From: Sandarakinorhabdus sp. AAP62
Lineage (GTDB): Bacteria > Pseudomonadota > Alphaproteobacteria > Sphingomonadales > Sphingomonadaceae
Direction of reading: 5' to 3'
DNA length: 64,000 nt
NCBI RefSeq assembly: GCF_000331225.1
Contig: NZ_ANFY01000007.1
Span: 434,001 to 498,000 of the forward strand
A program made the translations under genes and the position numbers. The stretch's first letter is position 1. Each line of letters begins with the position of its first letter. The notes under the pieces were generated by a model that saw nothing but the letters and a program-made list of their open reading frames with translations, did no database searches and was not told where the DNA came from. Positions 1-64,000 of this stretch are shown here, in pieces.

Positions 1-1088
1 GCAACTGCCCGTTCACCGCCCCACAGCAGCTGCGCACCGCCTGCCTTGGCGCGTTCGACGAAGCCCGCAACACGGGCGAAATGGTCGGGGTGGATCAAGG
101 GGCCGACGCGGGTGGCGGGATCGCGCGGATCGCCCACGGTCATCTGGTCCACGGCGTCGCGGACCTTTTCCAGGAATGCCGCTTCGATCGAGGCTTCGAC
201 CATGATGCGCGTGCCGGCAAGGCAGACCTGGCCGGCGTTGATATATTGCCCGGCAACCGTCTGCGCCGCGGCATCGAGATCGGCGTCGGCGCAGACGATG
301 AACGGCGATTTTCCGCCCAGCTCGGCGCTCATCGGCGTGATCGAGCGCGCGGCGGCCTGGCCGATGATCTTCGCGGTATCGGTCGATCCAGTGAAGCTGA
401 TACGGGCCAGATCGGGATGGTTGACCAGCGCATCGCCGGCCTCTTCGCCAATGCCCTGCACGACATTGAGCACGCCTGGCGGCAGGCCGGCGGCATGGGC
501 GATATCGGCCAGCAGCGAGCAACTGAGCGGTGCCCATTCCGGCGGCTTGATCACCACAGTGTTGCCGGCCGCCAGCGCCGGGCCAACCTTCCAGGTGGTC
601 AGCATGAAGGGCGCGTTCCACGGCGTGATCAGCACGGCCACACCCGACGGATCATAGCGGACGTTGTTGACCACCTCGGGATGATCGATGGCGTGATCGT
701 TGAGGCCCAGCGCCCATTCGGCGAAGAAACTGATGTTCTGCGCGGCGCGCGGCACCATGCGATGCAGGTTGCCGGCGAGCAGCGAACCATTGTCGGCGGT
801 TTCCACTGCGGCAATCTCTGCGGCACGGGTCATGATACCGCTGGCAAAACGGCGCAGGATCGGCAGGCGTCCAGCCGCCCCCAGTGCGGCCCAGGCGGGG
901 AAGGCGGCCCTGGCGGCGGCCACCGCCATATCGGCTTCGGCCTGCCCGCCTGCTGCCACCGCGCCGAGGTCGCTGCCATCGATGGGTGAGGCGTTGGCAA
1001 AGCGGTTGACCGAGGCCACCCGACGACCACCGATCCAGTGATCGAGCGAGACCTCCACCCCGGCGACCATGACCCTGTTGTTGGCCAT
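1..1088 (-). CDS. Aldehyde dehydrogenase, NAD(P)-dependent (3' end outside window)
   Basis: About 362 residues are visible, read leftwards off the window edge, so the C-terminus is missing. The start ATG at 1088 has a GGGGAG ribosome site 7 bases upstream. The protein has the ALDH fold signatures: ITPWNAP, an FTGSTDTAK nucleotide-binding stretch, the general-base glutamate in ELGGKSP near residue 252 and the nucleophilic cysteine in GQVCLAG near residue 286. With HpaI- and HpaH-type genes next door, the likely substrate is a ring-cleavage semialdehyde such as a hydroxymuconic semialdehyde (HpaE-like role). This substrate is inferred from context only. It is transcribed divergently from the TetR gene and shares a palindromic operator with it. 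Confidence 0.9.
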   Translation of the reverse strand, partial: MANNRVMVAGVEVSLDHWIGGRRVASVNRFANASPIDGSDLGAVAAGGQAEADMAVAAARAAFPAWAALGAAGRLPILRRFASGIMTRAAEIAAVETADNGSLLAGNLHRMVPRAAQNISFFAEWALGLNDHAIDHPEVVNNVRYDPSGVAVLITPWNAPFMLTTWKVGPALAAGNTVVIKPPEWAPLSCSLLADIAHAAGLPPGVLNVVQGIGEEAGDALVNHPDLARISFTGSTDTAKIIGQAAARSITPMSAELGGKSPFIVCADADLDAAAQTVAGQYINAGQVCLAGTRIMVEASIEAAFLEKVRDAVDQMTVGDPRDPATRVGPLIHPDHFARVAGFVERAKAGGAQLLWGGERAV

Positions 1089-1131
1089 CGCGTCTCTCCC
1101 CAATTGCGCCCGCCGTGTCGCGAGTCGATAG

Positions 1132-1151
1132 AAAATGAGTAGACTCACTTT
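1132..1151. promoter_or_regulatory. Palindromic operator for the divergent TetR regulator
   Basis: A near-perfect dyad, AAAATGAGT-AG-ACTCACTTT, with 9-base arms and one mismatch. It lies between the start codons of the aldehyde dehydrogenase (1088, minus) and the TetR-type regulator (1223, plus). A TGAGT/ACTCA dyad in a divergent promoter is typical of TetR-family operators. Autoregulation plus control of the dehydrogenase is inferred. Confidence 0.6.
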
Positions 1152-1222
1152 TGACTGTGGTCAATAACATCGCTATGCCGATACGGCAGACAGGGGAGTC
1201 GGACCATGGTTCAGAGGCGGCG

Positions 1223-1846
1223 ATGACACCCGGCAAAACGGAAGAGAAGGCCGCGACGCCGGGGCGCCGGGAGCGCAACAAGCTGGAAAAGCGGGCGCGG
1301 ATCGTGGCCGCGGCACGCGACCTGTTCCAGCGCCAGGGCTTTGCCGACACCACCACCCAGCAGATTGCCGAAGCCGCCGATATCGGCACCGGCACGCTGT
1401 TCCTCTATGCCCACACCAAGGAAGACCTGTTGGTCATGGTGTTCCGGGACGAGATGCTGGAAACGGTGCGCCGTATCTTTGCCGAGCCGCCGGTCACTGC
1501 CGGCATCGATGGCCGGCTGATGGCGGCCTTCACTCGTATGGCAGATTATCACGCCGATGATGCCGATCTGGCGCGATTGTTGCTGAAAGAGCTTGTGGTG
1601 CCGCATTCCGACGCCCGGCGCAGCGATATCGATGAACTGATGGATGCGATCTACGACGGCTTGACCGGGATGATCGCTGCCGATGGCCGGGTGCGCAGTC
1701 CGCCGCTCGTCGCCCGTTCGGCCTTTGCACTGTATTATTTCGCGCTGATCAGCTGGCTGGGCGGCGGCCAGGATCGCGGCTGGTGCATGCGGCTGCTGCG
1801 CGAACAACTCACCAACCTCATCGATGGGAACAGACAAGATGCCTGA
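1223..1846 (+). CDS. TetR/AcrR-family transcriptional regulator
   Basis: A 207-residue regulator. Residues about 15-60 form the TetR helix-turn-helix ([15 protein letters not shown] then [17 protein letters not shown]). The rest is the helical ligand-binding domain, which I cannot assign to a ligand. ATG 1223 is chosen because AGAGG lies 5 bases upstream and the HTH then sits at the usual distance from the N-terminus. An upstream TTG at 1151 would put extra residues inside the operator. The 3' end overlaps the start of the aldolase gene, so regulator and catabolic genes probably share an mRNA. Likely a repressor of the cluster released by a pathway compound. Confidence 0.88.
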
Positions 1847-2618
1847 ACCGCTGAAGCAGCGCTGGCAGCGCGACGAGCTTACCCTGGGTGCCTGGTGCAT
1901 GCTGCCCAGCAGCCTGACCGCCGAAATATTGGCCAGGGGCGGCTTTGATTGGGCGCTGGTCGACATGCAGCACGGCTGTATGGGTTATGAGACGGCGGTG
2001 GAGATGATCCGCGCCATCGATCTGGCCGGAATTACCCCCATCGTGCGGGTGCCGTGGAACGAGCCGGGCATTGTCGGCCGCATGCTCGATGCCGGCGCGA
2101 TGGGCATCGTGGCTCCGATGGTGAACAGCGTTGATGAAGCGCGGCGGCTGGTCGAATCCTGCCTCTATCCGCCAGCGGGCCGTCGCAGCCTCGGGCCGGT
2201 GCGCGTCAGCGCGCGCGATGGCATGGGGTATGTACCGGGTGCCAACGCCCGCATCGCCGTCATCCCGATGATCGAAACGGTTGAGGCGCTGGCCGTGGTC
2301 GAGGAGATTGCTGCCGTGCCGGGAGTGGACGCCCTGTTTGTCGGCCCGTTCGATCTCTCCTTCTCCCTGGGCCTGCCGCCCGGTGACAATGACGGCAAGC
2401 CGGCCTTTGACGCCGCCATCGCCCGCATCAATGCCGCCGCCAGGGCACGCGGAATTGCCACGGCCGTGCTGTCCAATCCGACGGTGGCGCCGTTGCGGGC
2501 GGCACAGGGCTTCCGGATGATTTCCGTGATCACCGACAATGCCGCGCTGGCCGCCGCCGCACAGACCAGCCTTGCGACCACCCGTGCCGCCATCGCGGAA
2601 GGAAATGCCCATGCTTGA
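1839..2618 (+). CDS. HpcH/HpaI-family aldolase (2-keto-3-deoxy-dioate type, class II)
   Basis: A 259-residue TIM-barrel aldolase that cleaves 4-hydroxy-2-oxo acids to pyruvate plus an aldehyde using a divalent metal. With ATG 1839 as start, the catalytic histidine (DMQHG) is residue 45 and the arginine (IVRVPW) residue 70, matching the numbering of E. coli HpaI. The metal ligands are the glutamate in MIETVEA (146) and the aspartate in FVGPFDLS (172). An in-frame ATG at 1824 is possible but has no ribosome site, whereas 1839 has GGGA 9 bases upstream. It overlaps the TetR stop and is followed by an overlapping hydratase gene, the usual hpaH/hpaI pairing of meta-cleavage lower pathways. Confidence 0.88.
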
Positions 2619-3402
2619 TGCTCCCACCCGCGACCGAATCCTTGCCGACATCATCGGCACCTACAGCACAAGGCAGTCCTTGCCGCTGTTGACCAAGAGC
2701 CATCCCGGCATCGAGATGGATGATGCCTATGCCATCCAGAAGGCCTTCACCGAACGCCGCGTGGCGCAAGGGCGGCAGGTACGCGGCTTCAAGGTGGGGC
2801 TCACATCGAAGGTGATGCAGGAATCGATGGGCTCCACCGAGCCGGATTTCAGCGCGATGACCGACGATCTGTTCCTGCCCGAAGACACGCCGATCGATTG
2901 CGGCCGCTTCTTTTATCCGTTGATCGAGATCGAGATCGCCTTCGTGATGAAGAGCGCGCTGAAAGGCCCCGGCATCCTTCCGGTTGATGTGCTGCGCGCC
3001 ACCGATTTCGTGCTGCCGGCCATCGAGATCGTCGATTTCCGCGTTGGCCCGGGGCCGGGCATGACGGTGGTGGACACGGTCGCCGATCTTGCCGCCTGCG
3101 GCGCCGCCGTGCTGGGTGCCAATCCAGTCCGGCTGGAGGATATCGATATCCGCAAGGTCACCGGCCAGATGATCATCAACGGCAAGATGGAGCATGAAGG
3201 CATGTCGTCGGCGGTGCTGGGCAATCCGGTCACGGCGGTGGCCTGGCTGGCCAACAAGCTGGGCGAGTTCGGTATCACATTCGAGCCTGGCCAGACCATC
3301 CTTACGGGCTCTTTCGTGCGGGCCATGCCCGTGAAGGCCGGTGACGAGGTGATCGCGCGCTTCGATTCCGGCCTGGGCGACGTGCTCACCCGGTTTGTTT
3401 GA
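2611..3402 (+). CDS. 2-oxo-hept-4-ene-1,7-dioate / 2-keto-4-pentenoate hydratase (HpaH/MhpD family)
   Basis: A 263-residue member of the FAH-related hydratase family, which adds water to 2-oxo-4-enoates to make the substrate of the preceding aldolase. Recognisable family segments are [14 protein letters not shown] (about 55-70), [12 protein letters not shown] with the metal-binding Glu-x-Glu (about 105-116), and the conserved terminal run from [12 protein letters not shown] to FDSGLGDV. Start 2611 is preferred to 2605 because GGAAGG then lies 8 bases upstream. It overlaps the aldolase stop by 8 bases, implying translational coupling. Confidence 0.88.
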
Positions 3403-3411
3403 GGGACGGCG

Positions 3412-3849
3412 ATGGCAGGCATCTGGCAGCGGGCAACGCTTGACCCAGCGGCTTTGACGCATGGCGAAGCCAATTCGCTGGCGGCGCACCTGGGCATCGT
3501 CATCACCGCGATCGGTGATGATTCCATCACGGCCACCATGCCGGTCGATGCGCGCACCGTACAGCCGCACGGCCGCCTGCACGGAGGCGCGTCGGTGGCG
3601 CTGGCCGAAACCGTGGGCTCGCTCGCCGCCAATCTCACGCTCGACCCGGTGCAGCAGATTGCTGTTGGGCTCGACATAAACGCCAACCACATCCGCCCGG
3701 TCAAACAGGGCCTGGTGATCGCCACCGCCCGCCCGGAAGCGCTGGGCCGCACCACGCAGGTGTGGAGCATCCGCATCGTCGATGAGCAGGATCGGCTGGT
3801 CTGCATTTCGCGACTGACCATGGCGGTCATCCCGGTGGAGCGCACATGA
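3412..3849 (+). CDS. Hotdog-fold (PaaI-type) thioesterase
   Basis: A 145-residue hotdog-fold protein with the PaaI/YdiI signature HGGASVALAETVGS (about residues 57-70) holding the catalytic glutamate, followed by the beta-sheet strand VGLDINANHIRP. Such enzymes hydrolyse aryl- or acyl-CoA thioesters. Its presence next to hydratase, aldolase and monooxygenase genes suggests that one step of the pathway runs through a CoA ester, or that it rescues CoA from dead-end esters. Translation probably starts 9 bases after the hydratase stop, and its own stop overlaps the next start (ATGA). Confidence 0.82.
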   Translation: MAGIWQRATLDPAALTHGEANSLAAHLGIVITAIGDDSITATMPVDARTVQPHGRLHGGASVALAETVGSLAANLTLDPVQQIAVGLDINANHIRPVKQGLVIATARPEALGRTTQVWSIRIVDEQDRLVCISRLTMAVIPVERT

Positions 3850-4286
3850 GCACGCCGTTGATGGAGATTGATCTGGCGGTCGGCCCGCCCGTCGAGATCG
3901 GCGTGGTCGCCGGCCAGAGTCGGCGCTGCATCCCGATCTTGGGCGGCACGGTCAGCGGCAGCCTGAGCGGCGAGGTGCTGGCCGGCGGCGCCGACTGGCA
4001 GCAGATCGGTCCAGACGGCACGATCGAGATCGACGCCCATTATGTGCTGAAGCTGGCGCAGGGATTGGTCGAGGTGGAATCGCGCGGGCTTCGGTCCGGG
4101 CCGCCCGACGTGCTGGCCCGGCTGGCAAAGGGTGAAGCGGTTGATCCCGCGCTCTATTATTTCCGCACCGCGATGCGCTTTCGCTGCGCCGCCCCTGAAC
4201 TCGCGTGGCTGGGCCGCATCCTCGCTGTGGCGACAGGCGAGCGGCTGGCGGGCGCGGTACGGCTGACGGTTCACGAGGTGGCCTGA
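3846..4286 (+). CDS. DUF3237 family protein
   Basis: A 146-residue protein matching the DUF3237 pattern: an N-terminal strand with IPILGGTVSG, then GADWQQIGPDGTIEIDAHYVLKL, a middle YYFRTAMRF segment and a C-terminal LTVHEV strand. DUF3237 proteins are small beta-barrels often found beside aromatic and hydrocarbon catabolic genes. No reaction is firmly assigned, as far as I know. The start overlaps the thioesterase stop by four bases, and the monooxygenase ATG follows the stop after one base, so it is embedded in the operon. Confidence 0.75.
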   Translation: MSTPLMEIDLAVGPPVEIGVVAGQSRRCIPILGGTVSGSLSGEVLAGGADWQQIGPDGTIEIDAHYVLKLAQGLVEVESRGLRSGPPDVLARLAKGEAVDPALYYFRTAMRFRCAAPELAWLGRILAVATGERLAGAVRLTVHEVA

Positions 4287-4287
4287 G

Positions 4288-5553
4288 ATGGATCGCGATC
4301 TGGACATCATCATCGTCGGCGGCGGCATTGCCGGCCTCACTGCAGCGCTGAGCCTGCAGGCCGCCGGCTTTCGGCCCACCGTGTACGAGGCGGTGAGCAA
4401 GCCGGCGCCGCTGGGTGTGGGTATAAATCTGCTGCCCCACGCCGTGCGCGAACTCACGGAATTGGGCCTGCTCGATAAATTGCTGGGCCTAGGCGTTGCC
4501 ATCACCGATCTCAACTATCTCACGACGTCTGGCGAGATCGTCTGGCACGAACCACGCGGGCTGGCAGCCGGCTACAAATGGCCGCAGATCGCCATCCATC
4601 GCGGTCAGTTGCAGATGTTCCTGCTGGCCAAGGTGCACGAACGGCTCGGCCCACAGGCGGTGCGCATGGGGCAGGAGCTAGTCGGCGTGGAAACGCAGGG
4701 CACCCGCGTCAGCGCCCGTTTTGCCGACCGCGCCTCGGGCCTGGAAACCGCCGTGGAGGCCGATCTGCTGATTGGGGCCGATGGCATCCATTCCGCGGTA
4801 CGGCGCCAGTTCTACCCCGATGAGGGTTCACCGCGCTGGAACGGCATCAGCCTGTGGCGTTCCACCTCGCCGGTGGCTGCCCCCATGGGCGGCAAGGCGA
4901 TGATCTGGGCTGGCTGGTCGGGCCAGAAGTTCGTCGCATATCCGATCGGCAAGGACCCTGAGACTGGCCTCGACCGCTTGAACTGGATCTGTGACCTGAA
5001 GGTGAGTGATGCCGGCAGCCCGCCGCCGCGCGACTGGAACCGGCAGGGCAATCGCGCCGATTTCCTGCCGCCGTTTGCCGATTGGCGCTGGGCCGGCGTT
5101 GATATCCCGGCCATTGTCGCCGCATCAGGGCCGATCTATGAATTCCCCATGGTCGATCGCGATCCGCTGCCACAATGGACGTTCGGCCGTGTCACGCTGA
5201 TGGGCGATGCCGCGCACCCGATGTACCCGATCGGTTCCAACGGCGCGACCCAGAGCATCATCGATGCCCGTGTGTGCGCCTGGCATCTGGCCAAGGCGGG
5301 AACGGTTGAGGCGGCGCTGTCCGGTTATGAAAGCGACCGTCGTGAAGCCACCGCCCGCATCGTGTTGATGAACCGCCAGCAGGGCCCGGACCGGGTGCTG
5401 GACCTGGCGCGGGAACGGCTGGCAGCCGGCGGGGCGTTGGCCGATGTACTGCCGATGGACGAGCGCCGTGCCGTCGCCCAGGGGTATAAGCAGACCGCCG
5501 GCTTTGATCCGGCCGTGCTGAACGAGCGGGTCAGCTTTTCGCCCGCCGGCTGA
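4288..5553 (+). CDS. FAD-dependent aromatic monooxygenase, PhzS-like
   Basis: A 421-residue group A flavin monooxygenase. The Rossmann motif VGGGIAGLTAALSL lies at residues about 7-20, the DG motif LLIGADGIHSAVRRQF near 155-170, and the second FAD motif GDAAHPMYPIGSNGATQ near 305-320. The MYPIGSNGATQ form is that of PhzS-type enzymes rather than classical p-hydroxybenzoate hydroxylase. It would hydroxylate an aromatic or heteroaromatic acid using NAD(P)H and oxygen at the head of the pathway. GAGGTGG provides the ribosome site. No ring-cleavage dioxygenase is visible in this window, so the substrate remains open. Confidence 0.85.
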   Translation: MDRDLDIIIVGGGIAGLTAALSLQAAGFRPTVYEAVSKPAPLGVGINLLPHAVRELTELGLLDKLLGLGVAITDLNYLTTSGEIVWHEPRGLAAGYKWPQIAIHRGQLQMFLLAKVHERLGPQAVRMGQELVGVETQGTRVSARFADRASGLETAVEADLLIGADGIHSAVRRQFYPDEGSPRWNGISLWRSTSPVAAPMGGKAMIWAGWSGQKFVAYPIGKDPETGLDRLNWICDLKVSDAGSPPPRDWNRQGNRADFLPPFADWRWAGVDIPAIVAASGPIYEFPMVDRDPLPQWTFGRVTLMGDAAHPMYPIGSNGATQSIIDARVCAWHLAKAGTVEAALSGYESDRREATARIVLMNRQQGPDRVLDLARERLAAGGALADVLPMDERRAVAQGYKQTAGFDPAVLNERVSFSPAG

Positions 5554-5730
5554 TATGGGCTGATGATGCTGCACGTTTACCAAGATCGAGCCTGGATGGG
5601 CTTACAGCAACTCAGTTAGCCAAAGTCACTCTTGGGACATCGGTAGCGTTGCTGGCGGCCGCGGCCGATATGAATTCTTCGGAGCGGCAATAAAATCTCT
5701 CGCGGTCATCACGGCCATAGGAGATCCGCC

Positions 5731-6363
5731 ATGGGACATTCTATCCTTGAACCAAGGGCACGGCAGAATCCGTCTTGGAATGCTGGTCGCGTTGTCGGCG
5801 CCAAACGCCCCCTGAAGCCTCGCGACGTCTGGGCAATCCGCTTCTATCTCGATGAGCATCACCGCCTGCGAGACCGGGCTCTCTTCGATTTGGCGCTCGA
5901 CAGCAAATTGCGCGGTTGCGACGTGGTCAAGCTGAAGATTGGCGACCTTGTTTCAGGCGGCAGCATCCGCAACCGGGCCACTGTCATCCAGCAGAAGACA
6001 GGCAAGCCCGTTCAATTCGAGTTGGGGAAGGATGTCCGGGAAAGCCTCTTGGCCTGGTTAAGCTGCCGAGGGGGTTGCATAAGCGATTATGTGTTCCCGA
6101 GCCGCGTCGATTACAACGGCCATATGAGCACGCGCCAATACTCCCGCCTGGTCGATGAGTGGGTTGGCGCCATCGGTCTCGATGTGCACGACTACGGCAC
6201 CCGTTCCTTGAGGCGTACAAAAGCCGCGCTGATTTACAAGGCGACCGGCAACCTGAGGGCCGTACAAATTCTGCTTGGTCACACGAAGATGGAGACGACT
6301 GTGCGCTATCTGGGCGTCGACATCGACGATGCCCTCACATTGTCAGAACGAACCGAAATCTAA
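5731..6363 (+). CDS. Small tyrosine recombinase, copy 1 (box-II histidine replaced)
   Basis: A 210-residue tyrosine-recombinase catalytic domain with almost no N-terminal arm/core-binding domain (phage integrases are usually 330-400 residues). Arg61 (SKLRGCD), the lysine in QQKTGKP, Arg161 (SLRR), His184 (LLGHTK) and nucleophile Tyr193 (VRYLGV) are present. At residue 158, where the HxxR histidine should be, codon 6202-6204 is CGT (Arg); the tandem paralogue has CAC (His). GGAG precedes the ATG. The domain keeps full length and frame, so it is either an active variant or an early-decaying copy. Cellular role unknown. Confidence 0.82.
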   Translation: MGHSILEPRARQNPSWNAGRVVGAKRPLKPRDVWAIRFYLDEHHRLRDRALFDLALDSKLRGCDVVKLKIGDLVSGGSIRNRATVIQQKTGKPVQFELGKDVRESLLAWLSCRGGCISDYVFPSRVDYNGHMSTRQYSRLVDEWVGAIGLDVHDYGTRSLRRTKAALIYKATGNLRAVQILLGHTKMETTVRYLGVDIDDALTLSERTEI

Positions 6364-6681
6364 AGAGGGCGGCTCTCCGCCCTCGCAGCGGTGAGCCGCC
6401 ATCCTTCATGATCTTGTGGCTCTTGGCAGCTTTGTTGCCAACGAATGCCAAAACCAGACAGTCCGCCAACGGCCCAATTGCCGCCGGGCGGCAAAGCGCC
6501 CTCATCTCGGTCGTTCCGGCACTCCCGTACCTTTCCCAGAAGCCGCCGTTCGGGGGCAACGGAGGGAACGACTGGGTCAGGGTCCGAAGCGGCCGCGGTT
6601 GAGATCACAGTGCGGGCGGGCCCAAATACAGGTGAAGTGCGCGAGAATTGTCTTGGCCGATCAGGGCCAAGGAGATGGAAC
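6364..6681 (+). other. Intergenic region between the two recombinase genes
   Basis: Apart from the hairpin directly after the first stop codon, I see no gene. A stretch of open frame upstream of ATG 6682 is not counted as coding because a GGAG ribosome site and the MGHS start shared with copy 1 fix the real start at 6682. A GCGGCCGCGG sequence at 6589-6598 also occurs upstream of copy 1 (5655-5664), at a similar distance from its ATG. Confidence 0.5.
6365..6384 (+). terminator. Hairpin directly after recombinase copy 1
   Basis: GAGGGCGG-CTCT-CCGCCCTC is an 8-bp perfect stem with a 4-base loop, beginning two bases after the TAA stop. There is no U-tract, so it may act as an mRNA 3' stabiliser or weak terminator. 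Confidence 0.5.
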
Positions 6682-7314
6682 ATGGGACATTCACACTTCG
6701 ACCCCGCCATGCAGAACCGGCCTGCATGGAACGCTGGCAAGATGGTTGGCACCAAACGACCACTTACGCAGAAGCAGATATGGGCGGTCCGGTTTTTCCT
6801 GGACCGCGAAGGACGGCTTCGTGATCGGGCGCTTTTCGACCTCGCGCTCGACAGCAAGCTTCGCGGCTGCGACCTGGTCAAGATCAAGATTGGAGATGTG
6901 GTTTCCGGTGCCCAGATCAGGACCAGATCGACTGTCATTCAGCAGAAGACCGGCAGGCCCGTGCAGTTCGAGTTGACGGCGGATGTTCGCGCGAGCTTGC
7001 TTGCATGGCTGGAACGCCGCGGCGGCACGGTTGGCGATTATGCTTTTCCCAGCCGCGTCGATCACATTGGGCATTTGAGCACTCGGCAATATGCTCGCCT
7101 CGTCGACGAGTGGGTTACCGCCATCGGCCTTCGACGCGCGGAATACGGGACACACTCGCTTCGGCGCACGAAGGCGGCGATGATCTACAGGGCCACGGGG
7201 AACCTGAGAGCAATCCAGATTCTGCTCGGACACACGAAGATCGAGAACACCGTCAGGTATCTCGGCGTGGACATCGAGGACGCGCTCTTGATTGCTGAGC
7301 GGACGGAAATCTGA
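6682..7314 (+). CDS. Small tyrosine recombinase, copy 2 (all catalytic residues present)
   Basis: A 210-residue paralogue of the preceding gene with the same length and the same MGHS start. Catalytic set: Arg in SKLRGCD, Lys in QQKTGRP, His158 and Arg161 in HSLRR, His in LLGHTK and Tyr in VRYLGV. It lacks the usual N-terminal DNA-binding domain of phage integrases, so it may need a partner or bind DNA through the catalytic domain only. GGAGATGG precedes ATG 6682. The tandem pair suggests duplication and perhaps hetero-oligomer formation. No attachment site or cargo boundary was recognised beside it. Confidence 0.85.
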   Translation: MGHSHFDPAMQNRPAWNAGKMVGTKRPLTQKQIWAVRFFLDREGRLRDRALFDLALDSKLRGCDLVKIKIGDVVSGAQIRTRSTVIQQKTGRPVQFELTADVRASLLAWLERRGGTVGDYAFPSRVDHIGHLSTRQYARLVDEWVTAIGLRRAEYGTHSLRRTKAAMIYRATGNLRAIQILLGHTKIENTVRYLGVDIEDALLIAERTEI

Positions 7315-7855
7315 TCGCGGCGGCCCATCGGCAATGCTGATGGGCCGCTACGCAGTCAGCCAACCGTGCGCTTCAGTCCCGGTCGTTCCAGTGGCCGCGA
7401 GACCGTCCTGAAACCTGTCGTTCCCGGCGTGCCGGCACCTGCCGGCCTGAAGGACCCGGCCTGGGACAATGCGGCCATGCGTGGCAGGGTCGCTAAAAGT
7501 CTGTTTCTGCCGGAAGCCGACACTCGCGCGCATTGTCGACCGTCATCGTTCTGCGTGCCCAGTTCCGAGGGCGAGAAATCCTCCGGGGTGGACATGCGCC
7601 GATCAGGATTCCTGTAGGGAACAGTTTTCTTGAACGAATCCATATGGTTGCTCCTATTATGAGCGGGGTTCTGCTTCGATGCCGGTTCAGAACCGCGGTT
7701 TCACGATGCGTTGCTTTCAGATCGGCGCCGACATCCTGCCGGCGGATGTCGCCAAGCCTTAAACGGGATGAAAGCGCGATCGACGATTCACGTCTATATT
7801 TTGAAATTTTGTGATACGTTAGTGAAATGATCGGCTTTAACTGGGGGCGCGCTGG
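7315..7855. other. Intergenic region upstream of the TonB-dependent receptor
   Basis: Holds the hairpin at 7320-7348, then roughly 500 bases in which no convincing coding region was seen. The last 60 bases are AT-rich compared with the rest and presumably carry the receptor promoter, but no good -35/-10 pair could be fixed. Confidence 0.4.
7320..7348 (+). terminator. Hairpin after recombinase copy 2
   Basis: GCGGCCCATC and GATGGGCCGC form a perfect 10-bp stem with a 9-base loop, starting 6 bases after the stop. No U-tract follows. Probable transcription end or mRNA-stabilising element of the recombinase pair. Confidence 0.5.
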
Positions 7856-10800
7856 ATGAGCACGGAGGCAAAAAAGAAAATCTCCTCCAAGAAATTACGT
7901 CGCTCGGTTTCGATGATAAAGACTGCTACGGCGCTTTTTTTCCCTAGTATTTCTTTGGCGCAAACAATATCGGTTACCGATATTGTTTCGACGCCCGAAA
8001 TAAGATCGGATGAATTGATTATCGTCACCGGATCTAGAATTGCGCGCCCAAATCTGAAGTCTGCGGTACCGATCACTTCGGTCAACGGCCCCGATATCGT
8101 CCGATCCGGCAATATCAGCATCGGCGATTATCTGAATGACCTGCCGTCACTGCGAAGTTCGTTATCCCAATCCAATACGAGCCAAGCGATCGGCGCCGCC
8201 GGGTTGAATCTGCTGGATCTGCGTGGCCTTGGATTTCAACGCACGCTGGTCCTGATTAACGGGCGCCGCCACGTGCCTTCGGATATTTCACTGGTCGGCG
8301 TGTCGGTCGACATCAATTCGATACCGGTTGATCTGATTGACCGGGTCGACATCGTTACTGGCGGAAGTTCGGCGGTGTATGGGTCGGATGCTATCGCCGG
8401 TGTCGTGAATTTCGTGCTCAAGAGCAATTTCGAGGGCGTGCAACTGCGGGCCCAAAGCGGCATCAGCAGTTATGGCGATGCAGGATCCTACGCGATCAGC
8501 GGGCTGGCCGGGCGGAACTTCCTCGAAGGCCGAGGCAATATCGCCGTCAACGTTGAATATGCGCGGCAGGACCCCTTGTTTGCATCGCAACGGCCCAATC
8601 TCGCCACCAATTCGGGCTTTGTCGTCGTCGATACTGACCCATCGGGCAGCGACGGCGTGGCTGATCGCCGGTTCGTGAAGGACATCCGATCGACCGACAT
8701 TTCATCGGGTGGCCTGGTGCAATTCCCGTCCATCGGTGGTCTATCGCCCTGCGGACGCGATTCAACCGGCGCAGCCTTTGGATGCACCTACCTGTTTCAG
8801 CCTGACGGGTCATTCGTGGCGCAGACCGGAATCAGAATTGGGTTGGCACCGCTGGGCAGTTTTGATGGCGGCAACGGTGAAAATGGGCGCGAAGGCCAGT
8901 CATTCCCCGTGTTCCCGGCGCTCGATCGTTATAGCATCAACCTGATTGGTCATGTTTCGATTTCAGAGGCATTTGCGCCTTTTGTTGAAGCCAAATACAA
9001 CCGCATCGATACGGTGTCGGTCAACTCGCCGTCGTTTTTTCAGGGTAGCACGATCGGTTTTGGCGTTGACCTCCGTGAGCGGCCAAGGTTTGACAACCCG
9101 TTTCTGACCGATAGCGCCCGCACCGCGATTGTCGCGGCTCGGGCTGCGGGCGGACTGGCACCCTTCTCGCCGGCGTCGCGATTGATCTTGCGGAAGTCGC
9201 TGCTCGACCTCGGGCCAATTGGCGAAGAGTCGCGCCGTGAGACCTACCGCATCGTTGGTGGCGTGAAGGGGTCGTTAGGCGATGGCTGGGCCTATGAAGT
9301 TTCGCTGAATTACGGAAAATCTACGCAAAACACCAAAGTCATCAACAACCTTGATACGCAGCGATTCTTGTTGGCCATGGACGCAACCGTTAATCCGGCG
9401 AACGGCCAGATCGTCTGTCGTTCCCGCATAGACCCCACAGCAGCCGTCATCAATCAGGCGGTAAACCCGGCGGATCCGCTACTGGCTGGCTTTATCGCAT
9501 TGTCCAGCCAACGCCTGCCGTCCGATGTTGCGGCGTGCGTGCCGCTCAATCCATTTGGTTCCGGAAACATCTCGGCGGCCGCAAGAAACTATCTTATTCC
9601 AGAAACCGGTTCATTCGGCCGTATTGACCAATTCGTCGCCAACGGCGTCGTCACTGGCGACAGCCGACAGTGGTTCGAATTGCCCGGTGGGCCCGTCAGT
9701 TTCGCAATCGGCGGCGAGTATCGGCGTGAAACAAATTTTTATGAAAGTGACGCACTTTTATTGAGTCGGATCACATTTTATCAAGCTTTGCCATTCTATA
9801 ATCCTCCAGCTTTTGACGTGACAGAGGCTTTTGCCGAAGTCCGCTTACCTGTCCTGATTGACGTCCCTTTCGCACAACAACTTACATTTATCGGTGCTGG
9901 GCGAATCTCCGATTATCGTGCCAGTACGGGAAAAGTATTTACCTATAATCTTGGGGTGGATTATTTTCCCATCGAAGATGTTCACTTTCGTGCCGGACTG
10001 GCCCGGGCTGTGCGAGCACCGGCGCTATCCGGGCGTTTTGCTCCGCAAAGGAGAGTTTTTGACGTTGTCGTCGACCCCTGCGCGGCGCGCAACATCGGCT
10101 CAGGGAGTGCAACCCGCGCTGCAAACTGCGCGACTGCCGGCATCCCGACCAGTTTTGATTTTGTCTACTCGGGATTTATACGGCTCGTTACTGGTGGGAA
10201 CCCCGACCTGCAGCAGGAATCGTCGGATTCGCTTACCGTTGGCGTTGTCATACAGCCGCGCGCGGTTCCCGGTCTTTCGCTATCGGTCGATTATTATGAC
10301 ATCGCCATTTCGGATATCATTGCCGGGCCAACATCGCAACAAAGTCTGAATGCCTGTTATGATGGCACCACCCTGAATGCCAAGTTCTGCGATCGCTTCC
10401 AGCGGGCAGGCGCTGGTGGTGCCGTGACTGGCGAAGTCGCCTTTCAGATTCTGGAGGGCAGCCTTCAGACAACGCTGGTCAACAATGCAAGGCGCACTGC
10501 CAGGGGTGTTGACATCAACTTTGCCTTCAGGCGCGAAATTAATGGTGTCGGCTTTTTCAGCACGAACCTCGTTTACAACCATGTATTTGAGAAGAATGAT
10601 TATTTTGATCCCTCAAAGCCGGATCGCGCAAACCAGTTATTGCTAGAATTAGGTGATCCCCAGGACGCCGCAAACTGGACCCTGAAACTAAACACAGGCC
10701 CGGCCAGCTTTAACCTGTTGTTCCGCTATATCGGCAAGCAAGTGTTGAACACCTCCGAAGATTATTTTTCCGTGCAGAATCGGCCGGCGGAGAATGCTGA

Positions 10801-11008
10801 CTATGCCGATGAGATCTTCTATCCATCTCTCATCTACATCGATGCCGGTATCGGATTCGATGTAGGCAAGGCTTTCAACCTTAACTTCGGGGTTAACAAT
10901 TTGACCGACAAGAAGCCGCCGTTCGGGCTGACCGGCACCTCGGGTGCCAGCGCCATATACGACGTTCGAGGTCGATTTTTTCACGTTGGCGCGAGGGCCA
11001 AATTCTAA
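7856..11008 (+). CDS. TonB-dependent outer-membrane receptor
   Basis: A 1050-residue outer-membrane transporter. A hydrophobic export signal follows residue 20 (MIKTATALFFPSISLAQ). The TonB box/plug start is DELIIVTGSRIARPN near residue 53. The plug domain includes NLLDLRGLGFQRTLVLINGRR and ends with the typical GGSSAVYGSDAIAGVVNFVL. The remainder is the 22-strand barrel, with the C-terminal block FNLNFGVNNLTDKKP and a terminal phenylalanine. This is the large sphingomonad-type receptor for oligomeric or complex substrates; the ligand is unknown. Start ATG 7856 has only a weak ribosome site, and Met20 is an alternative. Base composition at its 5' end is more AT-rich than neighbouring genes. 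Confidence 0.92.
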   Translation: MSTEAKKKISSKKLRRSVSMIKTATALFFPSISLAQTISVTDIVSTPEIRSDELIIVTGSRIARPNLKSAVPITSVNGPDIVRSGNISIGDYLNDLPSLRSSLSQSNTSQAIGAAGLNLLDLRGLGFQRTLVLINGRRHVPSDISLVGVSVDINSIPVDLIDRVDIVTGGSSAVYGSDAIAGVVNFVLKSNFEGVQLRAQSGISSYGDAGSYAISGLAGRNFLEGRGNIAVNVEYARQDPLFASQRPNLATNSGFVVVDTDPSGSDGVADRRFVKDIRSTDISSGGLVQFPSIGGLSPCGRDSTGAAFGCTYLFQPDGSFVAQTGIRIGLAPLGSFDGGNGENGREGQSFPVFPALDRYSINLIGHVSISEAFAPFVEAKYNRIDTVSVNSPSFFQGSTIGFGVDLRERPRFDNPFLTDSARTAIVAARAAGGLAPFSPASRLILRKSLLDLGPIGEESRRETYRIVGGVKGSLGDGWAYEVSLNYGKSTQNTKVINNLDTQRFLLAMDATVNPANGQIVCRSRIDPTAAVINQAVNPADPLLAGFIALSSQRLPSDVAACVPLNPFGSGNISAAARNYLIPETGSFGRIDQFVANGVVTGDSRQWFELPGGPVSFAIGGEYRRETNFYESDALLLSRITFYQALPFYNPPAFDVTEAFAEVRLPVLIDVPFAQQLTFIGAGRISDYRASTGKVFTYNLGVDYFPIEDVHFRAGLARAVRAPALSGRFAPQRRVFDVVVDPCAARNIGSGSATRAANCATAGIPTSFDFVYSGFIRLVTGGNPDLQQESSDSLTVGVVIQPRAVPGLSLSVDYYDIAISDIIAGPTSQQSLNACYDGTTLNAKFCDRFQRAGAGGAVTGEVAFQILEGSLQTTLVNNARRTARGVDINFAFRREINGVGFFSTNLVYNHVFEKNDYFDPSKPDRANQLLLELGDPQDAANWTLKLNTGPASFNLLFRYIGKQVLNTSEDYFSVQNRPAENADYADEIFYPSLIYIDAGIGFDVGKAFNLNFGVNNLTDKKPPFGLTGTSGASAIYDVRGRFFHVGARAKF

Positions 11009-11038
11009 TTGTCGGCACCAGACTGTGGGTGCATGAAT

Positions 11039-12703
11039 TCAGTCGACACAAAGCTGCATTATCGAAACCGCCGCCGCTTTCTCGACCTCATTGCCGGCAA
11101 ATCGGCGCCGCATTCGCAGTGCCCATAAAGCGGGGCCGACATCTGGTTCGAGCTGGCGAGCGCGGTCGAAAACCGTTCTGGCCTGCGCAGAACGGCCGTT
11201 GTGAAGGCAAAGCAGCGCCTTGATTGCGATACCAATGCTGTAGTCCGGGTTGAGATCGAGAGATTCATCCACCGCAGCTTCAGAGGCTGCCAAGCGGCCA
11301 GCTCTAAAATGGGCGTTGGCAAGCCAAGTGAAAGACAGATAGTGCGTATGAGCCCCGGGCGACGCCCGCATCTCTGCCTCGAAATATGCGGCCGCCTCGT
11401 TGGATTTGTCGAGCAACACGCATGACGTTCCGCAGGCATGATGGGCAAAGGCCATGTTGGGGCTTAACGCCACAGCCTTCCGCGCGCGCCGCAACCCCTC
11501 GTCTGGAGCACCGATCAAATTCAGCGCTTGTGCTGCATGCGAAAGGACAAAAGCGCTTTCGCGATCGATCGAAATAGCCTGATCGGCATGGTTGCGTATC
11601 CTGGCAATCTCGGTGTCATCATCAGCCGAAAAATTCGTGTATCGAATGCCAAGCGACTGCGCCAGCATCGCGTGTGCAGGGCCATAATCCGGCGCGATTG
11701 CGATGGCACGTTCGGCCTCCTGGATTTGCAACAGCGTGCTGTGTGCAGAGGCATGATGCAGGTTCGCGAAGGCGCGCGTGACAGCCTCCCACGCTGTAAG
11801 GTTGCCGGGCTTTTTCAGCGCACGCGCCATCTCGATGCGGTAGACTTGGGTGTCCAGATGCGCCGCGATCTCGACGACCAGATCTTCCTGCAATTCGGCC
11901 AGCTCGGACAATGGTCGACCAAATTTCCGGGTCCACAAGACTTCAGCGCTGGCGGCCTCAATCACCTGGGCAGTCACGCGTAGTTCTGAACCGACCCGGC
12001 GGACATTGCCCTCAAGCAGATATCGAACACCCAATAGCTGCCCGAGCGCCTTCACTTCCGGCAACGCGGAATCAGTGTACCGCGCTGTGGCAGAGCTTGC
12101 GACGACGCGTACATGTGCGCCCTGCGACAGGGCTTCGATGATGTCTTCCACCATGCCCACCGAAAACACATCATCTTCGGCAACGCCGGATCGGTTCCTG
12201 AACGGCAAAACGGCCAGTGAAGGGGCCGAACCCGCGTCGCCGCGCTCAGGAACCAAAACGGATGCCGATGTGATCGGCGGGGTCAGGGTCGACGCATCTT
12301 TGCCTTTTTGGACGAAGCGCTGAACATCACTGACAAACGCAATCCATGCCTTGTCATGGACATCGCCATCCCAGTGAGACAGGTCTGCAGTCTGAATCAG
12401 TTCGAACATGATCGGCCGCTCGCAGACCTCGATCATTGCCGGAACGAGCGTTTGCTTCCTGTCAGCGAGGGTGGCTTCGGCGCGGACCCAGCGCGATTCA
12501 ACCGAGCGTTTTGACCAAAGCACGATCACCGCTTTGGCGTTGCGCAACGCGGCCTCGGTCACTTCATCATACGCTGCCCCCGAAACCAGCGCAGCATCCC
12601 ACCAGACGGTGAACCCGAGCGTGGTCAGCTTCTCGAGAAAGCGCCGCGCAACAACCTGATCGCCGCGATTGTAGGAAAGGAAGATTTCGCAAACAGCGGA
12701 CAT
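11039..12703 (-). CDS. TIR domain - TolB/FlgO-like - TPR protein
   Basis: A 554-residue soluble protein. Residues 1-130 are a TIR domain (EIFLSYNRGD at the start, TVWWDAAL, and SRWVRAEA with Glu76 at the position of the NADase glutamate of enzymatic TIR domains). Residues about 175-290 are a TolB/FlgO-like domain (LAVLPFRNRSG, DIIEALSQ, LLGVRYLLEGNVRR, VLWTRKFGR), the module usually coupled to adenylate cyclase or winged-helix domains. Residues about 300-540 are TPR-like helical repeats. No transmembrane segment is seen. It could cleave NAD on sensing a signal, or act as a scaffold; no defence partner gene lies beside it. Its gene converges on the receptor gene with a 30-base gap. Confidence 0.85.
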   Translation of the reverse strand: MSAVCEIFLSYNRGDQVVARRFLEKLTTLGFTVWWDAALVSGAAYDEVTEAALRNAKAVIVLWSKRSVESRWVRAEATLADRKQTLVPAMIEVCERPIMFELIQTADLSHWDGDVHDKAWIAFVSDVQRFVQKGKDASTLTPPITSASVLVPERGDAGSAPSLAVLPFRNRSGVAEDDVFSVGMVEDIIEALSQGAHVRVVASSATARYTDSALPEVKALGQLLGVRYLLEGNVRRVGSELRVTAQVIEAASAEVLWTRKFGRPLSELAELQEDLVVEIAAHLDTQVYRIEMARALKKPGNLTAWEAVTRAFANLHHASAHSTLLQIQEAERAIAIAPDYGPAHAMLAQSLGIRYTNFSADDDTEIARIRNHADQAISIDRESAFVLSHAAQALNLIGAPDEGLRRARKAVALSPNMAFAHHACGTSCVLLDKSNEAAAYFEAEMRASPGAHTHYLSFTWLANAHFRAGRLAASEAAVDESLDLNPDYSIGIAIKALLCLHNGRSAQARTVFDRARQLEPDVGPALWALRMRRRFAGNEVEKAAAVSIMQLCVD

Positions 12704-12811
12704 TTCAGTTTACGGCCCTCCTTCCTGACCAATAGCGCTTCCGACAATCGATGGCAGCACTGTTTCAACTTTACGTTATCGAAGCCTCGGACGACCGCTC
12801 CGGTGTGCGGC

Positions 12812-13687
12812 TCATCGCGGTTTGAGCAGGAAGCGCTTGATCACTTCTGCAAGCTGCGCGGGGTCATAGACCATCGCCAAGTGCTCTTGGCCCTCAAGTA
12901 ACGCCACATCGCGATGCGGCAACGTATCGGCAAGTGTCTTCATTGAGGCTAGATTTTCGGTATTTGTGGTGCGGCTTCCTGACAGCAGCAGGGTTGGTGT
13001 GCGCATCTGCTTCGCAAGCGTCTCATTCCAGCGGTAAGAATTCAGTGCCCGCATCTGGCGCACGGAAAGGTCCAGGCCGGCAACGAGGTTTGGCCACGAC
13101 GGCTGTGCCTGCATGCTATCAAGCTCGGTATTCGACAGGCCGTTGAATCCTGCCAAGAAGGAACGGCCCGCGCCATCACGGTCTCCTGCAGCCAACAATG
13201 CTTCGACTTTGTCGAGAACAACGCCATGGTCACCATACGCGATCGGCGCCTCGTAAAGGATCAATTGGCTTATCGCTGGTGTGCGCCGGGCCGCTTCATA
13301 GGCTATCAGGCCTCCGAAGCTGTGCCCCAGAACGGCCACCGGACGCCCCCGCGACTGAACCACTGCGCTGACATCCCTAGCTTCCTTCTCGAGGCTGTAG
13401 GGCATGGCATCGGTGCTTCCACCATACCCTCTGCGGTCCATTGCGCAGACGGTAAAGTCCTTGGTCAAATAAGAAAACATAGGCAGCCAGCGCGTCCGGA
13501 CACCGGAGCCGCCAGGAACGATGAGCAGTTCGGGTCCTGATCCGGCGCACTCGAACCCAATCAGGGTTCCGTCTTCGCTGCGAACCTTTTGCTCCCCTTC
13601 ACCTGCCACCGCCGCGGAGCTACTTAGGAGGACGAGCGCCATCCCGATTAGGATCGTCGAATTCCGACTACAAGAAATGCGGCCCAC
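12812..13687 (-). CDS. Exported alpha/beta hydrolase
   Basis: A 291-residue alpha/beta hydrolase with an N-terminal signal peptide (ILIGMALVLLSSSAAVAG, cleavage near residue 29). The oxyanion-hole region is VPGGSG, the nucleophile elbow is GHSFGG and the catalytic histidine is in GQEHLAM. The usual aspartate after strand 7 is not obvious: the segment reads LLLSGSRTTNTEN, so the acid may be the Glu here or lie elsewhere. Substrate unknown. It lies on the same strand as the MFS gene upstream, 143 bases away, so co-transcription is possible. Confidence 0.82.
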   Translation of the reverse strand: MGRISCSRNSTILIGMALVLLSSSAAVAGEGEQKVRSEDGTLIGFECAGSGPELLIVPGGSGVRTRWLPMFSYLTKDFTVCAMDRRGYGGSTDAMPYSLEKEARDVSAVVQSRGRPVAVLGHSFGGLIAYEAARRTPAISQLILYEAPIAYGDHGVVLDKVEALLAAGDRDGAGRSFLAGFNGLSNTELDSMQAQPSWPNLVAGLDLSVRQMRALNSYRWNETLAKQMRTPTLLLSGSRTTNTENLASMKTLADTLPHRDVALLEGQEHLAMVYDPAQLAEVIKRFLLKPR

Positions 13688-13830
13688 GAGCCTCTCCCGT
13701 TGCTGCGCTTCCGCTTGGCCGGCTGGCGCTCCATCGAGCGATACCAGAAATTCGAGGCGTTAGCGGGCGTATTCTGCGTCGGAAATGTACCGCAATAAAG
13801 CAAAAGGTCTGTCGTCAACTCGTGCCGGAG

Positions 13831-15039
13831 CTAGTGCGGCTGTGGAATATGACGCCTCAACAAACTCAAGGCAATGAAAACGCTAGCCATTGCTGACGCG
13901 ACAAGCGCAAAAAATGCCGGTCCACCACCGAAGCCCAAGGCTGCAGCACCCGCAAACGCGCTCAAGACGGCGCCGATCCGGCCGATGCCAACGGCTGCGC
14001 CAACGCCGGCCGCGCGGATGTGATCGGGATAAACGTGTGCAGCAACCGCAAACAGCGTTGTCTGTGTGCCGTGAACAGCAAATCCCAGAATTGCGAACGC
14101 TGCCACTACCAATGTCACATTTAGCTGGTCGATGACCCACAGGCCGGAAGCAAGCGCGATGCAGCCAGCAGCCGCGCTGGAGACCATCAGCGACCGCCTT
14201 GATCCGTATCGAACAATAAACCATGCGGTGACAACACCCCCGACGATGCCGCCAAGGTTGAACGCGCTCAACCCATCCGTCGCAGTGGTTGCGGAAAAAC
14301 CCGCCTCGCCCAGCGTTGTCGGCGCCCATGAGTTAACGGCGTAGACGGCCATCAAGCATGCAAACATCGCGACCCACAAGACGCAGGTATCGCGGGCGAA
14401 ATCGGGGGCAAGCAGGGCACGAACCGCTTTGTTCCCGGCCGTGCGCTCGGCCGTCATCGATTCCGGCAAGGCTCGCACCAGGAAAACAGCGGCGACCAGC
14501 GAAAGGCTGCCCGCGAAGACAAACAGCACGCGCCAACCAAGTCCCGGCAGAATGAAACGCGCCAGCAGTCCGGCGATCAGGCCGCCGATCGGAATGCAGA
14601 CGATCGTCAACGTTATCGCCCAGGGTCGGTAGCGCAACGGCGTAGCGTCGGAAGCAAAGGCAGTCGCATTTGGAAGCGCGCCGCCAAGCCCTAACCCGGT
14701 TACAAAGCGAGCAACGCCAAGCCAGCCCAGCCCATCGGCAAAGCCCGCCAAAACAGTCGTACCGCCAAACAGAAGCATCGAAGCGATCAGCATGGCGCGA
14801 CGCCCGTATTGGTCGCCCAGGGCGCCACCAATGATGGCGCCGATGACCATGCCGACTAGCCCGACGGCGGACACCGGTGCCATGTCAGCCTTGGTAACAT
14901 TCCATTCCGCCATCAGCGAAGGGGTGGCAAAGCCCAGCAACTGATTGTCGATACCATCGAAAATGATTGCGATCGCCGCAAGAGCAACCTGCGATTTCTG
15001 GGCAAGCGTCCAGGGTTCGTTGCCGGTTGTTATTCTCAT
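13831..15039 (-). CDS. MFS transporter, aromatic acid:H+ symporter (AAHS) type
   Basis: A 402-residue, 12-helix major facilitator. Helix 1 carries the acidic DGIDNQLLG sequence characteristic of AAHS carriers. The loop 2-3 signature is GGALGDQYGRRAML, and a related sequence RYGSRRSLM lies in the loop 8-9 region. AAHS members import benzoate-like aromatic acids with protons. The aromatic cluster at 1-5553 is a possible user, but the two are separated by unrelated genes. No regulator gene is adjacent. Confidence 0.86.
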   Translation of the reverse strand: MRITTGNEPWTLAQKSQVALAAIAIIFDGIDNQLLGFATPSLMAEWNVTKADMAPVSAVGLVGMVIGAIIGGALGDQYGRRAMLIASMLLFGGTTVLAGFADGLGWLGVARFVTGLGLGGALPNATAFASDATPLRYRPWAITLTIVCIPIGGLIAGLLARFILPGLGWRVLFVFAGSLSLVAAVFLVRALPESMTAERTAGNKAVRALLAPDFARDTCVLWVAMFACLMAVYAVNSWAPTTLGEAGFSATTATDGLSAFNLGGIVGGVVTAWFIVRYGSRRSLMVSSAAAGCIALASGLWVIDQLNVTLVVAAFAILGFAVHGTQTTLFAVAAHVYPDHIRAAGVGAAVGIGRIGAVLSAFAGAAALGFGGGPAFFALVASAMASVFIALSLLRRHIPQPH

Positions 15040-15520
15040 GAAGCCGGCATCCCCAAAGCCAGTGCAAACGGATCAGTATGATGCACACCACAAAAACGCG
15101 GTGGTGGCTACATTGACCAGCCACATGACGAACGGTTCGGTTTGGGGGAACCAAACAACCTACCGACATCAAAGATAAGAGCGCGTATCTGTCAGGCCGC
15201 TCAACCATGCGCGAATAGCCGTTTCGGCGGAATGACGCTGTTTAGGCACCGATTGAGAAAAGCCGGATATTGGGTCGACAGCCGACAACGCCATGCGGCA
15301 GTCGGGAATGGCAGCTATCCACGAGCGATTGAACGAAACCTGCCTGTCGGGACACGGCACAAGCAGACGTTCGCCGTGCCGATGACGAACAGCTTGAATT
15401 GGGTCGGGAGCCGCCTTTGCCGCCATGGGTAGCAACCGTCAGAATTTGACCACTAGCTGAGGCCCTCAGGCAACAAACCCAGAGTTCCGGCAACGCCCAG
15501 ACGCTGCCGGTCTTGCGCGG
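15040..15520. other. Intergenic region with one copy of a dispersed repeat
   Basis: No convincing gene. It contains an 80-base segment (15271-15350) matching the block structure of a second segment at 22039-22118 (see the repeat entries). Confidence 0.4.
15271..15350 (+). repeat. Dispersed intergenic repeat, copy A
   Basis: Contains TGGGTCGACAGC, a 28-base variable spacer, GCAGCTATCC, then a partly conserved tail ending in GTCGG. The same blocks with identical spacing occur at 22039-22118 in the same orientation. Confidence 0.45.
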
Positions 15521-17662
15521 CTAAGGCTGCTTCACCACCACCGGCCCGCCATTCACTGCCGGCGCACCCTTCAGATAATGCGCCAACCAGGCATCGACCT
15601 CGCGATAGAATTGCCGGCTGTCCTCGGGCTTGGTGATCCAGTGCCACGCATCGGGGAAGATCAACAGACGGCTTGGCACCTGCTGGCGTTGCAAGGTCGC
15701 CCAGGTTTCCAGCGTATTTGCCATCGGCACGCGGAAATCGCGCTCGCCGGCGGTCAGCAGCATGGGGGTTTTCCAGTCATTGCCGTAGGTGATCGGGCTC
15801 TGGTCACGCCACACCTTACTGTCGCCCCAAGGCGGCCCTCCGGAGGCAACTTCGCGGCCATAGCTGAAATCGCTGGTGCCCCATTGGGTGAGCAGATCGA
15901 CTTCGCCGGCATGGCTGACGAGGCATTTGTAGCGCGTGGTCGATGCCTCCATCCAGTTGGCGAGGTGCCCGCCATAGCTCGCGCCGGCGGCACAGGCATT
16001 GGCCTTGTCGATGAACGGAAACAGTCGAGCGGCCTCATCAGCGGCTTCGTTGATCTCGTTGGCTGGCCCGCGCAAAGGATCAAGCTTGATTTTGCGCGCA
16101 AATTCTTCGCCATAGCCCGTGGAACCGGTGTAGTCGGTCATCAGAACGACATAGCCGGCGCTGGCCAGCAGATGCGGGTTCCAGCGCAGCCCGATGGCAT
16201 CGGCGTGCATGGCAGCCGGGCCGCCGTGCATCAGCACCAGCAACGGATATTTGCGGCTGGCATCGAATGCCGGTGGCTTGACGATCATGCTGTGGATGCG
16301 CCGGCCATTCTTCGCCGTGAACCAGAAATGTTCGGGGCTGGCCCAATCGATGCTGGCGGCTTGAGCGACATTGACCTGGGTCAGGTTGCGATGCGCCCGG
16401 GCGCTGGGGTCAATACGGACGATTTCGGCCGGGTGGATGGCGCTGCCATAGCTGGCGACGAGCACCGGGGTGGCAGCATTCTCGGCGATGCTGATGCCGG
16501 CATAGCCACCCACCTTGGGCGCGATAACCAGTTCGGGTTTGCCGCCCGCAACAGGCACACGATAGAAATTTGTCATCCCGGCTTCGGGGACGGTGAGATA
16601 AAGGCTGCGACTGTCGGCGCTGACCGCGAAACTTTCAGCATCACGATCGAAACCCGGGGCTACCGGCGTCGCCGCGCCGCCCGCCGGCCAGGCGACCCGG
16701 TTGAGGCGTGCCAGATCGTAGACCGCCTCGCCTTGTGTGTTGAACTTGAAAACCAGCGTCTTGCCATCGGGGCTAAAGGTGGCATCGCCATATTCGCCCG
16801 GCTGTGGTGTGACGAGGCGCGGTTCGCCGCCCGCCACCGGCATGCGGTACAGGCCGAAATTGACCCGCGCATAGGCAGCGTTCCAGCGTTCAGTGGTGGC
16901 TGTCAACAGCACCTCCTTGCCGTCCGGACTCCACAGCGGTGACAGGCTGACCCCGCCATCACCTTGTGCGCTGCCACCAAAGCCGTCGACGCGCGCGAGC
17001 GTGGTCGGCGACAGGATATCGCGAGCGACCGACCCTTCGGTCAGTTCCTGCACGAACAGCGCCGGGCGCCGGTCATCGAGCCATTCGTTCCAATATCTGA
17101 TCGGGAAATGCTCATAGACGCGCATATTGAACTTGCGCGCCTTGCGTTCGGCGGCAGCCTGCTTGTTGGCGGCGGCATCCAGAGCGCCGGGATAGACACT
17201 GCTTTCGAACAGGATCGCGCCGCCATCAGGGCGCCATTGCGGGTTGCCGGCGCCAGTGGGGACGCTGGTTATCCGCCGCGCTTCGCCGCCAGCGAGATCA
17301 ATGACATAGATCTGCGCTTCGTCATCGCCCTCACGTTTGGCAGCAAAAGCGATGCGGCGGCTGTCGGGCGCCCAGCGCGGGCTCGATTCGCCGGCTTTGC
17401 TGCTGGTCAACCGACGCGGCACCGCCGAGCCATCGGTGGGAACGAGCCAAAGGTCGCTGACCGTGCCGTCCTTTTCATAGGAGGGTTCGACCAGCGCATA
17501 GACGACCCATTTGCCATCAGGGCTGACCTGCGGCGCCCCCACGCGCTTCATCATCCACAGCTTTTCATGGCTGATGACCTGGCGCGGTTCGGCAGCGGCA
17601 ATCGGCGCCAGCGCCCCCAGAGAAAGTCCGGCCGACACCAGCAGAAACGCAAACTTTTTCAT
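15521..17662 (-). CDS. S9 family prolyl-oligopeptidase-type peptidase, exported
   Basis: A 713-residue serine peptidase (dipeptidyl/acylaminoacyl peptidase branch, S9C-like). It has a signal peptide (FAFLLVSAGLSLGALAPIAAA), a beta-propeller with repeated SPDGKxxV / WxPDxxxI blades over about residues 40-430, and a C-terminal alpha/beta-hydrolase domain. The catalytic triad is Ser near 561 (GASYGG), Asp near 641 (GERDFRVP) and His near 673 (DAWHWI). Start 17662 is chosen over 17668 because AGGGG is 6 bases upstream of the second ATG but abuts the first. Probably releases di- or acyl-peptides in the periplasm, with the M14 and class-C-type neighbours forming an exported peptide-processing block. 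Confidence 0.9.
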   Translation of the reverse strand: MKKFAFLLVSAGLSLGALAPIAAAEPRQVISHEKLWMMKRVGAPQVSPDGKWVVYALVEPSYEKDGTVSDLWLVPTDGSAVPRRLTSSKAGESSPRWAPDSRRIAFAAKREGDDEAQIYVIDLAGGEARRITSVPTGAGNPQWRPDGGAILFESSVYPGALDAAANKQAAAERKARKFNMRVYEHFPIRYWNEWLDDRRPALFVQELTEGSVARDILSPTTLARVDGFGGSAQGDGGVSLSPLWSPDGKEVLLTATTERWNAAYARVNFGLYRMPVAGGEPRLVTPQPGEYGDATFSPDGKTLVFKFNTQGEAVYDLARLNRVAWPAGGAATPVAPGFDRDAESFAVSADSRSLYLTVPEAGMTNFYRVPVAGGKPELVIAPKVGGYAGISIAENAATPVLVASYGSAIHPAEIVRIDPSARAHRNLTQVNVAQAASIDWASPEHFWFTAKNGRRIHSMIVKPPAFDASRKYPLLVLMHGGPAAMHADAIGLRWNPHLLASAGYVVLMTDYTGSTGYGEEFARKIKLDPLRGPANEINEAADEAARLFPFIDKANACAAGASYGGHLANWMEASTTRYKCLVSHAGEVDLLTQWGTSDFSYGREVASGGPPWGDSKVWRDQSPITYGNDWKTPMLLTAGERDFRVPMANTLETWATLQRQQVPSRLLIFPDAWHWITKPEDSRQFYREVDAWLAHYLKGAPAVNGGPVVVKQP

Positions 17663-17850
17663 GGCCATCCCCTAATGTCCCTCTTCCCTAGCGGCTCGGG
17701 ATGGTGACGTGCATCCCTGATTGGTACTGATCAGAAAAAAGTCTTTTGCTTTGTTGGCTGACGGTTGCTGCGATTGTTCACCTTGCCATCAGCATCCCAG
17801 CAGCACCAACCATCTGCCCTTGGGCCTTAAGAGCCCCTTGGCGCAGGCGA

Positions 17851-20649
17851 TCAAGGACGGCGGGTCGGCTTCAGACCATCGTCCTGTTCCGGAATTGCTT
17901 CCGGCCTCACGTCTGGTTCGGGACGGCGCTGCGATTCACCGGTGGTACCGCCAAGCGCCTTCCAGTTGAGCATGGCATTGAAGATCATCCGATATTCGCC
18001 AAGCGTCTGCCAGCGCCAGATCGGCGCCGTGGCAAACATCAGCACCCGGCCCTGGCCGCGCGTCACGTTGATGATCGCTGGCCGGTTGCGCACCTCGTCG
18101 GCCCCCTTCATGAAGCCGCTGATGACCGAAGTCTGCCCGCCGGGGAATTCCATCAGCACCTGCTGGCGATCGACAGGGCGCACCTGGAACAACAGACTGC
18201 TTGCCCAGCGCACCGGCATGGTTTCATCGGTATAGCCATAGAAGATCGGGCTGGCGGGCTGCAGTAGCTTGGCCTTCACGATCGGTCCGGGTGCATAAAA
18301 GCCGCCGCCCGGGCTGCTGACACCGATGTTGTCGACCAGACCGAACGAAGCCGGCACGGCGCTGGCATTGCCGGTGGTGATGAGCGTGCCGCCTTCCTCC
18401 ACAAACTTGCGCAGTTCGGCGAGCCCCTCCAGGCCCATGCCGCCGCGGATGTCGTCGGACCGGCCATAGGCCCCAAGCGTCGTGAACCGCGCATCCGGCC
18501 GGTACGGCAACGGCTTGCCCTTCACCGGGATGTCGAAGACGATGTCGTTGGGCGACCGGCCCTGGTGCGGCAGCACGATGACATCGTATCTGGCGCGCAG
18601 ACCACCCTTCCGAACTTGCTCCTTGTAGATGAGCTCATAAGGCGTCTCGAACTGGTCGAAGGCATAGCGCACCCAGCCGACCTTCTCCGTGGCACCCCAG
18701 GTGCTGTAGACCGCCGTGCGCGGGATGGGGATTGCATGGGTGGCAACATCCATACGCGCCGGCGCGGCGATCGCCGTCAGCCCAAGCTGCTGCACCGCGG
18801 CACGCAACGCATCCCCGGCATTCGCAGGCACGACATAGGACCCGGCAGGCACGTTGATATCGCCGATCTTGAAGGCTTTCTCCACGACCTGGATGCTTAT
18901 GTTCTTCAGGCGATAGCGCAGCACCGCCAGATTGACCGAACCGTTGTCGAGTACGACATGGCCACCGGGACCGGCCGGACCGATGCTGCCCGTCAGCTCC
19001 ATCCTGTCCACCCGCGTCGTCGGTACGCCGAGCACTGCCTTGTCAGCTATCTCGACCACCTTGGTGCCGGTCATCAACCCCATCGTCCATGCCGCATCGT
19101 CATAGGTGGTCAGGTTTTCGTTGGGAAAGTTATCCTGCACCTTCAGCAGCGTCTTCGCGAGCCGGCCATAGGGCTGGTCGAGCTTTACCACGAGCGAACC
19201 GGCAGGGTATTCGCCTTCCTTGACCTTTACGGCGCCGCTGGCGCGACCAATCTCGATCCCCTGCATTAGTAACTGGTCGACAACGAACTTGACCCGGTTC
19301 TGGTCGGCCTGCCCACCAGGAATGACATAGGCAAAGGGAGCACGCGTCGCGCCCGCCTTCACGCCATTGGCATTCTTCTGATAGTAATTTTCCAGAATGA
19401 TGGCTGGGAAATTGGAAGCCAGCTGCAGCGCGGTGAGCACGCCGGTCTGCATATAATTGGTGTTGTTGCGCATCGACCACATGACGTTGCGATAGGCCGG
19501 GTTGGGCCGGAACCAGTCGCGCTGCAACTGATTGCCACCGCGGGCGCTGCCCTGATCGACACCGTTGTCGACATGGCGAAGCATCGTGGTGGCGCCGCCG
19601 TTGCCGAACGTCTCGTACATTCGCAGCATGCCGTTGTGGTTCGACGCCATGAAGCCGACATAGCCCGGCGACCAGGCATCGACGAAGCCATGCGTCCAGA
19701 CGCCGGGCATGCCATATTTGGTCAGCTGCGACATCTCAAAATTCGAATAGAAGGGCAATTCGCCGTACAGGATCGGATCGAGATCGGGATTTTGCGGGGC
19801 CTGCCCCGAATAGGTGTAGAGGAACGGCACCGATTCATGCAGTTCGTGCATCACGGGCGGGTGCCATTCCAGGTAATATTTCAGCAGCTGGCGGGCGCTA
19901 GGGTCCGAGAAATTGATATCACGATTATTATCGTGATAGATATACTTGCCCCAGTAGGGCGGCCCAGCCGGCCTGTCGAGGTCGTTGGTTTCATCGACCA
20001 GGCTCTGGTGATACCAGTCGACATAGCGATCACGGCCGTCGGCCTCCAAAACCGGGCTGATCGCGACGATCAGATTGTCGCGGATTTTCTGGATCAGCGG
20101 CGAATCCTCGGTCAGCAGCCGATACGCAAGCTCCATGATCATCTCGGGCGGCCCGGTTTCGGCGCTGTGAAGGCCGGCGGTCAGATGATAGATTGGCTTT
20201 GTGTCTGCGATGATCCGCCTGGCCGCCTCGGCATCGGTACGGCGCGGGTCCGACAGCAGGGCAAGATTGGCCTTGTAGGTTTCAAGCCTGGCCATGTTGG
20301 CGACGCTCGACATCATCACCACGATGTTCGGCCGGCCCTCGTTCGACGTGCCGAGATCAAGGATGCGCACCCGATCCGGTGCAGCGGCGGCCAACTTGCG
20401 GAAATAATCGACAATCTGCCCATGGTTGTGCAGCTTGTTCGGCACGCCGATATGGTCGCCGAGCACCTGCTTGGGCGAAGGTATGTTTGGCGAGGTCGGC
20501 AGATGGTCGACAAGCGGGCTGGAGAACTCCGGCCGGGTCGTCCATTCCTTCACCGCCTTCGCAAAGTCTGGATCCATGGTCTGAGCGCCGGCCGGCGCAA
20601 CAAGTGCGAGCCCGCTGACCGCGGCGAGCATCAGTGAGCGTGCTGGCAT
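17851..20649 (-). CDS. M14 family zinc carboxypeptidase, exported
   Basis: A protein of about 932 residues with a signal peptide (LMLAAVSGLALVAPAGAQ). The M14 domain occupies roughly residues 55-400: the first zinc pair is His-x-x-Glu in LHSAETG (near 163) and the third ligand is His in MHELHES (near 268). The long C-terminal half, including a glutamine-amidotransferase-like region near GGTLITTGNASA, is typical of large sphingomonad M14 proteins. Start 20649 has GGAG 8 bases upstream and gives a clean signal peptide; a GTG at 20682 is less likely. It lies 29 bases after the serine hydrolase gene on the same strand. Confidence 0.88.
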   Translation of the reverse strand: MPARSLMLAAVSGLALVAPAGAQTMDPDFAKAVKEWTTRPEFSSPLVDHLPTSPNIPSPKQVLGDHIGVPNKLHNHGQIVDYFRKLAAAAPDRVRILDLGTSNEGRPNIVVMMSSVANMARLETYKANLALLSDPRRTDAEAARRIIADTKPIYHLTAGLHSAETGPPEMIMELAYRLLTEDSPLIQKIRDNLIVAISPVLEADGRDRYVDWYHQSLVDETNDLDRPAGPPYWGKYIYHDNNRDINFSDPSARQLLKYYLEWHPPVMHELHESVPFLYTYSGQAPQNPDLDPILYGELPFYSNFEMSQLTKYGMPGVWTHGFVDAWSPGYVGFMASNHNGMLRMYETFGNGGATTMLRHVDNGVDQGSARGGNQLQRDWFRPNPAYRNVMWSMRNNTNYMQTGVLTALQLASNFPAIILENYYQKNANGVKAGATRAPFAYVIPGGQADQNRVKFVVDQLLMQGIEIGRASGAVKVKEGEYPAGSLVVKLDQPYGRLAKTLLKVQDNFPNENLTTYDDAAWTMGLMTGTKVVEIADKAVLGVPTTRVDRMELTGSIGPAGPGGHVVLDNGSVNLAVLRYRLKNISIQVVEKAFKIGDINVPAGSYVVPANAGDALRAAVQQLGLTAIAAPARMDVATHAIPIPRTAVYSTWGATEKVGWVRYAFDQFETPYELIYKEQVRKGGLRARYDVIVLPHQGRSPNDIVFDIPVKGKPLPYRPDARFTTLGAYGRSDDIRGGMGLEGLAELRKFVEEGGTLITTGNASAVPASFGLVDNIGVSSPGGGFYAPGPIVKAKLLQPASPIFYGYTDETMPVRWASSLLFQVRPVDRQQVLMEFPGGQTSVISGFMKGADEVRNRPAIINVTRGQGRVLMFATAPIWRWQTLGEYRMIFNAMLNWKALGGTTGESQRRPEPDVRPEAIPEQDDGLKPTRRP

Positions 20650-20678
20650 TGTGTGGCTCCGGATTGCTGTGCGGAAAT

Positions 20679-21857
20679 TCACCTGAGCACCGGTTTGTCG
20701 AGCATGTCCCAGCCATAGGCTGCCGCGACCCGTTCGACGATTTCAATTGCGACGGCACTGCCTTGGTCACCATTGGTCATGATAACGACACCATAGCCTT
20801 TCGCGACATGGGCAATCGCCTGACTTCTGAAGCCCCAGGTGGCACCATTGTGGCCAAAATACCAACCTTGGCCCTTCTGGCTTATGCTAAAGCCGACAGC
20901 ATAAGGGCCAACTCCGACCGGCGTGACCATGTTCTGCATCGTGGCGCGGTCGAGAACTGCAGTTGAACGGCCTGCCAGCGTCTTCTGAACTTCGATCATG
21001 AACAGGGCGTAGTCGGCAGCCGTCGTCCACAATCCCGCCGCGGCCTGTTCAGGGTAAACGTGCCACCGCGCCCCGAGGCTCTTTCCATCTGCGCCGTGGG
21101 CGCGCGCTGTCTTGTGCTGCAAGGCCTCTGGCAAAGGCTGCTCGAAACTTGAGTGGCGCATCCCGATCGGCGCCAGAACCCAGTCGTCCATGATTTTCGC
21201 AAAGGGCAGTCCGACGGCGTCCGTCAGCGCGAGTTGCTCGATCTGGACCGCGCCACCCGAGTAATGCGAGGCCGTCAACGGCGGCCGAACCAGCCTCACG
21301 GGACCGCGCACTGACGGCTCCCTGCCATCAAGGATCTGTTGCTGGGTTGGTAGTGCCGCGCCGGGCAGGTAACCAGGAAAGCCGAAACCGTCGCCTGTCC
21401 CGGAGCTATGACTCGTCAGCATTCGAGGGGTCACCGGCAGTCCGCCGCCGAACGCCCCCAGCGGCAGCTTCCAGCTCTTGAGAACAGTATTGATGTCTTG
21501 ATCGAGACCAAATTTGCCGAGTTGCACCGCCTTGAGCGAGGCCATCGCCGCCACCGGTTTGCTCATCGATCCTGCCTGGAACAACGTGTCTTCATTGATA
21601 GTGGCGCCGGTCTCGACGTCAGCAACGCCATAAGATTTGGTCCAGTGAATCTTGAAATCCTGAATGACGGTAACGCTGATACCAGGAACCTTGAAGCGCT
21701 CAATCAGCTGCTGGATCGTGAATGCGTCGGTGCCCTGGCGGTTGGGCGATTGGGGTCCTTCCACGCGCGCTATTTGATCGCTGATTGCGTCAGCACTGGC
21801 TGGCACACCGTGGGCCAAAATCACGGCAAGAACAAAGCACGTTGATGTTCGGATCAT
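20679..21857 (-). CDS. Serine hydrolase, class C beta-lactamase / D,D-peptidase fold
   Basis: A 392-residue exported protein (signal peptide MIRTSTCFVLAVILAHGVPASA). The nucleophile motif SMSK lies near residue 95, a Tyr motif in HYSGGA near 200, and a third-box-like HNGATWGF near 345. These fit the beta-lactamase-related serine hydrolases (esterase, D-aminopeptidase or penicillin-binding type) rather than a true resistance enzyme. It is the upstream gene of the M14 carboxypeptidase, which supports a role in peptide or D-amino-acid peptide turnover. Confidence 0.85.
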   Translation of the reverse strand: MIRTSTCFVLAVILAHGVPASADAISDQIARVEGPQSPNRQGTDAFTIQQLIERFKVPGISVTVIQDFKIHWTKSYGVADVETGATINEDTLFQAGSMSKPVAAMASLKAVQLGKFGLDQDINTVLKSWKLPLGAFGGGLPVTPRMLTSHSSGTGDGFGFPGYLPGAALPTQQQILDGREPSVRGPVRLVRPPLTASHYSGGAVQIEQLALTDAVGLPFAKIMDDWVLAPIGMRHSSFEQPLPEALQHKTARAHGADGKSLGARWHVYPEQAAAGLWTTAADYALFMIEVQKTLAGRSTAVLDRATMQNMVTPVGVGPYAVGFSISQKGQGWYFGHNGATWGFRSQAIAHVAKGYGVVIMTNGDQGSAVAIEIVERVAAAYGWDMLDKPVLR

Positions 21858-22358
21858 TGCTTACCCCCCCGGGTGTAGCCGCCAACGGTAGTTGCAAACC
21901 TCTGAGATGTCTAATGGTCGCCCAGAGGCTCACTTATCCCTTCGCTTTATCGGGTCCCTTGGGTTGCCTCCCCAACAAGTGAATGGCTGGTTTTGTCAGG
22001 AGCAGACGTGCGGGCCGACATCGCGGAACGGCTTGAAGTGGGTCGACAGCGGCCGTGATGACAACGGCTAAGACAGCGGCAGCTATCCTCAAATTTCATT
22101 CCGAAAGCGGTCAGTCGGCTGACGGCCCAATTGTCGCTGTCTAATCGGCCCGCGAGTTCGCTGCTATGACATAGAAAACTCAAGTGATTGCGACTGAATA
22201 ATTTCTTTCTCTCAACAGTTGCAAAGAGATAGGAGCCGTAGCTGAATGGCGCCTGCCTTCCCATGGGAGCGAGAGCGTGATGCGGTGGAACTGTTGTCAG
22301 ATGGCAACGTCGTAAAGAATGTATTGTCGGAACAAGGTGAACTGGCTTACCTTGTGGC
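21858..22358. other. Intergenic region at the left side of the mobile-like segment
   Basis: No convincing gene or tRNA. It contains repeat copy B (22039-22118). The boundary between chromosomal genes and the integrase-bearing segment probably lies here, but I see no clear attachment site. Confidence 0.35.
22039..22118 (+). repeat. Dispersed intergenic repeat, copy B
   Basis: Same blocks and spacing as copy A (15271-15350): TGGGTCGACAGC, 28 bases, GCAGCTATCC, then a tail about half identical ending in GTCGG. Direct orientation. The two copies flank the three-gene peptidase block. Confidence 0.45.
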
Positions 22359-23300
22359 ATGGTCGAGCAGTGGGTTTCAGCTCAGAGAGCATATGAATTG
22401 TTCTCGAATCCCCCTGTTTTGTACAGCCGCCTTAGCGCTTCCTTGATTGCTGCCCGTGCCCGGCTGTTTCAGTCAGATACGGAAGTTGTGCATGATTGCG
22501 AGGTGCCCAATTGGTTCTGGTTGCCTGAAGGGCATGTGGCCCTACAGGCTGATTGGACTACAGGTGACTTTTCCAAATGGATCGAGCCAGGGGTTCAATG
22601 CCAAGCGTTCGGTGTTGAGTTTGGCTTGAACGGATTGCTTGAAATGTTGCCTGCAGAACGACGTGCAGGCGTCATTCGTGAGTTTTCGGTCGCAGGTAAC
22701 CCTGATTGGATCAGCGCGAAGGACGCGCGCCTTTTGGCGTACACCGATTTGCGATTTCAGCCGGCAGTAGCGGGAGACGCTCTGATTGAGCTTGGTCGCC
22801 AAGGCCTCATAACGGCGCGGGCTGTCTTGGCCGAAGGGCAGACGGAACAGCTGCCTGCCGGCGGTGCGAAGTGGGATAAACGCGAATGGGATATCCCGAC
22901 TTGGTTCTGGACCAACTTCACCGGGCATGGGACGAGCCGTCAGGACTGGGAACTTGGAAAGTTTGCAGGTAAGGGCTTCGCGCAGCAGCGGCCCCAAAAG
23001 ATCACGCTATCGGGGGTCTACTTCCTGCGGAGTTCACTTCTGCCGATTCCCGCGCTCGAAGCTATGACCTTAACGGGAGCCGAGGACAAAGGTACCCGGG
23101 GCCGTAAACCGTCTTATGATTGGGAAGCCTTGGTGAATGCTATCTGGGGCGCAATCTACCGTGGCGACTTCGACCCGGGCAGCCAGGCTGAGATCGAGCG
23201 TGAGATGCAGCGGCGCTTGACCAAGGGTGAAAAAGAGCCGGCTGAAAGCACCGTTCGCCCACACGCTAGCCGTGTCTGGAACGAATTTTTGAAGGACTGA
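22359..23300 (+). CDS. Unknown protein with a duplicated WFW motif
   Basis: A 313-residue protein I do not recognise by function. It contains two related segments: EVPNWFWLPEGH...ADWTTGDF (about residues 48-70) and DIPTWFWTNFTGHG...DWELGKF (about 183-207), suggesting an internal duplication of a small domain. The C-terminal region (GRKPSYDWEALVNAIWGAIY, then a helical acidic/basic stretch) resembles small DNA-associated proteins. It lies just upstream of two HTH genes and an integrase, so it is probably cargo or an accessory protein of that element. Start ATG 22359 has no strong ribosome site. Confidence 0.65.
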   Translation: MVEQWVSAQRAYELFSNPPVLYSRLSASLIAARARLFQSDTEVVHDCEVPNWFWLPEGHVALQADWTTGDFSKWIEPGVQCQAFGVEFGLNGLLEMLPAERRAGVIREFSVAGNPDWISAKDARLLAYTDLRFQPAVAGDALIELGRQGLITARAVLAEGQTEQLPAGGAKWDKREWDIPTWFWTNFTGHGTSRQDWELGKFAGKGFAQQRPQKITLSGVYFLRSSLLPIPALEAMTLTGAEDKGTRGRKPSYDWEALVNAIWGAIYRGDFDPGSQAEIEREMQRRLTKGEKEPAESTVRPHASRVWNEFLKD

Positions 23301-23418
23301 AATTCGCCCCAGTTGAATTGCCGGCCTATTTTCGGCCTTTTCGTCCGACACGCAGACCGGATTCGCTGATGCTTCTCCGCGCTCGCTGGTGCTCACCAGC
23401 CGCACAGGAGAAGCCGAA

Positions 23419-23586
23419 ATGGAACGCCTCGCCTATTCCATCAATGATACTGCCAAGGCGCTGAGCCTTGGCCGCACGTCCATCTATGCCATGATCGCCG
23501 ATGGCCGGCTGGAGGCCTTCAAGCTGGGTCGCCGGACCCTGATCAAGGCTGAGTCCATCCGCCGTATCGTCGAGGGCAAGGCGTAA
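23419..23586 (+). CDS. Excisionase-type helix-turn-helix protein
   Basis: A 55-residue protein with the MerR/excisionase-like HTH_17 pattern: AYSINDTAKALSLGRTSIYAMI, then DGRLEAFKLGRRTLI and a short helix. Such proteins act as recombination directionality factors or small regulators beside integrases. ATG 23419 has AGGAGAAG 9 bases upstream; a GTG at 23389 is disfavoured. It sits immediately before another small DNA-binding gene and two genes before the integrase. Confidence 0.8.
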   Translation: MERLAYSINDTAKALSLGRTSIYAMIADGRLEAFKLGRRTLIKAESIRRIVEGKA

Positions 23587-23591
23587 TACCG

Positions 23592-24011
23592 ATGCCGCGC
23601 CGCCGCGCCTCTGCCTGTGGGGTGAAAATCCATCGCAGCTATATCATTGCCGAACTGGCGACATGCTGCGGGGTGCATCGCAACACGGTGCGCCACTGGA
23701 TGAAGCTTGGCCTCGAGCCGCTGGATGATAGCCGCCCCCTCTTATTCCACGGTGCCACCGTGAAGGCATTTCTGGGCAAGCAGCGCGCCAGCCGCAAACG
23801 TCCGAGCCCGCATGGCATGTTCTACTGCCTGCGGTGCCGCGAGCCGCGCAAGCCGGCGCTGGGCATGGTCGATTTCGTGCCGATCACCGAACTCAGCGGC
23901 AACCTGCGCGCGCTGTGCGAGGTGTGCGAGACGGTGATCTACCGCCGCGCTCGCCAGACCGATCTGCCTCGCATCATGCCCGATTGCACCATCCAGATTG
24001 TGGAGGAGTAG
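23592..24011 (+). CDS. Helix-turn-helix protein with C-terminal zinc-ribbon-like cysteines
   Basis: A 139-residue protein. The N-terminal HTH (YIIAELATCCGVHRNTVRHWMKLGL, residues about 16-41) is MerR-like. The C-terminal part carries two CxxC pairs (CLRCRE near 76 and CEVCE near 110) that can bind zinc. I know no function; the arrangement excisionase-like HTH, HTH-zinc ribbon and integrase suggests control of element excision or of the downstream genes. It starts 6 bases after the preceding stop. Confidence 0.72.
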   Translation: MPRRRASACGVKIHRSYIIAELATCCGVHRNTVRHWMKLGLEPLDDSRPLLFHGATVKAFLGKQRASRKRPSPHGMFYCLRCREPRKPALGMVDFVPITELSGNLRALCEVCETVIYRRARQTDLPRIMPDCTIQIVEE

Positions 24012-24073
24012 CCACACTTAAGTGGGCGTCCTCCTCCCTCCCTGCATTGTGATACGGAAAGGCAAACCAGATC

Positions 24074-25165
24074 ATGGCTAAGCACAACGCCGCGAACGAG
24101 CGGATCAAGCGCGAATATCTGCATTATCTGAAGGAGGCCAAGGGCCGCGATGAGGCAACGCTCGACGGGGTGGCCAAGTCGCTTGCCCGCTTTGAGGAGT
24201 CGACTGGCTGGAAGGCCTTCAAGCGCTTTCACCGCGAGCAGGCGGTGGCCTTCAAGAAGCGGTTGGCCGATGCCCTCAGCGTCCGCACCGGCGAACGGCT
24301 GGCCAAGGCGACGGTGCAATCGACCATGCGCGACTTGAAGGCCTTCTTCTTCTGGCTGGCGCACCAGCCTGGCTACAAATCGGTTATCACCTATGGCGAT
24401 GCCGACTACTTCAACCTCTCGGAGCGGGACGCTGCCATCGCCCGCGGCAGGCGTGAAAAGGCGGTTCCGTCACTGGAGCAGGTGCATCATGTCCTTGCCA
24501 CCATGCCCGCCAACACGGTCTTGGAGCGGCGGGATCGCGCATTGATCGCTTTCACCGCGCTCACCGCCGCGCGCGTTGGCGCGCTGGCGACGTTCCAGCT
24601 GCAGCATGTCAATGTTGTCGAAGGGTATGTGGAGCAGGATGCCCGCGTGGTTGCCACCAAGTTCGGCAAGACATTCCGCACCTATTTCATGCCGGTGGTC
24701 GGTGACGCGCTTGCCATCTTTGGGGCGTGGATTGCTGAACTGCGTCACGAACATCTTTGGGCGCCGACCGATCCGCTTTTCCCCGCCACGCGCATGGGAC
24801 TCAATGATGCCGGCGTGTTCTCTCCGCTGGGACTGGAGCGTAGGGCCTGGGCCACGACCCAGCCGATCCGCGACGTTTTCCGCCGGGCCTTCACCGCCGC
24901 CGGCCTGCCTTATTTCAACCCGCACAGCTTCCGCGACATGCTGGTGCATCATGCCATGAAGCTGAACCCGGCGCCTGAAGAGATGAAGGCCTGGAGCCAG
25001 AACCTCGGCCATGCCGATGTGCTGACCACGTTCACCAGCTATGGGCAGGTGCCCACCCATCGGCAGGGCGAACTGATCCGTGCGGCAGGCTACGCGCACG
25101 CGAATGAACCGCTTGATGATCCGGACATCCTTGAACTTATCAAGCGCATCAAATCCCGGCGCTGA
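24074..25165 (+). CDS. Tyrosine site-specific integrase
   Basis: A 363-residue integrase with an N-terminal SAM-like core-binding domain (residues about 1-110) and a catalytic domain (about 130-340). Catalytic residues: Arg in LTAARVGAL, Lys in ATKFGKTFR, His and Arg in NPHSFRDM, His in NLGHADV, Tyr in FTSYGQ. It is the complete, apparently intact recombinase of this segment and likely mobilised the restriction-modification-like genes that follow on the same strand. A tRNA-3'-end-like sequence lies at 30148-30169, beyond the last cargo gene. Confidence 0.88.
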   Translation: MAKHNAANERIKREYLHYLKEAKGRDEATLDGVAKSLARFEESTGWKAFKRFHREQAVAFKKRLADALSVRTGERLAKATVQSTMRDLKAFFFWLAHQPGYKSVITYGDADYFNLSERDAAIARGRREKAVPSLEQVHHVLATMPANTVLERRDRALIAFTALTAARVGALATFQLQHVNVVEGYVEQDARVVATKFGKTFRTYFMPVVGDALAIFGAWIAELRHEHLWAPTDPLFPATRMGLNDAGVFSPLGLERRAWATTQPIRDVFRRAFTAAGLPYFNPHSFRDMLVHHAMKLNPAPEEMKAWSQNLGHADVLTTFTSYGQVPTHRQGELIRAAGYAHANEPLDDPDILELIKRIKSRR

Positions 25166-25238
25166 GGCCCGGCTCCCGGCAATCGTCTGTTGGTTCGCAT
25201 GGACCTGCAGGCTGGAGCACGGTAACAAGAGCCAGACT

Positions 25239-25886
25239 ATGAACCTCATCAAATCCAAGCAACGGGTAGCCGACCATGGCGAGGTGTTCACGCCGCCTTG
25301 GCTGGTGGAGAAGATGCTTGATCTGGTGAAGGGTGAAACGGAGCGGATCGATTCCCGTTTTCTTGAACCCGCCTGCGGCAGCGGCAATTTCCTTGTGCCG
25401 ATCCTCCAGCGCAAGCTGGCGGCTGTGGAAGCCAAGTACGGCAAGACCGATTTCGAGAGGCGCCACTACGCGCTCGTTGCGCTCGCCAGCCTCTACGGAA
25501 TTGAGCTGCTGGCAGACAACATTGCGGAATGCCGGGTCAATATGCTCGATGTTTTCGCGCAATATCTCGGCGTGACCGAGGAGGATGACCTCTACCGCAC
25601 AGCCAGCCACTTTCTTTCGACCAATCTCATCCACGGCGATGCGATGACGATGAAAGACGCGGTCGGCGGGCCGATCACCGTTGTCGAGTGGAGTTACATC
25701 GGGAAGGGCAAGTTCAACCGCCGGGACTTTCGCCTTGATGTGCTCACGGGGATGGCCAGCTTGCGCGAGGAACGGTCGCTGTTTGCCGGGCTTGGCCATC
25801 ATGAGATTTTCCAGCCGACTAAGAGCTATCCGCCCATGACGGTGCGCGAACTGGCGGCGCTCGATCGCGAGGAGGTGCAGGGATGA
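25239..25886 (+). CDS. N6-adenine methylase-like subunit with motif I only
   Basis: A 215-residue protein with GEVFTPPWLVEKMLDLV (substrate-side start of Eco57I/type I-like methylases) and an intact AdoMet motif I, FLEPACGSGNFL, at residues 41-52. A GIELLADNIAECRVNMLDVF segment matches motif II-III. No catalytic NPPY motif follows; the protein ends in a region (VVEWSYIGKG...FRLDVLTGMASL) not found in free-standing methylases. It overlaps the next methylase by ATGA. I infer a two-subunit methylase in which this subunit binds AdoMet or regulates. Alternatively it is a non-catalytic accessory subunit. Confidence 0.8.
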   Translation: MNLIKSKQRVADHGEVFTPPWLVEKMLDLVKGETERIDSRFLEPACGSGNFLVPILQRKLAAVEAKYGKTDFERRHYALVALASLYGIELLADNIAECRVNMLDVFAQYLGVTEEDDLYRTASHFLSTNLIHGDAMTMKDAVGGPITVVEWSYIGKGKFNRRDFRLDVLTGMASLREERSLFAGLGHHEIFQPTKSYPPMTVRELAALDREEVQG

Positions 25887-27475
25887 ACGACCAGGTGGCT
25901 TTCACCCTCAAGGGCCGCAATCCGGACGTGTTGAGCTGTATCGCCAACCTGTCGAACGATGAAGTCTTCACCCCGCCGGAGTTTGCCAACCGGATGCTCG
26001 ACACCTTGGAACAGGCCTGGGCGTCCAGCAATGACGGGGCAAGCATCTGGGCGGACAAGACGGTTACCTTCCTCGATCCCTTCACCAAGTCGGGTGTGTT
26101 TCTGCGCGAGATCACCAAGCGGCTGATCAAAGGGTTAGAGCCGGAAATCTCCGACTTGCAGGACCGCGTCGACCATATCCTGACCAAGCAGGTGTTCGGC
26201 ATCGCCATCACCCAGATCACCGCGCTGCTGGCGCGGCGGAGCTTGTATTGCTCGAAGCAGGCCACCGGTCCGCATAGCGTTGCCTGCAGTTTCGGCGACA
26301 ATGATCACGGGAATATCTGGTTTGAACGGACTGAACATGTCCGGGAAGGAGATCGTTGTCGATTTTGTGGTGCGGGTGGAGAGTTGCTTGAGCGCGGCCC
26401 GGACGAGGAAAACTACGCATATGCGTTTATCCATACCATAGACAGTAAGGCTCGGGTTGCCGAGTTCTTCGGAGGCAAGATGCAGTTCGACGTTATCATC
26501 GGTAACCCGCCCTATCAGCTCACTGATGGCGGGGGAGGCACATCCGCGGTCCCGATTTATCAACACTTTGTGGAACGCGCCAAAGAGCTTGAACCCCGGT
26601 TCGTGTCGATGGTCATCCCATCGAGGTGGTTTACTGGCGGCAAAGGCCTCGACGATTTCCGAGAGGCAATGCTTAAGGATGATCGATGCCGCCGTATCGA
26701 AGATTTTCTAAGCGCATCCGAGGTGTTTCCGGGTGTCGGTCTCAAAGGTGGGATATGCTATTTTTTGTGGGACCGAGATAATCAAGGTGATTGCGAGGTA
26801 AGCACACACTTTCAGGCGTGGCCCTCTTCTACTGCTGTTCGACCACTTCTAGAAAAAGGGAACGATGTATTTATCAGATTCAATGAGGCTGTAGCGATCT
26901 TGCATAAGGTGATGGCCCATTCCTTGCCTAGAGCGCCTACATTTGAAACGCTAGTAAGCTCGCGCCGACCTTTTGGGTTCGACTCAACCTTCCGAGGCAA
27001 AGCAGTTCGCTCTGAAGGCGATGTTGAGATTCTACAAAAAGGCGGAAAGGGCTATGTAGCATTGAACAAAATTGAAAATGGTAAGGAATTGATCAAGAGC
27101 TGGAAACTCTTTGTAGGATTTGCTGCGCCCGGAACGGGCAATAAAGATAGCTACCCCCACAAAGTAATTAGCACCCCATTCTTGGGTTATCCGGGGCAGA
27201 TTTCAACAGAAACTTATTTGGCGATAGGTCCATTTGAATCCGAATCTGAGGCGCTTAACGCGCTTTCTTATTTGCACTGCAGATTTACAAGATTTCTCAT
27301 TCAACTCCGGAAGGCTTCGCAAAACACAACTCGAAAGGTTTATGGATTCGTCCCAATCCAAGACTGGTCGAAGGCGTGGACTGACGACGAGTTATACAAG
27401 AAATACGGGATCACTGACGAGGAGGTGGCCTTCATAGAGCGACTCGTTCGACCGATGGGTGATGTTGATGATTAA
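25883..27475 (+). CDS. Eco57I-type adenine DNA methylase with NPPY motif
   Basis: A 530-residue N6-adenine methylase. The motif I region is FLDPFTKSGVFL (63-74), in which the usual Gly-x-Gly reads Lys-Ser-Gly. The catalytic motif IV is IIGNPPYQL (NPPY at 208-211), and a CxxC pair (CRFC) lies near 159-162. The C-terminal half is a target-recognition-like region (GKAVRSEGDVEIL...YVALNKIENGKE, then GFVPIQDWSKAW). GGAGG precedes the ATG. The gene overlaps the nuclease-helicase start. Its middle part (about 26700-27400) is more AT-rich than the flanks, as is common for exchanged specificity regions. Confidence 0.86.
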   Translation: MNDQVAFTLKGRNPDVLSCIANLSNDEVFTPPEFANRMLDTLEQAWASSNDGASIWADKTVTFLDPFTKSGVFLREITKRLIKGLEPEISDLQDRVDHILTKQVFGIAITQITALLARRSLYCSKQATGPHSVACSFGDNDHGNIWFERTEHVREGDRCRFCGAGGELLERGPDEENYAYAFIHTIDSKARVAEFFGGKMQFDVIIGNPPYQLTDGGGGTSAVPIYQHFVERAKELEPRFVSMVIPSRWFTGGKGLDDFREAMLKDDRCRRIEDFLSASEVFPGVGLKGGICYFLWDRDNQGDCEVSTHFQAWPSSTAVRPLLEKGNDVFIRFNEAVAILHKVMAHSLPRAPTFETLVSSRRPFGFDSTFRGKAVRSEGDVEILQKGGKGYVALNKIENGKELIKSWKLFVGFAAPGTGNKDSYPHKVISTPFLGYPGQISTETYLAIGPFESESEALNALSYLHCRFTRFLIQLRKASQNTTRKVYGFVPIQDWSKAWTDDELYKKYGITDEEVAFIERLVRPMGDVDD

Positions 27476-30020
27476 ACCCACTATCGACGAAATTCTGCTT
27501 CCCAAGCCCGAGAGCCGTCTGCGTATCTATGCGTGGACACCCAATGAGCCGCCGCCCGCCTATACCGGACTGATAAAGGTCGGGCAGACCACGCAGGCCG
27601 ACGTCAATGACCGCATCCGCCAGTCGCAGGGGCAGATGCAGCAGGCCTACACGCTCCACGTCAACGAAGTGGCCGAACGCGAGGACGGTTCCATCTTTCG
27701 CGACAGCGATATGCGCTCTCGCCTGATCGAGAAGGGTTTCGAGAACGTCACCATCGGCTCTTCACGCGAATGGATGCGCTGCTCGCCGGCGGACGTGAAG
27801 AGTGCCATCACCGAATTGCGCAAGGGTCTGCGCTTCGAGCCCGCGCGGCACGAAAACTTCCCCATGCGCCGCGAACAGGCCGAGGCGGTCGAGGTCACTC
27901 ACGACTACTTCCTGTCCCGCTGGGCAGAAGACCCCAAGTCCGTCCCCCGCTTCCTCTGGAACGCGAAGATGCGCTTCGGCAAAACCTTCACCGGCTATCA
28001 ACTGGCGAAGAAGCTTGGGGCAAAGCGCGTGCTGGTCGTCACCTTCAAGCCCGCCGTTGAGGATGCTTGGGAGGCGGACCTCAAGAACCACGTCGATTTC
28101 GACGGCTGGCAGTACATTTCCCGCAATGCCGGAGGCAGCCCGCTCGATGTCCCCAAGGATACGCCGCTGGTTTATTTCGGCTCGTTCCAGGATCTGCTCG
28201 GCACCGATCGCTATGGCAACATCAAGGCCCGCAACGAGTGGATTCACGCCATCAACTGGGACCTGGTTATCTTCGACGAATACCATTTCGGTGCATGGCG
28301 CGATAACGCGAAGGAGTTGTTCGAGGGCGAGGACACCGAGGTGGCGAAGAAGGAACTCGCCTACGTCTCCGGTCTGGAGACCGTGAACGAGGACCTTGAA
28401 GACCTATCGGAAACCGAGGCCGAATTCCTGCCGATCACGACGCGGGCGTATCTCTATCTGTCCGGCACGCCGTTCAAGGCGCTGGCCACGGGCGAGTTCA
28501 TCGAAGAGCAGATTTTCAACTGGACCTACACCGACGAACAGCGAGCCAAGGCCGATTTCGCGGTGGATCATCCCGGGGAGCGTAACCCCTATGGCGCGCT
28601 GCCCCAGATGCGCCTGCTAACCTACCAAATGCCTGACGAACTACTCGCCATCGCCAGCGGCGGGGAGTTCGACGAGTTCGATCTTGGCGAGTTCTTCGCG
28701 GCGAGCGGCAAGGGCGTGATGGCGACCTTCAAGCACAAAAATGAGGTGCAGAAGTGGCTCGACATCATTCGGGGGAGCTACGCGCCGCAGACACTTGATG
28801 CGCTGCGCGCCGGGGGCAAGCCGCCCTTTCCCTATTCCGATGTGCGGCTGCTACCCTATCTCAACCACGCCTTCTGGTTCCTGCCCAGCGTTGCCGCCTG
28901 TGAGGCGATGAAGAATCTGCTGGAGGAGAAGCAGAACGTCTTCTGGCAGAAATACCGGGTCATTGTCGCGGCGGGGGCAAATGCTGGCCTCGGGCTCAAT
29001 GCGCTCCCGCCTGTGCGCAAGGCAATTGGCTCCGGGCACGATACCCAGTCGATCACCCTATCCTGCGGCAAGCTCACCACCGGGGTGACGGTGCCGCAAT
29101 GGTCTTCGATCCTGATGCTGCGCAACCTGAAGTCGCCTGAGACCTATTTCCAGGCAGCGTTCCGCGTCCAATCGCCGTGGTCGATCAAGAACCCGGACGG
29201 GGATGATCCGAACCGCGAGGACGTGCTGAAGCCCGTCTGCTTCGTGTTCGATTTCGCCCCGACACGGGCGCTGCGACAGATTTCCGAATACGGCATCGGC
29301 CTGTCTCCCGGGGAAGCGAACCCGGAAAAGGCCGTGGCCGACCTTGTCTCATTCCTGCCGGTGCTCGCCTATGACGGCGCAAATATGGTGCAGATTGATG
29401 CGGGCGGCATTCTGGACATGGCAATGGCGGGCACATCCGCCACGCTCTTGGCGCGCAAGTGGGAATCGGCGATGCTGGTCAACGTCGACAACGATACCCT
29501 TCGCCGGGTTCTCGCGAGCGAAGAGGCCATGGCGGCAGTCGAGCGGATCGAAGGCTGGCGTGCTCTTGGCGACAACGTGATCGAGACGATCATCAACAAG
29601 AGCGAGAAGATAAAGGATATCAAGAAGAAGGCCAAGGAGGCCGACCTCTCCGAGAAGGAGAAGCGAGAGTTGACCGCCGAGGAGAAGGAACACAAATCGC
29701 TCCGCAAGGAGGTTCAAAAGAAGCTGATCAAGTTCGCTACCCGCATCCCGGCCTTCATGTATCTGACCGACTTCCGCGAAAACACCCTGGTGGACGTTAT
29801 CACCAAGATCGAGCCGGACCTGTTCCGCACTGTTACCGGGCTAACGGTCGGCGACTTTAACTTGCTGGTCGATCTTAAGGTGTTCAACACGGAGCGGATG
29901 AACGCTGCCGTGTTCGCCTTCCGAAGGTACGAGGATGCGTCGCTTCGCTATACAGGGATCGACAGCCATGTGGGGCTGACCCGAATTGGCGGTTATGACA
30001 CGGTGGTAGCGAAGGAATGA
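27468..30020 (+). CDS. GIY-YIG (T5orf172-like) nuclease fused to SF2 helicase
   Basis: About 850 residues. Residues about 18-110 resemble the T5orf172/GIY-YIG nuclease fold (IYAWTPN..., GLIKVGQTTQADVNDRI, then FRDSDMRSRLIEKGF and EWMRC). The SF2 helicase core follows: motif I FLWNAKMRFGKTF (163-174), DEAD-like DEYH (270-273), motif III LYLSGTPFK and motif VI FQAAFRVQSPW. A charged, coiled-coil-prone segment (KIKDIKKKAKEADLSEKEKR) precedes a C-terminal DNA-binding-like part. It is the restriction-like subunit of the three-gene module. ATG 27468 is chosen for the GGGTG 6 bases upstream; GTG 27459 and ATG 27462 are alternatives. Confidence 0.85.
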   Translation: MIKPTIDEILLPKPESRLRIYAWTPNEPPPAYTGLIKVGQTTQADVNDRIRQSQGQMQQAYTLHVNEVAEREDGSIFRDSDMRSRLIEKGFENVTIGSSREWMRCSPADVKSAITELRKGLRFEPARHENFPMRREQAEAVEVTHDYFLSRWAEDPKSVPRFLWNAKMRFGKTFTGYQLAKKLGAKRVLVVTFKPAVEDAWEADLKNHVDFDGWQYISRNAGGSPLDVPKDTPLVYFGSFQDLLGTDRYGNIKARNEWIHAINWDLVIFDEYHFGAWRDNAKELFEGEDTEVAKKELAYVSGLETVNEDLEDLSETEAEFLPITTRAYLYLSGTPFKALATGEFIEEQIFNWTYTDEQRAKADFAVDHPGERNPYGALPQMRLLTYQMPDELLAIASGGEFDEFDLGEFFAASGKGVMATFKHKNEVQKWLDIIRGSYAPQTLDALRAGGKPPFPYSDVRLLPYLNHAFWFLPSVAACEAMKNLLEEKQNVFWQKYRVIVAAGANAGLGLNALPPVRKAIGSGHDTQSITLSCGKLTTGVTVPQWSSILMLRNLKSPETYFQAAFRVQSPWSIKNPDGDDPNREDVLKPVCFVFDFAPTRALRQISEYGIGLSPGEANPEKAVADLVSFLPVLAYDGANMVQIDAGGILDMAMAGTSATLLARKWESAMLVNVDNDTLRRVLASEEAMAAVERIEGWRALGDNVIETIINKSEKIKDIKKKAKEADLSEKEKRELTAEEKEHKSLRKEVQKKLIKFATRIPAFMYLTDFRENTLVDVITKIEPDLFRTVTGLTVGDFNLLVDLKVFNTERMNAAVFAFRRYEDASLRYTGIDSHVGLTRIGGYDTVVAKE

Positions 30021-30147
30021 TGCGGGTCCAACAGCGCCAGTTGCGCAAAAAAAATCTGAGGCGGAAGCGCAGGGTGGGGGCCTATTTGGGGGCCTTTGTA
30101 GAAGAGAAAACATAATATTATTGTTTATCAATTACTTACATGATTGC

Positions 30148-30169
30148 TTCGAGTCCTCTTCTGGCACCA
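30148..30169 (+). other. tRNA 3'-end-like sequence, candidate attachment site
   Basis: The 22 bases start with TTCGAGTCC (T-loop-like) and end in GGCACCA, as the 3' end of a tRNA gene does. The count between T-loop and CCA is one base shorter than the canonical 16, and no 5' tRNA part is present, so this is a tRNA-end remnant or duplicated att core rather than a tRNA gene. Its place between the last cargo gene and an old integrase remnant fits a site-specific insertion point. Confidence 0.35.
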
Positions 30170-30172
30170 TCA

Positions 30173-30197
30173 CCCCGGCCGCCAGCGGCCGCCGGGG
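30173..30197. terminator. GC-rich hairpin after the att-like site
   Basis: CCCCGGCCGCC-AGC-GGCCGCCGGGG forms an 11-bp stem with one mismatch and a 3-base loop. An A-run follows on the plus strand; there is no U-tract in either direction. Possibly the terminator region of the lost tRNA or of minus-strand transcription. Confidence 0.35.
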
Positions 30198-30329
30198 ATT
30201 GAAAAAACCCTGAAAATCAGCGAGTTTAGCCACAGTAAGCACCTGTGTTCGCCGTGATCCGTCGGCAACCGCAGTTTTCCGGGGGTCTCTTTCCGGGCGG
30301 TCTTGCAGCCAGGCTGCGAGTGTGAACCA

Positions 30330-30795
30330 ATGGCGCTGACAGATACCATGATCAAGTTGGCCAAGTCCGGCGATGCCGATCGCAAGCTGGCTGACGACAA
30401 GGGGCTTTATCTGCTGGTCACGACCAGCGGTTCGAAGCTGTGGCGATGAAAGTATGGGATCGATGGCAAGGAAAGGAAGCTGGCGCTGGGCAGCCATCCT
30501 GATGTTGGCTTGAAAGAGGCGGCGCCCGTCGCGACGCTGCCCGCACGGCGGCAGAAGCCGGCAATGATCCAGCAGCAGCCAGGCGCGAGGCGCGCATCGC
30601 CCGGAAATTTGCTTCGGCCAATAACTTTGGCGCGCTCTTGCGGGCGGTCGATGCACATGCCGGTCAGCCGGTAACACAGCTGGCGCTGCGCTTTACGGCT
30701 CATATGTTTCAGCGGCCTGGCGAAATCCGCAAAGCAGAATGGGCGGAGATCGATTTCGACAAGGCGGTCTGGACAATCCCGGCGGCGCGCATTGG
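30330..30795 (+). pseudogene. P4-type integrase remnant
   Basis: Begins like an intact P4-family integrase (MALTDTMIKLAKSG, then KLADDKGLYLLVTTSGSKLWR) but meets TGA after LWR, where the family continues with KYR-like residues; KYGIDGKERKLALGSHPDVGLKEA follows in frame. A one-base shift then continues in another frame (ARRDAARTAAEAGNDPAAARREAR). There is then a large internal deletion (about 150 codons by comparison with family length) before a catalytic-domain piece (RPGEIRKAEWAEIDFDKAVWTIPA). Stop, frameshift and deletion together make this clearly non-functional. It marks an older integration event at the same site. Confidence 0.8.
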
Positions 30796-30868
30796 GCGGA
30801 GCGGGTGGAGATGGCGCAATGGCGGACGGACCATCTCGATGTCGTCCGCAATAGGGCGGAAGTGATGC

Positions 30869-30940
30869 CAATGAGGGCGCTCAGTTCGCAACGGGTGACA
30901 TCGTACCCCCTGCTAATCCTTCCGCATCGCGCCCTCATTG
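30869..30940. repeat. 12-bp inverted repeat, 48 bases apart
   Basis: CAATGAGGGCGC (30869-30880) and GCGCCCTCATTG (30929-30940) are perfect inverted copies. They could be the ends of a small relic element or a large stem-loop. No transposase sequence lies between them. Confidence 0.4.
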
Positions 30941-31047
30941 TCGCCATACAGCGGTGAAGGTTACGGTGCCATATTTGGTCTCGAACAAATTAAGCCAATG
31001 CAGGTCGGTGTTGGGCGTTCCAGCACTTGATCGCTGTTCGTTGATTG

Positions 31048-31084
31048 CCGACCGCCAGCGAGTGCGGGACTCGCCAGCGGTCGG
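31048..31084 (-). terminator. Hairpin downstream of the outer-membrane protein gene
   Basis: CCGACCGC/GCGGTCGG (8 bp) encloses GCGAGT/ACTCGC (6 bp) with a CA/CA internal loop and a 5-base apical loop. It lies just after the stop of the minus-strand gene at 31108. No U-tract. Confidence 0.5.
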
Positions 31085-31107
31085 ACATCTTCAGCCTCGG
31101 CCGGAAA

Positions 31108-31710
31108 TCAGAAGCGGTACGACGCGCCCAGCAGCACTTGCTGGCGTTCGAAGGTGGCGCCCTTGCTGGCTGCGTCGATGTAGCGATATTCCAGCCGGGC
31201 GTTGATGTTCCTGGTCACGGCATATTCGATGCCGCCTCCAGCCAGCCAGGCATCGAGATTGTCGCTCGACGCTGCCGCCGCCGTGCTGGTGCGAACGCGG
31301 ACATTGGCATAGCCGCCGCGCACATAGAGCAGCGCCTTTTCCGTCACCAGATAACCGGCGCGGGCCGAAACTTCGAAGGCGTGCTTCGGATCGATGCTCA
31401 CCGCGGTGGTGCCGCGCGTACCGGCAAGCGTGTCGTCGGCGCCGATGCTGAAGGCAGCTTCGGCACCAATCACGAAGCGGCGGGCGATCAATTTGTCGTA
31501 ACCGGCATTGATGCCGAACACAGCGGCATCCTGATCGGTGCTGCGATTGAGCGGGGCGGCGCCTTCGAGGCCGGGGCCGACCTTGTCGTGATTATAGCCA
31601 GCGGTGATGCCGACGAAGGGGCCGTTGAAGCTTTCGGCAGCGGCCGGCGCGGCGATGGCGGTGGTGGCAACGGCAAGCGCCAGCAGCGCGGAACGGAACT
31701 TGGTGGTCAT
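31108..31710 (-). CDS. Outer-membrane beta-barrel protein (Omp25/OmpA-barrel type)
   Basis: A 200-residue protein with a signal peptide (ALLALAVATTAIAAPAAA) followed by an 8-stranded barrel: GPFVGITAGYNHD, alternating strands, RLEYRYID near the end and a C-terminal SYRF ending in phenylalanine, as required for barrel insertion. A good ribosome site (AAGGAA) precedes ATG 31710. It is divergent from the YHS/bufferin operon, and the shared intergenic region carries two LysR-type boxes, one facing this gene. No enzymatic function is expected; likely a stress-regulated surface protein. Confidence 0.85.
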   Translation of the reverse strand: MTTKFRSALLALAVATTAIAAPAAAESFNGPFVGITAGYNHDKVGPGLEGAAPLNRSTDQDAAVFGINAGYDKLIARRFVIGAEAAFSIGADDTLAGTRGTTAVSIDPKHAFEVSARAGYLVTEKALLYVRGGYANVRVRTSTAAAASSDNLDAWLAGGGIEYAVTRNINARLEYRYIDAASKGATFERQQVLLGASYRF

Positions 31711-31794
31711 GGTGCAGTTCCTTTGGTTGGCTCCGGGGGATCCGGATGCCGTCCAAATGAACCCGCCGATCTTTTATGATAATCGGGCAAACAC

Positions 31795-31821
31795 GGAAGA
31801 TACTGTTCCATTTCGCGAAAT
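31795..31821 (-). promoter_or_regulatory. LysR-type box a, facing the outer-membrane protein gene
   Basis: Read on the minus strand: ATTTCG-CGAAA-TGGAAC followed by AGTATCTTCC. This is the degenerate member of the six-site family (T-N11-A core in a TTCCG-N5-CGGAA dyad plus a TTCC-type half-site). It lies about 85 bases upstream of ATG 31710 and overlaps a perfect 16-base palindrome CCATTTCGCGAAATGG. Confidence 0.55.
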
Positions 31822-31838
31822 GGTGGGGACGACGCTCC

Positions 31839-31866
31839 GTTCCGCCTGCCGGAACAATCCATTTCG
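31839..31866 (+). promoter_or_regulatory. LysR-type box b, facing the YHS/bufferin operon
   Basis: GTTCCG-CCTGC-CGGAAC is a perfect 6-base-arm dyad with a T-N11-A core, followed directly by AATCCATTTCG. The part CGGAACAATCCATTTC is identical to that in box c. It ends about 130 bases before the YHS start codon at 31997. Confidence 0.65.
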
Positions 31867-31996
31867 AATTTCGGCCATTAATCCGTCGGGCATCAAGGCC
31901 TAGTTGTTGGGGGTGCCGGACGAGCTGGCACCCACAGACCAACGGCTCGCCACTCTTCCCGATCCCCTCACGGCGAACCCCAAAGGAGACAATGAC

Positions 31997-32497
31997 ATGA
32001 ACACGAGGACCATCCTGACCGCACTGGCCGCCATCGGCCTCAGCGTTGGCGCCATGAGCGCCGCCACCTCGCCGGCTTTCGCCCTGGTGCCCACCTCCGC
32101 TTCCGCGGTGAACACAGATACCGCCGGCATCGCCGTCCATGGTTATGACGTGGTGGCCTATTTCACCGAAGGCAAGCCGCGCGTCGGCAATGCCAGCCAC
32201 ACCACCACCTATGAAGGCGCACGTTACCAGTTCGCCAGCGCCGCCAATCTGAAGGCCTTCCAGGCCAATCCCGCCGCCTATGCGCCGGGCTTCGGCGGCT
32301 TCTGCGCCATGGGCGTGGCGCTGGAAAAGAAGCTCGATGGCGATCCCAAGGTCTGGAAGATCGTCGACGGCAAGCTCTACCTCAACGTCAACAAGGAGGT
32401 TTCGGTCGCCTGGCAGCGCGACATCCCCGGCAACCTGGTGAAGGCCAACGAAAACTGGCCGGCGATCAAGGACAAGGCCCCGGAGGCGCTGAACTGA
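31997..32497 (+). CDS. YHS-domain-containing exported protein
   Basis: A 166-residue protein with a signal peptide (ILTALAAIGLSVGAMSAATSPAFA) and a YHS-like domain: GIAVHGYDVVAYFTEGKP, YEGARYQFASAANLKAFQANPAAYAP, then GGFCAMGVA with its single cysteine. YHS-type domains often bind metals. AGGAG lies 8 bases upstream of ATG 31997. It is the first gene after LysR-type box b and is followed, after a strong hairpin, by the bufferin precursor gene. A periplasmic metal-related role alongside the bufferin is an inference. Confidence 0.85.
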   Translation: MNTRTILTALAAIGLSVGAMSAATSPAFALVPTSASAVNTDTAGIAVHGYDVVAYFTEGKPRVGNASHTTTYEGARYQFASAANLKAFQANPAAYAPGFGGFCAMGVALEKKLDGDPKVWKIVDGKLYLNVNKEVSVAWQRDIPGNLVKANENWPAIKDKAPEALN

Positions 32498-32531
32498 GGC
32501 GCTGAACTGATCGCCAACTGACCTCTCCCCC

Positions 32532-32557
32532 TGGCGGCCGGCGCAAGCCGGCCGCCA
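32532..32557 (+). promoter_or_regulatory. Strong GNRA-capped hairpin upstream of bufA1
   Basis: TGGCGGCCGGC-GCAA-GCCGGCCGCCA is a perfect 11-bp stem with a GCAA tetraloop, 17 bases before the bufA1 start codon and between it and the YHS stop. It lacks a U-tract. It may shield the 5' end of a processed bufA1 mRNA, raising expression of the small precursor relative to the YHS gene, or partly terminate. Confidence 0.55.
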
Positions 32558-32574
32558 CCCCCAAGGAAAATCCG

Positions 32575-32874
32575 ATGGATATCTCCCGTTCCGCCTTCCT
32601 GGCCGGCGCGCTGGCCACAGCGGTAACTGGCCTTGCCACCACCGCTGCCGCTGCCGACAAGCCCGCCCGCGAAAAATGCTTTGGCGTGTCGCTGGCAGGC
32701 TACAATGATTGCGCCGCCGGGCCCGGCACGTCCTGCTCCGGCACGTCCAAGGTCGATTACCAGGGCAACGCCTGGAAACTGGTGCCGGCCGGCACCTGCA
32801 CCACCATGGTGTCGAAGACCTCCCCCACCGGTCACGGTCAGCTGGCGGCCTATACCCACGCCAAGCGCCGCTGA
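32575..32874 (+). CDS. bufA1: Bufferin precursor (DUF2282, BufA1 type)
   Basis: A 99-residue precursor. Residues 1-27 are a Sec-type signal peptide ([20 protein letters not shown]). The mature part contains the DUF2282 core with four cysteines: Cys35 (REKCFGV), Cys46 ([10 protein letters not shown]), Cys54 (GTSCSGTS) and Cys75 (VPAGTCTTM), with the conserved [13 protein letters not shown]. Published work on bufferins describes them as Sec-exported RiPPs in which an MNIO enzyme turns cysteines into thiooxazoles that bind copper; which cysteines react here is inferred. Unusually, about 20 residues rich in His, Lys and Thr follow the last cysteine. The modification enzyme gene starts 4 bases after the stop. 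Confidence 0.88.
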
Positions 32875-32878
32875 TCCA

Positions 32879-33769
32879 ATGACGGCCGCCGCCTCTTCCC
32901 CGCTGCGTTTGCCGCCTGCGGCTGAATTGGGCCTGCCGCCGTCTGCGGGGCTCGGCCTGCACCGCGAACATCTCGATGAGGTGCTTGGCCGTGCAGGCCG
33001 GCTCGGCTTCATCGAGATTCACGCCGAAAATTTCATGAGCGAAGGCGGCCCGACGCTGGCCCTGCTCGACCAGCTGGCGAGCCAATATCCGATCTCCCTG
33101 CACGGCGTCGCGCTGTCGCTGGGCGGTGAGGAACCGCTGGACCCGGCGCATCTGCAGCGCCTGCGCCGCATCATCGATCGCACCCGGCCCGCCAGTTTTT
33201 CCGAACATCTGGCTTGGGCCAGCCACGACGGCATCTATTTCAACGATCTGCTGCCGATCGCCTATGACGCGACGACATTGTCGCGCGTCGCCGATCATGT
33301 CGATGAAGCGCAATCGGCGCTGGGCATGCGGCTGCTGCTCGAAAACCCGTCCACCTATGTCAGCCACGCGGCAAGCGACTGGGATGAAATCGATTTCCTG
33401 GCAGAGATCGCCCGCCGCACAGGCTGCGGCCTGCTGCTCGACATCAACAATGCCGTCGTTTCATCGGTCAATCACGGCTGGGACCCGCAGGCCTATCTGC
33501 AGCGTTTCCCACTGGCGCTGGTCGGCGAGATCCATCTTGCTGGCCACAGTGAAACCCGCGACGACGCCGGGCAACGCCTGCTGATCGACAGCCATGGCGA
33601 AGCCATCGCCGAGCCAGTGTGGTTGCATTATGCCGACGTGATCGCCCGCGCCGGCCCGCTGCCGACCCTGATCGAGCGCGACAACGACATTCCCGCCTTT
33701 GCCGTAGTCGCCGCCGAAGTGGCGCAGGCCGCCGCCATTCTTGCCCGCCACGCCAGAAAGGCCGCGTGA
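32879..33769 (+). CDS. bufB: MNIO (DUF692) bufferin-modifying enzyme
   Basis: A 296-residue TIM-barrel member of the multinuclear non-heme iron oxidative enzymes. Metal-site segments in order: GFIEIHAENFM, ISLHGVALSLG, SFSEHLAW, LLLENPSTYV, GLLLDINNAVVSSVNHGWDP, EIHLAGH and DSHGEAI. With its DUF2063 partner it should oxidise cysteines of the adjacent precursor using iron and oxygen in the cytoplasm before export. No ribosome site is visible, and the start lies 4 bases after the precursor stop, so it is translationally coupled. The next gene overlaps (TGATG). Confidence 0.9.
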   Translation: MTAAASSPLRLPPAAELGLPPSAGLGLHREHLDEVLGRAGRLGFIEIHAENFMSEGGPTLALLDQLASQYPISLHGVALSLGGEEPLDPAHLQRLRRIIDRTRPASFSEHLAWASHDGIYFNDLLPIAYDATTLSRVADHVDEAQSALGMRLLLENPSTYVSHAASDWDEIDFLAEIARRTGCGLLLDINNAVVSSVNHGWDPQAYLQRFPLALVGEIHLAGHSETRDDAGQRLLIDSHGEAIAEPVWLHYADVIARAGPLPTLIERDNDIPAFAVVAAEVAQAAAILARHARKAA

Positions 33770-34512
33770 TGACGCCGCTGAAATCCTTTTCCATCGCCGT
33801 GCGCACCCCCGATGGCGTGCAGCCGATGTTCGTCAGCGCCGCAGGCGGCCGTTTCACCATCTACCAGCGCAACCATGTCGCCAGCCTCACCGCCGCGTTG
33901 GCCAAGACCTTCCCGGTGGTCCAGCGCCTGGTGGGGGAGCCCTTCTTTGCCGCGATGGCCGCGCGCTTCATTTTCCAGTCGCCGCCGCGTGTCCCCATGC
34001 TGGCCGACTATGGCGCCGATCTGGCCGATTTCATCGCCGCCTTCGAACCGGCGGAGAGCCTGCCGTTCCTGGCCGATGTCGCGCGGCTGGAATATGCCCG
34101 CGTGCGCGCCTGGCACGCCGCCGATCACGCATCGCCGCCACTGGACGGTGCCGACGCCGTGGCCGCGCTGCTGCCGCACCGTATTGTGCTGCACCCATCC
34201 GCCACCCTGATCCAGTCCGATCATCCTGTGCTGGCGATCTGGGCGGCCAACCAGCCGGAAACGGCAGTGCCGGTGGAAGACTGGCAACCGGAAACTGCGC
34301 TGGTGCACCGCTCCGGCGATGTCGTGCTGAACACGCCAATCGATGCCGACACAAACACGTTTCTGGCGGCGCTGCTGACCGCCGAAAGCCTTGAATCCGC
34401 ACTGCTCGCCCTGCCCGACCCTGACACCGCCGGCGCTGCCCTGCTGCACGTCCTGCAGCTTCTGCAGGCTGGCGCATTGATCACAACTTGCCACGAAGGA
34501 ACCCTGCCATGA
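33769..34512 (+). CDS. bufC: DUF2063 partner protein of the MNIO enzyme
   Basis: A 247-residue protein of the DUF2063 family, N-terminal domain near residues 1-100 (VSAAGGRFTIYQRNHVASLTAALAKTFPVVQRLVGEPFF, given here in part: IYQRN, FPVVQRLVGE, AARFIF). Partner proteins of this family recruit the precursor to DUF692 enzymes. Start ATG 33769 overlaps the enzyme stop and has GAAAGG upstream. The C-terminal half (LADYGADLADFIAAF, YARVRAWHAADH, then a beta-rich part) is as in other bufferin clusters. Its stop overlaps the DoxX start (ATGA). Confidence 0.86.
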   Translation: MTPLKSFSIAVRTPDGVQPMFVSAAGGRFTIYQRNHVASLTAALAKTFPVVQRLVGEPFFAAMAARFIFQSPPRVPMLADYGADLADFIAAFEPAESLPFLADVARLEYARVRAWHAADHASPPLDGADAVAALLPHRIVLHPSATLIQSDHPVLAIWAANQPETAVPVEDWQPETALVHRSGDVVLNTPIDADTNTFLAALLTAESLESALLALPDPDTAGAALLHVLQLLQAGALITTCHEGTLP

Positions 34513-34955
34513 CCACCGCTCCCGCTCTCTTCCGCACCCTGCCCACACTGCTGGACCGCGTGCCATCCAGCCTGGCGCAACTTGTGTTGCGCTTCGGTCT
34601 CGCCGGCATCTTCTGGTCATCGGGCCGTACCAAGATCGAAGGGCTGCTGACCATTTCAGACGACACCTATTTCCTGTTCGAAGAAGAATATCAGCTGCCG
34701 TTGCTGTCCGCCCAACTGGCGGCGCAGCTTGGCACTTATGCCGAACATCTGTTCCCGATCCTGCTGGTGGTCGGCCTTGCCACCCGCCTGTCAGCACTGG
34801 CGCTGTTCGGAATGACGCTGGTCATCCAGATCTTTGTCTATCCCGATGCGCTGTTCGCCACCCATCTCGGCTGGTTCGCGCTGGCGCTGGCGGTGGCGAC
34901 AGGCGGGCCGGGCACGTTGTCGCTGGATCACCTGCTGTTCCGCAAGCGGGACTAA
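34509..34955 (+). CDS. DoxX family membrane protein of the bufferin operon
   Basis: A 148-residue inner-membrane protein with about four hydrophobic helices (LVLRFGLAGIFW, AEHLFPILLVVGLA, LALFGMTLVIQIFVY, WFALALAVATGG). The order DUF2282, DUF692, DUF2063, DoxX is the standard bufferin operon. The function of the DoxX member is not settled; it may handle electrons or thiol redox state at the membrane. Start 34509 has AAGGAA 8 bases upstream. The stop overlaps the convergent LysR gene by four bases, so read-through antisense is possible. Confidence 0.88.
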   Translation: MTTAPALFRTLPTLLDRVPSSLAQLVLRFGLAGIFWSSGRTKIEGLLTISDDTYFLFEEEYQLPLLSAQLAAQLGTYAEHLFPILLVVGLATRLSALALFGMTLVIQIFVYPDALFATHLGWFALALAVATGGPGTLSLDHLLFRKRD

Positions 34956-35848
34956 TTGATGTGCCGATCGGCGCGCAGCCGTTCGACGACGAGATCGACA
35001 AAGGCCCGCACCTTGGCCGACGCCCGCCGGCCTTCCGGGTGGACGACGTGGACGGGCAGGGGCTCGAGCTCGTAATCCGACAGCACGGTCTGCAAGGAAC
35101 CCGATTCAAGCTGGGCGGCAATCTGGTACGACAAGGGCCGCGCCAGCCCCCAGCCTTGCGCGGCCGCCGCCACGATCGCTTCATAGGTGCTGCACGACAG
35201 CCGCGGCGTGACGGTCACGCCGATCTTCTCATCCTTGCCGAACCGCCAGTCCAGCGACGACCAGGAACCAGTCGAGGCAATGATGCGGTGGCCCGCCAGA
35301 TCGGCTGGGTGCTGCGGCACGCCGTGACGATCGAAATAGGCCGGCGATCCGCACACCACCCGGCGCACCGTGCCAACTCTGATGGCACTGTAGCTTGAAT
35401 CGGGCAGATGGCCGATGCGGATGGCCACATCGATGCCTTCATCGACGATGTTGACGACCCGATCGACAAAGATGGCGCGGCCGCTCACCTGCGGATTGGC
35501 ATCCAGAAACTCGCGCAGGATCGGCATGATGTAATTGTTGCCGAACAACACCGACGCGGTGACGCTGAGCGTGCCGGTGGGCGTGGTGTAGGAACCCGAT
35601 GCGGCGGCTTCGGCTTCGGCAATGTCGGCCAGGATGCGGCGGCAATCCTCGAAATAGCGTGCGCCCGGCTCGGTCAGCTTCACGGTGCGGGTGGTGCGGG
35701 TCAGAAGCCGGCTGCCGATCAGTTCCTCCAGGCTGGCCACCGCGCGGGTGACGGCGGGCGGGCTCATGTTCAGCTGGCGCGCGGCCTCGGCAAAGCCGCC
35801 GGTTTCGGCGACGCGCACAAACACCTGCATGGCGTGCAATCGTGACAT
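34952..35848 (-). CDS. LysR-family transcriptional regulator
   Basis: A 298-residue LysR regulator with an N-terminal winged HTH (MQVFVRVAETGGFAEAARQLNMSPPAVTRAVASLEE at about 7-42, in part VTRAVASLEE) and a substrate-binding domain of the CrgA/AaeR-like clade (FLDANPQVSG, GIDVAIRIG, AAAQGWGLARPL). Six T-N11-A boxes of one sequence type lie around it, including one 6 bases upstream of its own start codon, consistent with autoregulation. It is convergent with the bufferin operon. I infer that it controls that operon and the surrounding detoxification genes; the ligand is unknown. Confidence 0.88.
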   Translation of the reverse strand: MSRLHAMQVFVRVAETGGFAEAARQLNMSPPAVTRAVASLEELIGSRLLTRTTRTVKLTEPGARYFEDCRRILADIAEAEAAASGSYTTPTGTLSVTASVLFGNNYIMPILREFLDANPQVSGRAIFVDRVVNIVDEGIDVAIRIGHLPDSSYSAIRVGTVRRVVCGSPAYFDRHGVPQHPADLAGHRIIASTGSWSSLDWRFGKDEKIGVTVTPRLSCSTYEAIVAAAAQGWGLARPLSYQIAAQLESGSLQTVLSDYELEPLPVHVVHPEGRRASAKVRAFVDLVVERLRADRHIN

Positions 35849-35853
35849 TGTTC

Positions 35854-35881
35854 ATTCCCCCAAACGGAACAATCCATTTCC
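35854..35881 (+). promoter_or_regulatory. LysR-type box c, between lysR and the glutathione S-transferase gene
   Basis: ATTCCC-CCAAA-CGGAAC followed by AATCCATTTCC. It starts only 6 bases upstream of the lysR ATG (35848), so it overlaps that gene's leader; its orientation matches transcription toward 36245. Further right, CGCAATTCTGCCGC nearly repeats the CGCCATTCTGCCGC found at the same offset beyond box d, which extends the conserved element to about 50 bases. Confidence 0.65.
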
Positions 35882-35928
35882 GATTATCGCAATTCTGCCG
35901 CCTGGCAAATGAAATTACCAAGTGGGCC

Positions 35929-36135
35929 ATGATCCACGCCCTCACCCACCAGCTGCATAGCGATGGCGCCCCTGCCTCCCTCCACCGGGTCTGGCAGCTG
36001 GCGACCCACATTCAGGCCATCATCATCACCGCTGCCGCCGGCGGCTCGGTTTCCACTGCGATTCCGCCGCTGGCGGCGCTGGCCATCAACGTTGTCCGCC
36101 ATCGCGGGCCGGGATCATTCCACATAACGCAATAG
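35929..36135 (+). CDS. Possible small protein of unknown function
   Basis: A 68-codon open frame with high third-position GC, starting [10 protein letters not shown] and containing a hydrophobic stretch ([22 protein letters not shown], in part [10 protein letters not shown]). It has no ribosome site and no recognisable family. It would be the first gene downstream of LysR-type box c. It may equally be chance open frame in GC-rich DNA. Confidence 0.25.
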
Positions 36136-36244
36136 TCACTTGTCGCGTTCGAAGCTTCTGCCCGCCGGGCTTTCCCCCCACTCTTCTCCCCGTTCGGCAC
36201 GCCCCACTGAAGCTGAACCAATCCCTCGCAAAGGACCCATGATC

Positions 36245-36862
36245 ATGAAGCTCCACTACCACCCGCTTTCCGGCCACGCCCACCGCGCCCGGCTGTTCCT
36301 GTCGCTGATCGGTGCCGATTTCGAACTGGTCGAAGTCGACCTGGCCAAGGGTGCCCACAAGGCGCCGGCCTTCCTCGCCCTCAACCGCTTCGGCCAGGTA
36401 CCGGTGCTGGAAGATGATGGCGTGATCATCGCCGATGCCAACGCCATCCTGATCTATCTCGCCAAGAAGTTCGGCAAGAGTGATTGGCTGCCGGCCGATC
36501 CCGTTGGCGGTGCTGCCGTGCAACGCTGGCTTTCGGTTGCCGCCGGCCAGATCGCCTTTGGTCCGGCCGCGGCCCGCCTGATCACCGTGTTCGGCGCCGG
36601 CTTCAACGCCGACGAAGTCATCGCCCGCGCCCATGCCATCCTGAAGATCCTGGAAGCCGAACTCGTGAGCCGCGACTGGATCGCCGCCAGCCACCCGACC
36701 ATCGCCGATGTCGCGCTCTACAGCTACATCGCGCGCGCGCCGGAAGGCAATGTCAGCCTCGATGCCTATCCGGCCGTGCAGGGCTGGCTGAAGCGCATCG
36801 AAGCGCTGCCGGGCTTCGTGCCCTTCGTCAGCACACCGGTTGGCCTGTCGGCCGCCGCCTGA
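36245..36862 (+). CDS. Glutathione S-transferase
   Basis: A 205-residue cytosolic GST. The N-terminal thioredoxin-like domain starts [18 protein letters not shown], with [11 protein letters not shown] (the cis-proline loop) and the glutathione-contact segment [13 protein letters not shown]. The C-terminal helical domain has [13 protein letters not shown], the conserved N-capping-box region. It conjugates glutathione to electrophiles or reduces peroxides. ATG 36245 is preferred to 36239 because GGA lies 9 bases upstream. It precedes the reductase fusion gene, separated by a hairpin. Confidence 0.87.
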
Positions 36863-36871
36863 ACCCCCATC

Positions 36872-36900
36872 CCCCGGGGCTGGCCATGCCGGCCCCGGGG
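36872..36900 (+). promoter_or_regulatory. Intercistronic hairpin upstream of the reductase fusion gene
   Basis: CCCCGGGGCTGGC-CAT-GCCGGCCCCGGGG: 13-bp stem with one G-U pair and a 3-base loop, between the transferase stop (36862) and ATG 36922. No U-tract. Resembles in position and strength the hairpins before bufA1 and before the gene at 40437. Confidence 0.5.
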
Positions 36901-36921
36901 CTCTGCTGAAAGGCGCGCGTG

Positions 36922-38985
36922 ATGGCCGGCCATGGTTCGATCGAAATGCCCTCCCCCTGGCACGCCGGCGAAATCACGCTCCAGCAAGGCCTGGGCGTTG
37001 CCGAACGCATGGCGATTGCCGGCCAGAAGGTCATCCGCGATCACATGCCCGATCAGCACCGCACCTTCTTCGCGCAGCTGCCGTTCCTGGTCGCCGGCGC
37101 CGTCGATGCGGCCGGTGATGTCTGGGCCACGCTGCTCACCGGCGCGCCGGGCTTTGCACAGTCACCCGATCCGCGCACCCTGGCCTTCGCGCTGCCACGC
37201 GACGCCGCCGATCCGGCCAACGCTGGCCTGAATAATGGCGATGCCATCGGCCTGCTCGGCATCGAACTGCACAGCCGCCGCCGCAACCGCATGAACGGCC
37301 ATGTGCGCCGCACGGGCGAAGCCGGCTTTGCCGTCCATGTCGAACATAGTTTCGGCAATTGCCCGCAATATATCCAGCTGCGCGACTGGCAGATGCTCGA
37401 TCAGCCCGCCACGGCGCCGGGCATGGTGGAGCGGCAGGATCATCTCGACGCCGCCGCGCGCGCCATGATTGCCGCGGCCGATACCTTCTTCGTCGCCTCC
37501 TATCTGGATGGCGACGCCGGCCGCCAGGTTGATGCCTCGCATCGCGGCGGCAAGCCCGGCTTCGTGCGCATCGATGCCGATGGCGCGCTCACCATTCCGG
37601 ATTTCGCCGGCAATCTGCACTTCAACACGCTGGGCAATTTCCTGCTCAATCCGCGCGCCGGGCTGACCTTCGTTGATTTCGCCAGCGGCGACCTGCTCCA
37701 AATGACCGGCGAAGCCGAGGTGATCCTTCAATCCCCCGAAATCGCCGCCTTCCAGGGCGCCGAGCGGCTGTGGCGCTTCCGGCCGCGCATCGTCGTGCGT
37801 CGCCCGGCGGCGCTGCCGCTGCGCTGGACGTTCCGCGACTGGTCGGCCAATTCGTTGATGACCGGTTCCTGGGAAGACGCGGCGTCGCGGCTGCAGGCGC
37901 AGGCGCTGGCAACGCAGTGGCGGCCGTTTCGCGTCGCCCGCATTGTCGAGGAAAGCGCGGTGATCCGCTCCTTCCACCTCGAACCCGCCGATGGCGCCGG
38001 CATCACCCCGCACCGCGCCGGCCAGCATCTGCCCATCCGCCTTGCCATAGCGGGCGAAGCCAGGCCCGTCATACGCACCTACACGCTGTCAACCGCGCCG
38101 TCCGACGGCGGTTATCGCATCAGTGTGCGACGGCAGGGCCTGGCTTCGGCATTTCTGCACGACCAGATTGGCGTTGGGGATCTGATCGAGGCGCGCGCGC
38201 CTGCCGGCGATTTCACCATTGATGCCGCCGAACGCCGGCCCGCCGTGCTGATCGGTGCCGGGGTCGGGGTGACGCCGATGCTCGCGATGCTGCGTCACGT
38301 GGTTTATGAAGGGCTGCGCACGCGGCGGGTGCGGCCCACTATGTTCATCCAGGCGGCGCGCACCCGCAGCGAACGTGGCTTCGATGCGGAAATTGCCGAA
38401 CTGGTGGCGCGCGCCGAAGGCAAGGTGCGACTGGTCCGCACGCTCGATGACACGACCGACGGCGCGCAGGCCGGGGTGGATTATGACGTCGCCGGCCGGG
38501 TCGACATGGCGCTGCTGCGCCAGCTGCTCGGCTTTGACGATCATGATTTCTACCTGTGCGGCCCACCGCCGTTCATGCAGGCGCTGTATGACGGGCTGCG
38601 CGATCTCAACATCGCCGATGGCCGCATCCATGCCGAAGCCTTTGGCCCGGCCTCCATGCGCCGCCGTGTCGATGCCGCTGCCGCGCCCGCCGCCCAGCCT
38701 TCGGCAACCCCGGTGCCCGTGGCCTTCGCCGCCTCGGCCAAGGAAGCGCGCTGGGCTCCGGGCAGCGGCAGCCTGCTCGATCTGGCCGAAGCCCGCGGCC
38801 TGGCACCGGAATATAGCTGCCGTGGCGGCAGTTGCGGCACCTGTCGCACCCGCATCATCGCCGGCGCCGTGGCCTATGAAACCCCACCATCGGCCAGCGT
38901 TGGCGCCGATGAAGCCCTGATCTGCTGCGCCATGCCGGCGGACAGCGCCAGCGGTGGCAGCGACCGCCTGATCCTCGATCTCTGA
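36922..38985 (+). CDS. Fusion: PNPOx-like split barrel - FNR-type reductase - [2Fe-2S] ferredoxin
   Basis: 687 residues. Residues about 40-300 are a pyridoxamine-phosphate-oxidase-like FMN split barrel (FFVASYLDGDAG, GGKPGFVRI, NTLGNFLLNPRAGLTFVDF). Residues about 330-450 form an FAD-binding FNR domain (IRTYTLSTAPSDGGYRISVR). Residues about 430-560 form the NAD(P) domain (LIGAGVGVTPMLAML, FYLCGPPPFM). The C-terminus is a plant-type ferredoxin with Cys633, Cys638, Cys641 and Cys668/669 (YSCRGGSCGTC). One chain can thus move electrons from NAD(P)H through FAD and Fe-S, perhaps to an FMN-bound acceptor. ATG 36922 has AAAGG 8 bases upstream. Likely detoxifies electrophiles, quinones or nitro compounds; the substrate is unknown. 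Confidence 0.87.
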   Translation: MAGHGSIEMPSPWHAGEITLQQGLGVAERMAIAGQKVIRDHMPDQHRTFFAQLPFLVAGAVDAAGDVWATLLTGAPGFAQSPDPRTLAFALPRDAADPANAGLNNGDAIGLLGIELHSRRRNRMNGHVRRTGEAGFAVHVEHSFGNCPQYIQLRDWQMLDQPATAPGMVERQDHLDAAARAMIAAADTFFVASYLDGDAGRQVDASHRGGKPGFVRIDADGALTIPDFAGNLHFNTLGNFLLNPRAGLTFVDFASGDLLQMTGEAEVILQSPEIAAFQGAERLWRFRPRIVVRRPAALPLRWTFRDWSANSLMTGSWEDAASRLQAQALATQWRPFRVARIVEESAVIRSFHLEPADGAGITPHRAGQHLPIRLAIAGEARPVIRTYTLSTAPSDGGYRISVRRQGLASAFLHDQIGVGDLIEARAPAGDFTIDAAERRPAVLIGAGVGVTPMLAMLRHVVYEGLRTRRVRPTMFIQAARTRSERGFDAEIAELVARAEGKVRLVRTLDDTTDGAQAGVDYDVAGRVDMALLRQLLGFDDHDFYLCGPPPFMQALYDGLRDLNIADGRIHAEAFGPASMRRRVDAAAAPAAQPSATPVPVAFAASAKEARWAPGSGSLLDLAEARGLAPEYSCRGGSCGTCRTRIIAGAVAYETPPSASVGADEALICCAMPADSASGGSDRLILDL

Positions 38986-38996
38986 AAGACCTTCCG

Positions 38997-39629
38997 ATGA
39001 CCAAACGTGTCTTGCTGCTCCTCGCCGACGGGTTCGAACCGATGGAGGCCGCCGGTTTCACCGACGTGCTGGGCTGGGCCAATATCGATGGCGACGAACC
39101 GATCGAACTGGTGTCGGCCGGCCTGCGCTCGCCGTTGAAGGCGACATTCGGCTTTTCGGTCATCCCTGATGCGCTGGTCACCGATCTTGATCTCGACAGT
39201 TTCGATGCGCTGGCGGTGCCGGGCGGCTTTGGCAGCGCCGGCTTCTACACCGATGCCCTGTCCGAACCGTTCCTCGCCGTCATCCGCCACTTTGCCGGGC
39301 GCCAGCAGGCGGTGGCATCGGTGTGCGTCGCCGCGCTGGCGCTGGGCGCAGCCGGCGTGCTCGAAGGCCGCGTTGCCACCACCTATCATCAGGCCGGCGG
39401 CAAGCGCCGCGCCCAGCTCGAATCCCATGGCGCCCACTTCATCGATGAAGCCGTGGTGGTGGATGGCAATCTGATCAGCTCCACCGGGCCGGGCACCGCG
39501 GTCGAGGTCGCCTTCACCCTGCTCGCCGACCTGACCTCGGAACGCAACAGCGCGCGCATCCGCGATCTGATGCGGGTGCCATGGCCGGCGCCGTCGTGGT
39601 GGACGAGCCCGCAGGTGCCGCCAACATGA
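38997..39629 (+). CDS. DJ-1/PfpI family protein, copy 1
   Basis: A 210-residue DJ-1/ThiJ-type protein: LLLADGFEPMEAAGF with the conserved glutamate (Glu17), DALAVPGGFGSAGF, and the nucleophile elbow VASVCVAAL with Cys110. Members act as glyoxalases, deglycases, isonitrile hydratases or redox-sensing chaperones; which applies is unclear. It begins 12 bases after the reductase fusion stop and overlaps the next gene (ATGA), so it belongs to that operon. A paralogue with about 60 percent identity lies at 42353-42976 on the other strand. Confidence 0.86.
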   Translation: MTKRVLLLLADGFEPMEAAGFTDVLGWANIDGDEPIELVSAGLRSPLKATFGFSVIPDALVTDLDLDSFDALAVPGGFGSAGFYTDALSEPFLAVIRHFAGRQQAVASVCVAALALGAAGVLEGRVATTYHQAGGKRRAQLESHGAHFIDEAVVVDGNLISSTGPGTAVEVAFTLLADLTSERNSARIRDLMRVPWPAPSWWTSPQVPPT

Positions 39630-40207
39630 GCCCGACCGATGTTGCCTTCACGCCGGCGGTCAAGGCCGTGCAGGCGCGCAAGGGTTCGCGCGCCATCTAT
39701 GCCGGCATGGAAATGGCGTGCGCCATCGACGAAGACCTGGCCGCCTTCATCGCCGCGCGCGACAGTTTCTACCTCGCCAGCGCCAGCGCCGATGGCCAGC
39801 CCTATATCCAGCATCGCGGCGGCCCCAAGGGCTTCCTGCACGTGATCGACGAACACACGCTGGGCTTCGCCGATCTGCGCGGCAATCGCCAATATGTCTC
39901 CACTGGGAATTTCGCCGAAAACCCCAAGGCCTTCATTTTCGTGATGGATTATGCCCGGCGGCAGCGCGTCAAGATCTGGGGCACGCTGCGGGTGGTGGAG
40001 GATGATCCGGCGCTGATCGCTTCGCTGCTGCCGGCCGGCGCAAAGCTGCGGGCGGAATCAGCCATGCTGTTCACCGTCACCGCCTGGGATCCGAACTGCC
40101 CGGCCCACATCCCGCAGCTGTTCCCCGCCGCCGATGTGGCCGCTGCGCTGGCCGCGAAAGACGCCCGCATCGCAGCGCTCGAAGCCGAACTGGCCGCACG
40201 CCGCTGA
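39626..40207 (+). CDS. Pyridoxamine 5'-phosphate oxidase-related FMN-binding protein
   Basis: A 193-residue split-barrel flavoprotein: FYLASASADGQPYIQHRGGPKGFLHV (in part GQPYIQHRGG), then GNRQYVSTGNFAENPKAFIFVMDY and RVKIWGTLRVVED. The C-terminus is a short helix rich in Ala and Glu. These proteins usually bind FMN, F420 or heme and reduce small oxidants. The start overlaps the DJ-1 stop by four bases. Related to the N-terminal domain of the fusion protein two genes upstream, so the operon carries two split-barrel proteins. Confidence 0.85.
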   Translation: MSPTDVAFTPAVKAVQARKGSRAIYAGMEMACAIDEDLAAFIAARDSFYLASASADGQPYIQHRGGPKGFLHVIDEHTLGFADLRGNRQYVSTGNFAENPKAFIFVMDYARRQRVKIWGTLRVVEDDPALIASLLPAGAKLRAESAMLFTVTAWDPNCPAHIPQLFPAADVAAALAAKDARIAALEAELAARR

Positions 40208-40234
40208 ATTCCGCAAAATGGAATAATATATTCC
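40208..40234 (+). promoter_or_regulatory. LysR-type box d, facing the operon at 40437-42321
   Basis: ATTCCG-CAAAA-TGGAAT followed by AATATATTCC, beginning immediately after the TGA of the preceding gene. Beyond it, CGCCATTCTGCCGC repeats the sequence found at the same offset after box c. It marks a new promoter for the five genes that follow. Confidence 0.65.
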
Positions 40235-40385
40235 GTTTTTCCGCCATTCTGCCGCAGCCCGCGCCGGTGCATAGCCACTTCATCGGGCCCGCCGCGGTGG
40301 TGGGCCCCAAACACCAACAGCCTGAACGAGGTTCCGGGCACCATGATCGGCTTCCCCGGGCCCATCATGCACTGCCGGACGTCGT

Positions 40386-40420
40386 GGCGGGCGGGGCGAC
40401 CCTCCATAGCCCCGCCCGCC
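40386..40420 (+). promoter_or_regulatory. Hairpin in the leader of the 40437 operon
   Basis: GGCGGGCGGGGC and GCCCCGCCCGCC form a perfect 12-bp stem with an 11-base loop, ending 8 bases before the ribosome site of the next gene. Without a U-tract it is more likely an mRNA 5' stabiliser or attenuator than a simple terminator. Confidence 0.5.
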
Positions 40421-40436
40421 CTTCACCTGGAGACAC

Positions 40437-40904
40437 ATGATGACCCGCCCGCCTCTGCCCCCCTTCACGCTCGCCAGTGCCGCCGAAAAGGTCCGGCTGG
40501 CCGAAGATGGCTGGAACAGCCGCGATCCCGCACGTGTCGCGCTGGCCTACACGCCGGATTGCAGCTGGCGCAACCGCGCCGAATTCGTCACGGGCCGCGC
40601 CGAGATCGAGGCCCTGCTCACCCGCAAATGGGCGCGCGAGCTGGATTACCGCCTGATCAAGCAACTCTGGGCCCACGATGGCAATCGCATCGCGGTGCGC
40701 TTTGCCTATGAATATCACGACGACAGCGGGCAATGGTTCCGCGCTTACGGCAACGAGAATTGGGAGTTCGACGGCGATGGCCTGATGCGACGCCGCATCG
40801 CCAGCATCAATGAACACCCGATCAGTGCCGCGGATCGCAAGTTCCACTGGCCGCTGGGTCGCCGCCCCGATGATCATCCGGGCCTGAGCGACTTCGGCTT
40901 CTGA
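40437..40904 (+). CDS. SnoaL/NTF2-like protein, DUF1348 type
   Basis: A 155-residue cone-shaped NTF2-fold protein: [25 protein letters not shown] (in part [15 protein letters not shown]), [39 protein letters not shown] and the terminal [14 protein letters not shown] typical of DUF1348. The pocket can bind small hydrophobic molecules, but no reaction is assigned. ATG 40437 or 40440 is the start; GGAG at 40429-40432 slightly favours the second. First gene downstream of LysR-type box d. Confidence 0.83.
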
Positions 40905-40929
40905 CGCCCCTTTCTGCCGGAGACTCCCC

Positions 40930-41154
40930 ATGAAGATGCGTTCAACCTGTCTGGCCGACGACAAGCCCTGGCTGCTGCGTTATGCGCTCGCCTTTGCCGC
41001 CATCCTTGGCTTTGGCGGCTTTGCCTTCAGCCTTGGTGATGGCGTCGCGGCCTTCCGGCTTCAGGCTGTCTTCTTCGTTCTGCTGTTCAGCGCCATCCTG
41101 CTGCCGCTGTTGGAAATCTGGTGGCGGGATTGCCCGACCAGGCTGCACCGGTGA
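40930..41154 (+). CDS. Small two-helix membrane protein
   Basis: A 74-residue protein with two predicted membrane helices (LRYALAFAAILGFGGFAF and LQAVFFVLLFSAILLPLL) and a charged C-terminus ending in WWRDCPTRLHR. GGAG lies 7 bases before the ATG. I do not recognise the family. It sits between the NTF2-like and the carboxymuconolactone-decarboxylase-like genes in the box d operon, so it is probably co-regulated with them. Confidence 0.68.
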   Translation: MKMRSTCLADDKPWLLRYALAFAAILGFGGFAFSLGDGVAAFRLQAVFFVLLFSAILLPLLEIWWRDCPTRLHR

Positions 41155-41159
41155 CCGAA

Positions 41160-41507
41160 ATGCCCACGCCAATCCTGCTGGATGATCGCATCCGTATCCA
41201 GGTCGAACTGGCGCTGACCAGTGCGGCTGGCTGTGCCCAGGTGCGGGCGACGCAGGAATGCACGGCTCGCGCCGCCGGGCTTTCAGGCGCCGAGATTGAT
41301 GCCGCGCGCGGCCGCCGCTGCTTTGACCGGCGCGCCCAGGCCGCCGTGGCGCTGGCCTGCACCCTGGGCTCGGCACTCACGCCGATCAAGGAGCTGCTCG
41401 CCTCGCCGTTCGCCGCCAAGGCGCGCCGCGATGGCCTTGCCGACGATGAGATCGAAGCCATCCACGCCATGGCCGCCCTGGCCTGCACCGCAACGGAGAT
41501 CCCATGA
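41160..41507 (+). CDS. Carboxymuconolactone decarboxylase (AhpD)-like protein, degenerate active site
   Basis: A 115-residue all-helical protein resembling the CMD/AhpD fold: DRIRIQVELALTSAAGC, then CTARAAGLSGAEIDAARG and a helix AQAAVALACTLGS. The usual CxxC-x3-H motif is not present: the cysteines here are separated by eight residues and the histidine is missing. A thiol peroxidase activity is therefore doubtful. The ATG is five bases after the preceding stop, and the end overlaps the next small frame. Confidence 0.65.
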   Translation: MPTPILLDDRIRIQVELALTSAAGCAQVRATQECTARAAGLSGAEIDAARGRRCFDRRAQAAVALACTLGSALTPIKELLASPFAAKARRDGLADDEIEAIHAMAALACTATEIP

Positions 41508-41680
41508 TGACCATCGCTCCGCTCACCACGCTTGCTGCCCGCCTGCTGGCACCGCGGCGGGCGCCGGCTGCGCCCTGCCCGCCGCAGGACGCTGGCCCGA
41601 CCGACGATTGGGCGGCATCGGTGCTGCAATCCATCCGCTGCGAACTGCCGCTGATGGAATCGATCATGCGGATGATGTGA
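41504..41680 (+). CDS. Small unknown protein, 58 codons
   Basis: A 58-residue frame (starts MMTIAPLTTLAARLL, ends MESIMRMM) overlapping the previous stop codon by ATGA, with codon use like its neighbours. The middle is rich in Ala and Pro, with two cysteines. No family is recognised. Coupling to the preceding gene and a short gap to the transferase gene make it plausible as a real product of the box d operon. Confidence 0.45.
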   Translation: MMTIAPLTTLAARLLAPRRAPAAPCPPQDAGPTDDWAASVLQSIRCELPLMESIMRMM

Positions 41681-41706
41681 TCCCCGCCTCACCAAAGGAA
41701 CATGCC

Positions 41707-42321
41707 ATGATCGAAGTCTTCACCGCCAACACCCCCAATGGCATCAAGGTGCCGATCGCGCTGGAGGAACTGGGCGTTCCCTAAACGATCCGGAAAATGG
41801 CCCTGGGTTCGCCCGATCTGCGTTCGGCCGATTATCTGCAGATCAATCCCAACGCCCGGATCCCGGCCATCCGGCACCATGATGGCGGGAACCAGCCTGT
41901 CACCATCTTCGAATCCGGTGCGGTCCTGCTCTATCTCGCCCAGACCTATGGCGGCCTGCTGGGCACCACGCCGGCGGCGCGCGGGCAAACACTCAGCTGG
42001 CTGTTTCTGCAAGTGGCGGGGCTGGGGCCGATGATGGGCAACGCCGGGCATTTCCGGTCGCTGCCGTCGCCTGATCCTTACGCCCTTGGTCGCTTCGTTG
42101 GTGAGGCTGGCCGTTATCTCGGGCTGGTCGAAGCGCGCTTGCACGAAGCGGACTGGCTCAATGGCGAATCCTACTCGATTGCCGACATCGCGCATTTCTC
42201 GTGGATCCGCAGTGCCGGTTATGCGGGCTTTGACCTCAAGGATTTTCCCGCCTTGCGCGCCTGGGTCGATCGGATCGCCCAGCGCCCCGCCACCGTGCGT
42301 GGGCTGCAGAGCCTCGCCTGA
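41707..42321 (+). pseudogene. Glutathione S-transferase gene with in-frame TAA at codon 26
   Basis: The reading frame starts MIEVFTANTPNGIKVPIALEELGVP and then meets TAA at 41782-41784. The family has a tyrosine there (GLPY), so a single-base change from TAC or TAT explains it. After the stop the same frame continues intact for 179 codons: INPNARIPAI, FESGAVLLYLAQ, ADWLNGESYSIADIAHFSW and AQRPATVRGL. Re-initiation at ATG 41797 would lack the first strand and glutathione-contact residues. It is either a recent pseudogene, a sequencing error or a truncated product. Last gene of the box d operon. Confidence 0.8.
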
Positions 42322-42352
42322 GCCGGCACCCGGGTGCTGCCAGAGCGGCCGT

Positions 42353-42976
42353 TCACACCTGCGCGCCGTGAAACCAGGCGGGATCAGGGGTCGGCACGCG
42401 CATGCGCAGGCGCAGCTCCTGCGCAAACGCCGGTGAAGACAGGCGTTCCAGAAGCTTCAAGGCCAGTTCGATGCCGGTGCCTGGCCCGGTTGATGTCATC
42501 AGATGGCCGTCAATGACCAGCGGCTCGTCCACGAAAATGGCGCCATAGCCTTCCAGCTCGGCCTTCCGCGTGCCGCCGATCTGATGATAGACGGTTGCGC
42601 GCTTGCCGCTGAGCACGCCGGCCGCGCCGAGCGACAAGCCACTCACGCAGACCGCCGCAATCGGCGCCTGCCGCTTGTCGAAATTCCGGATGATCTCGAG
42701 GAAGGGTTCGGACAGCGCCTCTTCATAGAAGCCGGCATCACCAAAGCCGCCCGGAATGACCAGGGCGTCGAAATCCTCGGCCTGAATGTCACCCAACAGC
42801 GCTTCGGGGATCACGTCGAACCCGAAGGTGGACCTGACCGGGCTGCGTAGCCCGACCGAAAGCTGGTCAAAACGAACATCGCCGTAGATCGAGGCCCAGC
42901 CGAAGACCTCGGTGAAACAGCCCGCCTCCATGACTTCAAAGCCATTGGACAGCAGGATCAGCACCAGCTTTTGCAT
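42353..42976 (-). CDS. DJ-1/PfpI family protein, copy 2
   Basis: 207 residues, paralogous to the protein at 38997: LILLSNGFEVMEAGCF, DALVIPGGFGDAGFYEEALSEPF, and nucleophile Cys110 in IAAVCVSGL. The conserved glutamate is in VMEAG. ATG 42976 is chosen because the DJ-1 strand starts directly after it; upstream in-frame codons encode no domain. The gene converges on the interrupted transferase gene. No LysR-type box was found upstream, so its regulation may differ from copy 1. Confidence 0.85.
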   Translation of the reverse strand: MQKLVLILLSNGFEVMEAGCFTEVFGWASIYGDVRFDQLSVGLRSPVRSTFGFDVIPEALLGDIQAEDFDALVIPGGFGDAGFYEEALSEPFLEIIRNFDKRQAPIAAVCVSGLSLGAAGVLSGKRATVYHQIGGTRKAELEGYGAIFVDEPLVIDGHLMTSTGPGTGIELALKLLERLSSPAFAQELRLRMRVPTPDPAWFHGAQV

Positions 42977-43148
42977 CAGCACCCCCACTGACAGACACGA
43001 ACGTCTGCCCCCCTGCGCTGATGTCAAGCTACAACCAAAACATGACAGTTGGCCAATGCCACCGGACAGCGCACGATTCCGATCTGGTCGTGAAGCTGCC
43101 AACCGATCATTTGCGGGGCGTACGTCACCCCCGGCCCTTGCCGGCCTG

Positions 43149-43730
43149 CTACTTCGCGGCGTCGAAGGTGCCAGCCTTCACCGCGACAGGCTTCGCCGTG
43201 GGATAGAACTGCACGAAGGTCGTATCGACGGCACCACTGGCCTTGTGACAGGAATAGCACTCTGCATCGCCGGGGATCATTTGTGCGGGCTGGCCGTCGC
43301 TGTGGACGAAGAAGGCCCATCCATCCTTGAAGCGCTTGGAATCCTTCACGTGAACTTCAAGGCCAAACACCTCCTCGGTCTGGAACGTGCCCCCCTTGCT
43401 GATCGAACCCTCGTGCGCACCCATGCGCGGTTCCTTGATCAACATGGTGCCTTCGGGCCACTTGCCGGTTTTCTTGAACGCCTGCCACGAAACCGGGTCC
43501 ACGAAGACATTATCGACCATATCATGGTTCATTCCGCTGGCCTGCTCGCTGTAGGTCATGTTCACGCCCGACGTCAGGAAGACCCATTCGCGATAGTCTT
43601 TCGGGAAGATCAGATCGCCTGATGCCGTGTATCGTGCCGCGGCTTCCGGCAATGAATTCGTATAGGCAGCTGCCCCGAAACCGGCGACGATCAGAGTAGC
43701 CGCGCCAATGAGAATTGGGCCATATTTCAT
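43149..43730 (-). CDS. Cytochrome P460 family c-type heme protein
   Basis: A 193-residue exported protein. The N-terminal hydrophobic signal is ILIGAATLIVAGFGAAAY. The P460 domain has FPKDYREWVFLTSGVNMTY, ending with the heme-binding CYSCH (158-162) followed by GAVDTTFVQFYPT. Family members oxidise hydroxylamine and NO or act as peroxide- or stress-linked periplasmic cytochromes. AGGAAAA precedes ATG 43730. LysR-type box e lies upstream in the correct orientation, and the gene is divergent from the disulfide oxidoreductase gene. Confidence 0.86.
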   Translation of the reverse strand: MKYGPILIGAATLIVAGFGAAAYTNSLPEAAARYTASGDLIFPKDYREWVFLTSGVNMTYSEQASGMNHDMVDNVFVDPVSWQAFKKTGKWPEGTMLIKEPRMGAHEGSISKGGTFQTEEVFGLEVHVKDSKRFKDGWAFFVHSDGQPAQMIPGDAECYSCHKASGAVDTTFVQFYPTAKPVAVKAGTFDAAK

Positions 43731-43871
43731 GGTATTTTCCTGATTGTTGTTCGACAATGATCGATCTTCTAGCGATCTGTTTGAATCTGATTGCTTCACG
43801 CCTTGATCTTCTTGTCCAAGACCAGGATCGTGGATTAATTGTTGCGGCAAATCCGGTAAATAAGCGTATTT

Positions 43872-43899
43872 GGAAATGGTGAATTCCGTTTTCCGGAAT
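43872..43899 (-). promoter_or_regulatory. LysR-type box e, facing the cytochrome P460 gene
   Basis: On the minus strand: ATTCCG-GAAAA-CGGAAT, a perfect 6-base-arm dyad with T-N11-A core, followed by TCACCATTTCC. It lies about 140 bases upstream of ATG 43730. Confidence 0.65.
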
Positions 43900-43937
43900 A
43901 GTAGCCGTCCACCCGGGAGGGGAGTTTGGCGTCTATT

Positions 43938-43964
43938 ATTCCGATTTCCGGCACAGAGTGTTTC
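43938..43964 (+). promoter_or_regulatory. LysR-type box f, facing the disulfide oxidoreductase gene
   Basis: ATTCCG-ATTTC-CGGCAC followed by AGAGTGTTTC. One mismatch in the second arm compared with the family, but the order and spacing of all blocks are kept. It ends 71 bases before ATG 44036. Confidence 0.5.
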
Positions 43965-44035
43965 ATCTTTGTGCGATTGTTGATATTTTCCTGAAGGCCT
44001 AGTTCTCGCCCATCAACTGATCGAGCGAGAGTGTC

Positions 44036-45484
44036 ATGCCACAGACCAGGTCCATCAAAGCCGACGTCGTCATCATTGGTGCGGGTAGCGCGGGCATGTC
44101 CGCCTACAAATCGGCACGCCAATTCACGGACTCGATCCTGGTGATCGAGGAGGGGCATTACGGGACGACCTGTGCCCGCGTTGGCTGCATGCCGTCGAAG
44201 TTGCTGATCGCGGCGGCCGAAGCGGCGCATCACGTCCAGCACGCGGGCCGGTTCGGCATCAAGGTCGCGCAGCCAGAAGTCGACGGCAAGGCCGTGATGG
44301 CCCGGCTTCGCGCCGAGCGCGACCGGTTCGTCGGCTTCGTTGTGGAGGACGTCGAAGGCTGGCCAGAGGCGCACAAGATCCGGGGTTCGGCGCGCTTCGT
44401 TGCGCCTGGCCGTCTGATTCTGGACGATGGAACCGAAATCGAAGCCGGGCGCGTGGTGATTGCGACCGGCTCGCGCTCGGTCTGGCCGTCGGCGTGGAAT
44501 GCGCTGGGGGATCGGCTCATCATCAACGACGACGTGTTTTATTGGGATGATCTGCCATCATCCGTCGCGGTCTTTGGCAATGGCGTCATCGGGCTGGAAC
44601 TTGCCCAGGCGCTCCACCGGTTGGGCGTGCGGGTCAAGCTGTTCGGGCGGAGCGGCCGCGTTGGTCCGCTGACGGACCCTGATGTCGCGGCGGCGGCGCT
44701 TGCTGCCTACGCCGCGGAGTATCGCTTCTCGCCTGCAGCGCAGGTTGCTGCTGTCGAGCGCCAGGGAGACCAAGTGGTCGTGGCCGAACGCATTGATGGC
44801 CAGGACGTGGAGGAACGCTTCGACTATCTGATCGCCGCCACCGGCCGCCAGCCCAACCTCGATCGGCTCGGTCTGGAACATGCCGGCATAAAGCTAGACG
44901 AGCGCGGCACCCCGGTGGGCTGGGATCGTCGCACCGCCCGGATCGGCGAGAGCCGCATCTTCCTGGCCGGCGATGCCGCGCCCGATGCGCCGCTGCTGCA
45001 TGAAGCGTCGGATGCCGGGCGGATCGCCGGGGAGAATGCCGCACGCTTTCCCGACGTGGCGCCCCGCCATCGCCGCACGCCAATCGGCGTTGTCTTTTCC
45101 GACCCGCAGATCGCCATGGTCGGGCAAAGCCACGCCCAGCTGACCAAGGCCGGGGCACGATTCATCACGGGCACGGTCGATTTCACCGGGCAAGGTCGCG
45201 CCCGGGTGGCGGGGCGCAACATCGGAAAGCTCGCACTCTATGCGCACCCCGAAACCGGAAAATTCCTCGGAGCAGAAATGGCCGGCCCTGCCGCTGAACA
45301 TATTGCACATTTGCTGGCCTGGGCGATCGAAGCAGATCGTTCAGTCCAGCAGATGCTCGACAGCCCGTTCTATCACCCGGTCATCGAGGAAGGGGTTCGC
45401 ACCGCGCTGCGGGCAGCGCGCGATGCGATGCACGAAAAGTCCCCGGCCCATCGCCCTTGTCTCGACTGCCGAGCAGCGGCCTGA
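44036..45484 (+). CDS. FAD-dependent pyridine nucleotide-disulfide oxidoreductase (dihydrolipoyl dehydrogenase-like)
   Basis: A 482-residue class I flavoprotein disulfide reductase. FAD motif VVIIGAGSAGMSA (11-23), redox-active Cys46 and Cys51 (TTCARVGCMPSK), second nucleotide motif VAVFGNGVIGLELAQALHRLG (in part GNGVIGLELAQ), and the FAD-phosphate segment IFLAGDAAPDAP. The C-terminal dimer domain ends with HPVIEEGVRTALR, holding the catalytic His-Glu pair. The extended C-terminus adds a CLDC pair. It is not linked to oxo-acid dehydrogenase genes, so a role in stress defence (RclA-like or thiol/metal reduction) is more likely than lipoamide turnover. Box f precedes it. Confidence 0.85.
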   Translation: MPQTRSIKADVVIIGAGSAGMSAYKSARQFTDSILVIEEGHYGTTCARVGCMPSKLLIAAAEAAHHVQHAGRFGIKVAQPEVDGKAVMARLRAERDRFVGFVVEDVEGWPEAHKIRGSARFVAPGRLILDDGTEIEAGRVVIATGSRSVWPSAWNALGDRLIINDDVFYWDDLPSSVAVFGNGVIGLELAQALHRLGVRVKLFGRSGRVGPLTDPDVAAAALAAYAAEYRFSPAAQVAAVERQGDQVVVAERIDGQDVEERFDYLIAATGRQPNLDRLGLEHAGIKLDERGTPVGWDRRTARIGESRIFLAGDAAPDAPLLHEASDAGRIAGENAARFPDVAPRHRRTPIGVVFSDPQIAMVGQSHAQLTKAGARFITGTVDFTGQGRARVAGRNIGKLALYAHPETGKFLGAEMAGPAAEHIAHLLAWAIEADRSVQQMLDSPFYHPVIEEGVRTALRAARDAMHEKSPAHRPCLDCRAAA

Positions 45485-45664
45485 TCGACTACGAACCTGA
45501 GCGCGATTGCCTGCTCCCGAAGAGGCATATGTTCGTGCAGAACCCGAGCCATGGACGTCCCAGGGCCGGTTGCGGACGGGCTGATCTGGCAAGTCCGGGG
45601 CGCGAGCGCTGCCATCGTGGGCCAGCGCCTGTGGCAAGGGCGCGACTATGCGGCAGGATGCGAT

Positions 45665-46318
45665 TCACCCATCCGGGCGCAGCCCGCGCACAGATGGCAG
45701 CGTCTTGGCGATCACGGCTGCTTCGGTGCGGTTGGCAGCGCCCAGTTGATCCAGAAGCTGCGCCACATAGGTTTTCACTGTTTCCGGCCCGATGCCCAGT
45801 TCGCGGGCCATTTCCTTGTTGGTCATCCCGTCGCCAAGCAGGCGCGCGATGTCGGCAAGACGGCCCGTCAGCGGCACAGGCGATGCGGCTGGCGATGACG
45901 GGCTGGACGCCAGATAATCGGGGCAATAGCGCCCACCCGCCAGCACATGATCCACGGCCGACAGCATCATGGCCGGCGCCGATGTCTTGTGCAGGAAGCC
46001 GGCGGCACCCGCCGCCATCAGCTCTGCCACCAATTCCGCATCGCGCATGCCGCTGACGACGACAAGGCGCGTGGATGGCGCCGCCTGCATGATCGCCGCG
46101 ATGCCGGCTACGGGCGCGGCGCCCGGCATGTCCGCATCGATCAGCGCCAGATCAGGCGGGCTTTCGGCGGCGGCGGCGATGGCGCCTGGAAAATCGCAGG
46201 CCAGGCGCATGCGCGCTGCGGGAAATCGCGATCGAAACAAGGTTGCCAGCGCTTCCGCCACCAGTGGATGATCATCGGCAATCAGCAATTGCTGCGGTTC
46301 CGGCAGGGGGGTGATCAT
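45665..46318 (-). CDS. LuxR-type response regulator
   Basis: 217 residues. Receiver domain: acidic pair in LIADDHPLVAEAL (15-16), phospho-acceptor aspartate in LALIDADMPG (61), lysine in GFLHKTS. The C-terminal HTH_LuxR domain is LTGRLADIARLLGDGMTNKEMARELGIGPETVKTYV (in part MTNKEMARELGIGPETVKTY). Its start overlaps the kinase stop (ATGA), so kinase and regulator form an operon. It probably controls the divergent giant surface-protein gene, whose promoter region carries repeated motifs. Confidence 0.88.
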   Translation of the reverse strand: MITPLPEPQQLLIADDHPLVAEALATLFRSRFPAARMRLACDFPGAIAAAAESPPDLALIDADMPGAAPVAGIAAIMQAAPSTRLVVVSGMRDAELVAELMAAGAAGFLHKTSAPAMMLSAVDHVLAGGRYCPDYLASSPSSPAASPVPLTGRLADIARLLGDGMTNKEMARELGIGPETVKTYVAQLLDQLGAANRTEAAVIAKTLPSVRGLRPDG

Positions 46319-47661
46319 GCCGCCACCGCCTGCACTGCCGTGTCTGCCGGGGGCAGCCACAGACGGAAAGCCGCGCCCTTTTGCCAGCGCGGATCAAGGC
46401 TGGCCTTGCCGTGCATCAGGGCCAGCAACCGCCGAACCGAAGCCAGCCCGATGCCGAAGCCGCCGCGCCCGGCGTTGCTGCCCTGGGCATAATCCTCGAA
46501 AATCTCGTCCTGATCGGCCGGTGCCACGCCGCAGCCATCGTCAATCGCCCAGATGGCGATGCCGCCGGCAGCGCGGCGGGCGCCCAGCAGCAGCCGCTTG
46601 CCGCCGGAATGGCGGATGGCATTGGCCACCAGATTGTCGATGGCGCGGCGCAGCAGGGCGGGATCGGCGGCGGCAACAAGGCGGCTGGGCACGACCCGGA
46701 TCGCAAGACCGATCTCGGCGGCGGCCGGCGCGCTGGTTTCGGCGGCGGCCAGCAGGATCGGGCCAACCGGCACGCCGCCGATGCGCGCCACTTCCGCGCC
46801 GGCTTCCAGCCGCATGTGATCGATCATCGAATCCACCAGGCCGATGGCCGCGGAGAAGGCCTGATCGGCCTTGGCCGTTGCCTGCAACTGGGCCGGACCA
46901 GGTGGCGTATCCTGGCTGATGCGCGACCACAGCCGTGCGGCAGCCAATGGCTGCTTCAGATCATGGCTGGCACTGGCGATGAAACGTGCCTTGGCCTGGC
47001 GTTCGGCCGCCGCCACGGCCAGCGCCTGGCGCACATCGGCCGCCGCGGCTTCCACGGCCAGTTGCCGGGTCACGGCATCGATCACGTTGCGACGCGCTTC
47101 GCTGCGCAGAGCCACCATCGAAGCACAGGCAACGAGCAGGAACAAAGCCCACAACAGCCCGTGCGGCATGCCACTGTAGAGCGCGAAGGCAGCGCCGGAG
47201 AGCGCCACCGAGGCAAGACCAATGGCCGGCACCGGCTGGGCGGCGCTGGTGGTCAGCACGCTCACCGCCAGGCTCCAGGGGATCAGCGCAATGCCGAGCA
47301 TCTGCGCGGCCGGCGGTGCGCCGCGCATCAACACCCAGGGGCCAAGCACCAGCATCAAGGTCATCATCGGATAGAGGATCAGCATCGGCAGCAGCCACTT
47401 GCTGTTCACTTCGGTATCGGAAGGGCGCTCGCGCAGGAAAATCCGGATCAGCACGAGCAGCGTGGCATTCTGGATCAAGACGGCCGCCAGCCACACATCG
47501 GCCAGCCAGCGCGGGCTGGCAGTGGCGCGGAAGGACAGCCACAGCCCCGTCGCCGTCACCGTCCAGATCAACAGGCCGATCAGTCCCAATGGCGCCTGGG
47601 CGCGCATTTCCGACGCGACCACCGCCTGATTGGTACCCTCGGCTGGCAACAAAAGTGCCAC
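46315..47661 (-). CDS. Membrane sensor histidine kinase
   Basis: 448 residues with about six membrane helices in residues 20-185 and no large periplasmic domain. This suggests sensing within the membrane. The kinase core has the H box FIASASHDLKQPLA with His233, the N box DNLVANAIRHS, G1 DDGCGV and G2 GRGGFGIGLAS. The DLKQPL form of the H box is typical of kinases that pair with LuxR-type regulators. It is divergent from the 9.5-kb surface-protein gene. Confidence 0.88.
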   Translation of the reverse strand: MALLLPAEGTNQAVVASEMRAQAPLGLIGLLIWTVTATGLWLSFRATASPRWLADVWLAAVLIQNATLLVLIRIFLRERPSDTEVNSKWLLPMLILYPMMTLMLVLGPWVLMRGAPPAAQMLGIALIPWSLAVSVLTTSAAQPVPAIGLASVALSGAAFALYSGMPHGLLWALFLLVACASMVALRSEARRNVIDAVTRQLAVEAAAADVRQALAVAAAERQAKARFIASASHDLKQPLAAARLWSRISQDTPPGPAQLQATAKADQAFSAAIGLVDSMIDHMRLEAGAEVARIGGVPVGPILLAAAETSAPAAAEIGLAIRVVPSRLVAAADPALLRRAIDNLVANAIRHSGGKRLLLGARRAAGGIAIWAIDDGCGVAPADQDEIFEDYAQGSNAGRGGFGIGLASVRRLLALMHGKASLDPRWQKGAAFRLWLPPADTAVQAVAA

Positions 47662-47677
47662 GCGACTCCCTCAGTCA

Positions 47678-47725
47678 TCCCCCGATTGGGGGATACAATA
47701 ACGGCGGTAACAGGCGATACAATAA
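47678..47725. promoter_or_regulatory. Palindrome and direct repeat in the kinase / surface-protein divergent promoter
   Basis: TCCCCCGATTGGGGGA (47678-47693) is a 6-bp-arm palindrome, overlapped by GATACAATAA at 47692-47701, which recurs at 47716-47725 (24-base period). Such direct repeats often bind LuxR-type response regulators, and TACAAT could also serve as a -10 element. Which role applies is not settled by the sequence. Confidence 0.45.
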
Positions 47726-47845
47726 GGGAGTTTGGGGACTTTGTTGGCAATCTTCAAAATTTCTTAATCATTCTCGGGTTAAAAAATGTTTCTGGGGCGT
47801 TCGCTCGGCCACCGTGCCGCGCGTTTTGATGGTCGGGGGTAAGCC

Positions 47846-50800
47846 ATGAGCAGTTCCAAGGGCGTGTTCCGTTCGGAAATCATGCGCGCCTCCTCGATAT
47901 TTGCTGTCTCGGCAGCCATGGCATTGGCGCCGCTGGCGCCACTGACGGCGGCCACCGTGCTGTGGGTGCCCGATGCCGATGGCTTCTGGGATGTGCCCGG
48001 CAACTGGAACTTGGGCCTGCCTGGTTCCGGCGATGATGTCGTCATCAGCGTGGGCGGTGCCGCCGTTCGCACCATTACCTTCCGCACCGGCACAGTCACC
48101 ATCAACTCGCTGGCCAGCGACGAGGACTTTCTCGTCACCGGCGGCGAACTCATCATCAACAACGCCTACACCAACACCCAGGCCACCCGCATCCAGGGCG
48201 GCACGCTGCAACTGAACGGCACTTCCACGCTGGCCAGCCTGAACCACACCGGCGGCACGCTCACCGGCAGCGGCATCGTCACCGTCACCGGCAACGCCAG
48301 CCTTTCCGGCGCCAACCTGCGCGGAACCGGTCAGACGATCATCCAGGGCAGCACCAGCTTTGGCACTGGCGGCGTCAACATCGATGATGGCCGCGTGCTC
48401 GAACTGCGTGGCGGCGCCACCACCGGAACGAGCTTGAGCATCAACCTCGATGCGTTCAGCCCCCTGAACGGCGGCACGCTGCGCAACGCTGCCGGCTCCA
48501 CCTTCGTCGACAGCACGTCTTCATTCGCCAACATCGCCAGCAGCTTCACGGGCGGCAGCTTCGATAATCTTGGCACGTTCCAGAAGACCGGCGCCAGCAC
48601 CACCACCATTTCGGTCGCCTTCACCAACAGCGGCAGCCTGCAGATCGATGCCGGCGTGCTGGCACTTGGTGCCAGCAGCACGCAGAATGGCACCATCAGC
48701 CTGGCCAATGGCGCTATCCTGTCGCTCACCGCTGGTACGCACAGCATTGCCGGCGCCAATTTCACCGGGGCGTCCGGCGGCATCGTGCGCGTGGCTGGCG
48801 GAACGGTGGCCTTCACCGGCGCCACCAGCCTGCCGATCCTGCAGTTGCAATCCGGCACGCTCACGCTCGATTCGGCGACCAGCGTGGAGAGCTTCAGTCA
48901 TTCTGGCGGCACGCTGCTGGGCACCGGCGTGGTGACGGTTGCGGGCGCGGGCGTGCTCAACAACGCCAGTTTGCGGGGCAGTGGGCAGCTCATCATCCAG
49001 GGTGCAACCAGCCTGGGCGCCAGCGGCATCAACATCGATGATGGCCGGGCGGTCGAGCTGCGTGGCGGTGCCACCACGACCACCAGCTTCAGCATCAACA
49101 TGGATGCGTTCAGTCCGCAGAACGGCGGCACGCTGCGCAACGCGGCCGGCTCCACCTTCGTGGACAGCACCAGCTCGTTCGGGAGCATCAGCACCAGCTT
49201 TGGCAACGGGTCGTTCGAGAACCTCGGCACGTATCAAAAGACTGGCGCCGCCACGACCACCATCTCCACCGCCTTCATCAACAGCGGCAATTTGCAGATC
49301 GACGCCGGCACGCTGGCGCTGAATGGTGCCACCACCCACAATGGCACCATCAGCCTGGCCAACGGCGCCACCCTGACCTTTGGCGGCGGCACCCACACGC
49401 TGGCCAGCGCCAACATCACCGTTGCGCCGGGCGCAACCGTGCGAACCACCGGCGGCACTGTCAGCTTCAACGGCGCGATCACGATACCGGTTCTGCAGGT
49501 GCAGGGCGGCAGCATGGCCTTCGATGCCGCCACCAGTTTCACCAGTGTGGCGCTCAGCAGCGGCACGTTGCAGCTCGACGGCGCATCTACGGTCGGGTCG
49601 CTCAGCCAAACCGGCGGCACCCTGACCGGCAGTGGCGTCGTCACGATTGCCGGCGCCGCCAGCTTCAACAGCGCCAACGTTCGCGGCACTGGCCAGGCCA
49701 TCGTGCAGGGCGCCGGCTCCATCGGGGCCAGCGGCATCAATATCGACGATGGCCGCGTGCTGGAGTTCCGGGGCGGCCTCACCTCAACCGGCACCAGCTA
49801 CAGCATCAATCTCGATGCGTTCAGCCCGCAGAACGGCGGCATCCTGCGCAATGCCGCTGGCTCCACCTTCGTTGATGGCACCACCTCCTTCGCCAATATC
49901 GCCAGCAGCTTCGGCAATGGCACATTCGAAAATCTGGGTACCTATCAGAAGACCGGCGCAGCGCAGACCAGCATCTCCACCGCCTTCGTCAACAGCGGCG
50001 CCTTGTTGATCGACGCCGGCACGCTGGCCTTGAGCAACAACGGCACCCACAGCGGCACCATCACCCTGGCCAATGGTGCTACTCTGACGTTCGGCGGCGG
50101 CACTCACAATCTGACCGGCAGCAATTTCACCAGCGCGGCCGGCGGCATCGTGCGCGTCACCAGTGGTACGGTGGGCTTCAATGGCGCCACCTCCATGGCG
50201 ATCCTGCAGATGCAGGGCGGCACGCTGACGCTGGATTCGGCGACAAGCGTTGCCACGTTGAGTCATACGGGCGGGACCATGAACGGTTCCGGCATCGTCA
50301 CGGTGTCCGGCGCAGCCACGTTCAACAGCGCCAATCAACGTGGCACCGGGCAGACCATCGTGCAAGGTGCGACAAGCTTCGGCGCCAGCAGCATCAACAT
50401 CGATGATGGCCGCGTGCTCGAACTGCGCGGTGGTGCCACGACCGGCACCAGCCTGTCCATCAACCTCGATGCGTTCAGCCCGCAGAACGGTGGCATCCTG
50501 CGTAACGCGGTGGGCTCCACCTTCGTCGACAGCACCACCAGCTCGGCCAATATCGCGACCAGTTTCGGCAACGGCACGTTCGAAAACCTGGGCACCTATC
50601 AGAAGACCGGCGCGGGCACGACCAGCATCTCTTCCGAATTCATCAACAGCGGCAGCGTGCAGATCGATGTCGGCACACTGGCATTGTCGGGCAACGGCAC
50701 GCACGCCGGAACGTTCACCTTGGCCAATGGCACGGTGTTGGCCTTCAATGGCGGCGTGCACAGCCTGGCCGGCAACAGTGTCACGGGCTCGGCTGATGGT

Positions 50801-53800
50801 ATCGTGCGCATCACCAGCGGCTCAGTCGGCTTCACCGGCACAACCGGGCTGCCAATCCTGCAATTGCAGGGCGGTACGCTCACGCTCGATTCGACGACGA
50901 GCGTTGTCAGCCTCAGTCAAACCGGCGGCACGCTCACCGGCACGGGCATTGTCACCGTCGCGGGTGCGGCCACGCTCAACAACGCGACCATGCGCGGGAC
51001 GGGCCAGACCATCGTCCAGGGCGCGACCGGCATCGGCACGAGCAGCCTCAACATCGATGATGGCCGCGTGCTCGAACTGCGTGGCGGCGCCACGACGGGC
51101 ACCAGCTTCAACATCAACCTTGATACGTTCAGCCCGGTCAATGGCGGCACGCTGCGCAATGCAGCGGGTTCCACCTTCCTCGACAGCACCACCAGCAGCG
51201 GCAATTTTTCCAGCAGTTTTGGTGGCGGCACGTTCGAGAACCTGGGCACCTACCAGAAGACCGGCGCCACCACGACCACGGTGGATGTGGCCTTCACCAA
51301 CAGCGGCCTCATCGATCTCGATTCCGGGGTCATGAACCACACGCGCAATTCGACCATCGGCGGCACCGTCGATCTGGCCAGCGGCGCGGTGCTGCTGTTC
51401 AACAGCAATACGCACACGATCAACGGCGCCACCTTCATCGGATCGCCGGGCGGCATCGTGCGCATCGGTTCGGGCACGCTCAGCTTTGCCACCAACACCA
51501 GCCTGCCGACGCTGGAAGTCGTCAATGGTGGGCGGCTGGAAGGGCCGGGCACGGTCACCGCCAGCAGTGCCTTCCTCAGTTCCGCGACGCTGATCGGTGC
51601 TGGCACCGTCATCGTCACCGGCAACACCAATTTCGGCGTCAGCCAGGTGCTGATCGAGGATGGTCGCGTGCTGGAACTGCGCGGTGGTGCCACCACCGGC
51701 GCCAGTTTCAACATCAACCTCGATCCGTTCAACCCGACCGGCGGCGGCACGCTCCGCAATGCGGTTGGGTCAACCTTCCTCGACAGCACCAGCTCGTCGG
51801 GCACGTTCGCCCGCAACGTGAATGGCGGCCTGCTCGAGAATCTGGGCCTCTATCAGAAGACCGGTGCCGGCACGACCACGGTGGATGCGGCCTTCACCAA
51901 TAGTGGAACGGTGCAGGTGGAAGCCGGCATCTTCCGCATGCTGGGGCCCGTCACCGGTGCGTCAGGCACCACGCTGACCGGCGGCACCTGGAACGTGATC
52001 GGCTCGGCGGGCGGTTCGACGATCGATTTCGACGCCGGCACCGGCCTGACCAGCCTGGTCACCAACGCCGCCGATCTGCGGCTGGCGGGGGCCAACAGCA
52101 ACATTGTTTCGGGCCCTGGCAACACCGGGATCGAGGCAACACTGACCACCAACGCCGCTGCCGGCGCGCTGCGCATCGGCAGTGGCCGCAGCTATGTCGC
52201 GACGGCGGGCGGCGGGGCGTTCAGCAATGCCGGCCTGCTTGATCTGATCGGCGGCAGCTTTGGCGCGACTTCGCTCACCAACAGCGGCACCGTGCAGGGC
52301 TTTGGCAGCGTCACCGTCGCGATCAGCAACTCGGGCACCGTGCGTGCCAACGGCGGCACGCTGGCCACGCGCGCCATCACCGGCAGCGGCGCGATCCAGA
52401 TCGACAGCGGCGCCACGCTCGACGCCAGCGCCGCGGTGGCCGATCTGTCGGCCGGCAGCCTCACCCAGAATGGCGCGTCGCTGAACCTGGGCACACGCAC
52501 CATCCTGATCAGCAATGATTATCAGAATGCCGGCTTCGGCAGCGGCAACAGCTTCAACGCCCGCGCCAATGTCGCCGGTACGGGCCTGATCAACGCGGTC
52601 AGCGCCACACAGGACCTTTCGGCGACGGGGCTCACCGGCAACACGCTCAATGTCGGCAATATCCGCATCGGCGGCAGCACCCAGATCGCGCTGACCATCA
52701 CCAACAACGGCACCGCCACAACCCTGCGCGGCGCCGTGCAGAACGGCAATGCGCCGGGCGTTTCGCTGGCCAACGCGGATTTCGTTGCCGGCCCGAATGG
52801 CGGCAGCGCCGTCACCACGATCAGCTTCACCAGTGGCACCGCCGGCTCACTGGCCGGGCAGAGCATCATCGTCGCCAACAATTTCGACAATGTCGCCGAT
52901 GCCACGATCAATCTGGCCGGCGCCGCCTTCAACCGCGCGGTGGGCAGCGTCACGCCGACTCCGATCAACCTCGGCAACGTCCGCGTCGGCAGCACCGCAT
53001 CGGGTGCTGTCACCATCGCCAACACGGCGCCCGCCGGCGCCTTCAGCGAAGGCCTGCGCGTGACCGGCACCGATACCAGCGGCGATGCCGGGGTAAGCGG
53101 CGTGCCCACGGGCATCATCGCGGCCGGCAGCAGCGCGGGCGCCACGGTCTCGATCTCCACCGCAGCGGCGGGCGCACGGTCCGGCACGGTCAACTTCATC
53201 CTGGCCACCAACGGCACTGGCACCAGTGGTCTCGCCGAAGAAGCCATCGCCGGTGGCAGCGTGGCCGTGAGCGCCAATGTGTTCGCGCTGGCCAATGCCG
53301 GCGTCACGTCGTCGCTCAACTTCGGCAACGTGCGCGTGGGCGCTACCGCCAACCGCACGGTCACGGTCACCAACGCCGCCCTCGCCGGCGTGCCACAAGG
53401 CTTCCAGGAAGGGCTGGACGCCAGCATCGGCAGCACGCCGGCCGGTTACAGCGGCAGTGGCAGCGTGACCAATCTTGCGGTCGGCGGTGAAGGCTTGCTC
53501 ACCATCACCCTCGATACCGCCACGGCCGGGGCCCGCAACGGCCAGGCGGTGATCGCGCTGGCCAGCAATGGCACCGGCACCTCCGGTCTGGCCAATCAGG
53601 CACTGCCCGATGCCAATGTCGCGCTCACCGGCGCGGTGTTCAACCGCGCGGTCGGCAGCGTCACGCCAACGCCGGTCAACCTCGGCAATTTCCGCATCGG
53701 CAGCACGGCTTCGGGCACCGTCACCATCGCCAACACCGCTCCGGCCGGCGCCTTCAGCGAAGGCTTGCGGGTGACGGGCACCGGCACCACTGGCGATGCC

Positions 53801-56800
53801 GGCGTGAGCGGCGTGACGGCAAGCGTCATCGCCGCGGGCGGCAGCGGCGGCGCTACTGTGTCCGTGGCCACGGGCACGGCCGGCGCCAAGTCGGGCACGG
53901 TCAACTTCAATTTTGCCACCAACGGCACTGGCACCAGCGGCCTGGCCGAAGAAGCCATCGACGGCGGCAACGTAACCGTGAATGCCAATGTGTTTGCGCT
54001 GGCCAATGCGGGGGTCACGTCGTCGCTCAACTTCGGCAATGTCCGCGTTGGCACCACGGCCAGCCGCACGGTGACGGTCACCAACGCTGCCATCGGCGGG
54101 GTGCCGCTGGGCTTCCAGGAAGGGCTGGATGCCAGCATCGGCAGCACGCCGGCGGGCTTCAGCGGCAGCGGCAACATCACCAACCTCGCTGCAGATGGCA
54201 GCGGCGCGCTCACCATCAATCTTGATACCGCCACCGCCGGCGCCCGCAGCGGCCAGGCGGTGATCACGCTGGCCAGCAATGGCGCGGGCACCTCGGGCCT
54301 CGGCACGCTCGCCTTGCCGGATGCCAATGTCGCGCTCAGCGGCGCGGTGTTCAACCGCGCGGTCGGTTCGGTCACACCCACGCCGGTCAACCTCGGCAAT
54401 TTCCGCGTTGGCAGCACGGCTTCGGGCGCAGTGACGATCGCCAACACCGCACCGGCCGGCGCCTTCAGCGAAGGGCTGCGCGTCACCGGCACCGGCACCA
54501 CCGGCGATGCCAGCGTGAGCGGCGTGCCGGCCGGCGTGATCGCGGCGGGCAGCAGCGGCGGCGCCACCGTTTCAGTGGACACCAGCAGCGCCGGCGCCAA
54601 GTCGGGCGGCGTCAATTTCGGCTTTGCCACCAACGGCACCGGCACCAGCGGCCTCGCCGAAGAAGCCATCGCGGGCGGCAGCGTGACCGTGAACGCCAAT
54701 GTGTTCGCGCTGGCCAATCCGATCATTTCGGGCCTGCTGCAGTTCGGCAATGTCCAGCAGGGCAGCACGCAGATCCGCAGCATCACGGTGGAGAACCGCC
54801 TGCTCGCCGGCGTGCTGGCGCAGTTCCAGGAAGGCCTGAACGCCAATTTCGGCAGTGTTGCCGGCGATGTCCAGTCGGTGGCCGGCAGCATCCTCAATCT
54901 TGGTGCCGGCGCGAGCGACACCAGCACGCTCACCGTCCGGCTCAACACCGCGACAGCCGGCGCCAAGAGCGGTTCGGTGGAAATCCTGCTGCAATCCAAT
55001 GGCACCGGCACCTCCGGCCTCGGCAATCTCGACCTGCCGTCGCAGAATGTCACCGTTCTGGGCCAGGTGGACGCAGAAGGATCGGTGTTCCGCCTGGCGC
55101 AAGCCACGCTCGACCCCACCTCGGTGGCCTTTGGCAGCCGCCGCGTCGGCGATGCAGCGCCCACCCAGGTGCTGACCATCACCAACAGCGCGCTGAACGA
55201 TGGCTTCTCCGAACGGCTCGACGCCGCGGTCGGGGCGACCACGGGCCGGGCTACCGGCAGCGGCGGGCCGGTCAGCCTGTTGGCGGCGGGGGCCAGCTCG
55301 ACCGACATTTCGGTGAGCATCGATACCTCGGTGGCCGGCGCCAATGGCAGTGTCACCATCAACTTTGCCTCCAACGGTGCCGGCACCTCCGGCGCCGGCA
55401 TCACGCCGCTGGCATCGCAGGTCGTCACGCTGGGCGGAGCGGTGTTCCAGGCCGCGATCGCCGGCAGCCAGCCGGCCGAAATCACGCTGGCCTCGCGCCG
55501 CATTGGCGATGCGGCCGCCACGGCAAACCTCACGATCAGCAACATCGCACCCGGCACCGGCGGCTTCACCGAATCCCTGTCGGCCACCGCAACCGGCAGC
55601 AATGGCTTCACCGTCAACGGTGCCGGCCAGGCGACCACGGGTGATCTGGGCGTGGGCGGCGCGCAAGGGCTGACCATCGCGCGCGGCACCGGCGCGGCAG
55701 GCGCCTTCACCGGCAGCATCAGCATCGCCAACACCTCGCTGGCAGCGGCCGGCAGCGGCCTCAGCAACCTCACCCTCGCCAGCCAATCGGTGACGGTGAA
55801 CAGCAGTGTGTTCCAGGCTGCCATCGCGGGTAGCCAGCCGGCCGAAATCACGCTGGCCTCGCGCCGCGTCGGTGATGCAGCGGCCACTTCGGTGCTGACG
55901 ATCAGCAACGTGGCGCCCGGTACCGGCGGTTTCACCGAAGCCCTGTCGGCAACGGCAACCGGCAGCAATGGTATCACCGTCAATGGCGCCGGCCAGGCCA
56001 GCACTGGCCCGCTGGGTGTCGGCGGCTCGCAGGGGCTGACCATCGCGCGCGGCACCGGCACCGCCGGCAGCTTCACCGGCGCGGTCAACATTGCCAACAC
56101 TTCGCTGGCCATCGCCGGCAGCGGCCTTTCCGATCTGGCGCTGGCCAGCCAGGCGGTGACGGTGAACAGCACCGTCTATCAGGCCGCCATCGCCGGCAGC
56201 CAGCCAGCATCGATCACGCTGGCGGCCCGCCGCGTTGGCGATGCGGCCGCCACGGCAAACCTCACGATCAGCAACGCGGCGCCTGGCACCGGCGGCTTCA
56301 CCGAATCCCTGTCGGCCACCGCAACCGGCAGCAACGGCGTCACCGTCAACGGCGCCGGCCAGGCCAGCACCGGCGCGCTGGGTGTCGGCGGCTCGCAGGC
56401 GCTGAACATCGCGCGCGGCACCGGCACCGCCGGCAGCTTCACCGGCGCGGTCAACATCGCCAACACCTCGCTGGCCATCGCCGGCAGCGGCTTGAGCGAT
56501 CTGGAACTGGCTGGCCAGTCGGTAACGGTGAACAGCAATGTCTATGCTGCTGCCGTGGCACAGCTTGCCACCGCCACGGTCGATTTCGGCACCGTGCGTC
56601 AGGGCGCAGATGCCCCGGTGGTCAATGTCGGCATCAGCAACGCGGCCGTCGGCGCGCTGGCTGACAGCCTGGCGACCAGCATCGGCGCCACGCCGGCCGG
56701 GGTCACCGCGAACGGGCCGGGCCAACTCGCCGCGGGCGCATCGGGTGATGCCAGCTTCACCCTGTCCACGGCCACGGCGGGCGTGATCACGGGCAACGCC

Positions 56801-57406
56801 AGCCTTGGCTTCACCTCGGTGAACCCGGAAATGGCCGATCTGACGCTGGCCTCCCAGCAGGTCAGCTTTACCGGCACCGTCACCCAGCTGGCCCTGGCGC
56901 AATTGTTCAAGGCCGGTGGCCAGGGCAGTTTCAGCGGCAGCGGCAGCGCCTTTACGCTGGATTTCGGCAGCCTGAGCGCCGGCATCGGCACCATCTCCGC
57001 TGATCTGGGCATATTGAACGGCAATAGCGGCAGCGCCTTTGCCGAAACGCTGGGCGGCAGCTTCGTGCTGGCCCCGGCGAGTGGATTTGGCTTCAACGGC
57101 AGCAGCTTTGCCGGCCTCATCGGCGGCGGCAGCCGCACCGGCAACCTGCTCAGCCTCGATTTCACGGGCTTGTCGGCCGGTGTCTATTCCACCACTCTCA
57201 CATTCAACGGCTTCAGCCGCTTTGATGGTCTGGCAGATCAGTCTCTGGATCCGATCACACTGACCGTGCGAACCCGGATCACGGCGACCGGAGCCGTTCC
57301 GGAACCCGCCGTCTGGGCCCAGATGCTGTTTGGCTTTGGCCTGGTTGGCAGCTTTGTGCGGCGTCGGCGCGCGCGCACTGAAAGGGAATATCAGTGTCGG
57401 ACATGA
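47846..57406 (+). CDS. Giant repeat-built surface protein with PEP-CTERM sorting signal
   Basis: 3186 residues, rich in Gly, Ala, Thr, Ser and Asn with almost no Cys. An N-terminal signal (IFAVSAAMALAPLAPLTAA) is followed by three repeat regions: (1) six beta-helix-like units of about 218 residues (NIDDGRVLELRGGATTGTS, LRNAAGSTFVDST, FENLGTYQKTG); (2) three 237-residue units with Ig-like choice-of-anchor traits (NRAVGSVTPTP, LNFGNVRVG); (3) three 122-residue units (AAIAGSQPAEITLASRR). The C-terminus is a PEP-CTERM signal: VPEPAVWAQMLFGFGLVG plus an Arg-rich tail, for exosortase processing. A GGGGG ribosome site precedes ATG 47846. Likely an adhesin or matrix protein. Confidence 0.88.
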   Translation: MSSSKGVFRSEIMRASSIFAVSAAMALAPLAPLTAATVLWVPDADGFWDVPGNWNLGLPGSGDDVVISVGGAAVRTITFRTGTVTINSLASDEDFLVTGGELIINNAYTNTQATRIQGGTLQLNGTSTLASLNHTGGTLTGSGIVTVTGNASLSGANLRGTGQTIIQGSTSFGTGGVNIDDGRVLELRGGATTGTSLSINLDAFSPLNGGTLRNAAGSTFVDSTSSFANIASSFTGGSFDNLGTFQKTGASTTTISVAFTNSGSLQIDAGVLALGASSTQNGTISLANGAILSLTAGTHSIAGANFTGASGGIVRVAGGTVAFTGATSLPILQLQSGTLTLDSATSVESFSHSGGTLLGTGVVTVAGAGVLNNASLRGSGQLIIQGATSLGASGINIDDGRAVELRGGATTTTSFSINMDAFSPQNGGTLRNAAGSTFVDSTSSFGSISTSFGNGSFENLGTYQKTGAATTTISTAFINSGNLQIDAGTLALNGATTHNGTISLANGATLTFGGGTHTLASANITVAPGATVRTTGGTVSFNGAITIPVLQVQGGSMAFDAATSFTSVALSSGTLQLDGASTVGSLSQTGGTLTGSGVVTIAGAASFNSANVRGTGQAIVQGAGSIGASGINIDDGRVLEFRGGLTSTGTSYSINLDAFSPQNGGILRNAAGSTFVDGTTSFANIASSFGNGTFENLGTYQKTGAAQTSISTAFVNSGALLIDAGTLALSNNGTHSGTITLANGATLTFGGGTHNLTGSNFTSAAGGIVRVTSGTVGFNGATSMAILQMQGGTLTLDSATSVATLSHTGGTMNGSGIVTVSGAATFNSANQRGTGQTIVQGATSFGASSINIDDGRVLELRGGATTGTSLSINLDAFSPQNGGILRNAVGSTFVDSTTSSANIATSFGNGTFENLGTYQKTGAGTTSISSEFINSGSVQIDVGTLALSGNGTHAGTFTLANGTVLAFNGGVHSLAGNSVTGSADGIVRITSGSVGFTGTTGLPILQLQGGTLTLDSTTSVVSLSQTGGTLTGTGIVTVAGAATLNNATMRGTGQTIVQGATGIGTSSLNIDDGRVLELRGGATTGTSFNINLDTFSPVNGGTLRNAAGSTFLDSTTSSGNFSSSFGGGTFENLGTYQKTGATTTTVDVAFTNSGLIDLDSGVMNHTRNSTIGGTVDLASGAVLLFNSNTHTINGATFIGSPGGIVRIGSGTLSFATNTSLPTLEVVNGGRLEGPGTVTASSAFLSSATLIGAGTVIVTGNTNFGVSQVLIEDGRVLELRGGATTGASFNINLDPFNPTGGGTLRNAVGSTFLDSTSSSGTFARNVNGGLLENLGLYQKTGAGTTTVDAAFTNSGTVQVEAGIFRMLGPVTGASGTTLTGGTWNVIGSAGGSTIDFDAGTGLTSLVTNAADLRLAGANSNIVSGPGNTGIEATLTTNAAAGALRIGSGRSYVATAGGGAFSNAGLLDLIGGSFGATSLTNSGTVQGFGSVTVAISNSGTVRANGGTLATRAITGSGAIQIDSGATLDASAAVADLSAGSLTQNGASLNLGTRTILISNDYQNAGFGSGNSFNARANVAGTGLINAVSATQDLSATGLTGNTLNVGNIRIGGSTQIALTITNNGTATTLRGAVQNGNAPGVSLANADFVAGPNGGSAVTTISFTSGTAGSLAGQSIIVANNFDNVADATINLAGAAFNRAVGSVTPTPINLGNVRVGSTASGAVTIANTAPAGAFSEGLRVTGTDTSGDAGVSGVPTGIIAAGSSAGATVSISTAAAGARSGTVNFILATNGTGTSGLAEEAIAGGSVAVSANVFALANAGVTSSLNFGNVRVGATANRTVTVTNAALAGVPQGFQEGLDASIGSTPAGYSGSGSVTNLAVGGEGLLTITLDTATAGARNGQAVIALASNGTGTSGLANQALPDANVALTGAVFNRAVGSVTPTPVNLGNFRIGSTASGTVTIANTAPAGAFSEGLRVTGTGTTGDAGVSGVTASVIAAGGSGGATVSVATGTAGAKSGTVNFNFATNGTGTSGLAEEAIDGGNVTVNANVFALANAGVTSSLNFGNVRVGTTASRTVTVTNAAIGGVPLGFQEGLDASIGSTPAGFSGSGNITNLAADGSGALTINLDTATAGARSGQAVITLASNGAGTSGLGTLALPDANVALSGAVFNRAVGSVTPTPVNLGNFRVGSTASGAVTIANTAPAGAFSEGLRVTGTGTTGDASVSGVPAGVIAAGSSGGATVSVDTSSAGAKSGGVNFGFATNGTGTSGLAEEAIAGGSVTVNANVFALANPIISGLLQFGNVQQGSTQIRSITVENRLLAGVLAQFQEGLNANFGSVAGDVQSVAGSILNLGAGASDTSTLTVRLNTATAGAKSGSVEILLQSNGTGTSGLGNLDLPSQNVTVLGQVDAEGSVFRLAQATLDPTSVAFGSRRVGDAAPTQVLTITNSALNDGFSERLDAAVGATTGRATGSGGPVSLLAAGASSTDISVSIDTSVAGANGSVTINFASNGAGTSGAGITPLASQVVTLGGAVFQAAIAGSQPAEITLASRRIGDAAATANLTISNIAPGTGGFTESLSATATGSNGFTVNGAGQATTGDLGVGGAQGLTIARGTGAAGAFTGSISIANTSLAAAGSGLSNLTLASQSVTVNSSVFQAAIAGSQPAEITLASRRVGDAAATSVLTISNVAPGTGGFTEALSATATGSNGITVNGAGQASTGPLGVGGSQGLTIARGTGTAGSFTGAVNIANTSLAIAGSGLSDLALASQAVTVNSTVYQAAIAGSQPASITLAARRVGDAAATANLTISNAAPGTGGFTESLSATATGSNGVTVNGAGQASTGALGVGGSQALNIARGTGTAGSFTGAVNIANTSLAIAGSGLSDLELAGQSVTVNSNVYAAAVAQLATATVDFGTVRQGADAPVVNVGISNAAVGALADSLATSIGATPAGVTANGPGQLAAGASGDASFTLSTATAGVITGNASLGFTSVNPEMADLTLASQQVSFTGTVTQLALAQLFKAGGQGSFSGSGSAFTLDFGSLSAGIGTISADLGILNGNSGSAFAETLGGSFVLAPASGFGFNGSSFAGLIGGGSRTGNLLSLDFTGLSAGVYSTTLTFNGFSRFDGLADQSLDPITLTVRTRITATGAVPEPAVWAQMLFGFGLVGSFVRRRRARTEREYQCRT
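48180..51950 (+). repeat. Coding repeat array 1 (six units of about 654 bp)
   Basis: The anchor codons for NIDDGR recur at 48377, 49031, 49739, 50396 and 51050, with a diverged LIEDGR form at 51650. Spacings are 654, 708, 657, 654 and 600 bases. Units 4 and 5 are most alike, suggesting recent duplication or conversion. Confidence 0.8.
52927..55060 (+). repeat. Coding repeat array 2 (three units of about 711 bp)
   Basis: The NRAVGSVTPTP block begins at about 52931, 53642 and 54352, and the FALAN block at about 53278, 53989 and 54702, giving a near-constant 711-base (237-residue) period. Each unit contains two related Ig-like halves. Confidence 0.8.
55442..56539 (+). repeat. Coding repeat array 3 (three units of exactly 366 bp)
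   Basis: Units begin at 55442, 55808 and 56174 and end where a diverged fourth start (VYAAAVAQ) begins at 56540. The constant 366-base period (122 residues) and high similarity between units indicate recent expansion. Confidence 0.85.
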
Positions 57407-57738
57407 CCGAGGTGAAGCTGGGCAGTGACGAAGGCAAGGGAGGGCGCACAGGCGCGTTGGCAAGAGACGGCCTCGCCGTGCTGGCCCTGGTGCTGGCGCT
57501 GCTGAATGTGGCCGGTGCCCAGCGCAACCGCGCGCTGCAATCCGAAGTTGAGGAAGGCCAGCAGGCGCTGGTGCGCGGCCAGACCTTTGCCAACGTCAAC
57601 AACAGCCTGATCCAGTTGCTGGCCAAGACGGCGGCCGAACGCAATGATCCGGCCCTGCGGGAACTGCTGGCCCGCAACGGCATCACCTTCCAGGTTTCGG
57701 CCCCGGCGCAGCCCGCTGCCGCCACCCCCACCCGCTGA
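57394..57738 (+). CDS. Small membrane-anchored protein 1 downstream of the giant protein
   Basis: A 114-residue protein with one N-terminal membrane helix (DGLAVLALVLALLNVAGA), a following coiled-coil-like helix (LQSEVEEGQQALVRGQ) and a Pro/Ala-rich tail. Start GTG 57394 has GGGA 7 bases upstream and overlaps the giant gene; ATG 57403 lacks good spacing. It resembles the next gene in layout and in the LLARNGITFQV/LKQNGVQV segment. Possibly an accessory for export or anchoring of the giant protein. No known family. Confidence 0.65.
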   Translation: MSDMTEVKLGSDEGKGGRTGALARDGLAVLALVLALLNVAGAQRNRALQSEVEEGQQALVRGQTFANVNNSLIQLLAKTAAERNDPALRELLARNGITFQVSAPAQPAAATPTR

Positions 57739-57758
57739 TTGCACGATCGGAGAGGCTC

Positions 57759-58052
57759 ATGAAGTTCCCCATGACCAACCTGGCCGGCATCTGCACGGCG
57801 GCCGCCCTTGTCCTCATGCTTGGCTCGAATCTTGTCGATATCGGCCGGGTGCATGATGCGTTGCTGAAGGCCCGGGGCCAACAGCAGGTCAATCTGGAGG
57901 TGAGCAAGCGGGCCGAGACCCAGCTTGATGCCCTGGCCAAGGGCACCAAGGCGCTGGCCGATGCCGGCAACCCCAACGCCCGCACCATCCTGGCCGTGTT
58001 GAAGCAGAATGGCGTCCAGGTGAATGCCGAGGCCGCGCCGGCCGCGCCCTGA
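57759..58052 (+). CDS. Small membrane-anchored protein 2, paralogue of the preceding
   Basis: 97 residues: a membrane helix (NLAGICTAAALVLMLGSNLV), a helical region (LEVSKRAETQLDALAKGTKALA) and a C-terminal NGVQV...APAAP tail like that of its neighbour. GGAGAGG precedes the ATG, 20 bases after the previous stop. The pair, co-oriented with the giant surface gene, forms a three-gene unit. I do not recognise the family; a heteromeric periplasm-facing complex is conceivable. Confidence 0.65.
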   Translation: MKFPMTNLAGICTAAALVLMLGSNLVDIGRVHDALLKARGQQQVNLEVSKRAETQLDALAKGTKALADAGNPNARTILAVLKQNGVQVNAEAAPAAP

Positions 58053-58132
58053 GCCTGTCGACCGAACGCCACCGTTGCGGCCATTCCAGGCGCAGCGGTC
58101 GGCTTTCGCGGGAATGACACCAACGCCGCTGT

Positions 58133-59131
58133 TCAACCCCGGGCGTCACCAGGCCCGGCCGCCGCCGTTCGGCGCAGAAAATCATCCACTGCGGCAAACA
58201 GCGCGTCCTGCCGGCCGATCCAGATATGACCACCGGTGGGATAGATGATCAGTTCTGCCCGCTGCACGCTGGCGGCGATGTGGCGGGCGGCCGCAGCGGT
58301 TTCGAACCGGTCATCCTCCATCGAGATCGCCAGCGTCGGCACCGTGATGCGTTCCAGCGCCTGCGGCAACGGATCGCCAGCGAAGCGTGCATCATGGCCA
58401 AAGCCGCGCGCGCGGTCACTCACCGGCAGGATATCACGCAGGATGGCGCGGGCGCGGGCCTGTTCGGCGGGCGCTGCGGCGCGCACCAGCGCCGGATCGG
58501 TGGCGAGCAGCGCGCCGATCATCGCGTCCTGCGCCACGGACATCCCGGCCCAGAACAGGAAATCGGATTGCAGGCCATGATCGATGATGGCCCGGGCCAA
58601 CGGTGTGGGCGGGCGCACCGGCGGTCGGCCGGGGGCAAAGGCCGCCGGCACCAGCGCCACCAGCGCGGAACAGCGATCGGGGTGACGGATGGCAAATTCG
58701 ATCGCCGGCTGTGCGCCGGCCGAACCGCCGATGATGGGCACGCGATCAATCGCCAGCGCATCGAGGAGTTCGGCAAAGCCATCCGCTTCCGTGGCCGGGG
58801 TGGCACCCTTCGGATAATCGCTGCGCAGATAGCCGATACGGGACGGCGCGATCAGCCGCCAGCCGAGCGGCAACAGGGGCCCCGCCATGGCCAGCGCCTG
58901 ATCAAAGCCGCCACCGGTGCCATGCACCATCAACACCGGCGGGCCGTCGCCGGCTTCGGCCACTTCCATCTGGCCAAAGCGCGTGCGGACCAGCCGGCTG
59001 CGGCCGGCCAGCCGTTGGCGCGCAGCATCCAGATCGTTGCTGAAGGCACGCCCCGTCACCGCGGCGCCGGCAGCCGCCGCCAGGGAGAGCGCGAGAAAGG
59101 CACGGCGGCGCATCATGCCGCCATCCATCAT
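58133..59131 (-). CDS. Alpha/beta hydrolase with Tat-like signal
   Basis: 332 residues with an N-terminal RRRAFLALSLAAAAGAA export signal resembling a twin-arginine signal. Hydrolase core: oxyanion strand LMVHGTGGG, nucleophile in IIGGSAGAQP (GxSxG), acid in SMEDDRF, catalytic histidine in PTGGHIWIG. Substrate unknown; it resembles esterases and haloperoxidase-like hydrolases. Start could also be the internal Met of MMRRRAF. Divergent from the MetX-like gene at 59256. Confidence 0.82.
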   Translation of the reverse strand: MMDGGMMRRRAFLALSLAAAAGAAVTGRAFSNDLDAARQRLAGRSRLVRTRFGQMEVAEAGDGPPVLMVHGTGGGFDQALAMAGPLLPLGWRLIAPSRIGYLRSDYPKGATPATEADGFAELLDALAIDRVPIIGGSAGAQPAIEFAIRHPDRCSALVALVPAAFAPGRPPVRPPTPLARAIIDHGLQSDFLFWAGMSVAQDAMIGALLATDPALVRAAAPAEQARARAILRDILPVSDRARGFGHDARFAGDPLPQALERITVPTLAISMEDDRFETAAAARHIAASVQRAELIIYPTGGHIWIGRQDALFAAVDDFLRRTAAAGPGDARG

Positions 59132-59255
59132 GGCGAGGGTCGCCGCCCTTCACCATGCGGGCAAACCCGCATCACCTGCCCCTGGTCTTTTTCGTTGCGC
59201 TCCGCCGTGGCGGCGGCAATGTCTCCGGCAGGAACGCAATGGGGAGCTTGCCGAA

Positions 59256-60311
59256 ATGATGTTGCGCACGATGGCGGTTGCCGCCCTGCTCACCGCCGCC
59301 AGCGCCGCCGCGCCGGCGGTGACCGAAGCCGATTTCGTGGCACGCGATTTCCGTTTTTCCGATGGCAACACCCTGCCCGCGCTGAAGCAGCATTACCGCA
59401 CGCTCGGCACGCCGGTCCGCGATGCGCAGGGCAATATCATCAACGCCGTGATGGTCGGCCACGGCACCGGCGGCACCGGCGCGCAGTTCCTCGTCCCGCA
59501 GTTCGCCCGCCTGTTCGAACCGGGCGGCACGCTGGATGCGGCGAAATATTTCATCATCCTGCCCGATGCCATCGGCCACGGCGGATCATCGAAGCCCAGC
59601 GACGGCCTGAAGATGGGTTTCCCGGCCTATGACTATGCCGACATGGTGCGCGCGCAGGGCCTGTTGCTCGATCATCTGAAGGTGAAGCAGCTGCGGCTGC
59701 TGATGGGCACATCGATGGGCTGCATGATGGGCTTCCAGTTCGGCACCGATCTGCCTGGCCGTGCCGCGGCCATCATGCCGCTGGCCTGCAACGTGATCGA
59801 GATCGCCGGGCGCAACCGGCAATGGCGGGCAATGGCGATCCAGGCGATCAAGGCCGATCCGGCGTGGAATGGTGGCAACTACAGCGCGCAGCCCGAGCAG
59901 GGCCTGAAACTGGGCATGGCGCTGCAGGCAATGGCCAGTTCCGCCCCGGTGCGCCAGCAGGCCGATTGGCCAACGCGCGCTGCTGCCGATGCCGCCGCCA
60001 TGGCGGTACTGTCACGGCCGGGTGCCAGCATCGGCGATGCCAATGATCGCATCTACCAGCTCGAAGCGAGCCGCAATTACAACCCGGCCCCCAATCTGGC
60101 GCGCATCACCGTGCCCGTCACCTGGGTGAACAGCGCCGATGATTTCATCAACCCACCCGGCGTGGGTGAACCCGAACGCCATGTGCGGGCGATGCCGCAG
60201 GCACGTTACGTGCTGATTCCCGAAAGCACCGAAACGCGCGGCCACAGCACCCACACGTGGAGCATCTTCTGGGAAGGCGAGCTGAAGGCATTGCTGGCGC
60301 GGAGCCAGTAA
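59256..60311 (+). CDS. Exported homoserine O-acetyltransferase-like alpha/beta hydrolase
   Basis: 351 residues with a signal peptide (MAVAALLTAASAAAPAV). It has the MetX-like layout: FRFSDGNTLPALKQHYRTLGTP, VMVGHGTGGTG, ILPDAIGHGGSSKPSDG, nucleophile elbow MGTSMGCMMG, acid in NSADDF and histidine in ETRGHSTH. Being exported, and lacking methionine-pathway neighbours, it is more likely a hydrolase or acyltransferase of unknown substrate than MetX. GGGGAG lies 9 bases before ATG 59256. Confidence 0.83.
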   Translation: MMLRTMAVAALLTAASAAAPAVTEADFVARDFRFSDGNTLPALKQHYRTLGTPVRDAQGNIINAVMVGHGTGGTGAQFLVPQFARLFEPGGTLDAAKYFIILPDAIGHGGSSKPSDGLKMGFPAYDYADMVRAQGLLLDHLKVKQLRLLMGTSMGCMMGFQFGTDLPGRAAAIMPLACNVIEIAGRNRQWRAMAIQAIKADPAWNGGNYSAQPEQGLKLGMALQAMASSAPVRQQADWPTRAAADAAAMAVLSRPGASIGDANDRIYQLEASRNYNPAPNLARITVPVTWVNSADDFINPPGVGEPERHVRAMPQARYVLIPESTETRGHSTHTWSIFWEGELKALLARSQ

Positions 60312-60331
60312 GGGGCCAACTCTCCACAAGC

Positions 60332-60365
60332 CCCGGTCATGCTGGCCTGCGCCAGCATGACCGGG
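60332..60365. terminator. Bidirectional terminator-type hairpin
   Basis: CCCGGTCATGCTGGC-CTGC-GCCAGCATGACCGGG is a perfect 15-bp stem with a 4-base loop between the convergent genes ending at 60311 and 60377. An A-run (GAAAAG) follows on the plus strand. Its symmetry suits termination from both sides. Confidence 0.75.
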
Positions 60366-60376
60366 AAAAGCCGATT

Positions 60377-62056
60377 CTACGCCGGGCACTTCCCCGTCCC
60401 CGGCCCCTTCAGCGCCCGCCCCGCCGCCGCGCCGGTTGGCTCACCGCCCTTCAGCACCTGCACCCCGTTCACCCACACGCTGGACACGCCGGTGGCATAT
60501 TGTGCCGGTTTGGCGAAGGTGGCGTGATCGCTGATGGTGGCCGGATCGAACACCACGACGTCGGCGAAATAGCCGGCTTTGAGCAAGCCGCGCTCCTTGA
60601 TGCCCAGATTGGTCACCGGCAGATGGCTCAGCCGCCGCACGGCGTCCTGCAGCGTTGTCGTCTTGTCCTCCCGCACATATTTGCCCAGCAGGCGGGCGAC
60701 ATTGCCATAGGCGCGCGGATGATCCTGGCTGAGCAGGAACACGCCCTCGGCACTCGGCGCACCGGCGTCGGATCCAAAGCTCATCCAAGGCAGCGCCGTC
60801 TGGCGCTTCACATTGGCCTCATCCATCAGGAAATAGGCGGTGCCCACCCGGCTGCCATCCTCGATCACCAGGTCGATGGCGGTATCCTCCGGGCTGGTGC
60901 CGCGCATCCGTGAAACCTCACCCAGCGTCTTGCCGGTCAGCGGCTTCAGCTTGGGGTTCTTGAAGCCGAGCAGCAGCACATTTTCCGGTGTCCCCGCACG
61001 TTTGGCGAGATTCTCCCACGGCGCGTTATCGTCGGCCATCTCGGCCTTCACGCGAGCGCGCAGGGCCGGGTCCTTCAGCCGCTCGATCCATTGTTCCAGC
61101 CCGCCCGATTGCACCCACAGGGGCATGGCGGCGTCCAGCCCAGTGGCGCCAGCGGTGTAATTATACATGTTGGCAGTGATGCGAAGGCCCTGGGCGCGCG
61201 CTGCTTCGACCTTGGCGATGATCGTGTCGAGTTTGCCCCAATTCTTCTTGCCCGACATTTTCATGTGCCAGATCTCGGCGGGTCCGCCGGATTGGCGGGC
61301 GATCTCGATCAGTTCATCCACCGCCTGCTCAATCCGGTCACCTTCGGATCGCATGTGGCTGATGTACATGCCGCCGCACGCCGCACTCGCCTTGGCCAGC
61401 GCGATCAGTTCCGGCGTTTCGGCATAGGCCGCCGGCGCATAGATCATCGAGGTGCCCAGCCCCAGCGCGCCTTCATTCATGGCGGCGCGCACCAGCCCCT
61501 GCATGCGCGCCAACTGTTCCGGTGTGGGATCAACATCGCTTTCACCCACTTCGTGCACGCGCACCGTGGTGTGGCCGACAAAGCTGGCGACATTGGGCGC
61601 GATGCCCTTCTTTTCCAGCGTGGCCAGATATTCGCCCAGCGTCGTCCAGGTGATCGGGTACTTGATATCGTCCTGCCGCATCGCGCCCAGCCGCTTCATC
61701 TCCGGGTTGAGCGGCCCCATCGACGTGCCTTCGCCCATGATTTCCAGCGTCACGCCCTGGCGGATATCGCTCTGCGCGCGGCCATCGATCAGCAGGCTTT
61801 CGGTGGCCCAGCTCAGCATGTTGACGAAGCCCGGCGAAATGGCCTGGCCCTTCACATCCGTGACGACCGCGCCCGTGGTGATGCTGGCAGGCGCAGCGCC
61901 CTTGCCGATGCCGGTGATGCGATCCCCGTCCATGGCCAGCCAGCCGGCATAGGGCGTTTCGCCCGAGCCATCGACGATCAGGCCATTGGTGAGGACCACA
62001 GGCTTTGCGAGTGCAGACGAGGCCAGCAAGACAGCAGCAACAGCCAACAGGCGCAT
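60377..62056 (-). CDS. D-aminoacylase-like amidohydrolase, exported
   Basis: 559 residues with a signal peptide (LLAVAAVLLASSALA). The amidohydrolase-3/D-aminoacylase fold is shown by LTNGLIVDGSGETPYAGWLAMDGDRI, ISHMRSEGDRI and SFGSDAGAPSAEGV, and by a C-terminal KAGYFADVVVFDP strand. The usual metal-binding HxH after strand 1 is absent: PGFVNML SWATES replaces PGFIDxHxH. Catalysis therefore needs a different metal site or is changed. GGGGGA is 6 bases before ATG 62056. It may deacylate N-acyl-D-amino acids in the periplasm. Confidence 0.83.
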   Translation of the reverse strand: MRLLAVAAVLLASSALAKPVVLTNGLIVDGSGETPYAGWLAMDGDRITGIGKGAAPASITTGAVVTDVKGQAISPGFVNMLSWATESLLIDGRAQSDIRQGVTLEIMGEGTSMGPLNPEMKRLGAMRQDDIKYPITWTTLGEYLATLEKKGIAPNVASFVGHTTVRVHEVGESDVDPTPEQLARMQGLVRAAMNEGALGLGTSMIYAPAAYAETPELIALAKASAACGGMYISHMRSEGDRIEQAVDELIEIARQSGGPAEIWHMKMSGKKNWGKLDTIIAKVEAARAQGLRITANMYNYTAGATGLDAAMPLWVQSGGLEQWIERLKDPALRARVKAEMADDNAPWENLAKRAGTPENVLLLGFKNPKLKPLTGKTLGEVSRMRGTSPEDTAIDLVIEDGSRVGTAYFLMDEANVKRQTALPWMSFGSDAGAPSAEGVFLLSQDHPRAYGNVARLLGKYVREDKTTTLQDAVRRLSHLPVTNLGIKERGLLKAGYFADVVVFDPATISDHATFAKPAQYATGVSSVWVNGVQVLKGGEPTGAAAGRALKGPGTGKCPA

Positions 62057-62095
62057 GATCATTCCCCCCATGTGAGTGGGGGCAAGCTTATGGCG

Positions 62096-62539
62096 CTAAT
62101 CCGCCGGCAACAAGGCGGCAATGCCGGCCAGCAAGGGCGCCAGTTCGCCGCCGCGGCTTCCCGCCATCGGCGCCAGCACGGCGGCCAGTCGCGCTGGGCG
62201 ACGGCTCTCGTCCAGCGCCAGCAGCAGCCGCTGCTCATCCTCGGCCACCGCGCCATGGCAGGGCAGGTGCAGCCGCACCGGTCGCACGGCGCGGCGCGCC
62301 AGTCCAACGATCAGGCAGCGCAGCAGATGTTCCAGCCCCATTCCCTGTTCGCCGAACCGCCGCTGCAGCAATGCATGGACATGCGCATCGCGCGCACTGC
62401 CCAGCGGGCGGACCATCGCCAGCCGGCGAAGGCACCAGAGCAATTCGCGCTGGACGGCGGTAAGCCCGGCCGGATCGTCCCGGCGTGGTGGCACCGATGG
62501 CCCGCCCTCTGGCCCGCTTTCCTCATGCCGCACGAACAT
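62096..62539 (-). CDS. Unknown helical protein
   Basis: 147 residues, mostly helical and rich in Leu, Arg and Ala (AVQRELLWCLRRLAMVR, ARDAHVHALLQRRFGEQGMGLEHLLRCL). No membrane helix or signal is seen. GGAGGTG 7 bases upstream fixes ATG 62539 against longer frames. It is divergent from the PadR gene and may be under the same operator. I do not recognise the family. Confidence 0.65.
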   Translation of the reverse strand: MFVRHEESGPEGGPSVPPRRDDPAGLTAVQRELLWCLRRLAMVRPLGSARDAHVHALLQRRFGEQGMGLEHLLRCLIVGLARRAVRPVRLHLPCHGAVAEDEQRLLLALDESRRPARLAAVLAPMAGSRGGELAPLLAGIAALLPAD

Positions 62540-62646
62540 CGGACACCTCCATGGCCGGAAGCATGGACAAATTGCGAACGCGTCGCAATAGCAATTATGA
62601 CGGCGTTGCGACGAGTTGCTGTGTGGGTCTTGCAATACACCCGCTC

Positions 62647-62658
62647 AAGATATATCTT
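62647..62658. promoter_or_regulatory. Palindromic operator, PadR type
   Basis: AAGATATATCTT is a perfect 12-base palindrome in the divergent region between the unknown gene (62539, minus) and padR (62692, plus), 33 bases before the padR ATG. PadR regulators bind AT-rich dyads of this kind; autoregulation is inferred. Confidence 0.6.
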
Positions 62659-62691
62659 AAGTGCTCCAAGCCCCAACCGGAGTCTTCCCCC

Positions 62692-63294
62692 ATGCACTTC
62701 CGTTTCCACTTCGATCGCGATGGCTTCCACAAGGAATTTGGTGGCCGCTGGTCTGGTCGCAGCAGCCGCTGGGCTGCCTTTGCGCAGCGCTTTGCCGATG
62801 AATTTGGTGATGGCGGCGATGGTCCGCGTCCCCGCCGCCGCCGCTTTGGCGCAGAGGCGCTGAAGATCGTCATCCTCCACCTGCTGAAGGAAGAGCCGCG
62901 CCACGGTTACGACCTGATCAAGGCCATCGAGGACAAGTCCGGCGGACTTTATTCACCCTCGCCAGGCATGATCTACCCCATGCTCGCCATGCTCGCCGAT
63001 GAAGGGCTGATCAGCGAAGTGGCCGGCGAGGAAGGCCGCCGCCGCTATGCCATCACCGACGCCGGCCGCGCCGCCCTGGAAGACGCCGAAGCGCAGCTGA
63101 AAGACGCGCTGCAACGCCTGGCCGACATGGCGCGTTGCAACACGGACGATGGCCGCGAACCGCTGCGCGAGGCCATGCACGATCTGCGCGCCGCCGCGCG
63201 CGAGAGCGTTCGTGATGCGGAAAGCCGCGCCGAACGCGCCGAGGCCATCGCCGCCATCCTGCGCGACGCGGCGGAGAAGATCGGCAAGCTCTGA
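62692..63294 (+). CDS. PadR-family transcriptional regulator
   Basis: 200 residues. An unusual N-terminal tail of about 50 residues rich in Phe, His, Arg and Gly (MHFRFHFDRDGFHKEFGGRW) precedes the PadR winged helix (LKIVILHLLKEEPRHGYDLIKAIEDKSGG, then YPMLAMLADEGLI and RRRYAITDAGR). A long C-terminal helix serves for dimerisation. GGAG is 9 bases before ATG 62692. The His/Arg-rich N-terminus is typical of a PadR subgroup that may sense metal or heme. Targets beyond itself and the divergent gene are unknown. Confidence 0.87.
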   Translation: MHFRFHFDRDGFHKEFGGRWSGRSSRWAAFAQRFADEFGDGGDGPRPRRRRFGAEALKIVILHLLKEEPRHGYDLIKAIEDKSGGLYSPSPGMIYPMLAMLADEGLISEVAGEEGRRRYAITDAGRAALEDAEAQLKDALQRLADMARCNTDDGREPLREAMHDLRAAARESVRDAESRAERAEAIAAILRDAAEKIGKL

Positions 63295-63318
63295 CGGAAA
63301 GACGGGAGCCTCCGGCGG

Positions 63319-63337
63319 GCAGGGGCTGAGCCCCTGC
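63319..63337. terminator. REP-like hairpin between convergent padR and sua5 genes
   Basis: GCAGGGGC-TGA-GCCCCTGC, an 8-bp stem with a 3-base loop, set in a GGGAGCCTCCGGCGGG context that I recall as a common intergenic repeat in alphaproteobacteria. Serves as a shared 3' end for both genes. Confidence 0.55.
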
Positions 63338-63360
63338 ACCCGCTTTCGTTTGGCTTGCGC

Positions 63361-64000
63361 CTAACCCCTTGGGGCGGCGGCGCGGGTGAGCCGGTCGTTG
63401 ATGGCAAGGCCGAGCCCGTGCCGCGGCACTGGCGCCACTGCAATGCCGGCGCGGCCCGAGGCCTGCGCAACGTGCAGCAGATCGAACAGCCGGGCGGCGG
63501 CTTCGGTGAGGTCGCCGCTCGCCGACAGCGTGGCATCGCCGGCCACCGCGCCGAAACCGATGTGATATTCGTCCGACCCAGCCGTAACGGCCTCAAGCCG
63601 CACCGGCTGCTGCGGGGCATAGTGCGATTCCATCATGCCCGGCGCGATGACCCTGTCCCTTGACCCCTCTCCCGGGCCGGCGTCGCCGTCTCTCGACCTC
63701 TCCCCGGCGGGGAGAGGTGAAGGAGAATCACCTCTCCCCGCCGGGGAGAGGTCGACTCGCGCGAAGCGCGGCGGGAGAGGGGCTCCCGCTGCGCCGACAA
63801 TTGCCTCAACCGCAACAGCGCCCGGCCGCAGCAAACGCCAGCCGTCGCCTTCAATCGCAACAATCGTCGATTCCACCCCCGCCGCGCACGGCCCGGCATC
63901 GATCACCGGCACATCCGCCAACGACTCCAGCACATGCCCCGCCCGGGTGGGTGAAATCCGGCCCGAAGCATTGGCCGACGGCGCCGCCAACGGACCCACG
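63361..64000 (-). CDS. L-threonylcarbamoyladenylate synthase, Sua5 type (5' end outside window)
   Basis: The C-terminal 213 residues of a Sua5/YrdC-YciO protein, which makes threonylcarbamoyl-AMP for the t6A modification of tRNA. Visible are the YrdC-domain end (GPLAAPSANASGRISPT, GPCAAGVESTIV), and the Sua5 domain (APGMMESHYAPQQPVRL, LTEAAARLFDLLH, IAVAPVPRHGLGLAINDRL). Between them an Arg/Pro/Gly/Ser-rich stretch of about 40 residues is encoded by a palindromic repeat insertion (63661-63785). The frame is preserved. The linker between the two domains is flexible in this family, so function is probably kept. Confidence 0.85.
   Translation of the reverse strand, partial: VGPLAAPSANASGRISPTRAGHVLESLADVPVIDAGPCAAGVESTIVAIEGDGWRLLRPGAVAVEAIVGAAGAPLPPRFARVDLSPAGRGDSPSPLPAGERSRDGDAGPGEGSRDRVIAPGMMESHYAPQQPVRLEAVTAGSDEYHIGFGAVAGDATLSASGDLTEAAARLFDLLHVAQASGRAGIAVAPVPRHGLGLAINDRLTRAAAPRG
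63697..63751. repeat. Tandem palindromic repeat inserted in the sua5 coding region
   Basis: Two 21-base palindromes (CCTCTCCCCG, centre base, CGGGGAGAGG) at 63697-63717 and 63731-63751, joined by a stretch in which AGAGGTGA and TCACCTCT form a further dyad around a 7-base loop. Flanking GGGAGAGG pieces (63661-63675, 63771-63782) suggest the whole element spans about 120 bases. It reads through as an open frame in sua5. Confidence 0.8.

Follow-up and report, generated by a model that had tools for sequence, protein, structure and literature searches.

The operators of the LysR-type regulators GcvA, MetR, OxyR, IlvY, CynR and LysR have a 15-bp inverted repeat at about -65 (IR1, -63 to -66) and a second one some 22 bp downstream (IR2, -41 to -44), and several of these regulators are autoregulated from a divergent region (PMC5002191). 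Neisseria CrgA is cited in PMC6422896 for its binding to T-N11-A in the promoter region of crgA/mdaB, and sigma-factor and NrsF genes are described as accompanying Buf1 clusters in PMC12452194, the main text of which contains the words 'LysR' and 'YHS' 0 times each. Our literature search brought up no bufferin operon with a LysR-type input, the bufferin papers among the matches listed being without LysR or LTTR; no paper in that search joined DUF1348 with LysR, and the literature on CrgA, LysR, quinone and electrophile held nothing on the present LysR family among the matches listed. The locus described here lies in a window of 64,000 nucleotides (the whole stretch of DNA analysed). It resembles the operators of PMC5002191 in its inverted repeat, and its lysR gene would resemble the autoregulated ones; it differs from them in that the second site is a half-site and not a clear repeat, in the sequence ATTCC-N7-GGAAT, and in that about six target units stand in a single 12-kb cluster. 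Seven matching sites in this cluster, found also in relatives that carry the regulator gene, suggest that one LysR-type switch may run both detoxification enzymes and the operon of a probable copper-binding peptide.

A previous sequence-only reading of this DNA had marked six boxes: S1 31795-31821(-), S2 31839-31866(+), S3 35854-35881(+), S4 40208-40234(+), S5 43872-43899(-) and S6 43938-43964(+). On re-reading the sequence, all of them were found at these positions and on these strands. The form attributed to all six, TTCCG-N5-CGGAA, has exact arms in only two (S2 and S5) and not in the other four; TTCC-N7-GGAA is exact in four (S2-S5) and imperfect in S1 and S6. The aligned sites begin CATTTCGCGAAATGGAACAGTATCTTCC (S1), CGTTCCGCCTGCCGGAACAATCCATTTC (S2), CATTCCCCCAAACGGAACAATCCATTTC (S3), AATTCCGCAAAATGGAATAATATATTCC (S4), TATTCCGGAAAACGGAATTCACCATTTC (S5) and TATTCCGATTTCCGGCACAGAGTGTTTC (S6), and the stretch GGAACAATCCATTTC is identical in S2 and S3. 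The conserved element is longer than the box first proposed (about 41-44 bp, extending into the -35 region), and the count of six missed a seventh site, S7 (36118-36159, plus), upstream of a glutathione S-transferase gene. With this extension, the predicted operators and promoters are S1 (31779-31822, minus strand; -35 at 31782, -10 at about 31759, predicted start 31747), S2 (31838-31881, plus; -10 at about 31901, start 31913), S3 (35853-35896, plus; -10 at about 35916, start 35928), S7 (36116-36159, plus; -35 at 36156, -10 at about 36179, start 36191), S4, the strongest (40207-40250, plus; -10 at about 40270, start 40282), S5 (43857-43900, minus; -10 at about 43837, start 43825) and S6, the weakest (43937-43980, plus; -10 at about 44000, start 44012). 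None of them overlaps the genes listed, which leave 13.7% of 31108-45484 intergenic, a list that omitted a 68-aa ORF whose end overlaps S7. Each site had been said to face the next gene; S3, whose palindrome stands 7-21 bp ahead of the start of lysR, points away from this gene and faces the 68-aa ORF and a GST gene.

The lysR gene (34952-35848, minus strand), the proposed master of the local regulon, encodes a LysR-type regulator of 298 aa with the Pfam domains HTH_1 (8.3e-21) and LysR_substrate (6.3e-38), and its best PDB relatives are 3mz1 and 3hhg. The nearest NCBIfam models, YafC and AaeR, scored 202.8 of 470 and 143.5 of 425 bits, in both cases below the cut-off for the equivalog. Other matches to the protein in its own genome do not exceed 32% identity. 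As to a possible thiol switch of OxyR/LsrB type, for which a conserved pair of regulatory cysteines would be expected, Cys166 is present in 21 of 23 orthologues and missing from two, and there is no invariant pair. By the titles of sequence records, the lineage is represented among sphingomonads, rhizobia and further Alphaproteobacteria. Of the proteins scanned in 31.1-45.5 kb of the window, none but LysR is clearly a DNA-binding regulator; the DUF2063 protein carries the Pfam title 'putative DNA-binding domain', and just beyond the cluster, at 45665-46360, there is a LuxR-type response regulator.

The candidate targets were assigned to families with Pfam. S1 points toward an outer-membrane beta-barrel protein (OMP_b-brl, 31108-31710, minus strand). 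S2 points toward an operon on the plus strand led by a YHS-domain gene (31997-32497) and continued by a DUF2282 bufferin precursor of Buf1 type (32575-32874), an MNIO enzyme (MbnB_TglH_ChrH, former DUF692, PF05114; 32879-33769), a DUF2063 partner protein (33769-34512) and a DoxX protein (34509-34955), the last four being the gene composition of the Buf1 operons in PMC12452194; its bufferin is a probable copper-binding RiPP. Directly after the S3 promoter is the 68-aa ORF (35929-36135, plus), a candidate gene for which no Pfam family was found and which has 63% identity over 65 aa in the relative L016. S7 faces the glutathione S-transferase GST1 (36239-36862, plus), followed on the same strand by a PNPOx/FAD-NAD reductase/2Fe-2S fusion (36919-38985), a DJ-1/PfpI protein (38997-39629; NCBIfam below cut-off) and a PNPOx-like flavoprotein (39626-40207; Pfam on 39614-40204). 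S4 precedes an operon starting with an NTF2-like DUF1348 protein (40437-40904, plus); the ORF at 41121-41507 matched no family in Pfam, and its provisional CMD label was made by eye. S5 is directed toward a cytochrome P460 (43149-43730, minus) and S6 toward a dihydrolipoyl-dehydrogenase-like flavin disulfide reductase (44036-45484, plus; NCBIfam PRK06292 above cut-off, and Pfam).

The motif was recovered de novo by EM from the lysR upstream regions of 33 relatives, the window being excluded; these were the 45 loci minus L056-L060 (LysR below 42%), the near-identical L039, L053 and L054, and four removed by a 75% identity filter. A first run was discarded, its signal coming from coding DNA within the divergent GST gene. 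Widths 19 and 29 returned the lysR start-codon region, and the operator emerged at width 41 only, in 18 of the 33 regions; a shuffled control accompanied width 29, width 41 having none. Fifteen sites from the relatives' lysR promoters (the 18 without L049, L051 and L055) were used to train a PWM, which ranked S1-S7 as the top seven positions of the window, with scores of 19.4-45.0 (S7 fourth) and 10.9 for the next-best position. Maxima in ten dinucleotide-Markov sequences of 64 kb were 7.5-16.6, so that S6 (19.4) only just clears the level of chance, and the maximum elsewhere in the genome was 12.3 (400 kb in 20 chosen stretches). The boxes are thus confirmed as real and above chance.

The sequence-only reading had named as its refutation a matrix scan finding the motif equally often in coding DNA. 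Run at E<=10 on the whole genome of 3.13 Mb, the relatives-only model gave seven matches, all in the 12-kb cluster and none outside it, which covered six of the seven sites; S6 was not among them. The consensus of that reading, with up to 3 mismatches, had 9 matches in the genome, where the reversed control gave 0 and 0, and did not pick up S1; with up to 2 there were 5, all within the cluster. Three 3-mismatch matches elsewhere are in long open frames and have PWM scores of -14.5, -0.6 and 11.2. Across the family, a looser exact pattern was unspecific, with 12 matches against 10 in the reversed control (own genome and G097 both excluded).

The seven sites of the window share one layout. In the predicted promoter register, the T-N11-A palindrome is centred at about -66, a second site (a half-site only) follows 22 bp on, and TT stands at -35 and A at -11, with a spacer of 17 bp. 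Column 62 (-11) is no part of the model; of the 58 tabulated sites (the seven of the window and 51 of 66 matches in relatives), 56 have A there, as do 12 of the remaining 15 matches scoring at least 16, counted separately, a total of 68 of 73 against 18% A in the background. The spacing of the sites agrees with that of the operators in PMC5002191 and fits the idea of a recognition plus an activation site.

The sites keep their places in relatives. They precede the OMP genes of L016, L018, L019, L021, L022 and L028, the YHS gene in L016, L019 and L029, and the NTF2 gene in seven loci; they lie 6-11 bp from the lysR start in L016, L020, L023, L043, L045, L047 and L048 and 101-131 bp upstream of GST1 in 20 loci. 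In the genomes of 12 relatives at E<=0.1, 20 of 20 matches were inside LysR loci and within about 6 kb of lysR, 8 of them being training sites and 12 independent of training. Orthologues of 62-66% identity in L030, L031, L033 and L041 had no match of at least 16 in the locus DNA scanned, nor was there a site of at least 16 where bufferin genes lie near LysR in L020 and L052-L054. The idea that YHS genes in general carry the site was rejected, a score of at least 20 being reached in only two of 30 loci (about 3.5 kb each), both with BufA downstream, and the best of the other 28 being 16.1; relatives of the YHS protein gave 44 matches, spread over 27 of the 199 family genomes. That the entire block moved by plasmid was likewise discarded, since by megablast 13 plasmid records matched, none with at least 80% coverage and the best with 13%.

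Among the 199 family genomes, all 10 with the motif fall within the 31 that carry LysR at E<=1e-60. With LysR at E<=1e-90, a cut chosen after the list had been inspected, the motif was present in 9 of the 11 genomes and in 1 of the 188 others (Fisher p=4.9e-13). Without the four training genomes (G178 was counted as one, being the same genome as L028) the figures were 5 of 7 and 1 of 188 (p=5.6e-8), and without the own genome as well 4 of 6 (p=1.3e-6). In the lone exception, G127, a LysR of 44% identity lies 27 bp from the site. At E<=0.01 the motif was missing from 21 of the 31 genomes, and from G011 and G153 among the 11 with the closest LysR; these absences are soft, because at most 31 first-look candidates per genome were scored. 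A close LysR (E<=1e-90) is found in 11 of 199 genomes, and the three other sampled members of the genus had none at E<=1e-60. This scatter, together with the position near lysR of every genome-wide match in the own genome (E<=10) and the 12 relatives (E<=0.1), makes the locus a clean model of a LysR regulon travelling as a unit.

The claim that one LysR-type operator serves a local regulon governed by the adjacent lysR is therefore supported by the confinement of the motif to the cluster and its tracking of LysR orthologues, and we believe that the seven sites are very probably operators of the LysR encoded at 34952-35848. The identity of a stretch in S2 and S3 could point to a mobile or chance repeat devoid of regulatory role, an idea that we give next to no weight and rejected on the PWM ranking, the constant place ahead of orthologous genes across many genera and the confinement to LysR loci in the own genome and 12 relatives at the cut-offs used, the promoter register being kept as well. 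It is also very unlikely that the motif belongs to another regulator which happens to share this stress island and that the site of the adjacent LysR is a different one: one match, in G057, is indeed far from its LysR, but the site adjoins lysR in many orthologues and tracks its presence across the 199 genomes, it has the form and spacing of LysR-type operators (PMC5002191), and no second clear DNA-binding regulator appeared among the proteins scanned.

The mode of action and the extent of the regulon can be weighed in the same way. A CrgA relative in Pseudomonas is reported to be a repressor that acyl-CoA releases (PMC6422896), and LysR might similarly act mainly as a repressor of these promoters, with an inducer lifting the repression. 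We consider this unlikely, given that IR1 at about -66, a further half-site ahead of -35 and a poor -35 element with no more than TT form the layout of an activator. It is rather doubtful, although conceivable, that only the stronger sites (S1-S4 and S7) are operators, S5 and S6 being look-alikes and P460 and the disulfide reductase lying outside the regulon. In its favour, S6 escaped the model and barely exceeds the best Markov maximum, S5 was matched only at E=0.119 in the own genome, and both are poorly conserved: P460 has a site upstream in L020 and none in L023 and L024, and the S6 equivalents are weak (PWM 10.9 in L018, 2.3 in L021) or absent (L028). However, both outrank every other position of the window on the PWM and keep the register of TT at -35 and of A at -11, and S5 fits the consensus with 1 mismatch. 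We regard S5 as a moderate and S6 as a weak candidate.

From the operator form we infer the following course for the regulation by LysR, from binding to inducer. A LysR tetramer would bind the palindrome ATTCC-N7-GGAAT, centred at about -66, and also touch the half-site TTnC 22 bp downstream; once bound by its inducer, most likely a reactive electrophile, a quinone or a chlorine-type oxidant, it would move onto the -35 region and activate the promoter of the layout given above. At S3 it may also restrain lysR, since this site directly precedes the lysR start and faces away from the gene. The predicted members are the OMP, the YHS-led bufferin operon, the GST and flavin reductase genes, the NTF2-like operon and P460, with the disulfide reductase as a possible one and the weakest target. 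As to the earlier proposal that a bufferin operon is joined with electrophile/redox defence, sites do precede both sets of genes, the second half of the phrase being deduced from gene families. The predicted operators, promoters and start sites allow sharp tests of the regulon of this LysR lineage, which is uncharacterised.

By sequence, CrgA (Neisseria, 3HHG; Pseudomonas, PMC6422896) and the YafC and AaeR models represent a related LysR subgroup, from which the present LysR is set apart by scores below the YafC and AaeR cut-offs and by other targets. The DUF2282, MNIO, DUF2063 and DoxX genes are common to the Buf1 operons of PMC12452194 and to ours; in contrast, a YHS-domain gene leads here and a LysR-type site precedes it, and the proposed input differs from the sigma-factor arrangement at Buf1 clusters and would link copper-binding RiPPs with redox detoxification. 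LsrB of Agrobacterium is, as proposed here, an alphaproteobacterial redox regulator of LysR type, but it is described as unique to Rhizobiales and with an extensive regulon (PMC11975290), whereas the present one looks local. In the rcl system of E. coli (RclR/RclA; PMC7464077) a flavin disulfide reductase is tied to copper and hypochlorite, and such a reductase occurs here too; RclR, however, is AraC-type, and our reductase, the weakest member, fits dihydrolipoyl dehydrogenase far better than RclA. Tentatively, then, one LysR sensor of electrophiles and chlorine-type oxidants might command cytoplasmic detoxification and a periplasmic copper-binding bufferin via one widely conserved local operator, so that oxidant stress and copper would be answered as a single threat, as an independently evolved counterpart of rcl. 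The kind of regulator is thus already known from other systems, and the LysR input to a bufferin operon is what we newly propose.

The six boxes (S1 to S6) from which the sequence-only reading had proposed a local regulon were confirmed in position and orientation, and their second half-site lies at a fixed distance as claimed, starting 22 bp past the first arm in all seven window sites (S7 being an additional site found here). The TTCCG-N5-CGGAA pattern that it ascribed to all six did not hold as stated, since the exact arms occur only in S2 and S5; four sites (S2-S5) carry TTCC-N7-GGAA, with imperfect copies at S1 and S6. With up to three mismatches, a consensus pattern gave nine matches in the 3.13-Mb genome versus none in the reversed control. 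All five matches with two mismatches or fewer fell in the cluster, S1 was not recovered by this search, and three matches outside the cluster lay within long open frames and had low full-matrix scores. A looser exact pattern was nonspecific over the 199 family genomes (12 matches versus 10 in the reversed control, own genome and G097 excluded).

To avoid circularity, the window was left out when the motif was learned, and the training set consisted of lysR upstream regions from 45 fetched relatives of the LysR gene. In 18 of the 33 regions, expectation-maximisation at width 41 yielded a motif whose reverse complement is ATTATTCC-N7-GGAATA-N-T-N3-TTnC, a palindrome-seeded scan arrived at the same places, and widths 19 and 29 returned the start-codon region instead of the operator motif. 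Fifteen of these sites, lengthened to cover the -35 region, made up the matrix that we scanned over the window. The top seven scores belonged to S4 (45.0), S3 (39.9), S2 (35.0), the new S7 (31.0), S1 (29.8), S5 (27.1) and S6 (19.4), and the next best was 10.9; maxima were 7.5-16.6 on ten window-sized Markov sequences and 12.3 across self-chosen stretches that total 400 kb of this genome. A calibrated sequence-only model built from the same 15 sites gave seven genome-wide matches at E<=10, every one in the cluster. Six were S4, S3, S2, S7, S1 and S5, and the seventh (E=2) was S5 again, read partially in reverse. S6 was absent at this threshold. We regard S5, and above all S6, as doubtful regulon members.

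S7 (36118-36159, +) ends 80 bp upstream of the GST gene (GST1, ATG at 36239) and is the most widely conserved site of all. Its counterpart starts 101-131 bp upstream of the GST1 tblastn start in 20 relative loci, a count that includes L039, nearly identical to L038, and L032, scoring only 16.5, and 155-156 bp upstream in L052-L054. A 68-aa ORF (35929-36135, +) that belongs to no Pfam family starts at the predicted S3 transcription start, perhaps leaderless, and has its stop codon inside S7; in L016 it shows 63% identity over 65 aa, with differences of 21/13/28 by codon position.

Several observations tie the motif to the LysR gene (34952..35848, -). S3 lies 7-21 bp upstream of the lysR start and appears placed for autoregulation. 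The relatives' sites precede orthologues of window genes, namely GST1, NTF2 (7 loci), OMP (6), YHS (3) and P460 (1), as well as carboxymuconolactone-decarboxylase-family and alpha/beta hydrolase genes; divergent pairs of the same motif (L018:4711/4749 and L021:4437/4472) stand upstream of unassigned genes. In 12 genomes that we chose from the 45 relatives, all 20 matches at E<=0.1, eight of them training sites, were inside LysR loci, about 6 kb or less from lysR (placement via contig coordinates, at most 150 first-look candidates scored per genome). Counting against the tie, no match of at least 16 was found in the locus DNA scanned for L030, L031, L033 and L041, whose LysR is 62-66% identical.

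Among the 199 family genomes, the motif (E<=0.01) occurred in 10, all within the 31 having LysR at E<=1e-60. At E<=1e-90, a cut chosen after the list had been inspected, LysR was present in 11 genomes and the motif coincided in nine (Fisher 4.9e-13). Once the genomes contributing training sites (G001, G003, G097 and G178) were removed, the motif was found in 5 of 7 genomes with LysR versus 1 of 188 others (p 5.6e-8), and with the own genome also removed, in 4 of 6 (p 1.3e-6). Also against it, the other 21 of the 31 genomes, with G011 and G153 among the closest, had no motif at E<=0.01; such absences are soft because at most 31 candidates were scored per genome. In G127, the sole motif genome lacking a close LysR, the site (C1:2221692-2221732) stands 27 bp away from a LysR of 44% identity, and the operator code may therefore extend further into this LysR branch. 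A match in G057 (C1:167932-167972) is far from that genome's LysR, and is either a chance occurrence or a distant member of the regulon.

The cluster comprises genes for an OMP beta-barrel; a Buf1 bufferin operon with the YHS gene first (YHS, DUF2282, MNIO, DUF2063, DoxX); LysR, GST, a PNPOx-reductase-ferredoxin fusion, DJ-1/PfpI and PNPOx; a DUF1348 NTF2-like protein, an unassigned 128-aa ORF, a second GST and DJ-1/PfpI; and cytochrome P460 and a disulfide reductase. The second GST gene, in the NTF2 operon (41707-42321, +), has an in-frame stop after 25 codons, and the part beyond it has relatives in L018, L019, L021 and L022. GST1, the reductase fusion and NTF2 remain near LysR even in loci where the latter is 43% identical. 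This persistence and the gene families present suggest a role in detoxifying electrophiles or oxidised compounds, from which the inducer is inferred. The nearest solved relatives of LysR are 3mz1 and 3hhg (CrgA of Neisseria); its Cys166 is kept in 21 of 23 orthologues, which falls short of establishing a thiol switch. A pair of genes for a histidine kinase and a LuxR-type response regulator (45665-47661, -) adjoins the disulfide reductase gene, and the window scan gave no strong matrix match upstream of it.

Turning to the bufferin link, the YHS-bufferin operon has a site upstream of it in four loci, those of the window, L016, L019 and L029, which amount to about three lineages because L016 is a near relative. 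Of 30 family loci with YHS, two have BufA downstream, and the site was confined to these; L020 and L052-L054 also have bufferin genes close to LysR, but no site of at least 16 at those genes. Buf1 clusters are described as accompanied by sigma and NrsF genes in PMC12452194, a paper whose main text does not contain "LysR", and a whole-word search for both terms revealed no LysR-bufferin link among the literature matches listed.

The promoter layout was deduced from 58 motif-aligned sites (seven from the window and 51 of 66 relative matches). TT occupied columns 38-39 in all 58, although these columns are inside the model and hence partly selected. Column 62, outside the model, was A in 56 of these sites and in 12 of the other 15 matches, versus 18% A in nearby columns, and this A recurs upstream of different target genes; the corresponding binomial figure overstates independence, since the sites are related. 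Taking this A as -11, the TT opens the -35 box, a 17-bp spacer follows and the palindrome centre falls at -66, and all seven window sites obey this layout. In six LysR-type systems, according to PMC5002191, the first inverted repeat is at -63 to -66 and the second at -41 to -44. On this spacing and the predicted layout, the sites resemble operators of LysR-type activators, the palindrome centre in ours matching the first repeat of those systems. The finding behind the proposal is real, and its reading as a local regulon under LysR, with predicted operators for this regulator, has good support from sequence. LysR-type local regulons are of an already known kind; the points of interest here are the bufferin operon as a predicted target and the conserved locality of the regulon.
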